From the NCBI GenBank assembly GCA_947476065.1, contig CANJPG010000020.1, positions 1 to 47,608 on the forward strand: a stretch of DNA of 47,608 nt. The letters run 5' to 3'. Under the pieces are notes generated by a model that was given only the letters and a program-made list of their open reading frames with translations, made no database searches and was not told the DNA's origin. Below, one piece after another: positions 1 to 47,608 of this stretch. The DNA comes from Fidelibacterota bacterium (GTDB lineage Bacteria; Pseudomonadota; Alphaproteobacteria; Rhodospirillales; Rhodospirillaceae). The position numbers and the translations under genes were made by a program. Numbering within the stretch: position 1 is the first letter of the stretch; each line of letters opens with the position of its first letter.

Positions 1-2
1 GC

Positions 3-1721
3 CAGGACTCAGCCGGCGCGGCAACGCTGATTTCCCAGGCCATCGCGGTCAACCCGCAGCACGCAGGCGCACACTATAATCTGGGTTACGCGCTGGAAGA
101 TTTGCGGCAGTTCGCCGCTGCCGTGGCGAGTTACGACAGGGCCATCGCGCTTCAGTCCGACCATGCCGTCGCCTACAACAACCGCGGCGTCGCCCTTAGC
201 GCCTTGCGTGAGCACGCCGCGGCTGTCGCCAGCTTCGACCGCGCCTTGGCGCTCGACCCTGCCTATGCCGATGCACTTTACAATCGCGGCGTCGCCCTCG
301 GCGAACTTGGCCAGCACCGGGCGGCGGCGCAAAGTTTCGCCGCCGCCCTGCAACTGGCGCCTGACTATCCTTTTCTTTTGGGCATGTGGCTCTATGCCAG
401 ACTGCGCGTCTGCGACTGGGACGGACTCGATGGGAACCTTGCATGCCTCGCGGACAACCTGGCCGCCGGTCTTGCCGTCACACCGCCGTGGCCTATGCTG
501 AGCCTCAGTGGATCCGGCATGCTGCAACGGGCCGCGGCCGAAACCTGGGCCCGCGGTAAATATGCGGCTGCGCCCACACCGCCGCGCCGCGGCCCCCGCG
601 GCAAGATCCGCCTGGGATATTTTTCCGCCGACTTCCGCATTCACCCGGTGGCCCTGCTGGCTGCAGGCCTGTTCGAGGTACACGACCGAGGGGCGTTCGA
701 AGTGATCGCCTTCTCATTTGGCCCCGACACCGGCGACGATATGCGCAAGCGATTGGAAAAGGCTTTCGACCGCTTCATCGACGTAGCGAACAAAACCGAC
801 GCGGAGATCACCGCGCTCGCCCGCGCCGAAGGCATCGACATCGCAATTGACCTCGGCGGCTATACTACCGACTCCCGCGCCGGGATTTTTGCGGGCCGCG
901 CGGCACCCATCCAGGTCAACTATCTGGGCTACCCCGGAACCATGGGAGCGGATTTTATCGATTACATCGTTGCCGATGAGGTTGTGGTGCCGCCGAGCCA
1001 CAGGCTGTTCTACGCCGAGAAGATCGCCGCCGTTCCCATCTTTCAGGTCAACGACCGGGCGGGACATGGCGGCGAGATCACGTTGACCCGCGCTGCCTGC
1101 GGACTGCCGGAGACGGGCTTTGTCTACTGCTGCTTCAACAATTCCTTCAAGATCACACCGGCGGTCTTCGACACCTGGATGGGGATTTTGAAAGCCGTCG
1201 ACGGCAGCGTGCTGTTTCTGTTCGCCGACACCGAGGAGGCCAAGGATAACCTGCGCCAATCAGCCGTGCGCGCCGGCGTGGAGGCGACGCGTCTGGTGTT
1301 CGGGGGCCGTGTCGCAGCGAACGAATATGTTGCGCGCCTGCGGCTTTCCGATCTGTTTCTGGACACCCTGCCCTTCAACGGCGGCACCACGGCCAGTGAT
1401 GCCCTGTGGGCGGGCCTGCCGGTCCTGACGCAGATCGGCGAAAGCTTCGCCGGACGTATGGCCGCAAGCCTGCTGACAGCCGTTGGGCTTGAGCCCCTCG
1501 TCACCGCGACACCCGACGCCTATGCAGCCTTGGCCATGGAACTCGGCCGAAACCCTGACCGGATCGCAGGCCTCAGGGAAAAGCTGGCAGCACAACGTCT
1601 GACAAGCCGCCTGTTTGATGTCAGCCACTTCAGGCGCCACATCGAAGAGGCTTATCGCCAGATGATCGCGCGCTCCGACGCGGGTCTTCCGCCGGACCAC
1701 ATCTCCGTTGGTATCCGATGA
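3..1721 (+). CDS. TPR / O-GlcNAc transferase-like protein (GT41), 5' end outside window
   Basis: The reading frame is open from the first bases, so the start lies upstream. The visible part begins inside TPR repeats (helix pairs with AHYNLGYALEDL and VAYNNRGVAL patterns), then a GT41 catalytic region. Motifs align with human OGT: GYFSADFRIHP carries the catalytic-histidine position (OGT H498), APIQVNYLGYPGT is the inter-domain signature, and FNNSFK carries the UDP-contacting lysine (OGT K842). The donor loop reads FNGGTTASD, so the OGT histidine of NGHTTG is glycine, as in SPINDLY. The family transfers a sugar to Ser/Thr of proteins selected by the TPR superhelix, normally in the cytoplasm. 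The TGA stop overlaps the next gene's ATG (ATGA), so the two are translationally coupled. Family is secure; sugar donor and target are unknown. Confidence 0.9.
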   Translation, partial: QDSAGAATLISQAIAVNPQHAGAHYNLGYALEDLRQFAAAVASYDRAIALQSDHAVAYNNRGVALSALREHAAAVASFDRALALDPAYADALYNRGVALGELGQHRAAAQSFAAALQLAPDYPFLLGMWLYARLRVCDWDGLDGNLACLADNLAAGLAVTPPWPMLSLSGSGMLQRAAAETWARGKYAAAPTPPRRGPRGKIRLGYFSADFRIHPVALLAAGLFEVHDRGAFEVIAFSFGPDTGDDMRKRLEKAFDRFIDVANKTDAEITALARAEGIDIAIDLGGYTTDSRAGIFAGRAAPIQVNYLGYPGTMGADFIDYIVADEVVVPPSHRLFYAEKIAAVPIFQVNDRAGHGGEITLTRAACGLPETGFVYCCFNNSFKITPAVFDTWMGILKAVDGSVLFLFADTEEAKDNLRQSAVRAGVEATRLVFGGRVAANEYVARLRLSDLFLDTLPFNGGTTASDALWAGLPVLTQIGESFAGRMAASLLTAVGLEPLVTATPDAYAALAMELGRNPDRIAGLREKLAAQRLTSRLFDVSHFRRHIEEAYRQMIARSDAGLPPDHISVGIR

Positions 1722-4000
1722 CCGCCGCCCACGAAAAACTCCTGCAAGGATTTGCCCTGCAACAAAGCGGGCGGCTGGCCGAGGCGGAGGCCTTGTATCA
1801 GCAGGTGCTGGCGCTAGAGCCCAATCACTTCGACGCCTTGCAGCTTTCGGGCGTTATCGCCGCCCAGACCGGAGATGCGGCACGGGCGGCTGCTTTGCTA
1901 AAACGCGCGGTGTCCGTCGATCCGGCCAACCCCGGCGCACACTATAACCTGGGCTACGCACTCGAAGACCTGAAAGACTACACCGGCGCCATAGCCAGCT
2001 ACGACAACGCCATCAGACTTCAGCCCGGCCATGTGCTTGCCCACAACAACCGCGGCATCGCCCTCGGCGCATTGAAACAATATGCGGCCGCCGTGGACAG
2101 CTACGAGCGCGCCATCGCTCTGGCGCCGAATTTCGCCGAGGCGCATCACAACCGCGGCGTGGCCCTTGCGGCCTTGGACCGGCGCGGCGAAGCGCTCGCC
2201 GCCTTCACCCGCGCCGTGCAATTGAAGCCCGACTATGCCGAAGCCTTCCACAGCCGCGCCCTCGTCAACCGCGCGCTGCGGCATCTGCAGGCGGCGCGCA
2301 AGGACTGCGACACGGCGCTGGCGCTGCGGCCAAGCTTTGCCGAAGCCCATAACACGCTTGGCGCCATAGATAGCGACCAGCACCATCCCGCGGCGGCGCT
2401 GACGCACTATACGCAAGCGCTGGCGCTGAAGCCCGACTACGCCGAAGCGCATAACAACAAGGGTCTGGCGCTGGCCGCACTGGGCGAAGGCGCGGCGGCA
2501 CTTGCGAGTTTCGATACGGCCATCGCGCTCAGCCCCGACGATGCCGAGGCCTACCATAACCGCGCCACAACTTTGAACGCGTTCGGACGCCTGGAAGAGG
2601 CCTTGCGCGATATCGACCGCGCCCGCGCCCTCAATCCCGCCTATGACTATCTGGCCGGCACGCGCCTGTTCACCAAAATGCGCATCTGCGATTGGCATAA
2701 TTTCAACAGCGATGTCGCTGACATCAGTGCGCGCATTCTACGTGGTGAAAAAGCTTCGCCGCCCTTCCCCATCGCCGCTTTCGTGGAATCACCCGCTGTG
2801 CAGCGCCGGGCCGCGGAAATCTGGACGCAGGAAGAGTGCCCCGCTGACGACAGCCTGGGCCCCATCGTCCGACCGCTCGGGGCGGGTAAGATCAAGCTGG
2901 GCTATTTCTCCATGGATTTCCGCTTCCATCCGGTCTCGCTGTTGACCGCGGGTCTGTTCGAAACTCATGACCGCGCGGCGTTCGAAGTCATCGCCTTCTC
3001 CTTCGGCCCCGACACTCGCGACGATACGCGCAAGCGCATCGTCGCGGCCTTTGACCGCTTCATTGACGTGCGCGGCAAATCGGACAGGGAGATTGCGGCT
3101 CTTTCCCGCGAATTGGAGATTGATATCGCCATCGATCTCGCCGGGCATACCATCGATGCCCGCAGCGGGATATTCGCGCACCGCGCAGCGCCCATTCAGT
3201 GCAGCTATCTGGGCTACCCAGCCACCATGGGCGCGCCTTATATCGACTACCTCATCGCCGACGAGACCGTCATCCCCGCATCCCATCGCCCGCATTACAG
3301 CGAAAAGATTGTCTGCCTGCCGTCCTTTCAGGTGAACGACCGGTCGCGGCAAATCTCGGCCAGGATGTTCACGCGCGCCGCTTGCGGGCTGCCCGAGACG
3401 GGTTTTGTCTATTGCTGCTTCAACAACATTTTCAAGTTCACGCCGGCGGTCTTCGACAGCTGGATGCGCATCCTGACCGCGGTCGACGGCAGTTCGCTGT
3501 TTCTCTTTGCCGACACTCAGGCGGCCATGGACAACCTGCGGCGCGAAGCCGCCCAGCGCGGCATCGACCCGGCGCGGCTGGTGTTCGGCGGGCGGCTGGG
3601 CCCAGCGGACTACGCCGCCCGCTTCCGTGTGGCCGACCTGTTTCTCGACACCCTGCCCTATAACGCCGGCACAACCGCGAGCGATGCCCTGTGGAGTGGA
3701 CTGCCGGTCTTGACGCGTACCGGCGAATCCTTTGCATCTCGCATGGCGGCAAGCCTGCTGAAGGCCATCGGGATGCCGGAGTTGATCACATCGACGGCGG
3801 CGAACTACGAAGCGCTGGCCATCGCCATTGGCGGCGACCCCGCTCGCCTCGAGGCCCTGAAGGCCAAACTGGCCGCCCATCGCCTGACCACGCCCCTGTT
3901 CGATGTGACGCAGTTCACCCGCCACATCGAGACCGCCTACCGCCGTATGACCGAACGCCACGCCGCCGGGCTGCCGCCGGATCATCTGTTTATTGTATAA
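1718..4000 (+). CDS. TPR / O-GlcNAc transferase-like protein (GT41), second copy
   Basis: A 760-residue protein with about eight to nine TPR units in the N-terminal 310 residues and a full GT41 catalytic half. GYFSMDFRFHP supplies the catalytic His position, APIQCSYLGYPATMG the signature, and FNNIFK the donor-binding Lys. The donor loop is YNAGTTASD, again glycine where OGT has histidine. The catalytic half is very similar to the preceding gene (shared RAACGLPETGFVYCCFNN block and AVDGS...LFLFADT), which points to tandem duplication. The start is the ATG inside the ATGA overlap with the upstream stop. Like its neighbours it probably glycosylates a cytoplasmic protein substrate. Donor could be UDP-GlcNAc or another nucleotide sugar; this is not decidable here. 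Confidence 0.93.
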   Translation: MTAAHEKLLQGFALQQSGRLAEAEALYQQVLALEPNHFDALQLSGVIAAQTGDAARAAALLKRAVSVDPANPGAHYNLGYALEDLKDYTGAIASYDNAIRLQPGHVLAHNNRGIALGALKQYAAAVDSYERAIALAPNFAEAHHNRGVALAALDRRGEALAAFTRAVQLKPDYAEAFHSRALVNRALRHLQAARKDCDTALALRPSFAEAHNTLGAIDSDQHHPAAALTHYTQALALKPDYAEAHNNKGLALAALGEGAAALASFDTAIALSPDDAEAYHNRATTLNAFGRLEEALRDIDRARALNPAYDYLAGTRLFTKMRICDWHNFNSDVADISARILRGEKASPPFPIAAFVESPAVQRRAAEIWTQEECPADDSLGPIVRPLGAGKIKLGYFSMDFRFHPVSLLTAGLFETHDRAAFEVIAFSFGPDTRDDTRKRIVAAFDRFIDVRGKSDREIAALSRELEIDIAIDLAGHTIDARSGIFAHRAAPIQCSYLGYPATMGAPYIDYLIADETVIPASHRPHYSEKIVCLPSFQVNDRSRQISARMFTRAACGLPETGFVYCCFNNIFKFTPAVFDSWMRILTAVDGSSLFLFADTQAAMDNLRREAAQRGIDPARLVFGGRLGPADYAARFRVADLFLDTLPYNAGTTASDALWSGLPVLTRTGESFASRMAASLLKAIGMPELITSTAANYEALAIAIGGDPARLEALKAKLAAHRLTTPLFDVTQFTRHIETAYRRMTERHAAGLPPDHLFIV

Positions 4001-4007
4001 CCGGCGG

Positions 4008-5987
4008 ATGTCCGATTCTCCCGAGGTCATAGAGGCCCGTTTCCACGAAGGCCTGGCGCTGCTGAAGGCGGGCCGGCTTGCGCCCGCGCGGGAGATTTTT
4101 CACGCCATATTGGCGATGCAGCCGGCGCATTTTGATGCCCTGCATCTCTCCGGCGTGATCGCGCTCCAGTCGGGCGACCCCGGCGCAGCCGTCGCGCTGA
4201 TCAGCCAAGCCATCAGCGTAAATCCGCAGCAGCCCGCCGCCCATAACAACCTAGGCGCGGCACTTACCGCGCTGGGCCGCCATCTGGAGGCAGCTGAGAG
4301 CTTTGCACGCGCCCTCGCGCTCAATCCAGATTATGCCGAAGCCGCCTTCAATCGCGGCAATGCGCTGATGAGCTTGCAGCGCGCCGGTGATGCACTTCGC
4401 AGCTATGACCAGGCGCTTGTTTTGAAGCCCGGCTATGCCGAAGCCCTGAATGGCCGCGGCAATGCCCGCCGCGCTTTGGGTGAAACAGATGCCGCCCTTT
4501 CGGACTATACCACCGCTATCGCCCACAAGCCCGGGGAAGCCGTGTTCTTCAACAATCGTGGAACCGTGTTGACGGCGCTGGGCCGGCACGGCGAAGCGCT
4601 TGCGGCCTATGACCAAGCCATCGCGTTAAAATCCGATCTCGGTGACGCCCACTACAATCGCGGGAACCTCCTGCTGGCGCTCAAACGTTATACCGAGGCC
4701 GTGGCGGCCTATGACCGTGCCGCCATCCTCAAGCCCGCCGATGCTGTGATCCGCAACAATCGCGGCAACACCTTGCGTAAGTTGTTACGGTTCGACGACG
4801 CGCGCGCCAGCTATGACGAAGCCATCGCCCTTGATCCAACCTACGTCGATGCCTACCACAACCGCGGCGCGGTCTGGGGCGATCTGGACGAGCACGACAA
4901 GGCCATTGCGGACTTCGACCGCGCCATCGCCCGCGATCCAACGAATGCCGATGCCTACAACAGCCGCGGCATGGCTTTGCGCGAACTGCGCCGTCACCAG
5001 GAGGCCCTGGCGAGCCACCGCAAGGCGCTGGAGATCGATCCAGATCACGCCGACGCCCGGTGGGCCCTCGGTGTCTGTCAGCTGCAGATGGGCGATTTCG
5101 TGGCAGGCTGGTCTGGATACGCGTGGCGCTGGAAGGCGCCGCAGGTAAAGCTTGATCCGCGGAACTTCGCGGCCCCCCTGTGGTACGGCGATGAAGACCT
5201 CGACGGCAAGACCATCCTGCTGCACGCCGAGCAGGGCTTGGGCGACACCTTGCAGTTCGTCCGCTACGTCAAGGCGGTGGCAGACAAGGGGGCCCGCGTC
5301 ATTCTCGAAGTGCAGGCGCCCCTGGCAAGCCTGCTCCGGAATCTGGACGGCCTGGCAGCGATTGTCGCCAAGGGTGACCCGCTGCCGCCCTTCGATCTAC
5401 ACTGCCCATTGTTGAACCTGCCGCTGGCTTTCAAAAACACAGGGAGCACCATCCCGGGCGCTCAAGGCTATCTCCAGGCAGATCCCAGCAAACAAGCCGC
5501 CTGGGCGAAAATACTCGGCGCCAAGACACGGTCCCGCGTCGGCCTCGCCTGGAGCGGTAATCCCGGCCACCGCAACGACGCCCGGCGCAGCGTGCCGCTC
5601 AACGACGTCATCCGGCTATTGCCGCCTAACTTCGACTACGTCGCCCTACAGAAAGATGTGCGCCTGGGCGACCGCGCCGCGCTCGCCGAGGGCGGCATCC
5701 GATATTTCGGCGATGAGCTGGCGGACTTTGCCGACACGGCGACCCTGTGCACGCTGATGGATGTGGTTATCAGCGTCGACACCAGCATCGCCCACCTGGC
5801 CGGCGCTTTGGCCGTGCCGACGTGGATTCTCTTGCCGTTCAACCCCGACTGGCGCTGGCTTCTGGATCGCAACGACAGCCCCTGGTATGAGGCGGTGACC
5901 CTTTACCGGCAGGAAGCGCCCGGTAATTGGACCGGCGTACTGAACCGCGTCGCCGCCGCCTTGAAACTCGCGCACACGAAGACCTAA
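4008..5987 (+). CDS. TPR protein with GT9/heptosyltransferase-like C-terminal domain
   Basis: A 659-residue protein. About ten TPR units fill residues 1-350, many with the NNRGNAL / YDQAIALK pattern. The C-terminal 300 residues are a GT9-like GT-B module with LLHAEQGLGDTLQFVRY, RVGLAWSGNPGHRND and the nucleotide-sugar-site block SVDTSIAHLAGAL. It differs from the three GT41 neighbours: same TPR scaffold, different catalytic half. The start chosen is the ATG at 4008, seven bases after the upstream TAA; a TTG 15 bases upstream is also in frame. It presumably belongs to the same transcript. Flagellin glycosyltransferases such as FlmG also combine TPRs with a GT domain, but no flagellar gene is visible here, so a flagellar role is only a possibility. 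Confidence 0.88.
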   Translation: MSDSPEVIEARFHEGLALLKAGRLAPAREIFHAILAMQPAHFDALHLSGVIALQSGDPGAAVALISQAISVNPQQPAAHNNLGAALTALGRHLEAAESFARALALNPDYAEAAFNRGNALMSLQRAGDALRSYDQALVLKPGYAEALNGRGNARRALGETDAALSDYTTAIAHKPGEAVFFNNRGTVLTALGRHGEALAAYDQAIALKSDLGDAHYNRGNLLLALKRYTEAVAAYDRAAILKPADAVIRNNRGNTLRKLLRFDDARASYDEAIALDPTYVDAYHNRGAVWGDLDEHDKAIADFDRAIARDPTNADAYNSRGMALRELRRHQEALASHRKALEIDPDHADARWALGVCQLQMGDFVAGWSGYAWRWKAPQVKLDPRNFAAPLWYGDEDLDGKTILLHAEQGLGDTLQFVRYVKAVADKGARVILEVQAPLASLLRNLDGLAAIVAKGDPLPPFDLHCPLLNLPLAFKNTGSTIPGAQGYLQADPSKQAAWAKILGAKTRSRVGLAWSGNPGHRNDARRSVPLNDVIRLLPPNFDYVALQKDVRLGDRAALAEGGIRYFGDELADFADTATLCTLMDVVISVDTSIAHLAGALAVPTWILLPFNPDWRWLLDRNDSPWYEAVTLYRQEAPGNWTGVLNRVAAALKLAHTKT

Positions 5988-5989
5988 CG

Positions 5990-8614
5990 ATGACCGGCCA
6001 ACAGACTCCGCCCCTTACGCCGCAAGCCGTCCAGGCAAAGTTCCTGGAAGGCTGGGCCCTGCATCAACAAGGTCAGTTCGGACCGGCCTGGGGTATTTAC
6101 CAACAGGTGATCGCCGCCGCACCGCAGCACTTCGACGCTTTGCACCTGACCGGCATCATTGCCGCGCAGGCCCGTTTCTACGATCAAGCCGTGGAGCTCA
6201 TCGGCCGCGCCGTGCAGGTACAACCCGGCAACGCGGCGGCGCACTACAATCTCGGCAATACCTTCGGCGAGTTGAAACGCTATCACGAGGCCGTCGCCAG
6301 TTATGACCGCGCCATCGCGCTCGATCCGGCCTATGCCGATCCCTACAACAATCGCGGCAATGCGCTGTGGTCGCTGAAGCAATACAAAGCGGCCATTGAG
6401 AGCTTCGACAAAGCCATTGCGTTGAAACCCGACTACGCCGAGGCTTACACCAATCGCGGCAACGCCCTGCGCGACGACAAGGCGCTCGAGGCTGCCCTCG
6501 CGAGTTTCGACAAGGCCATCGCCCTGCGCCCGGCCTTTCCCGAGGCTTACAACAACCGCGGCAATGCCTTGCGTGACCTGAAACGCTATGACGAAGCGGT
6601 CGCCGACTACGACAAGGCGATTAGCCTGCGACCCGACTATGCCGAGGCCTACAACAACCGCGGCAACGCCTTGCAAAGCCTGAAGCGCCAGGACGAAGCT
6701 GCCGCCAGTTACGACCGCGCGATCCAATTGAAGCCGGACTATGCCGACGCCTACTACAATCGCGCGGTTTCGCTGAGATTCCTTAAGCAGCCTGCCGCCG
6801 CCCTGGAAAACTACAACCAGGCCGCTGAGCTCAGCCCCGACCGCGCCGAAGCCTTCCACGGCCGCGGACTCGCGCGGGCCGATCTAAAGGACTACATCGG
6901 CGCCATCGCCGACTACGACCGCGCTATCGAACTGAAGCCCGACTACGCCGAGGCCTACAACAATCGCGGCGCGGCCCTTGGCGATCTGCACCGTCACGCC
7001 GAGGCCATCGCCAGCTATGACAGCGCCATCGCCATCAAGGCCGACTATCCCGAGGCCTACAATAACAAAGGCGTCGCGCTTAAAGAGTTGAAGCAGGATG
7101 AAGCTGCGCTCGCCAGCTACGATAAGGCCGTGGAACTCAATCCAGACTCCGCCGAGGCCTACAACAACCGCGGCATTCTGCTGGGCGATATGCGGCGCAA
7201 TGCCGAAGCCGTCGCAAGCTACGCCCGCGCGCTGGAGATCAACCCCTCATATGCCTTTCTCTTTGGCTCGCTCTTGCATACCAAGATGCACATCTGCGAT
7301 TGGCGCGGCGTCGAGGCCGATGTCGCGACGCTGAAGGCGAAGATCGCCCGGGGCGAACAGGCCGCGTCGCCATTCCATGTTCTCGCACTGATCGACGACA
7401 CCGACACACAAGTCAAATCCGCGCAGATTTGGACGCAAAAGGAACGCCCGCGCAATCCGGCGCTGGGTCCGGTGCCGCGTCCGCCGCGCCACCAGAAAAT
7501 CCGCGTCGGCTATTTTTCCATGGACTTCCGCAACCATCCGACGTCGCTGCTGCTGGCCGGCGTGATCGATGCCCACGACCAAGACAAGTTCGACACCTAT
7601 GCCTTCTCCTACGGCGTTGATACCCAGGACCGGATGCGCAAGCGTATGGAAGCGGGCTTCGGCAAATTCTTTGATGTCCGCGGCGTCTCTGACATCGAAG
7701 CCGTCAGTCTGGCGCGCGAATGCGAGCTGGATATCGCCATTGACCTCGCCGGCTATACCAATGACTCGCGCACCGGCATTTTTGCCCTGGGGGCCGCGCC
7801 GATCCAGGTGAACTACCTGGGTTACCCGGGCTCGATGGGCGCGGACTATTACGACTACATCATCGCCGATAGCGTCGTGGTGCCCGACGACCAGCGGCAG
7901 TTCTATGCCGAAAAAGTCGTGCAGATGCCGTACAGCTATCAGTCGAACGATATGACGCGGCATGTGGGCGAGCGCGTCATCACCCGCGCCGAGCTGGGTC
8001 TGCCCGCGGACAGTTTTGTCTTCTGCTGCTTCAACAATAATTTCAAAGTTACACCGGATGTCTTCGGCGTGTGGATGCGCATCCTGAAACAGGTGCCCAA
8101 AAGCGTGCTGTGGCTGTTCGAGGACAACGCCGCCGCTGCCGACAATCTGCGCCGGGAAGCCGAGCATCACGGCATCGATGCCGGCCGTCTCGTTTTCGCC
8201 GGGCGCGTGACACACGGCGACCACCTCGCCCGCCACCGCGCCGCCGATCTGTTCCTGGATACGGCGCCCTACAATGCCCACACGACTGCCAGTGATGCGC
8301 TGTGGGTCGGCCTGCCGCTGCTGACATGTCCCGGGCGTTCGTTCCCCGCGCGCGTCGCCGCCAGTATTTTGGGCGCGTTGCAGATGCCCGAGCTGATCGC
8401 GGACTCCTGGGCGGACTATGAAGCCAAGGCCGTAATCCTTGCTCAAAACCCGCTGATGCTTGCCGACATCCGTCAGAAAATCGCCCGCAACCGCGTGGCC
8501 GCACCGCTTTTCAACGCGCGGCTATTTGCGCGCCATGTCGAAGACGCCTACCGGCAGATGTTTGAACGCCATCACGCCGGCCTGCCCCCCGATCACATTA
8601 AGGTCGCGCCGTAA
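5990..8614 (+). CDS. TPR / O-GlcNAc transferase-like protein (GT41), third copy
   Basis: An 874-residue protein, the longest of the array, with about twelve near-canonical TPR units (repeated AEAYNNRGNAL and YDRAIALKPDYAEAY types) over residues 1-430. The catalytic half contains GYFSMDFRNHPTS (OGT H498 position), APIQVNYLGYPGSMG, FCCFNNNFK (K842 position) and donor loop YNAHTTASD. Unlike copies one and two it keeps the histidine of the OGT NGHTTG motif, so its donor pocket looks more like true OGT. The ATG at 5990 lies two bases after the upstream TAA; an earlier in-frame codon inside the previous gene was rejected. It ends with the usual GLPPDHI tail. Predicted cytoplasmic protein O-glycosyltransferase. 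Confidence 0.93.
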   Translation: MTGQQTPPLTPQAVQAKFLEGWALHQQGQFGPAWGIYQQVIAAAPQHFDALHLTGIIAAQARFYDQAVELIGRAVQVQPGNAAAHYNLGNTFGELKRYHEAVASYDRAIALDPAYADPYNNRGNALWSLKQYKAAIESFDKAIALKPDYAEAYTNRGNALRDDKALEAALASFDKAIALRPAFPEAYNNRGNALRDLKRYDEAVADYDKAISLRPDYAEAYNNRGNALQSLKRQDEAAASYDRAIQLKPDYADAYYNRAVSLRFLKQPAAALENYNQAAELSPDRAEAFHGRGLARADLKDYIGAIADYDRAIELKPDYAEAYNNRGAALGDLHRHAEAIASYDSAIAIKADYPEAYNNKGVALKELKQDEAALASYDKAVELNPDSAEAYNNRGILLGDMRRNAEAVASYARALEINPSYAFLFGSLLHTKMHICDWRGVEADVATLKAKIARGEQAASPFHVLALIDDTDTQVKSAQIWTQKERPRNPALGPVPRPPRHQKIRVGYFSMDFRNHPTSLLLAGVIDAHDQDKFDTYAFSYGVDTQDRMRKRMEAGFGKFFDVRGVSDIEAVSLARECELDIAIDLAGYTNDSRTGIFALGAAPIQVNYLGYPGSMGADYYDYIIADSVVVPDDQRQFYAEKVVQMPYSYQSNDMTRHVGERVITRAELGLPADSFVFCCFNNNFKVTPDVFGVWMRILKQVPKSVLWLFEDNAAAADNLRREAEHHGIDAGRLVFAGRVTHGDHLARHRAADLFLDTAPYNAHTTASDALWVGLPLLTCPGRSFPARVAASILGALQMPELIADSWADYEAKAVILAQNPLMLADIRQKIARNRVAAPLFNARLFARHVEDAYRQMFERHHAGLPPDHIKVAP

Positions 8615-8651
8615 CGGTTTTGCGACGGCCGGCATCAGGGGGTTAGACTCC

Positions 8652-8678
8652 GGGGCGCCAGCCCCATATGCTTGGGGC
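8652..8678 (+). promoter_or_regulatory. Competing hairpins abutting the ppnN start codon
   Basis: Three short complementary segments precede the ATG at 8679: ggggc (8652-8656), gcccca (8661-8666) and tggggc (8673-8678). The middle segment can pair with the first (4-base loop) or with the third (6-base loop). The second hairpin ends one base before the start codon and would block initiation. This is seen in the sequence; a switching role is inference. Confidence 0.3.
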
Positions 8679-10124
8679 ATGTCTGCACAGACCTCTGAAC
8701 AAATGGACGAAGGCGGCGCTGTCGTCCTCCCGTCGGCTCAACCCAAGGCGGTCGTCGAGGCCACCGAATTCGTTGACGCCCGTGTCGCGCCGCGCGGCAG
8801 TCTCGAAAACCTGTCCCACGAAGAAGTCGCCCAATTGCTGAGCCGCGGTCAGGGCGGCCTCTATCCCTTGTTCCGCCAGTGTGCTTTGGCCGTCCTCAAC
8901 TCCGGCAGCTATAGCGACGATTCCCGCGCGCTGTTCGAGAAATATCGCGAGTTCGAGCTGAAGATTGTCCAGCAGTCCTGGGGCATCAAGCTCGAGATGA
9001 CCCAAGCGCCCGGCATCGCTTTCGTCGAAGGCGAGATGATCCGCGGCGTCAAGGAGCACCTGTTCGCGGTGCTGCGCGATATCGTCTATATCGCCAACGA
9101 GATTGTCGAAAGCGGCCGCTTCGATCTGGCCGACCCCGACGGCATCACCAACGCCGTGTTCTGCATCCTACGCAACGCCGGCGTGCTCGACACCAAGGGC
9201 CAGCCCGATCTGGTGGTCTGTTGGGGCGGGCATTCGATTCCGCGTGAGGAATACGATTACACCAAGAAGATCGGCTACGAACTCGGCCTGCGCTCGCTCA
9301 ACGTCTGCACCGGCTGCGGCCCCGGCGCCATGAAAGGCCCCATGAAGGGGGCCACCATCGGGCACTCCAAGCAGCGCATCTCGTCAGGCCGCTACGTCGG
9401 GCTGACCGAGCCCGGCATCGTCGCCGCCGAGCCGCCCAATGCCATCGTCAACAACCTGGTGATCCTGCCCGATATCGAAAAACGCCTGGAAGCCTTCGTG
9501 CGCATGGCCCATGGCGTGATCATTTTCCCGGGCGGCGTCGGCACCACCGAGGAAATCCTCTATCTGCTCGGCATCCTGCTCGATCCCGCCAATGTTGATG
9601 AGCCCATGCCGTTGGTGCTAACCGGGCCGGCCTCGTCGGCGGCTTACTTCAAGCAAGTGGATGAGTTCATCGGGCTGACGCTGGGACCGGAAGGCCAGAA
9701 GCGCTATCGCATCATCATCGACGATCCGGTCGCCGCCGCCCGCGCCATGGTCGACGGCCTGGCCCGCGTACGCCAACACCGCACCGCCACGGGGGATGCG
9801 TATAATTTCAATTGGAACCTCGCCATCCCCAAGGGCTTCCAGGCGCCATTCCCAGTCACCCACGAAAGCGTCGCCGGGCTCGAGCTCAGCCTTGATCAGC
9901 CCGTTCACGAACGTGCGGTCAATCTGCGCCGTATGTTTAGCGCCCTGGTCGCCGGCAACATCCGTGAGCCTGTCGTCCACGAGATTGAGACGCGCGGCCC
10001 CTTTGAGATCAGCGGCGACAAACGCCTGATGCAGACTCTGGACGCACTGCTGGCGACCTTCGTCGCCCAGAACCGCATGAAGCTGTCGGGCGAATATAAG
10101 CCGGTCTATCGCATCAAGGCCTAA
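8679..10124 (+). CDS. ppnN: Pyrimidine/purine-5'-nucleotide nucleosidase (LOG family, PpnN/YgdH)
   Basis: A 481-residue protein, close to the roughly 450 residues of E. coli PpnN, with the same three-part layout: N-terminal DUF4478-type region, central LOG/lysine-decarboxylase-like Rossmann domain and C-terminal DUF3412-type region. The diagnostic PGGVGTTEE motif, which binds the nucleotide phosphate and holds the catalytic Glu, is present near residue 285. VVCWGGHSI and CTGCGPGAMKGPMKGA are also typical. The enzyme hydrolyses the N-glycosidic bond of nucleoside 5'-monophosphates, and in E. coli is tuned by (p)ppGpp. The start is the ATG at 8679; the frame is open further upstream but that stretch does not resemble the family. 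It stands alone between the glycosyltransferase array and the next locus. Confidence 0.93.
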   Translation: MSAQTSEQMDEGGAVVLPSAQPKAVVEATEFVDARVAPRGSLENLSHEEVAQLLSRGQGGLYPLFRQCALAVLNSGSYSDDSRALFEKYREFELKIVQQSWGIKLEMTQAPGIAFVEGEMIRGVKEHLFAVLRDIVYIANEIVESGRFDLADPDGITNAVFCILRNAGVLDTKGQPDLVVCWGGHSIPREEYDYTKKIGYELGLRSLNVCTGCGPGAMKGPMKGATIGHSKQRISSGRYVGLTEPGIVAAEPPNAIVNNLVILPDIEKRLEAFVRMAHGVIIFPGGVGTTEEILYLLGILLDPANVDEPMPLVLTGPASSAAYFKQVDEFIGLTLGPEGQKRYRIIIDDPVAAARAMVDGLARVRQHRTATGDAYNFNWNLAIPKGFQAPFPVTHESVAGLELSLDQPVHERAVNLRRMFSALVAGNIREPVVHEIETRGPFEISGDKRLMQTLDALLATFVAQNRMKLSGEYKPVYRIKA

Positions 10125-10249
10125 GTCGCATGTGACGCCGCCTGGGCCCCCAGTCACACAGCGCGCGAATATATGTTAAAAGTCCGCGCCACCCTCCCGC
10201 CAGCTGGACAAATCTGCTAGGCCGGGCATCCCTCGGATGGAGTTCCCGC

Positions 10250-11218
10250 GTGCCCGCCAACGACGCCCTTTGGTATACCGCCCCCGGTCAGGTCGCCCTG
10301 CGCCCGGCTGAGCCAGCCGCGCGCGGCAACGGCGACGTCACCATTGCGGCGCAGTTCTCCGGAATCAGCCGCGGCACCGAACGGCTGGTCTTCGGCGGGC
10401 GGGTGCCGGCCAGCGAATACCAACGCATGCGCTGCCCCCACCAAGCCGGCGACTTCCCCTTTCCGGTGAAATACGGCTACGCCCTGGTCGGCGTGGTCGA
10501 AGAGGGACCGGCCGTGCGCTTCGGCCAACCGGTTTTTCTGCTGCATCCTCACCAGCGCCAAGCCACGGTACCCGCAACCGACGTGCATGTGCTGCCCACA
10601 GGTCTGCCGCTGCGCCGGGCGGCTCTGACCGCCAACATGGAAACCGCGCTCAATGTCAGCTGGGATTCGGGGGCCGCACCCGGCGACCGCATTCTCATCG
10701 TCGGGGGCGGCGTGCTCGGTCTGCTGATCGCGGGATTGCTCGCGCGCGTCCCGGGCACTGAAGTGACCGTCGCCGACATCGACCCCACACGCGCCGAGGT
10801 GGCCGCCAAACTAGGTGCGGCCTTCGCGCTGCCGGCCAACGCGCCCTGCGATCAGGACGTCGTCATCCACACCAGCAGCACGGCGGCGGGCCTCGCGACC
10901 GCCCTTGGCGCGGCAGGCATGGAAGCCACCGTGGTCGAAGCCAGCTGGTACGGTGATGCGGCCGTCGCGGCCCCATTGGGCGAAGCTTTTCACGCGCGCC
11001 GTTTGCGGCTGATCTCGTCGCAGGTTGGCGCCATTCCGCCCGTCCGGCAGCCGCGCTGGACCTATGCCCGGCGCATCGCCAAGGCGCTCGATCTGCTCTG
11101 CGATGCGCGCTTCGATGCGCTGATCACCGGCGAGGTTGCTTTTGCCGATGCGCCGACCATGCTGCCCAAAGTTTTTGCCGATTCATCCGGTCTGATGACC
11201 GTGCTGCGCTACACTTAA
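10250..11218 (+). CDS. Zinc-independent MDR-family dehydrogenase (BchC-like)
   Basis: A 322-residue medium-chain dehydrogenase/reductase. The substrate half contains SGISRGTERLVFGGRVP, the form seen in BchC-type enzymes. The catalytic zinc ligands are gone: no Cys in the GxCGTD position, and the usual GHE reads GYA. No four-Cys structural zinc loop is present. The coenzyme half has LIVGGGVLGLLIAGLLA, a nucleotide-binding GxGxxG, followed by an acidic VADID end that favours NAD(H). The start is a GTG at 10250 with GGATGGAG upstream. It opens a run of four tightly spaced genes (PTPS-like, glycosyltransferase, methyltransferase), so it probably oxidises or reduces an intermediate of the same pathway. 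Substrate unknown. Confidence 0.8.
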   Translation: MPANDALWYTAPGQVALRPAEPAARGNGDVTIAAQFSGISRGTERLVFGGRVPASEYQRMRCPHQAGDFPFPVKYGYALVGVVEEGPAVRFGQPVFLLHPHQRQATVPATDVHVLPTGLPLRRAALTANMETALNVSWDSGAAPGDRILIVGGGVLGLLIAGLLARVPGTEVTVADIDPTRAEVAAKLGAAFALPANAPCDQDVVIHTSSTAAGLATALGAAGMEATVVEASWYGDAAVAAPLGEAFHARRLRLISSQVGAIPPVRQPRWTYARRIAKALDLLCDARFDALITGEVAFADAPTMLPKVFADSSGLMTVLRYT

Positions 11219-11237
11219 ACCCAACAAGGATCCCCGC

Positions 11238-11636
11238 ATGTACGCCGTTGAAGTCCGCGACCACGTCATGATTGCCCACAGCATCAAGGGTGAGGTCTTC
11301 GGCCCCGCCCAGAAGCTGCACGGCGCCACTTATGTCATCGACGTGCGTTTCCTGCGCCGTGAGCTCGACGAAAACGACATCGTCGTGGACATCGGCTTGG
11401 CCACCGATACGGTGAAAGCAACGCTGGCCTCCATCAACTACAGCAATCTCGACGAACATCCCGACTTTCGCGGCCGCCGCTCCACCACCGAAGCCGTCGC
11501 CAAGTGGGTCTTCGATAAAATCAAAGCCGCCATCGCCGCCGGCAAACTCGGTGCGGGCGCCAGCGGCCTTGCAGGCTTGAAGATCACGCTGCACGAATCC
11601 CACAACGCGCTGGCGTCCTTTGAGTCGGACCTCTAG
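11238..11636 (+). CDS. PTPS/QueD-fold (6-pyruvoyl-tetrahydropterin synthase-like) protein, degenerate active site
   Basis: A 132-residue tunnelling-fold protein of the PTPS/QueD family. His14 and His28 (in KLHGATY) match two zinc ligands, and the C-terminal LHESHNALASFE carries the pterin-anchoring Glu. The usual LHGHxY motif is LHGATY, so the third zinc ligand is Ala30. The catalytic Cys normally four residues before that motif is Ala24. A standard QueD or PTPS reaction is therefore unlikely. The protein may act on a different pterin-like substrate, use another metal arrangement, or have a binding role. It lies 19 bases after the MDR dehydrogenase and two bases before the glycosyltransferase start. 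The family call is firm; the reaction is open. Confidence 0.8.
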   Translation: MYAVEVRDHVMIAHSIKGEVFGPAQKLHGATYVIDVRFLRRELDENDIVVDIGLATDTVKATLASINYSNLDEHPDFRGRRSTTEAVAKWVFDKIKAAIAAGKLGAGASGLAGLKITLHESHNALASFESDL

Positions 11637-11638
11637 CA

Positions 11639-12685
11639 GTGCCTGACGTCTGGTTTGCGGTACCAGGCGACCTGGCGACGCTGACCGGCGGCTACGCTTA
11701 CGCACGGCGCCTGATGGCGGCGTTGCCGGCTGCCGGGTGGTTTGCCCATCACGTACCTCTGCCCGCAGGGTTTCCCAACCCCGGCGCCGACGAACTGCAA
11801 ACCACTGCGGATATATTCGCGTCCTTGAAGCCCGGAACCAATGTGCTGGTCGATGGCTTGGCCTTTGGCGCATTGCCGCCGACCTTGCTCAGCGACTGCG
11901 ACCTCAGCTTTACAGCGCTCGTGCATCATCCCTTGGCGGACGAGACAGGTATTTCTGCTCCCGATGCTGCGCGATTAAAGGCGGGTGAGCGCGCAGCCCT
12001 CGCGCTGGCCCAAAGTGTCGTGGTCACCAGCGCGCACACGGGCAAGACCCTGGCCGACCAGTACGGCGTGCCGCGCGATTGGATTTACCTCGCCGAACCG
12101 GGCACCGATGCGGCACCGCGTGCGGTGGGCAGCAGGACCGCCCCCAAGCTTCTCACTGTCGCCACACTCACCCACCGCAAAGCCCACGACGTGCTGATCG
12201 AAGGCCTCGCTCGTATCAAAGACCTCGCCTGGACGATCGATCTGGTGGGCAGCGCCGAACGCGACCCCGCCGTCACGGCCAAGGTCCGCGCGTTGATTAC
12301 CCAACACGGTCTTGAAGACCGCGTTGTACTGCGCGGCGAACTTCAAAACGCCGGTCTGGACGCGACCTACGCCGGCGCCGATATTTTTGTGCTGCCGTCG
12401 CGGCACGAAGGCTACGGCATGGTCTTCGCCGAGGCCCTGGCGCGGGGCCTGCCTGTCGTAGCCTGCGCCGCCGGCGCCGTGACCGATACCGTGCCTGACG
12501 GCACGGGCTTGCTTGTGCCGCCGGACGATCCCGATGCACTCTCGAACGCGTTGCGGCGTCTCTTGTCCAGCGAGGCCCTGCGCCGCAGTATGAGCGAGCG
12601 CGCCTGGGATCATGGCCGCTCCTTGCCGACATGGAGCGACACCGCCGCTCATGTCGCCGAAGCCCTGTGGGCGGCCGCGCCATGA
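11639..12685 (+). CDS. Glycosyltransferase family 4 (GT-B fold)
   Basis: A 348-residue GT-B glycosyltransferase. The N-terminal acceptor domain opens with a GGYAYARRLM loop. The C-terminal donor domain contains LTVATLTHRKAHDVLI and the GT4 E-x7-E block HEGYGMVFAEALARGLPVV, followed by a typical TGLLVPPDDPDAL tail. Enzymes of this family are retaining transferases that use nucleotide-activated sugars on small-molecule, lipid or polysaccharide acceptors at the cytoplasmic face. The start is a GTG at 11639, two bases after the upstream TAG; the stop overlaps the next ATG. Placement inside the pterin/pyrimidine-like gene group suggests it glycosylates that product, but this is inferred from gene order only. 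Confidence 0.87.
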   Translation: MPDVWFAVPGDLATLTGGYAYARRLMAALPAAGWFAHHVPLPAGFPNPGADELQTTADIFASLKPGTNVLVDGLAFGALPPTLLSDCDLSFTALVHHPLADETGISAPDAARLKAGERAALALAQSVVVTSAHTGKTLADQYGVPRDWIYLAEPGTDAAPRAVGSRTAPKLLTVATLTHRKAHDVLIEGLARIKDLAWTIDLVGSAERDPAVTAKVRALITQHGLEDRVVLRGELQNAGLDATYAGADIFVLPSRHEGYGMVFAEALARGLPVVACAAGAVTDTVPDGTGLLVPPDDPDALSNALRRLLSSEALRRSMSERAWDHGRSLPTWSDTAAHVAEALWAAAP

Positions 12686-13506
12686 GTTTTTCACCCGCAT
12701 GGCTGGCTTTGCGCGAACCGGCGGACAGCGCCGCACGCAATCAAGAGGTGCTCGCCGCCTGCGCCCAGCACTTCGCGGGCCGGGCCGACATCAAGGTCTG
12801 CGACTTGGGCGCCGGCACCGGATCGTCGCTGCGCGCCTTCGCTGAACTTCTGCCGCCGACACAGCATTGGACTCTGGTCGATCACGATGCCGGCAATCTC
12901 GCGGCGGCGCGGGCCGCCCTTGCGGCATGGGCCGACGAAGCCACTGACAGTAGTCAACTGGTTTTGAAGCACGGCGGCAAAACCATCACCGTCCAGACCA
13001 CGGTGCGTGACTTCGCACAGGCTCCCGTCTGCTGGCCCGAAACGACCGACCTTGTCACGGCATCGGCGCTTTTCGATCTGGCGTCGGCACCGTGGATAGC
13101 GCGCTTCACCGCGGCGCTGTGCGCGCAAAAAATTCCCTTGCTCGCGACCTTGACCGCCAATGAGACGATCACCGCCGTACCCTCCCATCCGCTCGATACA
13201 AAAGTCATCGCGGCGTTCCACGCCCATCAGACGAGCGACAAGGGTTTCGGACCTTCCGCCGGCGCGCAGGCTACGGCCATCTTGGAGCAATCATTGAAGG
13301 CCGGGGGTTACACGCTGACGACCGGCGATAGTCCGTGGCGTCTCGCGCCGTCGGAGCTTTTGCGCGCGACAACCGAGGGCATGGCCGCCGCGGTGTCCGA
13401 AACCAAAGCCGTCGCCGCCGATGACCTGGCCGCGTGGCTGAACCACCAACGCGAAAAAACGTCTCAACTGACCATCGGCCACCGCGACGTCTTTGCGCGG
13501 CCCTAA
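12682..13506 (+). CDS. Class I SAM-dependent methyltransferase
   Basis: A 274-residue protein with a Rossmann-type methyltransferase core. Motif I is VCDLGAGTGSSLRAF (near residues 42-56), the acidic end of strand 2 is TLVDHDAGN, and motif IV-like DLVTASALFDLAS follows. The start is the ATG in the ATGA overlap with the glycosyltransferase. The TAA stop overlaps the stop of the convergent cytochrome b561 gene. It is the last gene of the plus-strand dehydrogenase, PTPS-like, glycosyltransferase, methyltransferase unit, so an O-, N- or C-methylation of the shared product is the simplest role. The acceptor cannot be told from the sequence. Confidence 0.8.
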   Translation: MSFSPAWLALREPADSAARNQEVLAACAQHFAGRADIKVCDLGAGTGSSLRAFAELLPPTQHWTLVDHDAGNLAAARAALAAWADEATDSSQLVLKHGGKTITVQTTVRDFAQAPVCWPETTDLVTASALFDLASAPWIARFTAALCAQKIPLLATLTANETITAVPSHPLDTKVIAAFHAHQTSDKGFGPSAGAQATAILEQSLKAGGYTLTTGDSPWRLAPSELLRATTEGMAAAVSETKAVAADDLAAWLNHQREKTSQLTIGHRDVFARP

Positions 13507-14048
13507 TGCTTGGGCAGCATCCGCTTCAAGGTAGCGTCTTTGTGGATGAAGTGGTGAAACAGGCCGGCGCCGATATGAACGGCCAGTAGCGCACATAATG
13601 TCAGCGCCAGGGCCGCGTGCAGCGGCAGCAGCACGTCGGCGGTCTCTTTATTCTTGGCCAGGATCATCGGCATGTTGAAAAGCCCGAAGACCGAGATCTG
13701 CGCGCCGAAGGCCGACGTACCGGCCCAGCCGACCAGCGGCACGACAAACAATAAGATATAGAGCGCGGCATGGGTGACCTGGGCGGCGCGCTCTTGCCAC
13801 GCGGGCATGGGCAGCATCGGTGGCGGCGGTGAATATAGTCGCCAGAGCAGGCGTCCGCCGGTCAGGGCGAGAATCAACGCACCGAAAGACCGGTGCAGAT
13901 CGAACAGCTGATTTTGCAGGGGCCCCTGTCCGACGTTCAGCATCGTGATGCCCAGCGTCACGCCGGCCAGCACACACAGGGCCGAGACCCAGTGAAGAAT
14001 CTGCGCCGGCAGGCGATAGCGTATGAGGGGAGCCGCGGACTCAGTCAT
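13503..14048 (-). CDS. Cytochrome b561 family membrane protein
   Basis: A 181-residue four-helix membrane protein with haem-ligand histidines typical of bacterial b561: ILHWVSA in helix 1, FDLHRSFG in helix 2, and LLPLHAALAL plus LAVHIGAG near helices 3-4. The family moves electrons between the quinone pool and a periplasmic or membrane partner. The start at 14048 (MTESAAPLIRYR) was chosen because it follows the upstream reductase stop by overlap (ATG and TGA share an 8-base stretch). An upstream in-frame ATG at 14090 lies inside that gene. Co-transcription with the RibD-type reductase suggests it supplies or drains electrons for the same pathway, although b561 genes also occur as free-standing units. 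Confidence 0.88.
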   Translation of the reverse strand: MTESAAPLIRYRLPAQILHWVSALCVLAGVTLGITMLNVGQGPLQNQLFDLHRSFGALILALTGGRLLWRLYSPPPPMLPMPAWQERAAQVTHAALYILLFVVPLVGWAGTSAFGAQISVFGLFNMPMILAKNKETADVLLPLHAALALTLCALLAVHIGAGLFHHFIHKDATLKRMLPKH

Positions 14049-14835
14049 GCAATTCACAATCGAACAGAACGTCGCCGCCCGGCAACGCAAACGAACGCGC
14101 CCGCGGCCTGATGGCCTGATCGAGGCGTGCGATCTCGGGAAGATTAAGGCCCGTGGGGCCGGAGCCGATGATAAGCGGAGCCGTCATGACATGGAGCCTA
14201 TGCAAACAGCCGGCCTGCAGGAAGCGCGAAAGCGTATCAGCCCCACCTTCCACCAGAATGTGCTTGAGGCCCCGCGCGGCCAGCGCCGCCAGAATCCCCG
14301 CAGGCGCTACCCCCCCCGCCGTCGCCGGCAAACCGACGTGCTCGACGTGTGCGGGCGTCGATGGCCGATGGTTGCCAAAGACAATGCATTGGGCACCGTC
14401 TTCGGCCAGACATCTTGCGGTTGCCGGCAGACGGCCCTTGAGATCAATCACCACGCGCGCCGGCTGCGGGGTGTCGGGCCGCAGGGTTGCACGCCGCACC
14501 GTCAGCTGAGGATCGTCGGCCACGACCGTGCCGACTCCGACCACCACCGCGTCGACCAAAGCCCGCAGGCGGTGCAGGTGAATAAGGGCGGCGTCGCCGT
14601 TGATGTAATGGGAGTGCCCGGAAGCCGTGGCGATTCGGCCATCAAGGGATTGCCCTAATTGTCCGATCACGAACTGTTGATGGCGTGGGACCCCGACCAA
14701 AGGGCCGTAAATCGGCCATAGAGTATTGTCAGAAAGACTGCCGGGGTTGGAAAGGGTCTCAACGCAACCAGCAGATGCAGCCAGTACCGCAGACCATTGC
14801 GGAGTGTCCCGATCCCAGTCCACAATGGAGTCCAT
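14041..14835 (-). CDS. RibD C-terminal-type pyrimidine reductase
   Basis: A 264-residue protein of the RibD reductase / dihydrofolate reductase-like fold. Diagnostic blocks are QSLDGRIAT, the following VDAVVVGVGTVVADDPQLT, and near the C-terminus HILVEGGADTLSRFL. There is no RibD deaminase domain; about 55 N-terminal residues of unknown role precede the fold. Relatives reduce the ribosyl group of 5-amino-6-ribosylamino-pyrimidinone phosphate with NADPH, or related pterin/pyrimidine substrates. The start at 14835 leaves 62 bases to the divergent GTP cyclohydrolase II gene. The cyclohydrolase makes precursors of exactly this chemical type, which makes a shared pathway likely. Whether the step belongs to riboflavin or another product is unresolved. 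Confidence 0.85.
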   Translation of the reverse strand: MDSIVDWDRDTPQWSAVLAASAGCVETLSNPGSLSDNTLWPIYGPLVGVPRHQQFVIGQLGQSLDGRIATASGHSHYINGDAALIHLHRLRALVDAVVVGVGTVVADDPQLTVRRATLRPDTPQPARVVIDLKGRLPATARCLAEDGAQCIVFGNHRPSTPAHVEHVGLPATAGGVAPAGILAALAARGLKHILVEGGADTLSRFLQAGCLHRLHVMTAPLIIGSGPTGLNLPEIARLDQAIRPRARSFALPGGDVLFDCELHD

Positions 14836-14897
14836 GACGATATTCTTACGTGATTTGGAGTGGGCCGCCCAGGCGGCCCTGAACAGACCGACCACAC
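14836..14897. promoter_or_regulatory. Divergent intergenic region with perfect inverted repeat
   Basis: This 62-base spacer separates the minus-strand RibD-like/b561 unit from the plus-strand GTP cyclohydrolase II gene and must hold both promoters. It contains a perfect palindrome, gggccgcc (14862-14869) and ggcggccc (14872-14879) with loop ca. It could be a shared operator or an RNA hairpin in either leader. No clear -10/-35 pair is visible. Confidence 0.35.
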
Positions 14898-16025
14898 ATG
14901 CCGAATGAAGATGTAAAGATTGGTACCGTCGATGGTGACTTGGCAAGGTGGTTTGGAAATCCCGCCCGCCTGAAAGTCCAGCGGGCGGTAAGCGAACTGC
15001 GGGCCGGCCGCCCCGTCCGCCTCGTCGGCGACGACGGCGCGAGCCTGACGGTTGCCGCCGCCGAAATGCTGGCCGGCGAACGCATCGCCGCCTGGCACCG
15101 CGCCACCGGCGGCGCGCCCGGTCTCGTATTACCCGCACCCCGACTTGCCCACCTGGGCGTCGACGTCAGCGTACCGTCCTATGTGTCCTTGAGCGGTTTG
15201 GTGGCCGATGAGATCGACGCCATCCTGCTGGCCGTCGAGCCGCAGGTTCCGGTGTTCGAGCATCGCCCCGCCGGTGCGTTGGAAGCCACCGCGCTGGAAC
15301 TGGTCAAACGCGCCTATCTCCTGCCCGCCGTCGTCGTGCTGCCGGCAGCCGCCGGTGAGCAAACCTCACTCGCCGAAGTGGATGCCGCGGCGGTTGCCAA
15401 TTACCACGAACAGTCGGCGCGGGATTTGACGATCGCTGCCCGCACGCGCGTGCCACTGGCCGAAGCCACCGATGCCGAGTTTGTCATTTTTCGCGGCGGC
15501 GACGGCCTGCATGACCAAGTGGCCATCGTCATCGGTCAGCCGCTACCCCATGAGCCGGTTTTGACGCGCCTGCATTCGGCGTGCCTGACCGGCGATCTGT
15601 TTGCGAGCCTCAAGTGCGATTGCGGCGACCAGCTGCGCATGGCGGTCGGCGAAATCGCCGCCGCCGGCAGCGGCGTGCTGTTGTATCTCGATCAGGAAGG
15701 CCGCGGCATTGGCCTGCTCAACAAAATGCGCGCCTACGGTTTGCAGGCCCTCGGCCACGATACGATGGATGCAGACGCTGTGCTCGGTTACGGCCCCGAC
15801 GAACGGCGCTATGCAGTTGCCGGCGCCATGCTGGCGCTGTTGGGCTTCCGGCGCATTACCTTGATGACCAACAATCCCGGCAAGATCACGGCGCTGGAAG
15901 ATTTCGGCGTCAATGTTGTCGGTCACCAGCGCATTATCGGCGCGGTCAATCCGCACAATCATAACTATCTGACGACCAAGGCCTTGCGTGCCGGCCACAT
16001 GCTGGGCGAGATCGCCGGCAAATAA
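14898..16025 (+). CDS. ribA: GTP cyclohydrolase II with degenerate RibB-like N-terminal domain
   Basis: A 375-residue protein. The C-terminal 200 residues are GTP cyclohydrolase II: RLHSACLTGDLFASLKCDCG holds the three zinc cysteines, YLDQEGRGIGL the catalytic Arg and a Tyr at the position of E. coli RibA Tyr105, and TNNPGK the phosphate-binding block. The residue before QEGR is Asp where most RibA proteins have Arg. The N-terminal 170 residues resemble a RibB (DHBP synthase) domain but lack the acidic DDEDRENEGD-type active site (here VGDDGASLTVAA), so RibB activity is unlikely. The reaction is GTP to diamino-ribosylamino-pyrimidinone phosphate, formate and pyrophosphate. It may serve riboflavin or the product of the surrounding locus. 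It faces the creatininase gene, with stops four bases apart. Confidence 0.88.
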   Translation: MPNEDVKIGTVDGDLARWFGNPARLKVQRAVSELRAGRPVRLVGDDGASLTVAAAEMLAGERIAAWHRATGGAPGLVLPAPRLAHLGVDVSVPSYVSLSGLVADEIDAILLAVEPQVPVFEHRPAGALEATALELVKRAYLLPAVVVLPAAAGEQTSLAEVDAAAVANYHEQSARDLTIAARTRVPLAEATDAEFVIFRGGDGLHDQVAIVIGQPLPHEPVLTRLHSACLTGDLFASLKCDCGDQLRMAVGEIAAAGSGVLLYLDQEGRGIGLLNKMRAYGLQALGHDTMDADAVLGYGPDERRYAVAGAMLALLGFRRITLMTNNPGKITALEDFGVNVVGHQRIIGAVNPHNHNYLTTKALRAGHMLGEIAGK

Positions 16026-16029
16026 ATCT

Positions 16030-16797
16030 CTAGGTTTGCGGCCAGGGTGCGGCAGCGAGGTCGCGCAACAGCGCGAGCAGAGACTCGGCTGCGTGGTCGG
16101 TCAAGGCCGCGCCAAGTTCGGCTGTCGCAAGATCCGGGCGTCCAATCCAACCGCCGTCTTTGCCGCCGGCCAAATCATCAAGCTTCCAGCCCCAAGCGAT
16201 GGGTCCATTAGGAAATAATCCCGGCGCCGGCGTACTTGCCGCGCGCGCGGCGCGTTTGTCTTTCACCACCAGCTGCGGCGCGAGATGCATCAATACCGAA
16301 GTCTCGATCCAGCCGCCGTGCACATCACCAGCGACCGACGCCGGCGGCGTGACACTTTGCGGCAAACCAAAATCCAGCCAATGGGCGCTTGCCGCCAGCA
16401 TGCCGAAGCGTGTTCGCAGTTTCAGCGCGGCGATGGACGCAGCGGCCACGTTGCCGCCGTGGCCGTTGAAAAACACCACGCGTTTGACGCCGCATTTCGC
16501 CAGGCCCGCGCCGCAATTCACCATGGCGGCGATCAGCTCTTCCGGCTCCTGACTGAGTGTGCCGGCGCGGTCGGCGTGTTCGGCCGAGGCGCCGAGCCAC
16601 AGAAGCGGTAACCGCAGATAGCTCGCGCCGCTCTTGTCCAGCGCTTGCGCCCGGTCGAGAAGACCTTCGGCGATGAAGCCGTCGGTTCCCAACGGCAGGT
16701 GGGGTCCGTGAGTCTCGACCGCGCCCAAAGGAATCACCGCCACCGCGTCGGGACGATGCGCGGAGTCTTGGGTCTGCTGGTCGAAGCGGATGAACAC
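16030..16797 (-). CDS. Creatininase-family amidohydrolase
   Basis: A 255-residue creatininase-fold metal hydrolase. Metal ligands are visible: Glu28 and His30 in GAVETHGPHLPLGTD, Asp39, His113 in FNGHGGN, and the Glu in GDVHGGWIETS. The family cleaves cyclic or linear amides. Named members include creatininase, the archaeal riboflavin formamide hydrolase ArfB and mycofactocin MftE. Next to GTP cyclohydrolase II and a RibD-type reductase, an ArfB-like deformylation or another C-N cleavage on a pyrimidine/pterin intermediate is plausible, but unproven. The start is GTG at 16797, 14 bases after the upstream sulfatase-like gene on the same strand. Confidence 0.88.
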   Translation of the reverse strand: MFIRFDQQTQDSAHRPDAVAVIPLGAVETHGPHLPLGTDGFIAEGLLDRAQALDKSGASYLRLPLLWLGASAEHADRAGTLSQEPEELIAAMVNCGAGLAKCGVKRVVFFNGHGGNVAAASIAALKLRTRFGMLAASAHWLDFGLPQSVTPPASVAGDVHGGWIETSVLMHLAPQLVVKDKRAARAASTPAPGLFPNGPIAWGWKLDDLAGGKDGGWIGRPDLATAELGAALTDHAAESLLALLRDLAAAPWPQT

Positions 16798-16811
16798 GGG
16801 GTGGACTGCCC

Positions 16812-18437
16812 TTATTGTTGTGGCTGCTGCGAGTAGGCGCCCAGTATGCGCGCGCGCAAGGCATCCATGGGCCAGGTAGGGCTCGACGCGCCCGGCTCCA
16901 TCCCCGCTGTCCAGGCCCCTTGTTCAAAGGCCGCCAGCAGCGCCGGGTCGCGCGCGATGATATGCACCGGCACATCGTGGCTGGCGTTCTCGCCGGCGAT
17001 GAAGGTCATCGGCTGATGATCACCAACAATGATAATCAACATGTTCTCGCGGCCGTAGGTGGTGACAAAAGACATCAGCGTCTGCAGGGAATAGTCGATG
17101 GACAGCGCATAATACTCCGCCACGCGTTTGGCATCGCGCCAAATTTCGTTGGCGGTTTCAGGCGTGCGCGCGGTGGTGAAGATACTGCCATCGCCGACGT
17201 CCTCCCAGGGCACCAGCTTGGGCAGAGGCGCCCACGGGATATGGCTGGAGACGAGGCCGATCACCGCCATGACCGGCGCGTGGTCAGGCGCAAGTTCATG
17301 CGCTTGGAAGGCCGACAGGGCATATTGGTCGGACATGGTGACGTAATCGAAGGGCTGCCCCTTATAGCCGAGGTTGGGCGCGGTATAGACCTGGGTGAAC
17401 TTGAAGTAGTCCACTTCCGGCCAGGCCATGGTGATTTCCGGCATCACCGTCACGGTGCGCCAGCCGGCGGTGTTGAAGTCGCTGATCAGCGTACCGCGGG
17501 CGCTGCGCAGCAGTTGGACATAGCGCTGCTGGTTGTCGACCCACAGACCCGACATGCTCGTGCTGTGGGCGAGATAACTCTCGCCGCCGAAGGTGGGCGA
17601 GGTCAGCCAGGCGCTGCGGGCATTGAAGCCCATTTCCGTCAGCGCGGCGTCGAACTTTTTCAACGTACCGCGGAGCAGCGGTGCATAGGCCGGATTATCG
17701 AGGGACGAGCGGCCATAGGATTCGACAAAGATCAGCAAGACATCATTGCCTTTGAGTCCGGCGAGCCGGCCCTCGGCCGGCAGATCGCGGAACGGATCTT
17801 CGAGCAGTTGCGCGCGGAACCGCGCGGCGTCTTCCACGCTTTGCGACATCGCCACCGCCTGATCGCGCATGAACAGGCTCGCATCCCAGGTGGCGGTGGT
17901 CCTCAGGGGCGGCAGGAAACCCAAAAGGGCCGCCGCGAAGGCAAAGCTTGCCACCGGCAGCTGCGCGATCCGCGGCACGCCAAAAGCAATCACCCGCGTT
18001 GCCCAGACAAAGACGCCGATACATAGCGCGATCACCGCGACGATGGCGACAACCGCACCGACGGCCGCCGCCATGCCAGCCCCTTTGCTTAGAGTGTCGA
18101 GGACGGTGGGCACCATCAAGGCATCGACCAGCGGGTTGAACGGCCGCGCAAAACCGAAATAGGCCGCGATATTCGCGAGCTTGAAAATCAGCATCAGCGA
18201 CAGCACGGCCACGACGATGCCCCGCAACAGGCCGCGCAGGCGTCCGGTAAAGGCCACCAGCGCCAGCACGATCACCGGCAATTCCAGCGGCAGGCGCGCA
18301 AAGGCCGGCCAGTCCATATCGTCCAGACGATCAGGCAAAACGAGAATGATGAAGATGATGGCGAAGGCCGCCAGCCAGCGCGCGGCGATCCGCACCGCCG
18401 AGTGCTCGGGGCGCCGGGCGAATTTGCGGACCTTCAT
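16812..18437 (-). CDS. Membrane sulfatase / LTA synthase-like phosphotransferase
   Basis: A 541-residue protein with about five hydrophobic helices in the first 200 residues and a periplasmic alkaline-phosphatase-fold domain. LLIFVESYGRSS gives the metal-ligand Glu and nucleophile region; IIIVGDHQPM is the late Asp-His metal motif. This is the architecture of the LtaS / phosphoethanolamine / phosphoglycerol transferase group, which cleaves a phospholipid head group outside the membrane and transfers it to an acceptor. Sulfatase activity cannot be excluded. The start is the ATG in an ATGA overlap with the CDP-alcohol phosphatidyltransferase gene; a lipid-linked step shared by the two is likely. 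No signal peptide is needed because helix 1 is the anchor. Confidence 0.85.
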   Translation of the reverse strand: MKVRKFARRPEHSAVRIAARWLAAFAIIFIILVLPDRLDDMDWPAFARLPLELPVIVLALVAFTGRLRGLLRGIVVAVLSLMLIFKLANIAAYFGFARPFNPLVDALMVPTVLDTLSKGAGMAAAVGAVVAIVAVIALCIGVFVWATRVIAFGVPRIAQLPVASFAFAAALLGFLPPLRTTATWDASLFMRDQAVAMSQSVEDAARFRAQLLEDPFRDLPAEGRLAGLKGNDVLLIFVESYGRSSLDNPAYAPLLRGTLKKFDAALTEMGFNARSAWLTSPTFGGESYLAHSTSMSGLWVDNQQRYVQLLRSARGTLISDFNTAGWRTVTVMPEITMAWPEVDYFKFTQVYTAPNLGYKGQPFDYVTMSDQYALSAFQAHELAPDHAPVMAVIGLVSSHIPWAPLPKLVPWEDVGDGSIFTTARTPETANEIWRDAKRVAEYYALSIDYSLQTLMSFVTTYGRENMLIIIVGDHQPMTFIAGENASHDVPVHIIARDPALLAAFEQGAWTAGMEPGASSPTWPMDALRARILGAYSQQPQQ

Positions 18438-19207
18438 GCGCTGGGCACAGGAGCGGCGTGCACGGCACGCAGGCTCCACACCACGTCGGCGGCAAAGGAA
18501 TAGATCAGCGCCAGCAGAGCCGCGAAGGCGATGGCTTCACTCAGGGGCGGCGCGATGATCGGCGCCAGCTGCAGCGTCAGCGCGCCGCTTTGCACCACGC
18601 AGATGATCTTGCGGCGCTGGGACGGCGGCAGCGGCTGGGCGAGGGCCGGCCAGACATGTCCGGCGGCGATGAACAGATAACGCAGCGCGCCGCCGAGCAG
18701 CACCCAGGCGCCGGCCTTGCCTAAGGTCAATGCGACCACCGACAACAGCAGGATCAGCAGCGCGTCGGTTTCCATGTCGAAGCGCGCGCCGAAGGCCGAG
18801 ACCAAACCTTGGCGCCGCGCCACCGGACCATCGACGCCGTCCAAGAGTGTGACCGCCAAAATCATGGCGAAGAAACGCCAGGCAACCGACGGCTCGAGCG
18901 GCGTATCGGCGACGACGGTCTCCACGGCCAAGCCGGCAACAAGGCAGGTCAACATGAAGCGCACGAGCGTCAGCAGATTGCCCGTGCCGAGGCGGTCATA
19001 GGGGTGATAGGCGGCGACTCGCGCAATCACAACGACGCTGCCCACGAGATATGGGGCGAGGGTGCCGACTGCGAACCAGCCGCTGAAGGCGCCGGAGCCA
19101 ATCAAGACGGCGCAGCCACCGGCCAGCAGAGCAGCTCCGGCCGCTATCGATGTGGCCGCCGCACGCGTTAACGATTGAGCCCGCGTCGCAGGAATTAATG
19201 AAGCCAT
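18434..19207 (-). CDS. CDP-alcohol phosphatidyltransferase family membrane protein
   Basis: A protein of 257 residues (265 from an earlier ATG at 19231) with six or more hydrophobic helices. It carries the complete signature D-x2-DG-x2-AR-x8-G-x3-D-x3-D, seen as DGVDGPVARRQGLVSAFGAR followed by FDMETD. All four aspartates are intact, so an active enzyme is expected. It joins a CDP-linked alcohol to an acceptor alcohol at the membrane, as in phosphatidylglycerol, phosphatidylinositol or ether-lipid synthesis. The substrate here is unknown. A GGAGG lies 14 bases before 19207. It heads a three-gene minus-strand unit with the sulfatase/LtaS-like and creatininase genes. Confidence 0.87.
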   Translation of the reverse strand: MASLIPATRAQSLTRAAATSIAAGAALLAGGCAVLIGSGAFSGWFAVGTLAPYLVGSVVVIARVAAYHPYDRLGTGNLLTLVRFMLTCLVAGLAVETVVADTPLEPSVAWRFFAMILAVTLLDGVDGPVARRQGLVSAFGARFDMETDALLILLLSVVALTLGKAGAWVLLGGALRYLFIAAGHVWPALAQPLPPSQRRKIICVVQSGALTLQLAPIIAPPLSEAIAFAALLALIYSFAADVVWSLRAVHAAPVPSA

Positions 19208-19416
19208 GCGTCTATTTATAGCCTCCCGCATCGCGCGGGTCGGGAATTACAATAAAGATATAATATGCAGAATGAAGAAAGACTTAGGGTGAATTACCAT
19301 CTCTGCGAGCACAATAACGCTGGTCGGAGCGTTATAGAAACGCCAAGCCGGCACGAGGGTAGCATACCCGCACCCGCAGCGCGTCATTCTGTACACTCCC
19401 GTTGAGGCACCCAGCG
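19208..19416. promoter_or_regulatory. AT-rich divergent promoter region with operator-like inverted repeat
   Basis: This is the spacer between the minus-strand lipid-enzyme operon and the plus-strand macAB operon, clearly more AT-rich than its surroundings. A perfect 8-base inverted repeat with a 6-base spacer, ataacgct (19314-19321) and agcgttat (19328-19335), lies about 80 bases before macA and looks like a dimeric-repressor site. A TATAAT hexamer sits at 19259-19264 on the plus strand, without a good -35. No regulator gene is adjacent. Confidence 0.4.
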
Positions 19417-20880
19417 ATGTTCGAGCCTGCCAAAATCTCGCCGCAGAATTCAGCCAGCAAGTCGGCCTTCTCGACCGCGGTGAGCGCGAAGCGACCCAAG
19501 TGGCTGCTGCCGGTCGCCGGAGCCGTCGTCCTTCTCGCCGCCGGGCTAGGCACCTGGGCCCTTGTCGGACGCAGCGGACCCGCGATCACCGCCCTGACGC
19601 AGCCCGTCGCCCTCGGCACGATTGAAGACGCCGTTACGGCGCTCGGCACCCTGCAGCCGCTGCAGTACGTCGATGTCGGCACCCAGGTGTCGGGCCAGCT
19701 GAAAGTGCTGCACGTCGACTACGGCGCCACGGTGAAAAAAGGCGACCTGCTCGCCGAAATCGACCCGACCATATATCAATCCCGCGTCAGTGCCGACCAG
19801 GCCTCGCTGCTCAACCTGCGCGCCCAGCTTGCCCAGCGTCAGGCGCAGCGCACGCTGGCGGAGTTGCAGTTCAAACGCCAACAGGAATTGCTGAAGGAAA
19901 ACGCCACAAGCCAGGACGCCTTCGACAGCGCCACTTCCACCCTGAAGGTCGCTGTCGCCCAGGTAGCCCAGCTTGAAGCGCAGATTCAGCAGACCGAATC
20001 GACGCTGTCGGGCGACATGGCCAACCTGAACTACACCAAGATATTCGCGCCCATGGACGGCACCGTGGTCAACCTGATCGCGAAACAAGGCCAGACCCTT
20101 AACGCCAACCAGACCGCGCCGATCGTGCTGCGCGTCGCCGACCTCGACACCATGACCGTCTGGGCCCAGGTCTCTGAGGCCGACGTCCCCAAGCTTAAGG
20201 TCGGCATGGAAGCTTATTTCACCACGCTCGGCACCTCCGACAAGCGCCGCTACGGCAAGCTGCGCCAGATCATCCCGACGCCCGACGTCGTCAACAACGT
20301 CGTGCTCTACAACTGCCTGTTCGATGTCGAGAACCCCGACGGCGATCTGCTGACCCAGATGAGCGCCCAGGTGTTCTTCGTTGTTGCCTCGGCGCGCAAC
20401 GTGCCGGTGATCCCGGTAACGGCGCTGCACCCGATCCGCGGCGGCGCAGCTGGTGGCCCAGGTGCGCGCGGCCCGCGCAACGCCGATCAAACTGCCGGCG
20501 CGGCGCCGCCCGCAAATCCCCCGGTCACGCCGCCGGCTGGTCCACAACAAGCCGCTGCCGATCCCACTGCGCCCGCCGGCGCAGCGCAGGCGGGCCGGCG
20601 CGGTCCACGCGGCGAAGGCCGTCGCGGCCCCAATGCCTCCACCGTCGCACCCGTGCGTTACAACGTGCACGTCATGCAGGACGGCGACATAGTCACGCGC
20701 GAGGTCGAAATCGGCGTCATGAATCGTATGTCGGCAGAAGTGAAGTCCGGCCTGCAACCTGGTGAGGAGGTTGTACTAGACGGCGGCCTCCAGCAATCGC
20801 GCCAACCCGGCCAGCAGAACAACCAGCGCGGCCCCGGCGGACCGTTCGGCGGACCGGGCGGCGGCGGGCCAAGGATCTAG
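19417..20880 (+). CDS. macA: MacA-like periplasmic adaptor of an ABC efflux pump
   Basis: A 487-residue membrane-fusion protein. An N-terminal anchor helix (near residues 32-50) is followed by a lipoyl half-motif (VDYGATVKKGDLLAEID), a long alpha-hairpin (residues 120-200, QLAQRQAQRTLAELQFKRQQ), a second lipoyl half (IFAPMDGTVVNLIAKQGQTL) and a beta-barrel. Residues of about 350-420 are a Gly/Pro/Ala/Arg-rich low-complexity insert, and the C-terminus is also Gly/Pro-rich. Both are unusual in MacA. The adaptor bridges the MacB ABC transporter and an outer membrane channel and stimulates ATP hydrolysis. The start is ATG at 19417 with GAGG nine bases upstream; an in-frame TTG 15 bases earlier is less likely. 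First gene of macA-macB-outer membrane factor-msrA. Confidence 0.92.
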   Translation: MFEPAKISPQNSASKSAFSTAVSAKRPKWLLPVAGAVVLLAAGLGTWALVGRSGPAITALTQPVALGTIEDAVTALGTLQPLQYVDVGTQVSGQLKVLHVDYGATVKKGDLLAEIDPTIYQSRVSADQASLLNLRAQLAQRQAQRTLAELQFKRQQELLKENATSQDAFDSATSTLKVAVAQVAQLEAQIQQTESTLSGDMANLNYTKIFAPMDGTVVNLIAKQGQTLNANQTAPIVLRVADLDTMTVWAQVSEADVPKLKVGMEAYFTTLGTSDKRRYGKLRQIIPTPDVVNNVVLYNCLFDVENPDGDLLTQMSAQVFFVVASARNVPVIPVTALHPIRGGAAGGPGARGPRNADQTAGAAPPANPPVTPPAGPQQAAADPTAPAGAAQAGRRGPRGEGRRGPNASTVAPVRYNVHVMQDGDIVTREVEIGVMNRMSAEVKSGLQPGEEVVLDGGLQQSRQPGQQNNQRGPGGPFGGPGGGGPRI

Positions 20881-20889
20881 GGCGCAACC

Positions 20890-22896
20890 ATGAACGTCGT
20901 CGGTTCCAGCAAACCACAGCAAAGCGCGCAGGGCACGCCGCAATCGGTATCACCGATTATCGCGCTTCGTGACATCACCAAGACCTTTACCAATGGCGAA
21001 CTATCGGTGCAGGTGCTGCACGGCGTGTCGCTCGACATTTATCCGGGTGAGATGGTCGCTATCATGGGCGCGTCGGGATCGGGTAAAACCACACTGATGA
21101 ATCTGCTGGGCTGCCTCGACCGCCCCAGTTCTGGGAGTTACATCTTTGCCGGCCAAGAGGTCGCTGGCCTCGACGCCGATCAACGCGCGCTGCTGCGCCG
21201 CGGCGCGTTCGGTTTCATTTTCCAGCAGTACAACTTGCTCGCGACGGCTTCTGCAGCCGAAAACGTTGAGGTCCCCGCGGTTTATGCTGGGCATTCGCAC
21301 GCTGAGCGCATCGCGCGCGCGGACAGCCTGCTGACCTCCTTGGGCCTGGGCGATCGACTTGACCACCGCCCCAACCAACTGTCCGGCGGCCAGCAGCAAC
21401 GAGTGTCCATTGCCCGCGCGCTGATGAACGGCGCCGCCGTCATATTGGCCGACGAGCCCACGGGCGCCCTGGACAGCAAAAGCGGCGAGGAGGTTATGAA
21501 GCTATTGAATGACCTCAATGCCGCGGGTCACACTATTCTAATCATCACCCACGATCCTAATGTCGCCAAGCGGGCCAAACGCGTGATCGAGATTAAAGAT
21601 GGGTTGATCACCTCGGACACCGGCGCCCTGATCCCCGACGCCCAGCGTCTTGAGGCCACCATCCAGCCTGAAGGCATGGGACCGGCGCCGGCTTTCGCCA
21701 GCATCCCCGACGTCACCGAAGCCGGAAAAATGGCGCTGCGTTCACTCAGCAATAATCTCATGCGTACGCTGCTGACGCTGCTCGGCATCATCATCGGCGT
21801 GGCCTCGGTGGTGGCCATGCTGGCCATCGGCAACGGCGCCAAGCAGAAGGTCCTCGACGGCATTTCCGCCATGGGCACCGATTTGCTGCTGATCCGCCCC
21901 GGCGCGCCCAACCAGCGTTTCGCCGGCGGCTTCCGCGCGACGCTGGTGCCGGCCGACGCCGACGCCATCGCCGGATTGCCCAACGTCGACCAGGCCGTGC
22001 CGGAGTTCCCCACGAATGTCACGGTGCGCTTTGAGAAGAACGACGCCCAGACCAACCTCGACGGCACGACCGCTGATTATCCGCTGGCCCGCGACTGGCC
22101 GACCTCCCAAGGCGCATTCTTCAGCGACGCCGACGTCGCGGACTACGCCCCCGTGGTGGTCATTGGCCAGACCGTGGTCAAGGCGCTGTTCACGAACGGC
22201 GAGGACCCGCTGGGCAAATACATTCTGGTCAACAACAACCCGTTCCAGGTTATCGGCGTGATGGCCGCCAAAGGCGCCAACAACAACGGCAACGACATGG
22301 ACGACCAGATCTTCTCGCCCATTACCACCGGCGCGCAGCGCATCTACGGCCAGCGTTATGCCCGCACAATCACCGTCGCGGTCAATGACGTGGAAAAGAT
22401 CGACGCCACGCAAGAGGCCGTGCGCCAGCTGTTGATCGCCCGCCACAAAAACGAAGACTTCCAAATCCGCAACATGGTCTCGGTGCTAGAGACCGCCACT
22501 GAAACCCAGAACACCCTTACCATCCTGCTGGGCTCCATCGCCGCCATCTCGCTGCTGGTGGGTGGCATCGGAGTCATGAATATCATGTTGGTCAGCGTGA
22601 CCGAGCGCACGCGTGAAATCGGCATCCGCATGGCGACCGGGGCCCGCAAGCTCAATATCCTGCTGCAGTTCAACACCGAAGCCCTGGTGGTCTGCGCCAT
22701 CGGCGGCCTGATCGGCGTGGCCATCGGCATGACCTCCGCCTGGGTGTTCTCTTATTTCGGCAAGCCGATCCTGTTCTCACCCGGGCCGATCCTGCTGGCC
22801 TTCTCCTGCGCCTTCGTCACCGGCTTGTTGTTCGGCTACCTGCCGGCACGCAAGGCGGCGAACCTTGATCCGGTTGTAGCTTTGGGCGCCGAGTAA
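20890..22896 (+). CDS. macB: MacB-like ABC transporter, ATPase fused to FtsX-type permease
   Basis: A 668-residue protein (E. coli MacB is 648). The N-terminal ATPase has Walker [10 protein letters not shown] (residues 60-68), signature LSGGQQQR, and Walker B with the D-loop ([14 protein letters not shown]). The C-terminal half is a four-helix FtsX permease: helix 1 [20 protein letters not shown], a large periplasmic domain, and three helices near the end ([20 protein letters not shown]). MacB works by mechanotransmission, pushing substrates already in the periplasm through the TolC channel rather than crossing the inner membrane. Known substrates of relatives include macrolides, peptides and lipopeptides; the cargo here is unknown. 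It starts nine bases after the macA stop. Confidence 0.95.
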
Positions 22897-22898
22897 AC

Positions 22899-24323
22899 AT
22901 GATGAACAAGCTGCGCTTCTCTGCTTCCATTTTCGTTTTTCTGTCTTTGGGCGCCTGCGCGTCGATGAATGCGCCCGACATAAGCACGCCGCCGGCATGG
23001 CAGTCGCAAGTCGCCGAAAATGCTGCCCCCCTCGATGCCCTATGGTGGCAGCGCTTCCAAAGCGCGGAGCTCAACCGTCTGGTGACCGAAGCGGTCATCA
23101 GCAACTACGATCTGAAGATCGCCTTCTCGCGCGTGCTGCAGTCGGAAGCTTCAGCGATCGCAGCGGGCGCAGCCCTCTATCCGTCGGTCGCCGCTAGCGG
23201 CAGCGTCAGCCACAGCGAGCGCCAACTCACCGCCGGAAGCGGCAGCTATTTTGGCAGCACCGGCTTCTCTGCGGGCCTGCAGGCCTCCTATCAGCTCGAT
23301 GTCTTCGGCGCGGCGCGCAATTCAGCAGCCGCTGCCACGCAACGCCTGAATGCCAGCCTCTACAGCCGCGAGACCGTCACCACCACGGTGATCGCGAGCG
23401 TCGTCTCGACCTATCTGCAAGTTCTCTCCGCGCGCGAGCGCCAGCAGCTCACCACCGACCGGCTGAAGAACGCCGATGCCATTCTTAAGCTCCTGGAAAT
23501 TCAGCGCCGCATCGGCACGCTGTCGGACCTTGAACTCGCCCAGCAGCGGGCAGCCCTTGCCAATCAGCGCGCGGCCTTGCCCGCCTTGCGCGTCGCCGAG
23601 CGTCAAGCCCTCGATGCCCTAGCACTTCTGCTCGGGCGCAATCCGCAAGGCTTCGACGTAGAGGGACGTTCCCTGAGCGACCTGGCGCTGCCGGTGATCG
23701 CCGCCGGCATCCCATCGACACTGCTCGAACGCCGCCCGGATTTGCGCCAGGCCCAAGCCAACTTGAAAGCCGCCAACCTCGACGTGGCGGTCGCGCAGGC
23801 CGCACGCCTGCCGGGCATTCAGTTGACGGCCTCGGGCGGCACGGCCTCGGCGGCCCTGAGCGATTTGTTCTCCACCGGTACTTTCGCTTATTCCTTCGGC
23901 GGCTCCGTCGCGCAAACTATCTTCGCCGGAGGACGACTGTTGGCCCAGGAGCAGGGCACCCGTGCGCGTTACGGCGAAGCCGCGCTGACCTACGAAAAGG
24001 CCGTGATCTCGGCCTTCAGCGATGTCGAGAACGCGCTCACCGCCGTCACCGAAAACGGCCTGCAATACGACCTGGCGGTGGAAGCCTCGACCCAATCGGA
24101 TCTTGCATATCGGCTGGCCGAACTTAGATATCGCAATGGTGTTGTCGATTTTCAGACCGTGCTTAACGCACAGAACGCGGCCTTTTCCTCGCAGGAAAGC
24201 CTTGTTCAGAACAAGCTTTCGCGCTTCAGCGCGGTGATTGGCCTGACGTTGGCGTTGGGCGGCGGCTGGGACGGCACCTTGGTCGATGCGCCGTCCATGC
24301 AGGCGGTGTACGATCCTCTCTAA
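22899..24323 (+). CDS. TolC/NodT-type outer membrane efflux lipoprotein
   Basis: A 474-residue outer membrane factor. The N-terminus is a lipoprotein signal with lipobox LGAC (Cys20), and the mature part begins [15 protein letters not shown]. The family pattern [18 protein letters not shown] is near residue 45, and two homologous halves contain coiled helices (AQLAQRQAQ and [20 protein letters not shown] types). It forms the trimeric outer membrane channel and tunnel for the MacAB pump encoded just upstream. The start ATG at 22899 follows the macB TAA by two bases; the second Met is an alternative. Confidence 0.93.
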
Positions 24324-24340
24324 TCGAGAAGGAGGCGTCG

Positions 24341-24982
24341 ATGTTCTTCAGCAAAGCTAAAATGCCGACAGCCAAAGATGCGTTGCCCGGACGCGCCGAC
24401 GCGATGCCGGTGCCTGAAAAGCACTTCGTCAACGGCAACCGGCTGAAGGGCCCGTTCCCCGAAAACGTCGCCGTTGCGATGTTTGGGCTCGGCTGTTTCT
24501 GGGGCGCTGAAAAACTGTTTTGGCAGATCCCCGGTGTCTATTCGACGCAGGTCGGCTACGCCGCGGGCCTGACGCCCAATCCCACCTACCGCGAAGTGTG
24601 CAGCGGCCAGACGGGCCACAACGAAGTCGTGCGCGTGCACTACGATCCCACAAAGGTCAGCTTCGAGACGCTGTTGAAAAAATTCTGGGAAGGGCACGAC
24701 CCGACGCAGGGCATGCGCCAGGGCAACGACGCCGGCACCCAATACCGCTCGGGCATTTACGTCTATGACGACGCCCAGGGCCGCGCGGCGGAAGCCTCAA
24801 AAGCGGCTTATGAAAAAGCCCTCGGCAAGGAAGGCTACGGCCCCATCACCACGGAAATCATCGACGCACCGACGTTCTATTACGCCGAGGATTACCATCA
24901 GCAATATCTCGCCAAGAATCCGGGCGGCTATTGCGGCCACGGCGGCACCGCAATCGCCTGCCCAGCCTTCAGCGCAGTCTAG
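24341..24982 (+). CDS. msrA: Peptide methionine sulfoxide reductase MsrA
   Basis: A 213-residue MsrA. The catalytic motif is [13 protein letters not shown], and VGYAAG, the following [13 protein letters not shown] and [12 protein letters not shown] are standard. A resolving Cys is available near the C-terminus (GGYCGHGG or IACPAF). It reduces the S-epimer of methionine sulfoxide in proteins using thioredoxin. No signal peptide, so cytoplasmic. A strong Shine-Dalgarno (AAGGAGG) sits seven bases before the ATG, and the gene follows the outer membrane factor by 17 bases, so it is probably the last gene of the efflux operon. The TAG stop is shared with the convergent BNR gene in a CTAG. Confidence 0.96.
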
Positions 24983-26061
24983 GCAAACCGCAGCGCGTTG
25001 ACCGGCGGCAGATGGGCCGAGAGCAGCGCCCATGTCTCGCCACCATTATCCGACGTCCCACACCGACCCGGTGGTCGAACCCATGGCGAGACGTTCGCCG
25101 GTGTCATCGACCACCAAGGCGTGGCGATACACCAGGTCGAAGGCATTCTCCTGCGGCAGTCCTTCTCGTAGCACATCGAAACTCTTGCCGCCGTCGCGTG
25201 TGCGCTGGACGACCACCTTGCCGTCGACCGGATAGCGGAATTCGTCCTTTTGCGCCGGCGCAAACCATGCGGTATCGGCATTCTTGGGATGTACGGCCAC
25301 GGGGAAGCCGAATTTCGACACCGGGGCGGTGTGAATTTCGTCCCAGCTCTTCAGATCATCGCCCGAGCGGAAAATGCCGTTGTGGTGCTGGATCCACCAC
25401 ACCTTGGGGTCGGCGGGACACTGCACTATCATGTGTGCGTCCTGAATATCGGGATCGTACTGCTGGTCGGGTGGCATGAATTCCGCGCGCAAGCCGTGAC
25501 CCGCCACCCGCCAGCTTTTCCCGCCGTCTTCGGTCAGCGTCACGCCCCCGCAGGAGACCGCCACACCGACACGATTGGAATTGCGCGGATCGACACAGAT
25601 CGAATGCAGCGCCGTATCGACCGTGCCGCCGCCCATCCATTTCGAACGCGACGGCAGGCTCCACAGCGCGTCGTTGCGCGTCCAGGTCTCGCCGTTGTCG
25701 CCCGAGTAAAACAGCGCTGCCGGCGCGGTGCCGATCCACAGGGCGCCGGGCTTGCCAGCCCATTCCATCGACCAGATGCCATTGACCGTCGGCGCCTTCG
25801 CATCCTTGTCGCCGCCGTCTTCCTTGGGGAACTTGGCGTCGCCAGCTCCGTCCAACTCACGCCGCCGTCGGTCGAGCGGTGCAGCTTGGTGCCGAAGTGG
25901 CCGAGGTTCAATGCGGCAAACACCGTCTTGTTGTCGGGCGATGCCAGCGATAACGACACCGGCGAGCCGATGAAGGCGGTGGAAGCATGACGCCAGCGCT
26001 TGGCGTCACGTTGGTAAATCAGCAGGCCCTTCTTCGAGGCCACATACAGCCACTCAGCCAT
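24979..26061 (-). pseudogene. BNR/sialidase-like beta-propeller protein, interrupted by two compensating frameshifts
   Basis: The protein resembles WD40/YVTN/BNR 'exo-alpha-sialidase-like' beta-propellers, with repeated Asp-box elements ([41 protein letters not shown]). It starts at 26061 (MAEWLYVASKKGLL) and stays in frame to about 25835, where one base appears missing. The main middle part (about 25855-25050) is open in the next frame. At about 25057-25059 (ccc on the plus strand) one extra base returns it to the first frame for the end, [20 protein letters not shown]. No other stops occur, so either the gene is freshly broken or the sequence has indel errors. It overlaps the MoaD-like gene by eight bases, an association I believe recurs in other genomes. 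Function unknown. Confidence 0.75.
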
Positions 26062-26338
26062 GATCGCCCTCCCCTCCTCCGGACAAGGCCTGCATTATAT
26101 AAACTTCGCTGTCCGTTTGCAGCGGATGATCGAGCATATTTTTGCGCACATGCAGGCCATCGACAAACACCGCGATGTGCAGCCGTACCCGTTCCTGATC
26201 ATCAAGCACATAGCCCTTCAGCGTGGGATAGCGGGCGAAAACATCCTTGAGCACCGCGCCCACGGTTGCGCCCGGGGCATCGACCGCGCCGTCGGGCGCC
26301 ACGCTGCGTAAATGCGCGGTGAAATAGACCTTCGCCAT
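26054..26338 (-). CDS. MoaD/ThiS-family ubiquitin-like protein with C-terminal tail
   Basis: A 94-residue beta-grasp protein: VYFTAHLRSV start, TVGAVLKDVFARYPTLKGYV helix, VAVFVDG-type strand, DSEVYIMQALSGGG end. MoaD, ThiS and CysO act as sulfur carriers through a C-terminal Gly-Gly that is adenylated and thiocarboxylated. Here the GGG at residues 87-89 is followed by five more residues (EGDHG), so the carrier form would need trimming or the protein has another role. It overlaps the downstream BNR-propeller gene by eight bases, implying translational coupling. Start is the ATG at 26338; 80 bases separate it from the divergent FkbM gene. No E1-like or peptidase gene is adjacent. Confidence 0.85.
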   Translation of the reverse strand: MAKVYFTAHLRSVAPDGAVDAPGATVGAVLKDVFARYPTLKGYVLDDQERVRLHIAVFVDGLHVRKNMLDHPLQTDSEVYIMQALSGGGEGDHG

Positions 26339-26418
26339 GGATCATATGGTGCAAAACCTTGCCGCGGAACGCAAGCAAGCTTGGCTTTTGCGATTCGCGT
26401 CCCATAGGATGCGGCCTT

Positions 26419-27441
26419 ATGGACCAAGGTCTTCCCGCCGCCGACATCAAGGCCGCGCTGCTGGGCGAACACCGCAGCGGCGCCGTCGGCCCCCAGTTTC
26501 TGCGGCGGCTGGGCGAAGCCCTCGCGGGGCCTCTCGCCCGCAGCGCCCTGGATATCGAACTGCTGCTGGTCTATGCCCAGCGCGCCTGGATCGCCGATCA
26601 GCGCAACCCCGCGGCCATCCGCGCCCGCGATGCCGCCCAGCGGCTGATCGAGATGGTGCCCGATTTGGCCGACGGCCATCGGCTGCTCGGTTTTGCCTGC
26701 CTGACGCGCCGCGACTACCGCGACGCTTTTCTCGCGCTGTCGGCCGTCAAGACCATCGCAACACCGGTTAACCTCGATAACTTCCGCAGCCTTGCCCGCA
26801 TGCTGATGGGCGGCGTCGCTAAAGTCAGCTTCGATCTTGGCGGTCAAACCTATGCCTTCGATCTGACGACGCATAACGCCGCTGCCGTTGAATCGAGCGC
26901 CTTTCACAGCATCGGTCTGCTGACCGAGTGGGAGGAGTTGCAATTCCTGGCCACGCTGCTCGACCCGGCAAAAATCCGCCGCGTCGCCGAGATCGGTGTG
27001 CTGCTTGGCAATCACACGGCGTTTTTCTTAAAAGCGCTGAAGCCCGACCATATCGCACTTATCGAAGCCGACCCGGCCAACATCCCCTTCATCGAACGCA
27101 CCGTGGCTTATAACGACGCCGGCAGCAGGGTTAACATTCACAACGCCTTTGTCGGCGGTGAAGACGGCGAGATGAGTTTTGCCGGCGCCAAGGTGCCGAT
27201 GCGTTCTTTGGATGCGCTGATTCAAGGTCCGGTGGACTTTCTCAAGATCGACGTCGATGGCGGCGAAGACAAGCTGCTCATGGGTGCGGGCACGGTCATC
27301 GAAACATCGCGGCCCATCGTCATGATCGAAACCACGCCGGCCACCCATGGCGCGGTCGCGGCGTGGTTCGCCGCGCGCCATTACACCGTGCAGCGCGTCT
27401 TCGATCACGGTGACTACCGCAACGTGGTGCTGACGCCGTGA
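26419..27441 (+). CDS. FkbM-family methyltransferase with helical N-terminal region
   Basis: A 340-residue protein. The first 140 residues are alpha-helical and TPR-like (LADGHRLLGFACLTRRDYRD). The C-terminal half is an FkbM methyltransferase: motif I RVAEIGVLLGNHTAFFLKAL, acidic strand end LIEADPANIPFI, and the hallmark DFLKIDVDGGEDKLLMGA. The family methylates hydroxyls on sugars or polyketides. Motif I is atypical (EIGVLLGNHT instead of DVGANxGxxT). The start at 26419 (MDQGLPAADIK) is preferred; the frame extends 20 codons upstream. The stop overlaps the next gene's GTG. The surrounding genes suggest a sugar or glycan substrate. Confidence 0.85.
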   Translation: MDQGLPAADIKAALLGEHRSGAVGPQFLRRLGEALAGPLARSALDIELLLVYAQRAWIADQRNPAAIRARDAAQRLIEMVPDLADGHRLLGFACLTRRDYRDAFLALSAVKTIATPVNLDNFRSLARMLMGGVAKVSFDLGGQTYAFDLTTHNAAAVESSAFHSIGLLTEWEELQFLATLLDPAKIRRVAEIGVLLGNHTAFFLKALKPDHIALIEADPANIPFIERTVAYNDAGSRVNIHNAFVGGEDGEMSFAGAKVPMRSLDALIQGPVDFLKIDVDGGEDKLLMGAGTVIETSRPIVMIETTPATHGAVAAWFAARHYTVQRVFDHGDYRNVVLTP

Positions 27442-28460
27442 CCAGCCTGCACAAGACCTTTGGCAAGGGTGTTTATATCCACGCCGTCGGCGGACCCCTG
27501 ACCCACAATGCAGGCTGTCTCGCCGAAGGGATCATGGACTTGGGCTTGCCGCTAAAACTCAGCGTGCCGCAGATCACCTCGCGGCACGTCTCCATGCCGC
27601 TGAAGGACGTGGACTTGTCGCCGCTGGTGTCGCCGCCTTACGCCGGTTACGGCGGGCATATCGTCGATATCACCCATACCAATCAGTTCGCGCCATTCGA
27701 GGGCATCAGTGGCCGTCTCGCCTATCTGAACCAGAGCGACAGTGTCTCCTTCGGCGAAGTGCCCGATGACGTCCTGCTGTTCGCCGCCCACGAAAATGAA
27801 TTCGCGGCCAAGGGTGGTAAGCGCCACCCGATTGCCTTCGGCCTGAGCAAAGGCGTGATCGCGGCGACCGAAAGCCGCCCGGTGTTTTCCAGCCGCAAGC
27901 GCGCCGCGTTGCGCAACTTTCGCGCAACGCTCAATCAAAGCCTGCGAGCCTTGCTCGACATCAGTTATGTACCGGCGCTGGGTCGACATATGCCCATCGA
28001 CCGCAGCACGCTTGCGCCCGGCGCCTACCTCGAGGCCATGTTGGGGTCCGCCGTATGCCTTGCCTACGGCGGCGACTTCTATAGCCCCATCGCCGGCAAC
28101 GCCTGGTTCGCGCGCAATGATCCGGCGTTGGTCAAAGCCCACACGTTCAAGCATTTAAATGCCGAGGCCCTGGTATTGCGCTGGGACAGCTTTCGTCTAT
28201 GGGAGTCCCTGGCCGCCGGCTGCCTCGCGGTACATCTCGACTTCGCGAAATATGGCTTCGCCCTGCCCGTTAAACCTGAAGCCTGGATTCATTACGCGCC
28301 CATCGATCTCGACGATATCAAAGGCTCCGTCGAACAGCTGCTTGATCGGGAAAAAGACTGGCCGGCAATTGCCGAACAAGGCCGGGCCTGGGCGATTGAA
28401 CATTATGCGCCGCAACCCACAGCCGCGCGCGTGCTCGGGATCATGGCCGGCGGCGCCTGA
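27438..28460 (+). CDS. Glycosyltransferase-like protein (exostosin/GT1-type C-terminus)
   Basis: A 340-residue protein not matching a well-known enzyme by eye. The C-terminal third resembles the donor half of GT-B or exostosin-like glycosyltransferases: ALVLRWDSFRLWESLAAGCL, AVHLDFAKYGFALP, and a closing helix LLDREKDWPAIAEQGRAWAI. The first two thirds, with THNAGCLAEGIMDLGLPL, could be the acceptor domain. There is no signal peptide, so cytoplasmic action is likely. The start is a GTG overlapping the previous stop (GTGA), and the gene lies between two FkbM methyltransferases, consistent with synthesis of a methylated glycan. Confidence in the glycosyltransferase call is moderate. Confidence 0.6.
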   Translation: MTSLHKTFGKGVYIHAVGGPLTHNAGCLAEGIMDLGLPLKLSVPQITSRHVSMPLKDVDLSPLVSPPYAGYGGHIVDITHTNQFAPFEGISGRLAYLNQSDSVSFGEVPDDVLLFAAHENEFAAKGGKRHPIAFGLSKGVIAATESRPVFSSRKRAALRNFRATLNQSLRALLDISYVPALGRHMPIDRSTLAPGAYLEAMLGSAVCLAYGGDFYSPIAGNAWFARNDPALVKAHTFKHLNAEALVLRWDSFRLWESLAAGCLAVHLDFAKYGFALPVKPEAWIHYAPIDLDDIKGSVEQLLDREKDWPAIAEQGRAWAIEHYAPQPTAARVLGIMAGGA

Positions 28461-28499
28461 CGCCTTGCATGCCTAACCGCGACGGACTATGACCGTGGC

Positions 28500-28631
28500 A
28501 TGCCGACGATCCTTATCTATTTCGCCATAGCGCTGGTTGTCATTGTGGGCGTGATGATGGCCGTACCCGATGACGGCCCGGCGCCCGCGCCAGTCTCGCC
28601 GCGCGACGTGATGTTACAGGTCAAACCATGA
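28500..28631 (+). CDS. 43-residue single-pass membrane protein
   Basis: A short frame encoding a 43-residue peptide. Residues 3-21 form one hydrophobic helix (ILIYFAIALVVIVGVMM), followed by a short Pro/Ala-rich tail (DDGPAPAPVSPRD). The TGA stop overlaps the ATG of the next gene in ATGA, the same coupling used throughout this locus, and this is the main reason to believe it. It lies 39 bases after the glycosyltransferase-like gene. It might anchor or regulate the adjacent FkbM methyltransferase; nothing in the sequence proves a role. Confidence 0.6.
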   Translation: MPTILIYFAIALVVIVGVMMAVPDDGPAPAPVSPRDVMLQVKP

Positions 28632-29410
28632 GTGATATTCCCGTGCGTGATATTCCCAGCGTGCCCGCCGACTGGACCCCGCCCTTCACCTTCGAAGAGC
28701 GGATGAAATATACGTTCGTTCCGCCGCGTCTTTATATGTGGCGTCTGATCCGCAAACATTTGCGCAAGGGTGAGGCCGAACTCAAGATCCTGCCCGATAT
28801 CGTGCCGCCCGGGCGCACAGCCATCGACGTTGGCGCCAATAAAGGCGTTTACAGTCATCTGTTGGCGCGCGTCGCACAAAGCGTCGAAGCCTTCGAGCCC
28901 AATCCGAAAATCTACAGCGTTTTGACGCGTTATCTTCCGCCCAATGTGGTCGCCCATCAGGTGGCGCTGTCGGACCGCGTCGGCACGGCGGAGCTGATTG
29001 TGCCGATGTACGGCGGCGGTTTTTCCAACCAGACCGCCTCGCTCAATCCGCGCAAGCGCAACGCCGGCGCGGGCGTGGTGAAGGTGGCGCAGCGCACGCT
29101 CGACTCTTACGGCTTCAACAACGTCGGCTTCATCAAGATCGACGTTGAGGGCTTTGAGCCCGCGGTGTTGGAGGGGGCCCGCGAGACCATCATGCGCGAG
29201 CGCCCCGTCATGCAGATCGAGCTCGAGGAACAGCACACCGGCAAAACCATTCAGGAGTGCCTGGCCCAGGTGCAGGCTTTCAACATGGAGGCCTTTTTCC
29301 TGCGCGACGGCAGCTTACGGCCGATCTCGGAATTGGATCCCGCCGCCAACCGCGCCGCCTTGAAGGACCGCGTGGGTTACATCAACAACTTCATCTTCAA
29401 ACCCCGCTAA
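28628..29410 (+). CDS. FkbM-family methyltransferase
   Basis: A 260-residue SAM-dependent methyltransferase of the FkbM family. Motif I is AIDVGANKGVYSHLLAR (near residues 60-76), the acidic strand-2 end is SVEAFEPNPKIYSVL, and the family hallmark is FIKIDVEGFEPAVLEGARE. This is a canonical member, unlike the first FkbM gene of the region, which has an altered motif I. Members methylate hydroxyl groups, commonly on sugars of glycans and glycolipids. It begins in ATGA overlap with the 43-residue membrane protein and closes the unit; no intrinsic terminator is obvious after it. Confidence 0.9.
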   Translation: MSDIPVRDIPSVPADWTPPFTFEERMKYTFVPPRLYMWRLIRKHLRKGEAELKILPDIVPPGRTAIDVGANKGVYSHLLARVAQSVEAFEPNPKIYSVLTRYLPPNVVAHQVALSDRVGTAELIVPMYGGGFSNQTASLNPRKRNAGAGVVKVAQRTLDSYGFNNVGFIKIDVEGFEPAVLEGARETIMRERPVMQIELEEQHTGKTIQECLAQVQAFNMEAFFLRDGSLRPISELDPAANRAALKDRVGYINNFIFKPR

Positions 29411-29458
29411 ACCGGGCCTTTCCGCGGGCTAAGCTTGTGAAAAAGCACCGGACCTGAT

Positions 29459-29518
29459 ATGCAGCGCCCCATGACACAGCGGATCATCAGCGGACGAATT
29501 ACCCGCCCGGCTCTTTAA
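29459..29518 (+). CDS. Possible 19-residue leader peptide before threonine ammonia-lyase
   Basis: An ATG-started frame of 19 codons (MQRPMTQRIISGRITRPAL) ends in TAA about 60 bases before the ilvA-like start. It contains three Ile, two Thr and one Leu codons, the amino acids tied to this enzyme. The stop lies in the loop of a hairpin at 29506-29529. The Shine-Dalgarno is weak. Suggestive of attenuation only. Confidence 0.25.
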   Translation: MQRPMTQRIISGRITRPAL

Positions 29519-29543
29519 CAGAGACCGGGACGCGTTGGTTTTT
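29506..29543 (+). promoter_or_regulatory. Attenuator-like hairpin with T-tract upstream of ilvA
   Basis: Stem CCCGGCTCT (29506-29514) pairs with AGAG, a bulged A, then CCGGG (29520-29529), leaving a TTAAC loop. A run of five T lies at 29539-29543, nine bases after the stem, which is farther than in a textbook terminator. Together with the Ile/Thr-containing short frame it could form an attenuator. Confidence 0.3.
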
Positions 29544-29577
29544 CTTTCGTCTGCTCATTTTCCAGGATCCGCCCGCC

Positions 29578-30822
29578 ATGACTTCCTCGCCCGAGTCCTC
29601 CTCATCTTTGCCCACCGCCGAAAAAGTGCGCGCCGCGCGCGAACGCACCAAAGGCCAGTACATCGAGACCCCGACACTGCATCGCCCGGCGCTGTCGCAG
29701 CTGACCGGCTGTGAAGTCTACGTCAAATACGAGAACATGCAGCACACCGGCGCCTTCAAGGCCCGCGGCGCCATCGCCAAGCTGACGACCCTGACGGCCG
29801 AACAACGTAAGGCGGGCGTCGTGGCCATGTCGGCGGGCAATCACGCACAAGGTGTGGCTTATCACGCCAAGCGCCTCGGCATCCCAGCCACGATCATCAT
29901 GCCGAAAGGCACGCCCTTTAATAAGACGCGCAAGACCAGCGACTACGGCGGCAAGGTCGTGCTCGAAGGCGAGAACTTCACTGAGTCCTCCGCAGCCGCC
30001 CAGCGCATGGCCAAAGAACAGGGCCTAACGCTCATCCATCCTTACGACGACGCCGAGATCATCGCCGGACAAGGCGTCATCGGCTACGAGATGATTGAAG
30101 CCGTGCCCGAGCTCGATACCATCATCGTGCCCGTGGGTGGCGGCGGCCTGATCGCCGGCATCGCATTGGCCGCTAAAGACGCTAAACCAAGCGTCGAGAT
30201 CATCGGTGTAGAGCCGGAGTTGTATCCCTCGATGATCAACGCGCTGACCCGCGGCAACCGGCCCTGCACCGGCTCGACCATCGCCGAAGGCATCGCCGTG
30301 CGTGATGTCGGCCAGCTCACCATCCCGGTTGTCAGGGAACTGGTGAAGGAAACCCTCACCGTTTCTGAAACCAATCTGGAACGGGGCGTCAGCATCTACG
30401 CGACCATGGTCAAGACGGTGGCCGAAGGCGCCGGCGCCGCGCCCTTGGCGGCTCTGCTGGAGTATCCCGAGAAGTTCAAAGGCAAGAAGGTCGGCCTGGT
30501 GCTGTCGGGCGGCAACGTCGATGCGCGCATGCTGTCGTCGGTGCTGATGCGCGATCTGGTGCGCGTCGGCCAGGTGCTGACCCTGTCCATCGAAATGCCC
30601 GACCGCCCCGGCTCGCTCTATGCCATCGCCGGTATCTGCGCCGAGCTCGGCGCCAACGTGCTGGAGGTCTCTCACGGCCGCTTCGCCCTGGACCTCTCGG
30701 CCAACGCCGCGCGTCTGGCGATCACCATCGAAACCCGCGACCAGGCCCATGCCCAGCAGGTCATGGACCGCATTCGCGCCGCCGGGTTCACGTTGTCGGT
30801 CCGCGACCCCAACGAGACCTAA
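29578..30822 (+). CDS. ilvA: Threonine ammonia-lyase with C-terminal ACT domain
   Basis: A 414-residue PLP enzyme. Lys61 in QHTGAFKARGA is the Schiff-base lysine; SAGNHAQGVAYHA and the PVGGGGLIAGIA glycine loop bind cofactor and substrate. Residues of about 330-410 form an ACT-type domain (LTLSIEMPDRPGSLYAIAGI). It deaminates L-threonine to 2-oxobutanoate and ammonia, the first step toward isoleucine, or acts catabolically. The size (about 410 residues, one ACT-like domain) fits the TdcB/IlvA1 form rather than the 510-residue IlvA with two regulatory domains. Start is the ATG at 29578, preceded by a possible attenuator. It follows the FkbM gene by 167 bases and probably has its own promoter. 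Confidence 0.95.
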   Translation: MTSSPESSSSLPTAEKVRAARERTKGQYIETPTLHRPALSQLTGCEVYVKYENMQHTGAFKARGAIAKLTTLTAEQRKAGVVAMSAGNHAQGVAYHAKRLGIPATIIMPKGTPFNKTRKTSDYGGKVVLEGENFTESSAAAQRMAKEQGLTLIHPYDDAEIIAGQGVIGYEMIEAVPELDTIIVPVGGGGLIAGIALAAKDAKPSVEIIGVEPELYPSMINALTRGNRPCTGSTIAEGIAVRDVGQLTIPVVRELVKETLTVSETNLERGVSIYATMVKTVAEGAGAAPLAALLEYPEKFKGKKVGLVLSGGNVDARMLSSVLMRDLVRVGQVLTLSIEMPDRPGSLYAIAGICAELGANVLEVSHGRFALDLSANAARLAITIETRDQAHAQQVMDRIRAAGFTLSVRDPNET

Positions 30823-30902
30823 AATAATATTTAGAATCAAGGCGCAGGGGCTTTTCTCCCAGGCGGGCATTGTGCTGCCACAAGGGGGGGGTAAAGTCGC
30901 TG

Positions 30903-31166
30903 ATGGTTCCAAATCATCGCCGCCAGATGTCCGGCTCGGTCATGAACCCGCGAGGGGTCATCATCCTGATGACCATCGCGGTGTTCTTCGTGCTGACGGT
31001 ACTGGCGATGCTATTCTTCGGCGGCATTCCGCCGTGGCCTGTGCTGCTGTGCTTTGCCATCAGCCACGGCATTTTTTGTTTCGTCGTCGCGCGCGTTAAA
31101 CCTTACCGCGGTCCCTACAAGGAACCGATGAGGGACCCAGAGCCGTCCGACTGGCCATCGCTATGA
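30903..31166 (+). CDS. Small membrane protein of unknown function
   Basis: About 87 residues with two hydrophobic helices (GVIILMTIAVFFVLTVLAML and WPVLLCFAISHGIFCFVVA) separated by a short FFGGIPP turn, then a cytoplasmic tail rich in Pro and charged residues. The start is uncertain: ATG at 30903 has a G-rich stretch upstream, while in-frame ATGs at 30927 and 30942 would still keep both helices. The stop overlaps the next ATG (ATGA), which supports it as a real gene coupled to the two that follow. No function is recognised. Confidence 0.7.
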   Translation: MVPNHRRQMSGSVMNPRGVIILMTIAVFFVLTVLAMLFFGGIPPWPVLLCFAISHGIFCFVVARVKPYRGPYKEPMRDPEPSDWPSL

Positions 31167-31372
31167 GCAAAAAATCCGACAAGGATAAAAAGCCCCCGAA
31201 GTCAAAGCCGCCGGCGCTCAAAATGGCCGTCACGGATGCCGATGGGCGGCGCGCGGCGCAAAACGTCGCCAAGATCCGTGACAAACTTTCCGCCGCCATG
31301 GACGATCCGCAGATGCGTGAACAGCTTTTGCGCGCCATGCGCAGCATGATGTACGAGGACAGCAAAGAATGA
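31163..31372 (+). CDS. Small Lys-rich hypothetical protein
   Basis: A 69-residue soluble protein. The first 20 residues are strongly basic (MSKKSDKDKKPPKSKPP); the rest is predicted helical and amphipathic (RRAAQNVAKIRDKLSAAMDD and a Met-rich end). It is linked by ATGA overlaps to the membrane protein before it and the 2-hydroxyacid dehydrogenase after it, so translation of all three is probably coupled. I do not recognise the family. Confidence 0.75.
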   Translation: MSKKSDKDKKPPKSKPPALKMAVTDADGRRAAQNVAKIRDKLSAAMDDPQMREQLLRAMRSMMYEDSKE

Positions 31373-32466
31373 CCTTCGCCCGCCTTCTTGCCATCGCCGC
31401 GCTCTGCGCATGTGCCGCGCAGCCGCTCCATGCCGAGGAGAGCACGGCTGACGTCATCAAGGCCTTGGGCCTGCGCGAGGATGCAAAACCGGTCAGCGAG
31501 ATGAAGGGCTGGCAGAAGCCCAAGAAAATCGTCGTCGTGGTCGATACACCGCAGCGGCTCGCCTGGTATCAGGAGGTGGTCAAGGGCGTGACACTGGTGC
31601 CCGTGCGCACCGCCAAGGATGCGATGGCTGAGATGGCCGACGCCGACGCCTATCTCGGCTTCTGCCAGGCGCCTTTGCTGAACGCGGCAAAAAACCTGAA
31701 GTGGATTCACTCCCAACAAGCTGGCGTTGAAGAATGCCTGACGCCGAAGGTGCGCGAAGGCGGCATCCTGCTCACCAACGTCCAGCGGGTGAACGGCCCC
31801 AATGTCGCCGAACATGCCATGGCGCTTCTGCTTGCGCTCACACGTCAGATCAACGTCGCCCTGGCCAATCAGGAAAAGGGCGAGTGGAACGGCCGCAATA
31901 TGAGGGGGGTCATGGACCTCGACGGCAAGACCATGCTGATCGTCGGCCTGGGCGGCATCGGCACCGACATCGCCAAACGCGCCGATGCTTTCGGGATGAA
32001 GGTCATCGCCACCCGCAACTCCAGCCGCGAAGGCCCGCCCTTTGTTGCAAAGGTCGGCCTAGCCAACGAATTACCCAACATGATCGGCGAGGCCGACGTG
32101 GTCGTGAACGTCACACCGCTCACGCCCGACACGCTGGGCCTGTTCAATGCCGCAATGTTCGCACGCATGAAGCCGACGGCCTACTTCGTCAACGTCGGCC
32201 GCGGCGAGAGCGTGGTCACCGATGATCTGGTGGCCGTGCTGAAGGCCAAGAAGATCGCCGGCGCGGCCATGGACGTAACCGACCCCGATCCCCTGACCAA
32301 AGACCATCCGCTCTGGAGCATTCCCAACGTCGTCATCACGCCCCATACCGCCGGCAACTCTGACCTGCGGTCGGAACGTTCCTATGTGCTGATCCGCGAA
32401 AACATGCGCCGCTATGTCGCCGGCGAGAAAATGCTCTCGGTGGTCGACATCAAACGCGGATATTAA
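31369..32466 (+). CDS. Exported D-2-hydroxyacid dehydrogenase-like protein
   Basis: A 365-residue NAD-binding dehydrogenase of the D-2-hydroxyacid group: Rossmann motif LIVGLGGIGTDIAKRA, catalytic Arg in VNVGRGE and His in VITPHTAGN. The usual catalytic Glu (DVxxPEPL) is Asp in DVTDPDPL. A signal peptide is clear: MTFARLLAIAALCACAAQPLHA followed by EES, with a type I cleavage site. Secretion of an NAD-dependent enzyme to the periplasm is odd because free NAD is scarce there; a tightly bound cofactor or a different role is possible. It is coupled by ATGA to two small proteins upstream. Its stop directly abuts that of the convergent TfoX-domain gene. Family assignment is firm; substrate is unknown. 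Confidence 0.87.
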   Translation: MTFARLLAIAALCACAAQPLHAEESTADVIKALGLREDAKPVSEMKGWQKPKKIVVVVDTPQRLAWYQEVVKGVTLVPVRTAKDAMAEMADADAYLGFCQAPLLNAAKNLKWIHSQQAGVEECLTPKVREGGILLTNVQRVNGPNVAEHAMALLLALTRQINVALANQEKGEWNGRNMRGVMDLDGKTMLIVGLGGIGTDIAKRADAFGMKVIATRNSSREGPPFVAKVGLANELPNMIGEADVVVNVTPLTPDTLGLFNAAMFARMKPTAYFVNVGRGESVVTDDLVAVLKAKKIAGAAMDVTDPDPLTKDHPLWSIPNVVITPHTAGNSDLRSERSYVLIRENMRRYVAGEKMLSVVDIKRGY

Positions 32467-32859
32467 TTACCGTCTGCGCCGCTGCGCCGGCGCGGGGCCA
32501 CGGCGGCGGGCTTTGGGCTTGGCGGCATCGTCCTTGCGGCTTTTCAGCGCCGCGGCGTAAGACTTCTCCGCCCAGGCCTTCAGAGCTTCGGCGTCCTCAA
32601 CCACATCCTCGGGCACGAACCAGTAGGACAGTTTGATCTGACGTCCGCGCGCCTCATAGACAAATGGCTCTGACTTCTTGGCTTCAAAGTCGGCGCGGTT
32701 GCTGCCATCGACTTTGAAATACAGCTCGCCGTCGAAAATGATTCCGAACATCACGCCGGCTTTGTACAAACCGTTACCGCCGAACATCGGCCGCGCGCTG
32801 ACACCGCCGAATGCGCCCAGTTGTTCGATCACATAGTCGGGAAAGAAGACATCCGCCAT
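32467..32859 (-). CDS. TfoX N-terminal-domain protein with basic tail
   Basis: A 130-residue protein whose first 100 residues are the TfoX/Sxy N-terminal domain (VSARPMFGGNGLYKAGVMFG, ELYFKVDGSNRADFE). The C-terminal 25 residues are highly basic (KPKARRRGPAPAQRRRR), suggesting nucleic-acid contact. Stand-alone TfoX-N proteins are common in alphaproteobacteria, and their role is not the competence regulation of full-length Sxy. It starts 11 bases after the crotonase gene on the same strand and is probably co-transcribed with it. Confidence 0.88.
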   Translation of the reverse strand: MADVFFPDYVIEQLGAFGGVSARPMFGGNGLYKAGVMFGIIFDGELYFKVDGSNRADFEAKKSEPFVYEARGRQIKLSYWFVPEDVVEDAEALKAWAEKSYAAALKSRKDDAAKPKARRRGPAPAQRRRR

Positions 32860-32870
32860 CGCCCGCCGCC

Positions 32871-33653
32871 TCAGGAAAACGTGAAGCGCGGCTTGCGTTT
32901 GGCCATGAAGGCGGCCTGGCCTTCCTTGAAGTCCTCACCCTTGAAAGACTCGGTGAAAAGCTTGCGCGTTTCGTCGGTTTCATCACTGAGGCCTTCAAGC
33001 ACCGCCTGCACCACACGCTTAGTGCCGCGGGCAGAATGCTGCGAGACGTCGCAGATCTGCTGGGCATAATCGGCCACGGCTTTGTCGAGCACCGCCGGTT
33101 CCACCAGCCAGTCGATCAGGCCATAGGACTTGGCCTCGTCGGCGCTGATGGCCCGACCCGTAAAAAGAATGTCCTTGGCGCGCGACGGACCGACCACATC
33201 CACCAGCCGCTTGGTGTCCAGCGCCGGATAGATCAAACCCAGCTTGCCCGGCGTGATGCCGAAGCGCGCGGTGGTGTCGGCGAACCGCAGATCGCAGCAC
33301 AATGCAATGCCGTTGCCGCCGCCGACGCAGGCGCCGCGAATCTTGGCGATGGTCGGCTTGACCGAGGTATGCAGGCGCTTCTGCGATCGATAGATCACGT
33401 CGAGCGCGGCCACTGGCCAGGCGTGGTCGGTCAGGCCTTTGCCCAATTCTTCGATATCTTGCCCCGCGGCAAAGGTGCCACCTTCGCCAGTGACGATGAC
33501 CACCTTCACCGCCGTATCGTTGTCGGCGGCTTCGATGGCGTCGATCAGCCCCAGCCACATCTCGGTGTTAAGCGCATTGCGTTTGTCGGGGCGGTTGAGG
33601 TGGATCGTGGCGACGGCCCCGTCGCGGTCGAGATATACGGCTGCTTTCGGCAT
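32871..33653 (-). CDS. Enoyl-CoA hydratase/isomerase (crotonase) family protein
   Basis: A 260-residue crotonase. Features are IHLNRPDKRNALNTEMW, the oxyanion loop block AGQDIEELG, and RGACVGGGNGIALCCDLRFA. The two glutamates of true enoyl-CoA hydratase are absent: GGGCEL is GGGNGI here and the QPE position is Pro (FGITPGKLGL). The protein therefore probably catalyses another CoA-thioester reaction such as isomerisation, hydrolysis or C-C cleavage. The start at 33653 gives the normal family N-terminus; the frame is open far upstream, but that part is antisense to the MFS gene. Confidence 0.88.
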   Translation of the reverse strand: MPKAAVYLDRDGAVATIHLNRPDKRNALNTEMWLGLIDAIEAADNDTAVKVVIVTGEGGTFAAGQDIEELGKGLTDHAWPVAALDVIYRSQKRLHTSVKPTIAKIRGACVGGGNGIALCCDLRFADTTARFGITPGKLGLIYPALDTKRLVDVVGPSRAKDILFTGRAISADEAKSYGLIDWLVEPAVLDKAVADYAQQICDVSQHSARGTKRVVQAVLEGLSDETDETRKLFTESFKGEDFKEGQAAFMAKRKPRFTFS

Positions 33654-33762
33654 AGATGATCCGGCGGTCCTGAAACGAGGCCCCCTTCTAGCGCAAATCG
33701 CATAGCTGATGCCATGAGGAAGCCATGGCGCGGCGATAAATGGGGAGTATTCTGCGGCCATC

Positions 33763-35013
33763 ATGCCGTCAGCCTTCGATTTCTCGGCCCTGCGCAGCAC
33801 GCTGGGCATCCGCAACTTCGCCGTCTTCACTGCTGGAAATGCCGTGTCGCTGGTCGGCAGCTGGGTGCAGCGCGTGGCCGTGGGCTGGCTGACCTGGGAC
33901 CTGACCCATTCGGCGGCCTGGCTGGGTGCGGTCTCCATGGCCGAGTTCATGCCGGTGGTGTTCCTGGCTCCCGTCACCGGCGTCATGGCTGACCGTTTCG
34001 ACCGGCGCCGCATCGCGCTCGTCGGTCAGGTCCTTGCGACGGCGCAAGCTCTGGCGCTGGCCGCCTTCACACTCTCCGGCCACATCACGCCGCTCCTGAT
34101 CCTGGCGCTACAAATTCTGTCGGGACTCATCCAGCCATTGATACAAACCGCGCGGCTGGTGCTGGTGCCCACCCTGGTGCCGCGCGAATACGTCGGCCAG
34201 GCGGTGGCCGTCACCTCGATGTTCTTCAATGTGGCACGCATCATCGGCCCGGCCATTTCGGGCATACTCATCGCCACCGTCGGGCCAGGGCTGTCTTTCG
34301 CCGTCAACGCGACGTCCTATCTGTTTGTCATCAAAGCCATCACCGCTCTCAAGCTGCCCGCCCATCAACCCGTGCCGCGCCAGCAGATCTCGCTGCTACG
34401 CGTGCTTTGGAGCGACTTCGTCAAAGGCTGGCGCTACACCTTCACCCACCCGACGCTGAGCTGGGTGATCCCGACCGTGGTCACCGCCGCGGTTTTCACC
34501 TGGCCGGTCGGTGACCTGCTGGCGGGCATCGCCGATCACGAATTCGGGCGCGGTGTCGGCGCGCTGGCGATATTCACCTCGGCGCAAGGGTTCGGTGCGA
34601 TTTTCGGCGGGCTCTTCCTTGCCCAGCGCAAAAGCGTCGTGAACATCGAAAAGATTTTCGTCGCCTGCGTCATTCTCAATGGCGGCTTTTTGATCGCCTT
34701 TGCGTTGACCAAGGTTTTTTGGGTGGCTGTGCCACTCTATGCCTTGGCGGGCATGTGCATGGTGATGGGCGGTGCCACCTCCCAGACCGTTGCGCAGACC
34801 CAGGCCAACGAGGAGATGCGCGGGCGCACCCTTAGCATCTGGTACACCCTGACCCGTGTCGGCTTGGCCTTGGGAGCCCTGGTCTTGGGTGGGTTGGCTA
34901 GCCTGTTTGGATTCACGGCGCCATTGATTGCCGCGGGCCTCATCAGCGCGGTGACCGCTGCCGTGGTCTGGCGCCGGCAGACAAAACCTAGCCCCGCGCC
35001 GCCTTCACCTTAG
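33763..35013 (+). CDS. MFS transporter (EntS-like, MFS_3 group)
   Basis: A 416-residue membrane protein with about twelve helices. The N-terminus RNFAVFTAGNAVSLVGSWVQ and the loop 2-3 motif GVMADRFDRRRIAL are typical of the MFS_3/EntS group. The family exports siderophores or drugs by proton antiport. No siderophore genes are near, so the substrate is unknown. Divergent from the crotonase gene by 109 bases. Its last 26 bases overlap the restored end of the convergent MazG-like gene. Confidence 0.9.
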   Translation: MPSAFDFSALRSTLGIRNFAVFTAGNAVSLVGSWVQRVAVGWLTWDLTHSAAWLGAVSMAEFMPVVFLAPVTGVMADRFDRRRIALVGQVLATAQALALAAFTLSGHITPLLILALQILSGLIQPLIQTARLVLVPTLVPREYVGQAVAVTSMFFNVARIIGPAISGILIATVGPGLSFAVNATSYLFVIKAITALKLPAHQPVPRQQISLLRVLWSDFVKGWRYTFTHPTLSWVIPTVVTAAVFTWPVGDLLAGIADHEFGRGVGALAIFTSAQGFGAIFGGLFLAQRKSVVNIEKIFVACVILNGGFLIAFALTKVFWVAVPLYALAGMCMVMGGATSQTVAQTQANEEMRGRTLSIWYTLTRVGLALGALVLGGLASLFGFTAPLIAAGLISAVTAAVVWRRQTKPSPAPPSP

Positions 35014-35289
35014 CGTCGATCTTGGCGCGGCTCGCCGCCAGGATCTCTTCGGGCTTGCGGCCAAGGCGGTCACCAGCCGGATCCAGTGATAGGCCACGTC
35101 GCCCAACTCTGCGGCGATGGCGTCGGCATTCCATGTGCCGTCACGCAACAGTTTCTTGATTTCGCTGGCGACCTCGCCGGCTTCGCTGGTCAGTCCCAGC
35201 CCCAGGTAGGCCAGCAAGCGGTCACGGTCGCCGGTTGTAGCCTGACTGTGAATCGTCTCGGCCCAGGCGGCATAGTCTTTGAGCGTCAT
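34988..35289 (-). pseudogene. MazG-like nucleotide pyrophosphohydrolase, one-base frameshift near the 3' end
   Basis: The start at 35289 (MTLKDYAAWAE) gives a MazG-like protein with the acidic metal motif LTSEAGEVASEIKKLL and AELGDVAYHWIRLVTAL. After that the frame goes wrong and continues to a stop at 35005. If one G/C base is restored at about 35059-35062, the protein ends in the expected GRKPEEILAASRAKIDAKVK and stops at 34988. MazG relatives hydrolyse non-canonical NTPs. All Glu/Asp metal ligands precede the break, so a truncated protein might retain part of its function. Either a real mutation or a sequence error. Confidence 0.75.
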
Positions 35290-35394
35290 GGTCCCCTCCG
35301 GATGCAAGCCTTTCCAATTATACAGATATTGAAGCGGCTTTATTGCCCGGCCGTTTAGCCCTATATGTGCGACATACAAATGGAGAGACCCCTC

Positions 35395-36018
35395 ATGTCC
35401 GCCGCCGCCAAGACCCTGACCGCCGTTGCCGTTCTCGCCCTTGCCGGCGTCGCGGCCTTTTCCTTCGACGCCGCGCGCAACCCCGGCACCGTTGGCATGG
35501 CCACCGCTGTCGCGGCCCCCGACGACGGGACGCCGATCAATGCCTGCGCGCTGCTCTCCGATGAGGAAGTCTCGGCGGCGGTCGGCGCCAAGGTGACGCC
35601 AGCCGAGCGGCGCGACGACGGCGAAGTCGGCGGCCAGGGCAAATACGCACCCGCGGGCACCTATTCCTCAACCTGCTTTTGGCAGTTCCATGCCGACGCC
35701 AGCGGCAAGGACGATCCGACCTTGCCCATGGGCGGCAAGCGCTTTGCCATCCTCAACGCCATGGTCTGGCCGACCAAGGAAGACGCGGCCAGCTTCCTGC
35801 AAAGCTTCCGCGACGCCTTCAAGGAAGAGATCATTCCCAACGATCCGATAGCGCTGACCGGCATCGGCGATGAAGCCTTGTGGTGGGGCGACGGTACCGC
35901 CGTGCGCAAAGGCAACAAGAGCTACGGCATGTCGGTGTTCCTGCAGAACGGCGACAAGGCCTCGCAGCGCAAGATGGAAGAAGGTCTCGCGCGCAAAATC
36001 GAAGGCCGCATCAACTAG
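35395..36018 (+). CDS. Exported protein of unknown function (DUF3558-like)
   Basis: A 207-residue protein with an N-terminal signal or anchor (TLTAVAVLALAGVAAFSF) and a secreted domain starting around INACALLSDEEVSAAVG, with paired Cys residues (NACALL and SSTCFWQF) able to form a disulfide. The pattern CxLLS..EV...G resembles DUF3558/sensor-like secreted domains, but the match is weak. The start is ATG at 35395 with GGAG nine to ten bases upstream. The TAG stop is shared in a CTAG with the convergent DUF423 gene. Confidence 0.75.
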   Translation: MSAAAKTLTAVAVLALAGVAAFSFDAARNPGTVGMATAVAAPDDGTPINACALLSDEEVSAAVGAKVTPAERRDDGEVGGQGKYAPAGTYSSTCFWQFHADASGKDDPTLPMGGKRFAILNAMVWPTKEDAASFLQSFRDAFKEEIIPNDPIALTGIGDEALWWGDGTAVRKGNKSYGMSVFLQNGDKASQRKMEEGLARKIEGRIN

Positions 36019-36437
36019 CCCACAGGTTCGCCAGCTTTTGCTTTCAGCGTGAGCACGGCGCCGACGGCAAAGGCGCCCCAGCCAGCCATGGCCGCGATGC
36101 CGCCGTAGGGCGCCCAGAAGACGGGGCCGGCGAAGGATAGCGAATACAGCGCGGTCGGAAACAAAAACGCCCCCGCCGCCATCAGCACGGCGCCCGCGCG
36201 CATGATCATGCGCGGCCTCCCGGCCACCAACTGATCTGAAATCGCGGTCACAAGAATGAGGCCCAACGTGTGGTCCATCTGAAAGCTGGTGGCGATCTTG
36301 AACCACTCGACGGCCTGGTCACCCGCCGGCGCCAAGCTATTGAGTCCGTGGGACGTCAGCGCCGCGAGGGCGACGCCAAACAGGCCGAGGACAGCGCCGA
36401 ATACGTACATGCCGACGGCAAAGCGGCTGGGCGTCAT
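36015..36437 (-). CDS. DUF423 family membrane protein
   Basis: A 140-residue protein with four hydrophobic helices. The family features are GAVLGLFGVALAALTSHGL, a short middle loop with FQMDHTLGLILV, AGAFLFPTALYSLSF and GIAAMAGWGAFAVGAVL. Its function in bacteria is not established. The start at 36437 gives the family N-terminus; it follows the HD hydrolase by 16 bases on the same strand and may be co-transcribed with it. Confidence 0.88.
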   Translation of the reverse strand: MTPSRFAVGMYVFGAVLGLFGVALAALTSHGLNSLAPAGDQAVEWFKIATSFQMDHTLGLILVTAISDQLVAGRPRMIMRAGAVLMAAGAFLFPTALYSLSFAGPVFWAPYGGIAAMAGWGAFAVGAVLTLKAKAGEPVG

Positions 36438-36453
36438 GATAAGTCCCTCTCCG

Positions 36454-37095
36454 TTAGCGCCCCTGCAGCGCCAGCGCTTTTTCAAGCACGTGAAAACCTT
36501 CCAGGAACTGCCGTTCGGCCTCGGCCACCGGCAGGGGCACGAGCTTAACATCCTTCAGGGGCTTTTCCTTGAAGTTGAGGACCTTGCGGCACTCGGCGGC
36601 GGTAAAGCCGGCCAGTTGCACGGCTTCGGTCGCGGCGGCGATGCGGTCGGCCTCCTTGATTAGCGCCTTGTCCGCCGGCGCCAGCACCGGCGCCAGACCA
36701 AAGCGCACATAGATCGCACTGGTCAGGCGCTGCTCGACCTCCTTGAAGACGTCGCCGACCACCGCCTTTAAGGGCGTGATGAGGTCGTGGGTGACATATT
36801 CCGAGGCGTCATGGAGCTTGGCAGCCATCAGCAGCCGCGCCCCGGCTCGGGGCTTCAGGCGGCGCACAATCTCAACCACAAGGTCAGAATGCTGGGCGAC
36901 ACTCCAGCCGTGGGGCCCGGTGGTCTGGCCGTTCCAGCGGGTATTGCGGGCCAGACCCAGGGCGATATCGGCAATCTCGATGTCCAGGGGCGAGGGTTCG
37001 ACCAGATTCAGCCGCCGGCCCGACAACATCCGTTGCCAGGTGCGCGGCGCATGCGCGCTCAAATGGCCGGCGGTGGTCGTATTGGGCGGTTTCAC
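36454..37095 (-). CDS. HD-domain phosphohydrolase (YfbR-like)
   Basis: A 213-residue HD hydrolase. Metal ligands are His69 (SVAQHS), His95-Asp96 (KLHDASEYV) and a later Asp in KEADRIAAATEA. The arrangement resembles YfbR-type 5'-deoxynucleotidases, which remove phosphate from deoxynucleoside monophosphates. The N-terminal block WQRMLSGRRLNLVEPSPLDI is typical of the alphaproteobacterial form. The start is a GTG at 37095 with AAAGGA eight bases upstream. Confidence 0.88.
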   Translation of the reverse strand: MKPPNTTTAGHLSAHAPRTWQRMLSGRRLNLVEPSPLDIEIADIALGLARNTRWNGQTTGPHGWSVAQHSDLVVEIVRRLKPRAGARLLMAAKLHDASEYVTHDLITPLKAVVGDVFKEVEQRLTSAIYVRFGLAPVLAPADKALIKEADRIAAATEAVQLAGFTAAECRKVLNFKEKPLKDVKLVPLPVAEAERQFLEGFHVLEKALALQGR

Positions 37096-37183
37096 TTTGG
37101 AATCCTTTGGAACGGGTTTAAATTTCTTAACAGAAAGAATACCTTAAAGTTTCTGGGGCACCGTCCAGAAGTGGGAACGGGCT

Positions 37184-37204
37184 CCGGCGCCAAAAAGGTG
37201 CCGG
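37184..37204. repeat. Hairpin in the divergent region before the receiver-domain gene
   Basis: ccggcgcc (37184-37191), five A, then ggtgccgg (37197-37204): an 8-pair stem with one G-T pair. It lies 44 bases before the ATG at 37248 within a 152-base divergent spacer. No T-tract follows, so a terminator is unlikely; it may be an mRNA-leader or operator structure. Confidence 0.35.
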
Positions 37205-37247
37205 ACCGTGGACGGGCGACTTTATTGCCTAGAGTGGGCGCGGCGAT

Positions 37248-37838
37248 ATGGTAACGGCGACATCAGACTATTTGAAACCGATCAGTTTCTTGGTTGTGGA
37301 TGACCGCGCCTATATGCGCCGGGTGATCAAAGGCATCCTTGAAACGCTCGGCTGCAAACGCATCGACGAAGCCCACCATGGCGGCGAGGCGCTGTCGATC
37401 ATGCGCTCCTGGCCGCCAGATATCGTGCTGACAGAGGCCTTGCTGCAACCCATGAGCGGCGTTGAACTGCTGAAGGCGGTGCGCGCCGACAAAGGGTCGC
37501 TCAAATTCACCCCGATCATCATGATTACCTCGGAGACCCGGCGCGAGCGCGTGATTGCGGCGCGCAATTCCGGCGTCACCGAATACGTCGCCAAGCCCTT
37601 CAATGCCAAGAGCCTGATTTTGCGCATTCGTGAGGTCATCGAGCGCCCGCGTCCCTTTGTCGACGTTGGCCTGTACTTCGGCCCCGACCGCAGACGGCGG
37701 TCCGAGGTCATGTCCGAGGGCGAGGAGAAACGCGGCAAGGGCGGGCAACGCCCCACCACCAAGGAAGATCCGCGCGAAGGCCTCACGCAGGAGCAGATCG
37801 ACAAGCTGGTGGCCGGCGACGCCATCCGCGACCGCTGA
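37248..37838 (+). CDS. Atypical CheY-like receiver protein with FliM-like C-terminal peptide
   Basis: A 196-residue protein. Residues 10-135 are a receiver fold: Asp18-Asp19 (VVDDRAYMRR), Thr94 (MITSE) and Lys116 (VAKPFNA) match CheY D12-D13, T87 and K109. The phospho-acceptor position, 45 residues after Asp18, is Glu63 (VLTEALL) rather than Asp, so normal phosphorylation is not possible and the protein may sit in an active-like state. A FGPDRRRR linker and charged segment follow. The last residues 179-191, LTQEQIDKLVAGD, closely match the CheY-binding N-terminal peptide of FliM (LSQAEIDALLNGD in E. coli). No DNA-binding domain is present. It could modulate chemotaxis or motility; no partner gene is adjacent. 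Confidence 0.85.
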   Translation: MVTATSDYLKPISFLVVDDRAYMRRVIKGILETLGCKRIDEAHHGGEALSIMRSWPPDIVLTEALLQPMSGVELLKAVRADKGSLKFTPIIMITSETRRERVIAARNSGVTEYVAKPFNAKSLILRIREVIERPRPFVDVGLYFGPDRRRRSEVMSEGEEKRGKGGQRPTTKEDPREGLTQEQIDKLVAGDAIRDR

Positions 37839-37908
37839 CATCTCCTATCGCTGCTATAGCCCTTGAGCCATTTTTCGGCCCGGTGTTTTGGGCTAGAACC
37901 TCATCCTC

Positions 37909-39117
37909 ATGACTGATTCCGTCGTAATCATCGGCGCCGGGCAAGCCGGCGGCCAAACAGCGCTTTCTCTGCGCCAGAACGGCTTTGAGGGCACCATCAC
38001 GCTCATTGGTGACGAGCCCTACGTGCCCTATGAGCGCCCGCCGCTATCGAAAAGCTACCTTGCCGGCGACGTTGCCGAAGAGCGTATGTTCATGCGCCCG
38101 GCGGCGTTTTACGCCGAAAAACATATTGTTCTCATGCCGCGCACGACCGTGGCGCGCATCGACCGCGCTGCCAAAAAAGTGCGCCTCGCCGGCGGCACGC
38201 AGCTTCCCTACACGGAGCTGGTGCTCGCCACCGGCGGTCGTGTGCGCAAGATGACCTGCCCCGGGGCCGACCTACCCGGCGTCCATTACCTGCGCAACAT
38301 CGACGACGTGCTGGGCTTTCGCGATCGCATAACAGCCGGATTGAAACTGGTGATCGTCGGCGGCGGTTATATCGGTCTGGAAGTCGCCGCGGTTGCCATC
38401 AAGCGCGGCTGCAGGGTGACGGTGCTGGAAATGCTGCCGCTGGTGCTTAATCGCGTGGTGGCGCCCGAGATGTCGCACTTCTACACCGACGTGCATCGCA
38501 CCGCCGGCGTGGACCTGCGCACCTCGACAGGGGTCACCGCTTTTGAAGGCGACGGCAAAGTCGAACGCGTACGCTTTGGCGATGCGGTGATTGATGCCGA
38601 CTTGGTCATTGTCGGTATCGGTATTATTCCGAACGTGGAACTGGCCGCCGATGCCGGCCTCGCAGTCGACAACGGCATCATGGTGGATGAATGCACCCGC
38701 ACCGCCGACCCAGACATTTTCGCGGCCGGCGATTGCAGTAATCACTTCAATGCGATTGTGGGCGCGCGCCTGCGCCTCGAGTCGGTGCCCAACGCCCTGG
38801 CTCAAGGAAAAGCTGCGGCCCTTGCGATTCTCGGCCGGCCCGAGCCGGTGGTTGAAGTGCCGTGGTTTTGGTCCGATCAATATGATCTGAAACTGCAGAT
38901 GACCGGCCTGTCGCGGCCGGGCGACCAGATCATCATCCGCGGCAGCATGGCGGAGCGCAAATTCTCGGCCTGCTATTTGCGGGAGGGCGTATTCGTCGCC
39001 TGCCAATCCGTGAACATGGCCAAGGACTTCATCCAGTCCAAAAAGTTGATCGCCGACCGCGCCACCCCCGACCCGGCCAAACTGGCCGACCCAGCTATCG
39101 CCTTGCGGGACCTCTAG
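37909..39117 (+). CDS. FAD-dependent ferredoxin/rubredoxin reductase-type oxidoreductase
   Basis: A 402-residue flavoprotein of the BphA4/putidaredoxin-reductase group. FAD-binding VVIIGAGQAGGQTALSLRQ is at the start, YERPPLSKSYL follows, the NAD(P) site is LVIVGGGYIGLEVAAVA near residue 145, and the second FAD motif is DIFAAGDCSNHFN. The C-terminal domain contains PWFWSDQYDLKLQ, typical of the group. Such enzymes pass electrons from NADH to a ferredoxin or rubredoxin serving a P450 or dioxygenase; none is encoded nearby. It is a single gene, with a short spacer on each side. Confidence 0.93.
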   Translation: MTDSVVIIGAGQAGGQTALSLRQNGFEGTITLIGDEPYVPYERPPLSKSYLAGDVAEERMFMRPAAFYAEKHIVLMPRTTVARIDRAAKKVRLAGGTQLPYTELVLATGGRVRKMTCPGADLPGVHYLRNIDDVLGFRDRITAGLKLVIVGGGYIGLEVAAVAIKRGCRVTVLEMLPLVLNRVVAPEMSHFYTDVHRTAGVDLRTSTGVTAFEGDGKVERVRFGDAVIDADLVIVGIGIIPNVELAADAGLAVDNGIMVDECTRTADPDIFAAGDCSNHFNAIVGARLRLESVPNALAQGKAAALAILGRPEPVVEVPWFWSDQYDLKLQMTGLSRPGDQIIIRGSMAERKFSACYLREGVFVACQSVNMAKDFIQSKKLIADRATPDPAKLADPAIALRDL

Positions 39118-39150
39118 CCACAGCTATTAGTTGTATAGATACAATAGACC

Positions 39151-39176
39151 TCAACCCGTAATATTTTGAGGGTTGA
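39151..39176. repeat. Inverted repeat after the ferredoxin reductase gene
   Basis: tcaaccc (39151-39157) and gggttga (39170-39176) form a 7-pair stem with a 12-base AT-rich loop, followed at once by aaccc, which could pair with the same ggg. It lies 34 bases after the upstream stop. Without a T-tract it is a weak terminator candidate; an operator for the small gene at 39253 is also possible. Confidence 0.3.
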
Positions 39177-39252
39177 ACCCGGGGCCTATCCGCGACACAT
39201 TGGGGGGGCAGAAAGAAGCGTCAGCAAAGAATTGCACGCGAAGGAGTAGGTC

Positions 39253-39447
39253 ATGGATCCGATTTCCGGCGAAGCCGTAGGCTTTCAGCAGACTCAAGCC
39301 ACCCGCGTCAAAGACCCGGGACCGGCCCAGAACGCCAATCCGCCCCCGCCCCCATCCATCAAGTCCGAGGCTCCGGTCACGGCCGATACGCCGCCGCCGC
39401 CCAGCCCACATCCCCAACGCGGCCAGACTCTCAATACGGTCGCCTAG
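39253..39447 (+). CDS. Small proline-rich protein
   Basis: A 64-residue protein rich in Pro, Gln and Thr, with two PPPPP-type runs (NANPPPPPSIKS and DTPPPPSPHP) and no hydrophobic segment, so probably disordered. A strong Shine-Dalgarno (AAGGAG) lies seven bases before the ATG, which supports expression. The TAG stop is immediately followed by a palindromic repeat. Function not recognised. Confidence 0.65.
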   Translation: MDPISGEAVGFQQTQATRVKDPGPAQNANPPPPPSIKSEAPVTADTPPPPSPHPQRGQTLNTVA

Positions 39448-39448
39448 A

Positions 39449-39492
39449 GCATTTTAGGGAAAAGTGGTTTCCGGTTTTCCCGCTTAAAATGC
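39449..39492. repeat. Alphaproteobacterial-type intergenic palindromic repeat
   Basis: GCATTTTA-GGGAAAA (39449-39463) pairs with TTTTCCC (39475-39481), a three-base bulge, and TAAAATGC (39485-39492), around an 11-base loop gtggtttccgg. The agagcatttt...gtgg..tccggtttt...aaaatgcg pattern resembles a short palindromic repeat I recall as common in rhizobial and related genomes. It begins two bases after the small proline-rich gene's stop and could act as a transcript-end hairpin. Only one copy was seen in the window. Confidence 0.6.
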
Positions 39493-39564
39493 GACCGAAA
39501 CACAGCTGGCTTGCGCGGCTGACCTGATTGGCTATGAAGGGGCACCTTCGAAGGGGTGCCCAGT

Positions 39565-41112
39565 ATGAGCCAGCCGTCCACCGCCAATCTGTTCGACATT
39601 TTCCGTGCGCGTTTCCCACGCGGCCTCGGCGCGCCCTTCATGACCCTGCAGAGCGGCCAGGTCATCACTTACGCTGACCTCGATGCCGCGTCCGCGCGCG
39701 TAGCGAATCTGCTGGCACGCTTGGGTCTGAAACCGGGCGACCGCTTGGCCATGCAGACCGAGAAGTCGGCCGAAGGCGTCATCCTTTATCTCGCGACGTT
39801 GCGCGCCGGCGGCGTCTTCCTGCCGATGAACACCGCCTACCGCGCCGATGAACTCGATTACTTCCTGACCGACGCCGAGCCCACGGTGGTGGTCTGTGAT
39901 CCCGGCAACACCGCGATGGCCGAATTGTGCCAAACGCGTGGCGTGCCCCATCGCCTGACCCTCGACGCCGCCGGCAAAGGCACGCTGATGGACCAAAGCG
40001 CGGGCGAGCCCGCGACGTTCAACCCGATCCCCCGCGCCGCATCGGACCTCGGCGTAATTCTGTATTCCTCGGGCACCACCGGCAAACCCAAGGGCGTGAT
40101 GCTGACCCACGGCAATCTCGCCGCCAATGCCGAGGCCCTGCATCAAACGTGGAAGTTCAAGCCCGCCGATGTGCTGTTGCACACCCTGCCGATCTTCCAT
40201 ACGCACGGCCTGTTCGTCGCCATAAACACTGTCCTGCTCAACGGCACGGGCATGATCTTCCACAACAAGTACGCCGCCGATGACGTCATCGCCGACCTGC
40301 CGCGCGCGACCTTGTTCATGGGCGTGCCCACCTACTATGTGCGCCTGACCGCCCATCCTAAGCTCACCCCGGAGCTTTGCCGCAATATCCGCCTGTTCCT
40401 CTGCGGCTCGGCGCCCTTGCTCGATGAAACCTTCGTCACCTTCGCCCAACGCAGCGGCAAGGAAATTGTCGAACGCTACGGCATGACCGAAGCCGGCATC
40501 ATCACCAGCGCCGACGCCGACAAACCACGCCGCGCGGGTACGGTAGGCTGGCCACTGCCTGGCGTGTCCTTGCGCATCGTCGACGCCCACAACCGCGACA
40601 TGCCGCAGGGTGAAACCGGCGAGATTCAGATCAAAGGCCCCAACCTGTTCGCCGGCTATTGGCGCAAGCCCGAGAAGACCGCCGAAGACTTCACCGCCGA
40701 CGGTTACTTCAAGACCGGCGACCTTGCGCAGTTCGAGCCCGATGGCATGGTCAACATCGTCGGCCGCGCCAAGGATATGATGATCAGCGGCGGCTTCAAT
40801 GTTTATCCGAAGGAAATCGAGGGCGTGATCGACGCACTGCCGGGTGTCGCGGAATCCGCCGTCGTCGGCATGCCCCATCCGGACTTCGGCGAGGCGGGCC
40901 TTGCGGTCATCACTATGAACGCCGGAGCCAACCCGCTGGATACCGCCACGGTGCGCGCCGCTCTCAAGGATGCACTTGCGAATTATAAGGTTCCTAAAAT
41001 GATCGTTGTCGCCGATGTCTTGCCGCGCAACGCCATGGGCAAGGTGCAAAAGAACCTTCTGCGCGCCGAATACCGCACCGCCTGGGACGCGCAGATTAAA
41101 GCTGCGTCATAA
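39565..41112 (+). CDS. matB: Malonyl-CoA synthetase (MatB-like acyl-CoA ligase)
   Basis: A 515-residue adenylate-forming enzyme. The P-loop is YSSGTTGKPKGVMLTHGN, the hinge/A8 block GRAKDMMISGGFNVYPKEIE, and the catalytic Lys lies in NAMGKVQKNLLR. MatB-type hallmarks are QTEKSAEGVILYLATLRAGG, LPIFHTHGLFVA and GVPTYYVRL. It forms malonyl-CoA (or methylmalonyl-CoA) from the free acid, ATP and CoA. The ATG at 39565 with AAGGGG eight bases upstream is preferred over a GTG nine bases earlier. No malonyl-CoA decarboxylase (matA) is adjacent; the next gene is an acyl-CoA dehydrogenase, suggesting general acyl-CoA metabolism. Other short-chain dicarboxylate substrates are possible. Confidence 0.9.
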   Translation: MSQPSTANLFDIFRARFPRGLGAPFMTLQSGQVITYADLDAASARVANLLARLGLKPGDRLAMQTEKSAEGVILYLATLRAGGVFLPMNTAYRADELDYFLTDAEPTVVVCDPGNTAMAELCQTRGVPHRLTLDAAGKGTLMDQSAGEPATFNPIPRAASDLGVILYSSGTTGKPKGVMLTHGNLAANAEALHQTWKFKPADVLLHTLPIFHTHGLFVAINTVLLNGTGMIFHNKYAADDVIADLPRATLFMGVPTYYVRLTAHPKLTPELCRNIRLFLCGSAPLLDETFVTFAQRSGKEIVERYGMTEAGIITSADADKPRRAGTVGWPLPGVSLRIVDAHNRDMPQGETGEIQIKGPNLFAGYWRKPEKTAEDFTADGYFKTGDLAQFEPDGMVNIVGRAKDMMISGGFNVYPKEIEGVIDALPGVAESAVVGMPHPDFGEAGLAVITMNAGANPLDTATVRAALKDALANYKVPKMIVVADVLPRNAMGKVQKNLLRAEYRTAWDAQIKAAS

Positions 41113-41208
41113 AACCCAGCGATACCGCGACAGCCTAAACCCAGGTTGTCTGGACCTTCGAATCACGCAAGACTGCCGCCCCAGAAACCCGGCCTTCAGC
41201 CGAGCGCA

Positions 41209-43473
41209 ATGACCGACACGCCGGATACCGAGCCCCAAACGCCGCGCCGCACCTGGATTGATGTGCGGCGTGATTTCGTGACGCGTCCGCTGCTGGCCTG
41301 GTACCGCAAGCGCATTCCGCCGATGTCCACCACCGAGCGCGAGGCCATCGAGGCCGGCACGGTGTGGTGGGATGCACAGCTGTTCACCGGCAACCCCGAC
41401 TGGACGCAGCTTCTGCGCGCACCCAAGGCGGCACTCTCCGATGAAGAGCAGGCCTTCATCTCCGGCCCGGTCGAAGAGCTTTGCGGCATGCTCGATGACT
41501 GGCGCATTCAACACGAATGGCGCGACCTGCCGCCCGAGGTCTGGGCCTTCATCAAGACCAACCACTTCTTCGGCATGATCATCCCGAAGCGCTACGGCGG
41601 GCTTGGCTTTTCGGCCCAGGCCCACTCGGCGGTGGTCAGCAAGATCTCCACGCGCAGCATCGCCGCGGCGGTGACGGTGATGGTGCCCAACTCGCTGGGC
41701 CCGGCCGAGCTCTTGCTGCACTACGGCACCGATGCGCAGAAGAACCACTATCTTCCCAGGCTGGCCACCGGCGCCGAGATTCCCTGCTTCGCCCTCACCG
41801 GGCCCGAAGCCGGCTCAGACGCGTCGGCCATGCCCGATGTCGGCATCGTCTGCCGCGGCATGTTTGAGGGCAACGAGGTGCTGGGCCTGCGCCTCAGCTG
41901 GGACAAGCGCTACATCACGCTGGGACCCGTGGCCACACTGTTGGGCTTGGCCTTTCGCGTGCGCGACCCCGACCATCTGCTGGGCGGAGTGGAGGACCTG
42001 GGCATCACGGTGGCGCTACTGCCGACATCGACACCCGGTGTAAACATCGGCAGGCGCCACCTGCCGGTTCAGCAGGCCTTCATGAACGGCCCCAACAGCG
42101 GCAAAGACGTTTTTATTCCCATGGACTGGCTGATCGGCGGCCAGGAGCGCATCGGTCAGGGCTGGCGCATGCTGGTGGAATGCCTGGCGGCTGGGCGCGG
42201 CATTTCACTGCCAGCACTGGCGGCCGGCGGCATCAAGATGGCGGCGCGCACGACTGGCGCCTACGGCCGTGTGCACAAACAATTCGGCGTGCCGGTAGGC
42301 AAATTCGAAGGCGTGCAGGAAGCCCTGGCCCGCATTGGCGGCTTTGCCTACCTGATGGAATCGATGCGCCGCTTGACAGCCGTTGCCATCGACATGGGCG
42401 AGAAGCCTTCGGTGCTCTCGGCCATCGCCAAATATCACGGCACCGAGATGATGCGTCGCGCCATCAACGACGCCATGGATATCCACGGAGGCAAGGGCAT
42501 CATCGAGGGTCCGCGCAATTACCTCGCCAACGTCTATCACGCCATGCCGGTGAGCATCACCGTCGAGGGCGCCAACATCCTCACCCGCAGCCTGATCATC
42601 TTCGGCCAGGGCGGCATCCGCTGCCATCCGTACCTGTACAAGGAAATGATCGCGGCCCGCGATCCCGACCGCGACAAGAGCCTGGCCGGCTTTGACGCGC
42701 TGATCTGGAAACATGCCGGCCATATCGTTGGTTTGAAGCTGCGCGCGCTACTGCACAATCTCACCGGCGGCTTTTTTGTCATGGCGCCGCGCGCCGAGGC
42801 AGCCAGCCGCATCTACAAGCAGCTGGGCCGCGCCAGCGCCTCCTTCGCCTATGTAGCGGAGGTCGCGATGATCCTTTTGGGCGGGGCGCTCAAACGCCGC
42901 GAGAGTCTCTCCGCGCGTCTGGGTGATGCGCTGTCGCAGATGTATATCCTGAGCGCGGCCTTGAAGCGCTTCGAGGACGACGGCCGTCCCGCCAGCGATG
43001 TGCCGCTGCTGACCTGGGGCGCGCGACATTGCCTATATGAAATTCAATGCGCGCTGGACGGCGTGCTCGCCAACTTCCCTTATCCGCCGCTCGGCTGGTT
43101 GATGCGCTTCGTGGTGTTCCCCTTGGGCCGGCGCCGCCACCCGCCGAAGGACAAACTGTCGCGCCGCGTTGCCGATCTGTTGCTGGCGCCCTCGCCCACC
43201 CGTGAACGCCTGACCGCCGGGATTTATATTGGCCCTGCCGACCAACCCGTCGGTCAGTTGGACGAAGCCCTGCAGGCTGTCATCCAGGCCGACGCCATCT
43301 CGACCAAGCTCAAGCGGCTGGGCTTCAAGGAGGTGGATCAGGCGGTCAAGCAAGGCGCCATCGGCAATGCCGAGAAAGAGATTCTGGAACGCGCCGCCGA
43401 CCTGACGCGCCGGGTCATCGCGGTTGACGACTTCGCGCCCGAAGAGCTTTCGCCGCTCTGGAACAGCCGCTAG
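41209..43473 (+). CDS. fadE: Acyl-CoA dehydrogenase, FadE type
   Basis: A 754-residue FadE-like acyl-CoA dehydrogenase, shorter than the 814 residues of E. coli FadE because the hydrophobic N-terminal anchor is missing. The core contains MIIPKRYGGLGFSAQAHS, CFALTGPEAGSDASAMPD (FAD loop) and IHGGKGIIEGPRNYLANVY. The C-terminal 250 residues are the DUF1974 extension specific to FadE. It catalyses the first beta-oxidation step, CoA-ester dehydrogenation with FAD. The start at 41209 (MTDTPDTEPQ) is chosen; the open frame extends 21 codons further without family similarity. It lies 96 bases after matB on the same strand. Its TAG is shared with the convergent lipoprotein gene. Confidence 0.93.
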   Translation: MTDTPDTEPQTPRRTWIDVRRDFVTRPLLAWYRKRIPPMSTTEREAIEAGTVWWDAQLFTGNPDWTQLLRAPKAALSDEEQAFISGPVEELCGMLDDWRIQHEWRDLPPEVWAFIKTNHFFGMIIPKRYGGLGFSAQAHSAVVSKISTRSIAAAVTVMVPNSLGPAELLLHYGTDAQKNHYLPRLATGAEIPCFALTGPEAGSDASAMPDVGIVCRGMFEGNEVLGLRLSWDKRYITLGPVATLLGLAFRVRDPDHLLGGVEDLGITVALLPTSTPGVNIGRRHLPVQQAFMNGPNSGKDVFIPMDWLIGGQERIGQGWRMLVECLAAGRGISLPALAAGGIKMAARTTGAYGRVHKQFGVPVGKFEGVQEALARIGGFAYLMESMRRLTAVAIDMGEKPSVLSAIAKYHGTEMMRRAINDAMDIHGGKGIIEGPRNYLANVYHAMPVSITVEGANILTRSLIIFGQGGIRCHPYLYKEMIAARDPDRDKSLAGFDALIWKHAGHIVGLKLRALLHNLTGGFFVMAPRAEAASRIYKQLGRASASFAYVAEVAMILLGGALKRRESLSARLGDALSQMYILSAALKRFEDDGRPASDVPLLTWGARHCLYEIQCALDGVLANFPYPPLGWLMRFVVFPLGRRRHPPKDKLSRRVADLLLAPSPTRERLTAGIYIGPADQPVGQLDEALQAVIQADAISTKLKRLGFKEVDQAVKQGAIGNAEKEILERAADLTRRVIAVDDFAPEELSPLWNSR

Positions 43474-43937
43474 CGTTTTGCTCCGCTGTTGCCGTTTGCC
43501 GATACCACCATCTCGACGCGCGTGCTGCCGAGTGTCGGAGCCCGGGCGATGGTGATGATCGCCGTGCGGCTGGTGGCCGTCGAGGAGAAGGTCATCACGC
43601 TGGGATCGGAGCGCATGGCGGTAACCTCGGCCCAGCCGAACTGCGGCATTTCCTTGTGCAGGAAATCAAAGGCTTCATCGGCGCTGGTGCTGGTGCTGGT
43701 GGTGTACGACAGCCGCCCGGTCCAGCGCTCGTCGGTGCCGAAGATGATCGTGCGCTCGGCATCGATCTTGTAACCTGCCGGCAGCGCCGTGCCGGCCGTG
43801 ATCGGCCCCATGGTGGGCGCCGCGCCTTCTGCGCTCTTGGTTCCACCGGTGACCGGCTCGGTTTCGGCGCAGGCCGTAAGGCCTGCCGCCAGCAAGACGA
43901 CGAAGGTGCAGTTACGTGCAGTACGACCAAGCGACAT
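43470..43937 (-). CDS. Small lipoprotein of unknown function
   Basis: A 155-residue protein with a lipoprotein signal: CTFVVLLAAGLTAC, lipobox LTAC. The mature part has GYKIDAERTIIFGTDERWTG and ends in a beta-rich region (TFSSTATSRTAIITIA). The start at 43937 gives the shortest sensible signal; the frame is open 12 codons further upstream. Likely anchored in a membrane facing the periplasm. No homologue recognised. The stop overlaps that of fadE in a CTAG. Confidence 0.75.
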   Translation of the reverse strand: MSLGRTARNCTFVVLLAAGLTACAETEPVTGGTKSAEGAAPTMGPITAGTALPAGYKIDAERTIIFGTDERWTGRLSYTTSTSTSADEAFDFLHKEMPQFGWAEVTAMRSDPSVMTFSSTATSRTAIITIARAPTLGSTRVEMVVSANGNSGAKR

Positions 43938-43989
43938 ATCTAAGCGATTCCCCAAACCCGTTACGAGGGCCATTGTACGCTAGTCCGAC

Positions 43990-44706
43990 TCAGGGGGCGA
44001 GTTCCGGAAAACAGCGCGCCATGAGACGCTCGAAGTGGGCAACGAGGTTACCGTGCTTCAACGTCGCCGCCGTCAGCGGATTGTCCCAGGGCGTGCGCAT
44101 GATATTGCCGACAAAGGCCGCCATCACTGAATCCAAGGTTGTCGGCGTCTCGCCGAAGGCCCACGTACGGTTGCCGAGCCAGTGGGCCAGGGCCTGGATG
44201 TCGGCGATGCCCATGCGCCAGATGGTCTCGGGCGCGTGGCGCCCGACGCCCTGCTTATAGAGTGTTTTACGGATCCCCCGCGCGGCCAGCTTTGACACCA
44301 GCGGTACCAGGAAACCGGGCAGCCCTATGAGCTTTTGCATATGCGGCTCCCAGTGCCGGCGTGTCGCCGGATCGACCCAGCGCATATAGACCGCCACCCA
44401 GTACAGGTGCTCTTCCATCATGCGCTGGAAAGCCAGGGACTGCCCGCGCTCGGCAAGCGTGAGTTTGCCGTCCACGGGATGGCCGAATTTGGCTTCGAGG
44501 TAATTAATGATCAGGCCTGAGTCCGCGATCACCTCGCCGTCGATGTCGATATAAGGCGCCTTGCCCGTGGGCGAGCCCCCCAGGCCTTTCAGCGTCACGA
44601 CTTTATGTTCAAGGCCGGCAAGCCGCAGGTAAAGCTCGAGCTTCATGCAGAAGGGGCTGGCATTGGGCAATCCCAGCAGCGGCGTGAACTGATAGAGCGT
44701 GATCAT
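43990..44706 (-). CDS. Glutathione S-transferase family protein
   Basis: A 238-residue GST. The N-terminal thioredoxin-like domain has ITLYQFTPLLGLPNASPFCMKLELYLRLAG, the cis-Pro region TGKAPYIDIDGEVIADSGLI, and a helical C-terminal domain of about 150 residues. A Cys follows the active-site Ser/Pro area, as in mixed GST/glutaredoxin-like members. The ATG at 44706 lies 10 bases after the ABC transporter stop, so the two are one unit. Substrate unknown. Confidence 0.9.
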   Translation of the reverse strand: MITLYQFTPLLGLPNASPFCMKLELYLRLAGLEHKVVTLKGLGGSPTGKAPYIDIDGEVIADSGLIINYLEAKFGHPVDGKLTLAERGQSLAFQRMMEEHLYWVAVYMRWVDPATRRHWEPHMQKLIGLPGFLVPLVSKLAARGIRKTLYKQGVGRHAPETIWRMGIADIQALAHWLGNRTWAFGETPTTLDSVMAAFVGNIMRTPWDNPLTAATLKHGNLVAHFERLMARCFPELAP

Positions 44707-44716
44707 GGCTGTACTT

Positions 44717-46552
44717 TCACATGAAGCCGCCGGCCTGGCGATGCCAGAGCCGAGCATAGGTGCCGTCGTATTGCAGCAATTCGGCGTGAGTGCCCTGCTC
44801 GACGATGCGGCCGCTCTCCAGCACCACGATGCGGTCGAGATGCATGATGGTGGAGAGCCGGTGCGCAACGGCGATGACCGTGCGGCCGTGCATCAGCCTC
44901 AGCAAACCATCCTGAATTAAATGCTCGGCTTCGCTATCAAGAGAGGACGTGGCCTCGTCCAGGATAAGGATCGGTGCGTCTTTGAGAAAGGCGCGCGCGA
45001 TGGCCACTCGCTGGCGTTCGCCGCCTGACAGCTTCATGCCCTTCTCGCCGACCACGGCATCGTAGCCGCCGGGACGGGCACTGATGAAATCGTGGCAATG
45101 GGCAAGCCGGGCCGCCGTGATCATCTCGGCTTCGCTGGCGTCAGGGCGGCCATACATGATGTTATCGCGTACCGAGCGGTGGAACACCGAGGGTGTCTGG
45201 GGCACCTCGGCGAAGGTTTCGTGCAGCGAGTCCCAGGTGACCGTGCCGATATCCTGGCCGTCGATGAAAATTCCACCGCCCTCGATGGGGAACTGGCGGC
45301 GCAAAAGACGCAGCAGCGTGCTCTTGCCCGCGCCCGAGGGGCCAACAAGGCCGATCTTTTCGCCTGCGGCAATTTTCAGGTTGAGGTGCGCAAAGACCAG
45401 CGTGCCGTCGGGATAGCCGAAGGTCAGGTCGCGTATGTCGATGGCGCCGCCCGTCACCTTCAACGGCTGGGCGTTTGGTGGATCGACGATGTCATGGGGC
45501 TTGGTGACGGTCTCAAGGCTTTCCGTGAGCACCCCCAACTGTTCGAAGAACTGCAGCAGGCTGTCTCCCAGTGTATTGACGTGCGCCGAGATCAACAGGC
45601 TGAGCGACATCAGCATGGTGAAGGTTCCGACGGAGACCTTGCCGTCCAGCGCTTCTTGAAAGGCCCACCACACCACCACGATCAGGAACACGACGCCGAC
45701 CGCATGCAGCATCAGACGCATGCGGAACAGGGTCAGGCGCAATTTCACGCCGGCGTCGTATTCACGCTTGCTCAAGGGCGCGAGAGTCGCCCGTTCCAGG
45801 GTGCGGCGCGCAAAGGCGCGCACCAGGTCCCAGTTGTTGAGCGAATCCACCAGCCGCCCGGCATAGGCTGTACTGGCCACCGAACTGGCCTTGGCATACT
45901 TGCGGCAGCTCTGGGCAAGGGTAGCCGCCACAATGGTGAACACCACCGCGAAGGCGCCGAACAAAGCGAGGAACTGCGGCGCCTGGCGCGACACCAGCAC
46001 CGCCGAGACTGAAAACAGGATGGCGAGACGCGGCGCCGTCGAGAACAGGTAGTCGATCACCGCGGTTGCAGCCCCGGCGGCGTTACGCACCTTCGCGGAT
46101 AATGATCCCGACATCTGGTCGAGGAAAAAGCGCGGCGCGTGGCCGTGCACGTAGTTGAACAGATCATCTTGGATGCAGGTCTTGAGCTTGAGCATGGTCG
46201 TGGTGCTGGCCAGGGTGTGTACGCGCGAGAGCACCGGACCTGTCACCCAGATGGCGCACAGCACGACAAACCAGAACAGCGCGGTATCGCGCAGGTTCGC
46301 TTCGCCGCCAATACCTGCAAGAGCGTTGACCAGGGCGCCCAGGGCATAGGGCTGCAGGTTTTCGATCAGCGCGCCGGCCAGCGCCAGGCTGACGAGGCCG
46401 GCGATTCGCCAGCGGCCATGGCGCAGAATTTGGTCGCCGATCAGCGCGAAGGGCTGGGTTGGCAGGCGGCGATCGATGTCCGCGAAAGAGGGCGGCGACG
46501 TGGCCGCAGCGGGTGCGTCCGCACGCGGCCGGCTGGGGGAATCATCAGGCAT
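44717..46552 (-). CDS. MsbA-type ABC transporter (fused permease and ATPase)
   Basis: A 611-residue half-transporter. Residues 1-350 hold six hydrophobic helices with a Pro/Ala-rich cytoplasmic N-terminus. The ATPase has Walker A LVGPSGAGKSTLLR, signature LSGGERQRVAIARAF, Walker B ILILDEATSSLDSE and H-loop AHRLSTIMHLD. Such dimers export lipids, glycolipids, peptides or drugs. It starts at 46552 and is followed by the GST gene 10 bases downstream. A strong terminator upstream isolates it from the CHRD gene, so it has its own promoter. Confidence 0.93.
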   Translation of the reverse strand: MPDDSPSRPRADAPAAATSPPSFADIDRRLPTQPFALIGDQILRHGRWRIAGLVSLALAGALIENLQPYALGALVNALAGIGGEANLRDTALFWFVVLCAIWVTGPVLSRVHTLASTTTMLKLKTCIQDDLFNYVHGHAPRFFLDQMSGSLSAKVRNAAGAATAVIDYLFSTAPRLAILFSVSAVLVSRQAPQFLALFGAFAVVFTIVAATLAQSCRKYAKASSVASTAYAGRLVDSLNNWDLVRAFARRTLERATLAPLSKREYDAGVKLRLTLFRMRLMLHAVGVVFLIVVVWWAFQEALDGKVSVGTFTMLMSLSLLISAHVNTLGDSLLQFFEQLGVLTESLETVTKPHDIVDPPNAQPLKVTGGAIDIRDLTFGYPDGTLVFAHLNLKIAAGEKIGLVGPSGAGKSTLLRLLRRQFPIEGGGIFIDGQDIGTVTWDSLHETFAEVPQTPSVFHRSVRDNIMYGRPDASEAEMITAARLAHCHDFISARPGGYDAVVGEKGMKLSGGERQRVAIARAFLKDAPILILDEATSSLDSEAEHLIQDGLLRLMHGRTVIAVAHRLSTIMHLDRIVVLESGRIVEQGTHAELLQYDGTYARLWHRQAGGFM

Positions 46553-46604
46553 GGCTCAGTGTTGGCTGGAAGGCCCCGGGGCGCAAGAGTCTAGCGGCCA
46601 AAGA

Positions 46605-46632
46605 AAAAGGCCGGATGTCCATCCGGCCTTTT
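46605..46632 (-). terminator. Rho-independent terminator after the CHRD-domain gene
   Basis: AAAA-GGCCGGAT (46605-46616), loop gtcc, ATCCGGCC-TTTT (46621-46632): a perfect 12-pair palindrome. On the minus strand the 8-pair GC-rich stem is followed by a T-run, 21 bases after the CHRD stop. A short T-tract on the plus strand may make it bidirectional. Confidence 0.85.
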
Positions 46633-46653
46633 CCGCATCTTATAACGACGAGC

Positions 46654-47085
46654 TTATTTCGCGAGCTGGCCGCGGATTTCACCGCCCTTGTTGGTGGGGG
46701 TGTGGATGTTGACGTAGGCATTGCCGGCCATAATGGCGGCGATCTGCTCGTCGGTCGCAGTGGCTTTGCCTTCGATCGGGCTCTTGAGCGGGCCCATACC
46801 AAAATTGACCATCACGCCTGCATTGGCGCCGGCAGCGGCCGGACCATGGATGTGCGCGGCAACGGCGTCGCCCGTGAGACCTTCGAAGGTCACCTTCCAG
46901 CTGACTTCCTTGGTAGTGTCGTTGACGGTGATCTCGGCCATGCCCTTACCGGTGCTGGCATTGGCCGGAACTTCCGAGGCGGAACTCAATGTCGCCTTCA
47001 TCTTATGTTCGGCGGCGCTGGCGCTGGAGAAAGCTAGGCCCGCGGCGATCAACGAGCCCACGGCAATACGAATCACTTTGGTCAT
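46654..47085 (-). CDS. Secreted CHRD-domain protein
   Basis: A 143-residue exported protein with signal peptide MTKVIRIAVGSLIAAGLAF...ASA followed by a CHRD domain: KATLSSASEVPANASTGKG, GDAVAAHIHGPAAAGANAG and NAYVNIHTPTNKGGEIRGQL are the standard blocks. CHRD domains were first named in chordin; their bacterial role is unknown. A good Shine-Dalgarno (GGGAGAG) supports the start at 47085. It ends before a strong terminator, so it is monocistronic. Confidence 0.92.
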   Translation of the reverse strand: MTKVIRIAVGSLIAAGLAFSSASAAEHKMKATLSSASEVPANASTGKGMAEITVNDTTKEVSWKVTFEGLTGDAVAAHIHGPAAAGANAGVMVNFGMGPLKSPIEGKATATDEQIAAIMAGNAYVNIHTPTNKGGEIRGQLAK

Positions 47086-47321
47086 CGGAGTCTCTCCCTG
47101 AATACGGCAATGAGGTCCAACGGTCCGCGGTGCGAACCGACCTGTAAGTGCAAAGGCGCGCAAGGATAGCCCCAAATGTGTGGCTGTCCAGGCGGTTTTG
47201 CCCGAAGGTTCAATGACAACGCCATGACCGGGCCTTTGTTGCATCGCAAGATGGCTGCGGCTTCAAATGTCCATACCTATATTGAGCAACCGAGGACAAC
47301 CGCTGCGTAGGGCTGATTGGA

Positions 47322-47608
47322 ATGCGATATATTTTGGGACTGTTTGCGGCGTGCTTAACACTGCCTGCCGGCGCAGCGACGCCGTCTTACGCAGATATGA
47401 TCGGTACGTGGCGCGTAACCGCAGTGGCCGTCACCAGCGACGGCATGCAGGCCCTTCAAATCGACGACCCGCAATTCATGGGCGCCGTGGTGCACTTCGG
47501 CGCCGATAAAATTGCCTGGTTGAAGGGCACGCCATCCCGCCCGATCGATCCGGCCGCCGACAATTGTGAAGGTGTACCCCATTTCACGCCAGCCGTTGCC
47601 CGCAACCC
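47322..47608 (+). CDS. Exported protein, 3' end outside window
   Basis: The frame is open from the ATG at 47322 to the window end (95 codons). The N-terminus is a signal peptide (RYILGLFAACLTLPAGAATP, cleavage likely after AGA or GAA). The mature start YADMIGTWRVTAVAVTSDGM resembles the opening strand of a lipocalin-like barrel, but this is a weak impression. A Cys lies near residue 84. An AGGG about ten bases upstream could be the Shine-Dalgarno. The gene diverges from the CHRD gene across a 236-base spacer in which I saw no clear motif. Confidence 0.6.
   Translation, partial: MRYILGLFAACLTLPAGAATPSYADMIGTWRVTAVAVTSDGMQALQIDDPQFMGAVVHFGADKIAWLKGTPSRPIDPAADNCEGVPHFTPAVARN

Follow-up and report, generated by a model that had tools for sequence, protein, structure and literature searches.

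A conserved PTPS-IV gene cluster with its own GTP cyclohydrolase II, a candidate route to a glycosylated, methylated pyrimidine- or pterin-like compound

We analyzed a stretch of 47,608 nucleotides (the window) and found ten adjacent genes that belong to a conserved cluster, combining an intact GTP cyclohydrolase II signature with an altered PTPS active site, in a host that keeps separate riboflavin genes. With moderate confidence, we read this locus as the form that a widespread biosynthetic cluster, centered on the protein PTPS-IV, takes in alphaproteobacteria, following the route proposed below. The cluster probably turns GTP into a pyrimidine- or pterin-like compound that carries a sugar and a methyl group and may sit in the membrane. 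Such a pathway would stand beside those for riboflavin, folate, biopterin, deazapurines and F420, and would give PTPS-IV, now labeled a queuosine enzyme in public records, a function.

The ten open reading frames lie where the preliminary description had placed them, and their coordinates and strands reproduce its four transcription units. The first, on the plus strand, encodes a medium-chain dehydrogenase-like protein (MDR, 10250..11218), the PTPS-like protein (11238..11636; Pfam PTPS, 3.7e-21), a GT4 glycosyltransferase (11639..12685; Pfam GT4, 1.4e-30) and a class I SAM methyltransferase (MT, 12682..13506). On the minus strand, a stand-alone RibD C-terminal-type reductase without a deaminase domain (RibDc, 14041..14835, start inferred; RibD_C, 1.2e-39) is paired with a cytochrome b561-type membrane protein (13503..14048, start inferred, with the frame reaching 14090; PF01292 Ni_hydr_CYTB, 6e-30). 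GTP cyclohydrolase II (GCH2, 14898..16025; GTP_cyclohydro2, 1.8e-49) forms a plus-strand unit of its own. The last unit, again on the minus strand, comprises a CDP-alcohol phosphatidyltransferase-family membrane protein (CDPAP, 18434..19231; CDP-OH_P_transf, 4.4e-15), an LtaS-like membrane sulfatase/phosphotransferase-family protein (16812..18437, start inferred, with the frame reaching 18479) and a creatininase-family amidohydrolase (CREA, 16030..16797; Creatininase, 3e-56), for which we propose formamide hydrolase (deformylase) activity. Given the inferred start codons, the GT4/MT and CDPAP/LtaS pairs each overlap by 4 bases. Searches of the window with Rfam at the gathering threshold and for tRNAs returned no matches.

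The families named in the preliminary description are upheld by Pfam, with the matches of the MDR, MT and LtaS-like proteins being weak and under the Pfam cut-offs. The MDR matches ADH_zinc_N weakly, is only weakly BchC-like (TIGR01202, 44.5 bits against a cut-off of 291.25) and has no invariant cysteine across 18 sequences, and thus no catalytic-zinc signature. The MT fold is supported by a confident predicted structure (pLDDT 95.1) whose structural matches are class I methyltransferases; these are generic, with query-normalized TM scores of at most 0.59 among the 50 matches listed, and give no hint of a substrate. The LtaS-like protein may be classed as membrane sulfatase-like only: it has no NCBIfam match, scores 18.3 with Pfam Sulfatase (cut-off 25), and its alignment found no match in a PDB sequence search. 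CDPAP passes PF01066 (56.8 bits, cut-off 22), and what we take to be the CDP-OH signature, D-x2-DG-x2-AR-x8-G-x3-D-x3-D, is readable in its frame.

We collected 112 distinct loci through the PTPS-like protein (116 fetched, 4 duplicates removed), recruiting members by similarity or with sequence patterns, one of which includes the motif FGPAQ. This motif, at positions 21-25, is present in the window protein and in 112/112 cluster members, and it is the published PTPS-IV signature (PMC5445326). All 112 proteins likewise share His-14, His-28 and Ala-30, so that HGA stands in place of HGH: the third zinc histidine is replaced by Ala-30, and the catalytic cysteine position is Ala-24. Accordingly, the window protein lacks the CxxxHGH motif of PTPS-I (QueD) as well as the PTPS-II (CxxxxxHGH) and PTPS-III (ExxHGH) motifs, and it scores 40.8 bits with the QueD model (cut-off 89.25). 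The claim of several altered active sites thus holds for the PTPS-like protein and is consistent with the MDR; it does not extend to GCH2, as detailed below. The structure paper on the related SCO6650 of Streptomyces coelicolor reportedly found neither zinc nor PTPS activity. SCO6650, a PTPS-IV by its FGPAQ motif, is the closest solved chain (PDB 3d7j, 7.2e-60 in a PDB sequence search), and a Streptomyces with a solved PTPS-IV structure opens the pathway to testing. Of 20 listed plasmid records, the majority annotate the protein as 6-carboxytetrahydropterin synthase, as would suit an ordinary QueD of queuosine biosynthesis among unrelated neighbors. We gave this explanation a negligible probability and ruled it out, given the invariant HGA, the conserved gene context and a separate three-histidine PTPS-family protein on another contig of the host.

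The locus is not wholly undescribed, as had been claimed: the PTPS-IV subfamily and its GCH2/RibD neighborhood were reported in 2016-2017 (PMC5041015, PMC5445326), the 2017 network showing a node of 561 sequences whose neighbors include GCH2 (PF00925) and RibD_C (PF01872), and SCO6650 is in the PDB. What stands is that our literature searches found no product assigned to the cluster or to PTPS-IV, and likewise no metabolite, mutant or assay. The accessible portions of these reports do not mention a creatininase, CDP-alcohol transferase, GT4, methyltransferase or flippase as cluster parts, and propose no product beyond an unpublished remark on F420.

Within the 112 loci, the PTPS-like protein is accompanied by MDR in 111, GT4 in 110, MT in 102, RibDc in 84, CDPAP in 68, GCH2 in 65 and CREA in 48, while each family occurs in 0-2 of 20 control stretches taken from carrier genomes at positions picked by hand. 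The co-occurrence of these families thus exceeds chance, although the near-constant core comprises only about four genes. MDR and PTPS adjoin on one strand in 115 of the 116 fetched loci (duplicates still included), and the same-strand order MDR-PTPS-GT4 is found in 110/116. Cytochrome b561 (24/112) and the LtaS-like protein (25/112) are optional members, and a flippase-like membrane protein (LPG_synthase_TM), absent from the window, recurs in 53/112. A flanking PpnN-like gene was left out of the cluster because it is rare there (1/80 loci in one set, 1/19 in another). GCH2 is absent near the core in 47 loci, RibDc in 28 and CREA in 64 (n = 112, some contigs being short), and all three are absent in 17/98 loci; they may thus supply the cluster rather than belong to it. 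Judged by record titles, most carriers are Proteobacteria or Actinomycetes. PTPS-IV occurs in 19/299 sampled genomes of the host's phylum, host included, with MDR and GT4 nearby in all 18 others, and, as a marker protein counted alone (>100 bits), in 37/246 sampled genomes of the Streptomyces class. Cluster copies are annotated on plasmids of Agrobacterium, Methylosinus, Thiodictyon and Streptomyces.

These data also bear on whether the ten genes serve one product. The locus could consist of two units, one for an envelope lipid or glycan (CDPAP, LtaS, flippase, GT4) and one for a pyrimidine (GCH2, RibDc, CREA, PTPS), lying side by side through co-expression. Indeed, LtaS, b561, CREA and CDPAP are patchy over the 112 loci, and the flippase-like protein tends to accompany CDPAP (both in 49/116, p = 2e-12) and to be absent where b561 is present (both in 2/116, p = 5e-6), kinship being uncorrected in both tests. 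We nevertheless consider such an arrangement quite unlikely, since it would divide MDR, PTPS, GT4 and MT, which share strand and order in 87/116 loci, with GT4 and MT fused in 16 open frames. CREA follows LtaS in the window, and across the 116 loci it co-occurs with GCH2 (p = 5e-7) as well as with CDPAP (p = 5e-4), again without correction for kinship. CDPAP and LtaS share a single frame in 1 ORF.

We next consider GCH2 as the entry point of the favored single pathway. Using the sequence, numbering and residue roles that we take to hold for Escherichia coli RibA, the window enzyme is intact, with the zinc ligands Cys-54, Cys-65 and Cys-67 and with Glu-92, Tyr-105, Asp-126, Arg-128 and Lys-154. 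It passes NF001591 (213.6 bits, cut-off 148) and stays short of TIGR00505 (193.2, cut-off 205.85). The three cysteines are present in 65/65 cluster copies, and Glu-92, Asp-126, Arg-128 and Lys-154 in the 59/59 first examined. In a tree of 77 rows, midpoint-rooted and hence no proof of the direction of recruitment, the proteobacterial cluster GCH2s group in a single clade (45 rows, 95/84) that excludes the host's second GCH2, and the cluster copies from Streptomyces and allies and from Micromonosporaceae fall in two further places among other actinobacterial GCH2s. The cluster copies thus have at least three origins, which points to the GCH2 product as the cluster precursor.

GCH2 and RibD both act early in riboflavin synthesis, and the locus could instead supply or modify flavins, its GCH2 and reductase feeding riboflavin and its core altering a flavin or lumazine and not a pterin. 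In the host RibBA, the GCH2 half lacks the zinc cysteines, so that additional copies of GCH2 could be relevant to riboflavin supply, and a modular riboflavin pathway has been described for Sinorhizobium (PMC9478397). Unlike the bacterial pathway of RibBA, RibD and RibE, however, the ten genes include no RibB, RibE, RibH or deaminase by Pfam and curated models. The host carries nrdR-ribD-ribE-ribBA on contig C21 and a second, intact stand-alone GCH2 on contig C17, which rules out the cluster GCH2 as the sole or a relocated riboflavin enzyme. To our knowledge, flavin synthesis involves no PTPS-family protein, and we judge a flavin locus unlikely. The preliminary description was therefore right that this is not simply a riboflavin operon; the separate rib genes, the second GCH2 and the co-conservation together dispel its two stated doubts, that the genes might not travel together or that this might be the only GCH2.

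In the proposed route, whose first reaction in vivo, later reactions, order and product we infer, the dedicated GCH2 would open GTP to a formylamino- or 2,5-diamino-6-ribosylamino-pyrimidinone 5'-phosphate, and CREA, as a formamide hydrolase, would remove formate where GCH2 does not. Ring opening and deformylation are split in this way between archaeal GCHIII and ArfB, and the creatininase-family BrbF of rhizobia has the proposed formamidase activity (PMC9478397). A creatininase is encoded near 12 of the 13 GCH2 copies without the active-site Tyr-105, 9 of these 12 in Streptomyces (Fisher p = 0.011, including the odd GCH2-like exception L056, kinship uncorrected), which suggests that the cluster creatininase is a deformylase. 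This pattern reflects few independent changes, about three in our set. The window GCH2 keeps the tyrosine and should deformylate alone, and the window creatininase may thus act otherwise. It falls short of the ArfB model (27.4 bits, cut-off 180), scores 115.3 with the mycofactocin MftE model TIGR03964 (cut-off 172), and is unlike the host's second creatininase (20% over 135 columns).

RibDc would then yield the ribityl form, PTPS-IV and the zinc-less dehydrogenase would reshape or cyclize the pyrimidine toward a pterin-like ring, and GT4 and MT would add a sugar and a methyl group. The glycosylated, methylated, possibly lipid-linked product suggested earlier is a reasonable reading, strengthened by the several GCH2 origins, the GT4-MT fusions and the flippase-like neighbor. 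The tetrahydrobiopterin glucoside route of cyanobacteria similarly runs through a PTPS-family step, a reductase and a glycosyltransferase; it is set apart by relying on a canonical PTPS and on GTP cyclohydrolase I. A ribitylaminopyrimidine precursor is common to F420 and riboflavin, and PTPS-IV and its neighbors could make or modify F420. An unpublished remark on PTPS-IV favors this (PMC5041015), yet CofH exceeds its cut-off in only 1/19 PTPS-IV carriers in a survey of alphaproteobacteria rather than actinobacteria, which makes an F420 role highly improbable; we rejected it for this host, where the best CofH score is 24.3 bits (cut-off 374.1). The pseudoiodinine cluster psdA-G, which its authors relate to toxoflavin synthesis, also directs a GCH2, a RibD-type protein and methyltransferases to a specialized product from GTP (PMC9911603). 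We ruled out such a cluster on gene content: as far as the accessible text goes, its seven-gene list has no PTPS, GT4 or creatininase and includes WD-40, sulfatase-modifying-factor and glyoxylase/dioxygenase-family proteins, none of which is among the ten.

Finally, CDPAP, the LtaS-like protein and, elsewhere, the flippase-like protein would take the product to a lipid or the envelope, a linkage suggested by family membership alone. A bolder and rather doubtful extension is a novel type of redox compound anchored in the membrane, in which a glycosylated, methylated pterin or ribitylpyrimidine would be attached to phospholipid through the CDP-alcohol transferase and flipped by a protein of the LPG_synthase_TM type or else handled by the LtaS-like one, with b561 performing redox chemistry in alphaproteobacteria. 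Two observations on individual members speak against the single pathway: RibDc family distances track those of MDR and PTPS weakly (Spearman 0.26 and 0.21), and in loci L166 and L168 MT was not found and GT4 does not adjoin PTPS. One speaks for it: in Micromonosporaceae a very divergent RibD-type reductase (branch 3.82) replaces the usual RibDc.

We examined the ten genes assigned to a candidate biosynthetic locus in the preliminary description. All ten are present in the window as described there, and the family assignments are backed by Pfam and NCBIfam, weakly for the dehydrogenase-like protein (MDR), the methyltransferase (MT) and the sulfatase-like protein (LtaS-like). The window (contig C20) is one of 158 contigs of a 3.26-Mb genome. 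Contig C21 of this genome carries nrdR-ribD-ribE-ribBA, and the GTP cyclohydrolase II (GCH2) half of this RibBA (L127:9759-10889), encoded in the riboflavin operon, lacks the zinc cysteines. A second, intact, stand-alone GCH2 is encoded on contig C17, and the host may rely on this separate enzyme. The GCH2 in the window is therefore not the host's sole copy, which rules out the case the preliminary description regarded as fatal to the locus. Contig C49 encodes another PTPS-family protein, with a three-His pattern.

Within the order, the PTPS-like protein (subfamily PTPS-IV) was matched in just 23 of 199 sampled genomes, and its distribution is thus patchy; 19 matches are strong (52-100% identity, own genome included). 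The neighbourhoods of the other 18 strong loci were retrieved, together with that of one of the four weak ones. By tblastn, MDR, PTPS, the glycosyltransferase GT4 and MT are each found in 18/18 strong loci, followed by the RibD C-terminal-type reductase (RibDc, 15/18), the creatininase-family protein (CREA, 13/18), GCH2 (11/18), the CDP-alcohol phosphatidyltransferase-family protein (CDPAP, 10/18), LtaS-like (8/18) and cytochrome b561 (7/18). The weak locus (L045) contains nothing but a 29% PTPS match. An in-frame stop codon lies inside the tblastn-located CDPAP stretches L031:18286-18930 and L033:18322-18939.

When one genome was scanned for each bacterial and archaeal species, at least 594 pattern matches were returned, at least 582 of them encoding a relative, of which the best 80 were retained. 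Their record names place these best 80 in the Alpha-, Beta- and Gammaproteobacteria and the Actinomycetes. Single records among them are named Acidobacteria (L061) and Marinimicrobia (L049), and these contigs may be misplaced. The Candidatus Marinimicrobia record contains the cluster, with a GCH2 74% identical to that of the window; its PTPS is 76% identical. Misbinning of this contig or a recent transfer may be the explanation. With 18 further loci from a phylum-wide sample, the total rose to 116 loci, 112 of them distinct after four duplicates. As the preliminary description had called for, the genes are conserved together in other genomes: using profiles (E 1e-5) built from the first 98 loci and seeded with window proteins, and therefore partly circular, we located MDR near PTPS in 111, GT4 in 110, MT in 102, RibDc in 84, CDPAP in 68, GCH2 in 65, CREA in 48, LtaS-like in 25 and b561 in 24 of the 112 loci. 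A flippase-like protein (PF03706), whose profile rests on five sequences, is an additional neighbour in 53 loci and has no profile match anywhere in the window. These counts are lower bounds, because loci were selected via PTPS and some contigs are short. In 20 control stretches of 20 kb, at hand-picked positions in carrier genomes, the same profiles matched GT4 in two and MDR, GCH2 and CREA in one each; the remaining seven families had no match in any of them. The cluster is real and widespread. PTPS-IV scores above 100 bits in 19/299 genomes of the phylum and 37/246 of the Streptomyces class, the centre genome being counted in each. A PTPS variant scoring ~41-53 bits against the PTPS-IV profile is carried by a group of genomes of family f56, most of them small (e.g. 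L147-L156).

Gene order is also conserved. With duplicates still included, MDR and PTPS adjoin on the same strand in 115/116 loci, and single-strand runs of MDR-PTPS-GT4 and MDR-PTPS-GT4-MT are found in 110/116 and 87/116. In the exceptions L166 and L168, GT4 lies away from PTPS and MT was not found. Sixteen ORFs join GT4 and MT in a single reading frame, and one ORF does so for CDPAP and LtaS-like. In an Agrobacterium strain, plasmid pAt carries, in one stretch, sulfatase, flippase-like protein, CDP-alcohol transferase, RibA, dehydrogenase, PTPS, GT4, methyltransferase, RibD and cytochrome b; creatininase is absent from this annotated stretch. Subsets of the cluster occur in annotated plasmids of Methylosinus, Streptomyces fungicidicus and Thiodictyon, and a Streptomyces anthocyanicus plasmid encodes a PTPS of 45% identity and lacks the cluster.

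The PTPS-like protein matches PDB entry 3d7j (SCO6650). FGPAQ, His-14, His-28 and Ala-30 are present in 112/112 cluster members; the invariant Ala-30 and FGPAQ mean that the Cys of PTPS and one of its zinc ligands, the third, are lost. These losses match the structure of SCO6650, which reportedly contains no zinc, has no PTPS activity and retains a pterin-type pocket. No cysteine is invariant across 18 MDR sequences. The three zinc cysteines are present in 65/65 cluster GCH2 copies, and among the first 59 inspected Glu-92, Asp-126, Arg-128 and Lys-154 are found in 59 and Tyr-105 in 46. A Tyr-to-Met change in GCH2 halts the reaction at the formylated product. At the Escherichia coli Tyr-105 position, 52 of the 65 copies have Tyr (28 with creatininase nearby, 24 without); nine Met, two His and one Ile copies all have creatininase nearby, and one Leu copy (L056) does not (Fisher p 0.011, L056 counted, kinship uncorrected). 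L056 aligns poorly at this position and looks like another GCH2-like protein. BrbF is a creatininase-family formamidase for the formylated GCH2 product (PMC9478397). The role of the window creatininase is less clear, because the window GCH2 retains Tyr.

In a midpoint-rooted GCH2 tree (77 rows, L056 excluded, rows L182-L184 being cluster copies), the proteobacterial cluster enzymes group in a single clade (45 rows, support 95/84) that excludes the C17 copy. The cluster enzymes from Streptomyces, Actinomadura and Amycolatopsis nest among other actinobacterial GCH2s, and those of Micromonosporaceae do so at yet another place. The Micromonosporaceae reductase is remote from the other reductases (branch 3.82, bootstrap not settled); in the reductase tree the host's own RibD sits on a long branch, its placement unreliable. 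That the same two activities have several origins suggests that they supply the core genes with an early riboflavin-type pyrimidine, which would be their product. The 17/98 loci with neither GCH2, RibDc nor CREA nearby would, we infer, have to use housekeeping enzymes.

PTPS-IV has been listed, with F420 mentioned as unpublished (PMC5041015), and the FGPAQ signature has been reported with a 561-sequence node having GCH2 and RibD_C neighbours (PMC5445326). CofH exceeds the cut-off in just 1/19 alphaproteobacterial PTPS-IV carriers, which speaks against an F420 role here. Among the openly licensed papers searched, we found none on a product of this cluster. As to the glycosylated, methylated, possibly lipid-linked product proposed in the preliminary description, the chemistry as far as the pyrimidine is well supported on family and recruitment grounds, the enzyme families make glycosylation and methylation likely, and lipid linkage, backed by three membrane families, is a guess.

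Directly upstream of the cluster lies a gene for a PpnN-like nucleotide 5'-monophosphate nucleosidase (8460-10124; PF11892, PF14793, PF03641); among the fetched loci compared with the window, only L028 and L047 have one beside the cluster. At 1718-4000 and 5927-8614, close to each other, the window encodes two long TPR proteins that carry a glycosyltransferase family 41 (OGT-like) domain. At L068:7077-8903 and L205:6079-7881, a GT2 gene of ~600 residues, annotated as MdoH in Methylosinus, is divergent from the dehydrogenase, and other alphaproteobacterial loci contain ORFs comparable to it in length and place. A MacA-MacB-outer-membrane efflux set (19402-24323; HlyD, MacB/ABC, OEP) adjoins the cluster, and its HlyD and ABC genes are kept beside it in the close relatives L027 and L028.
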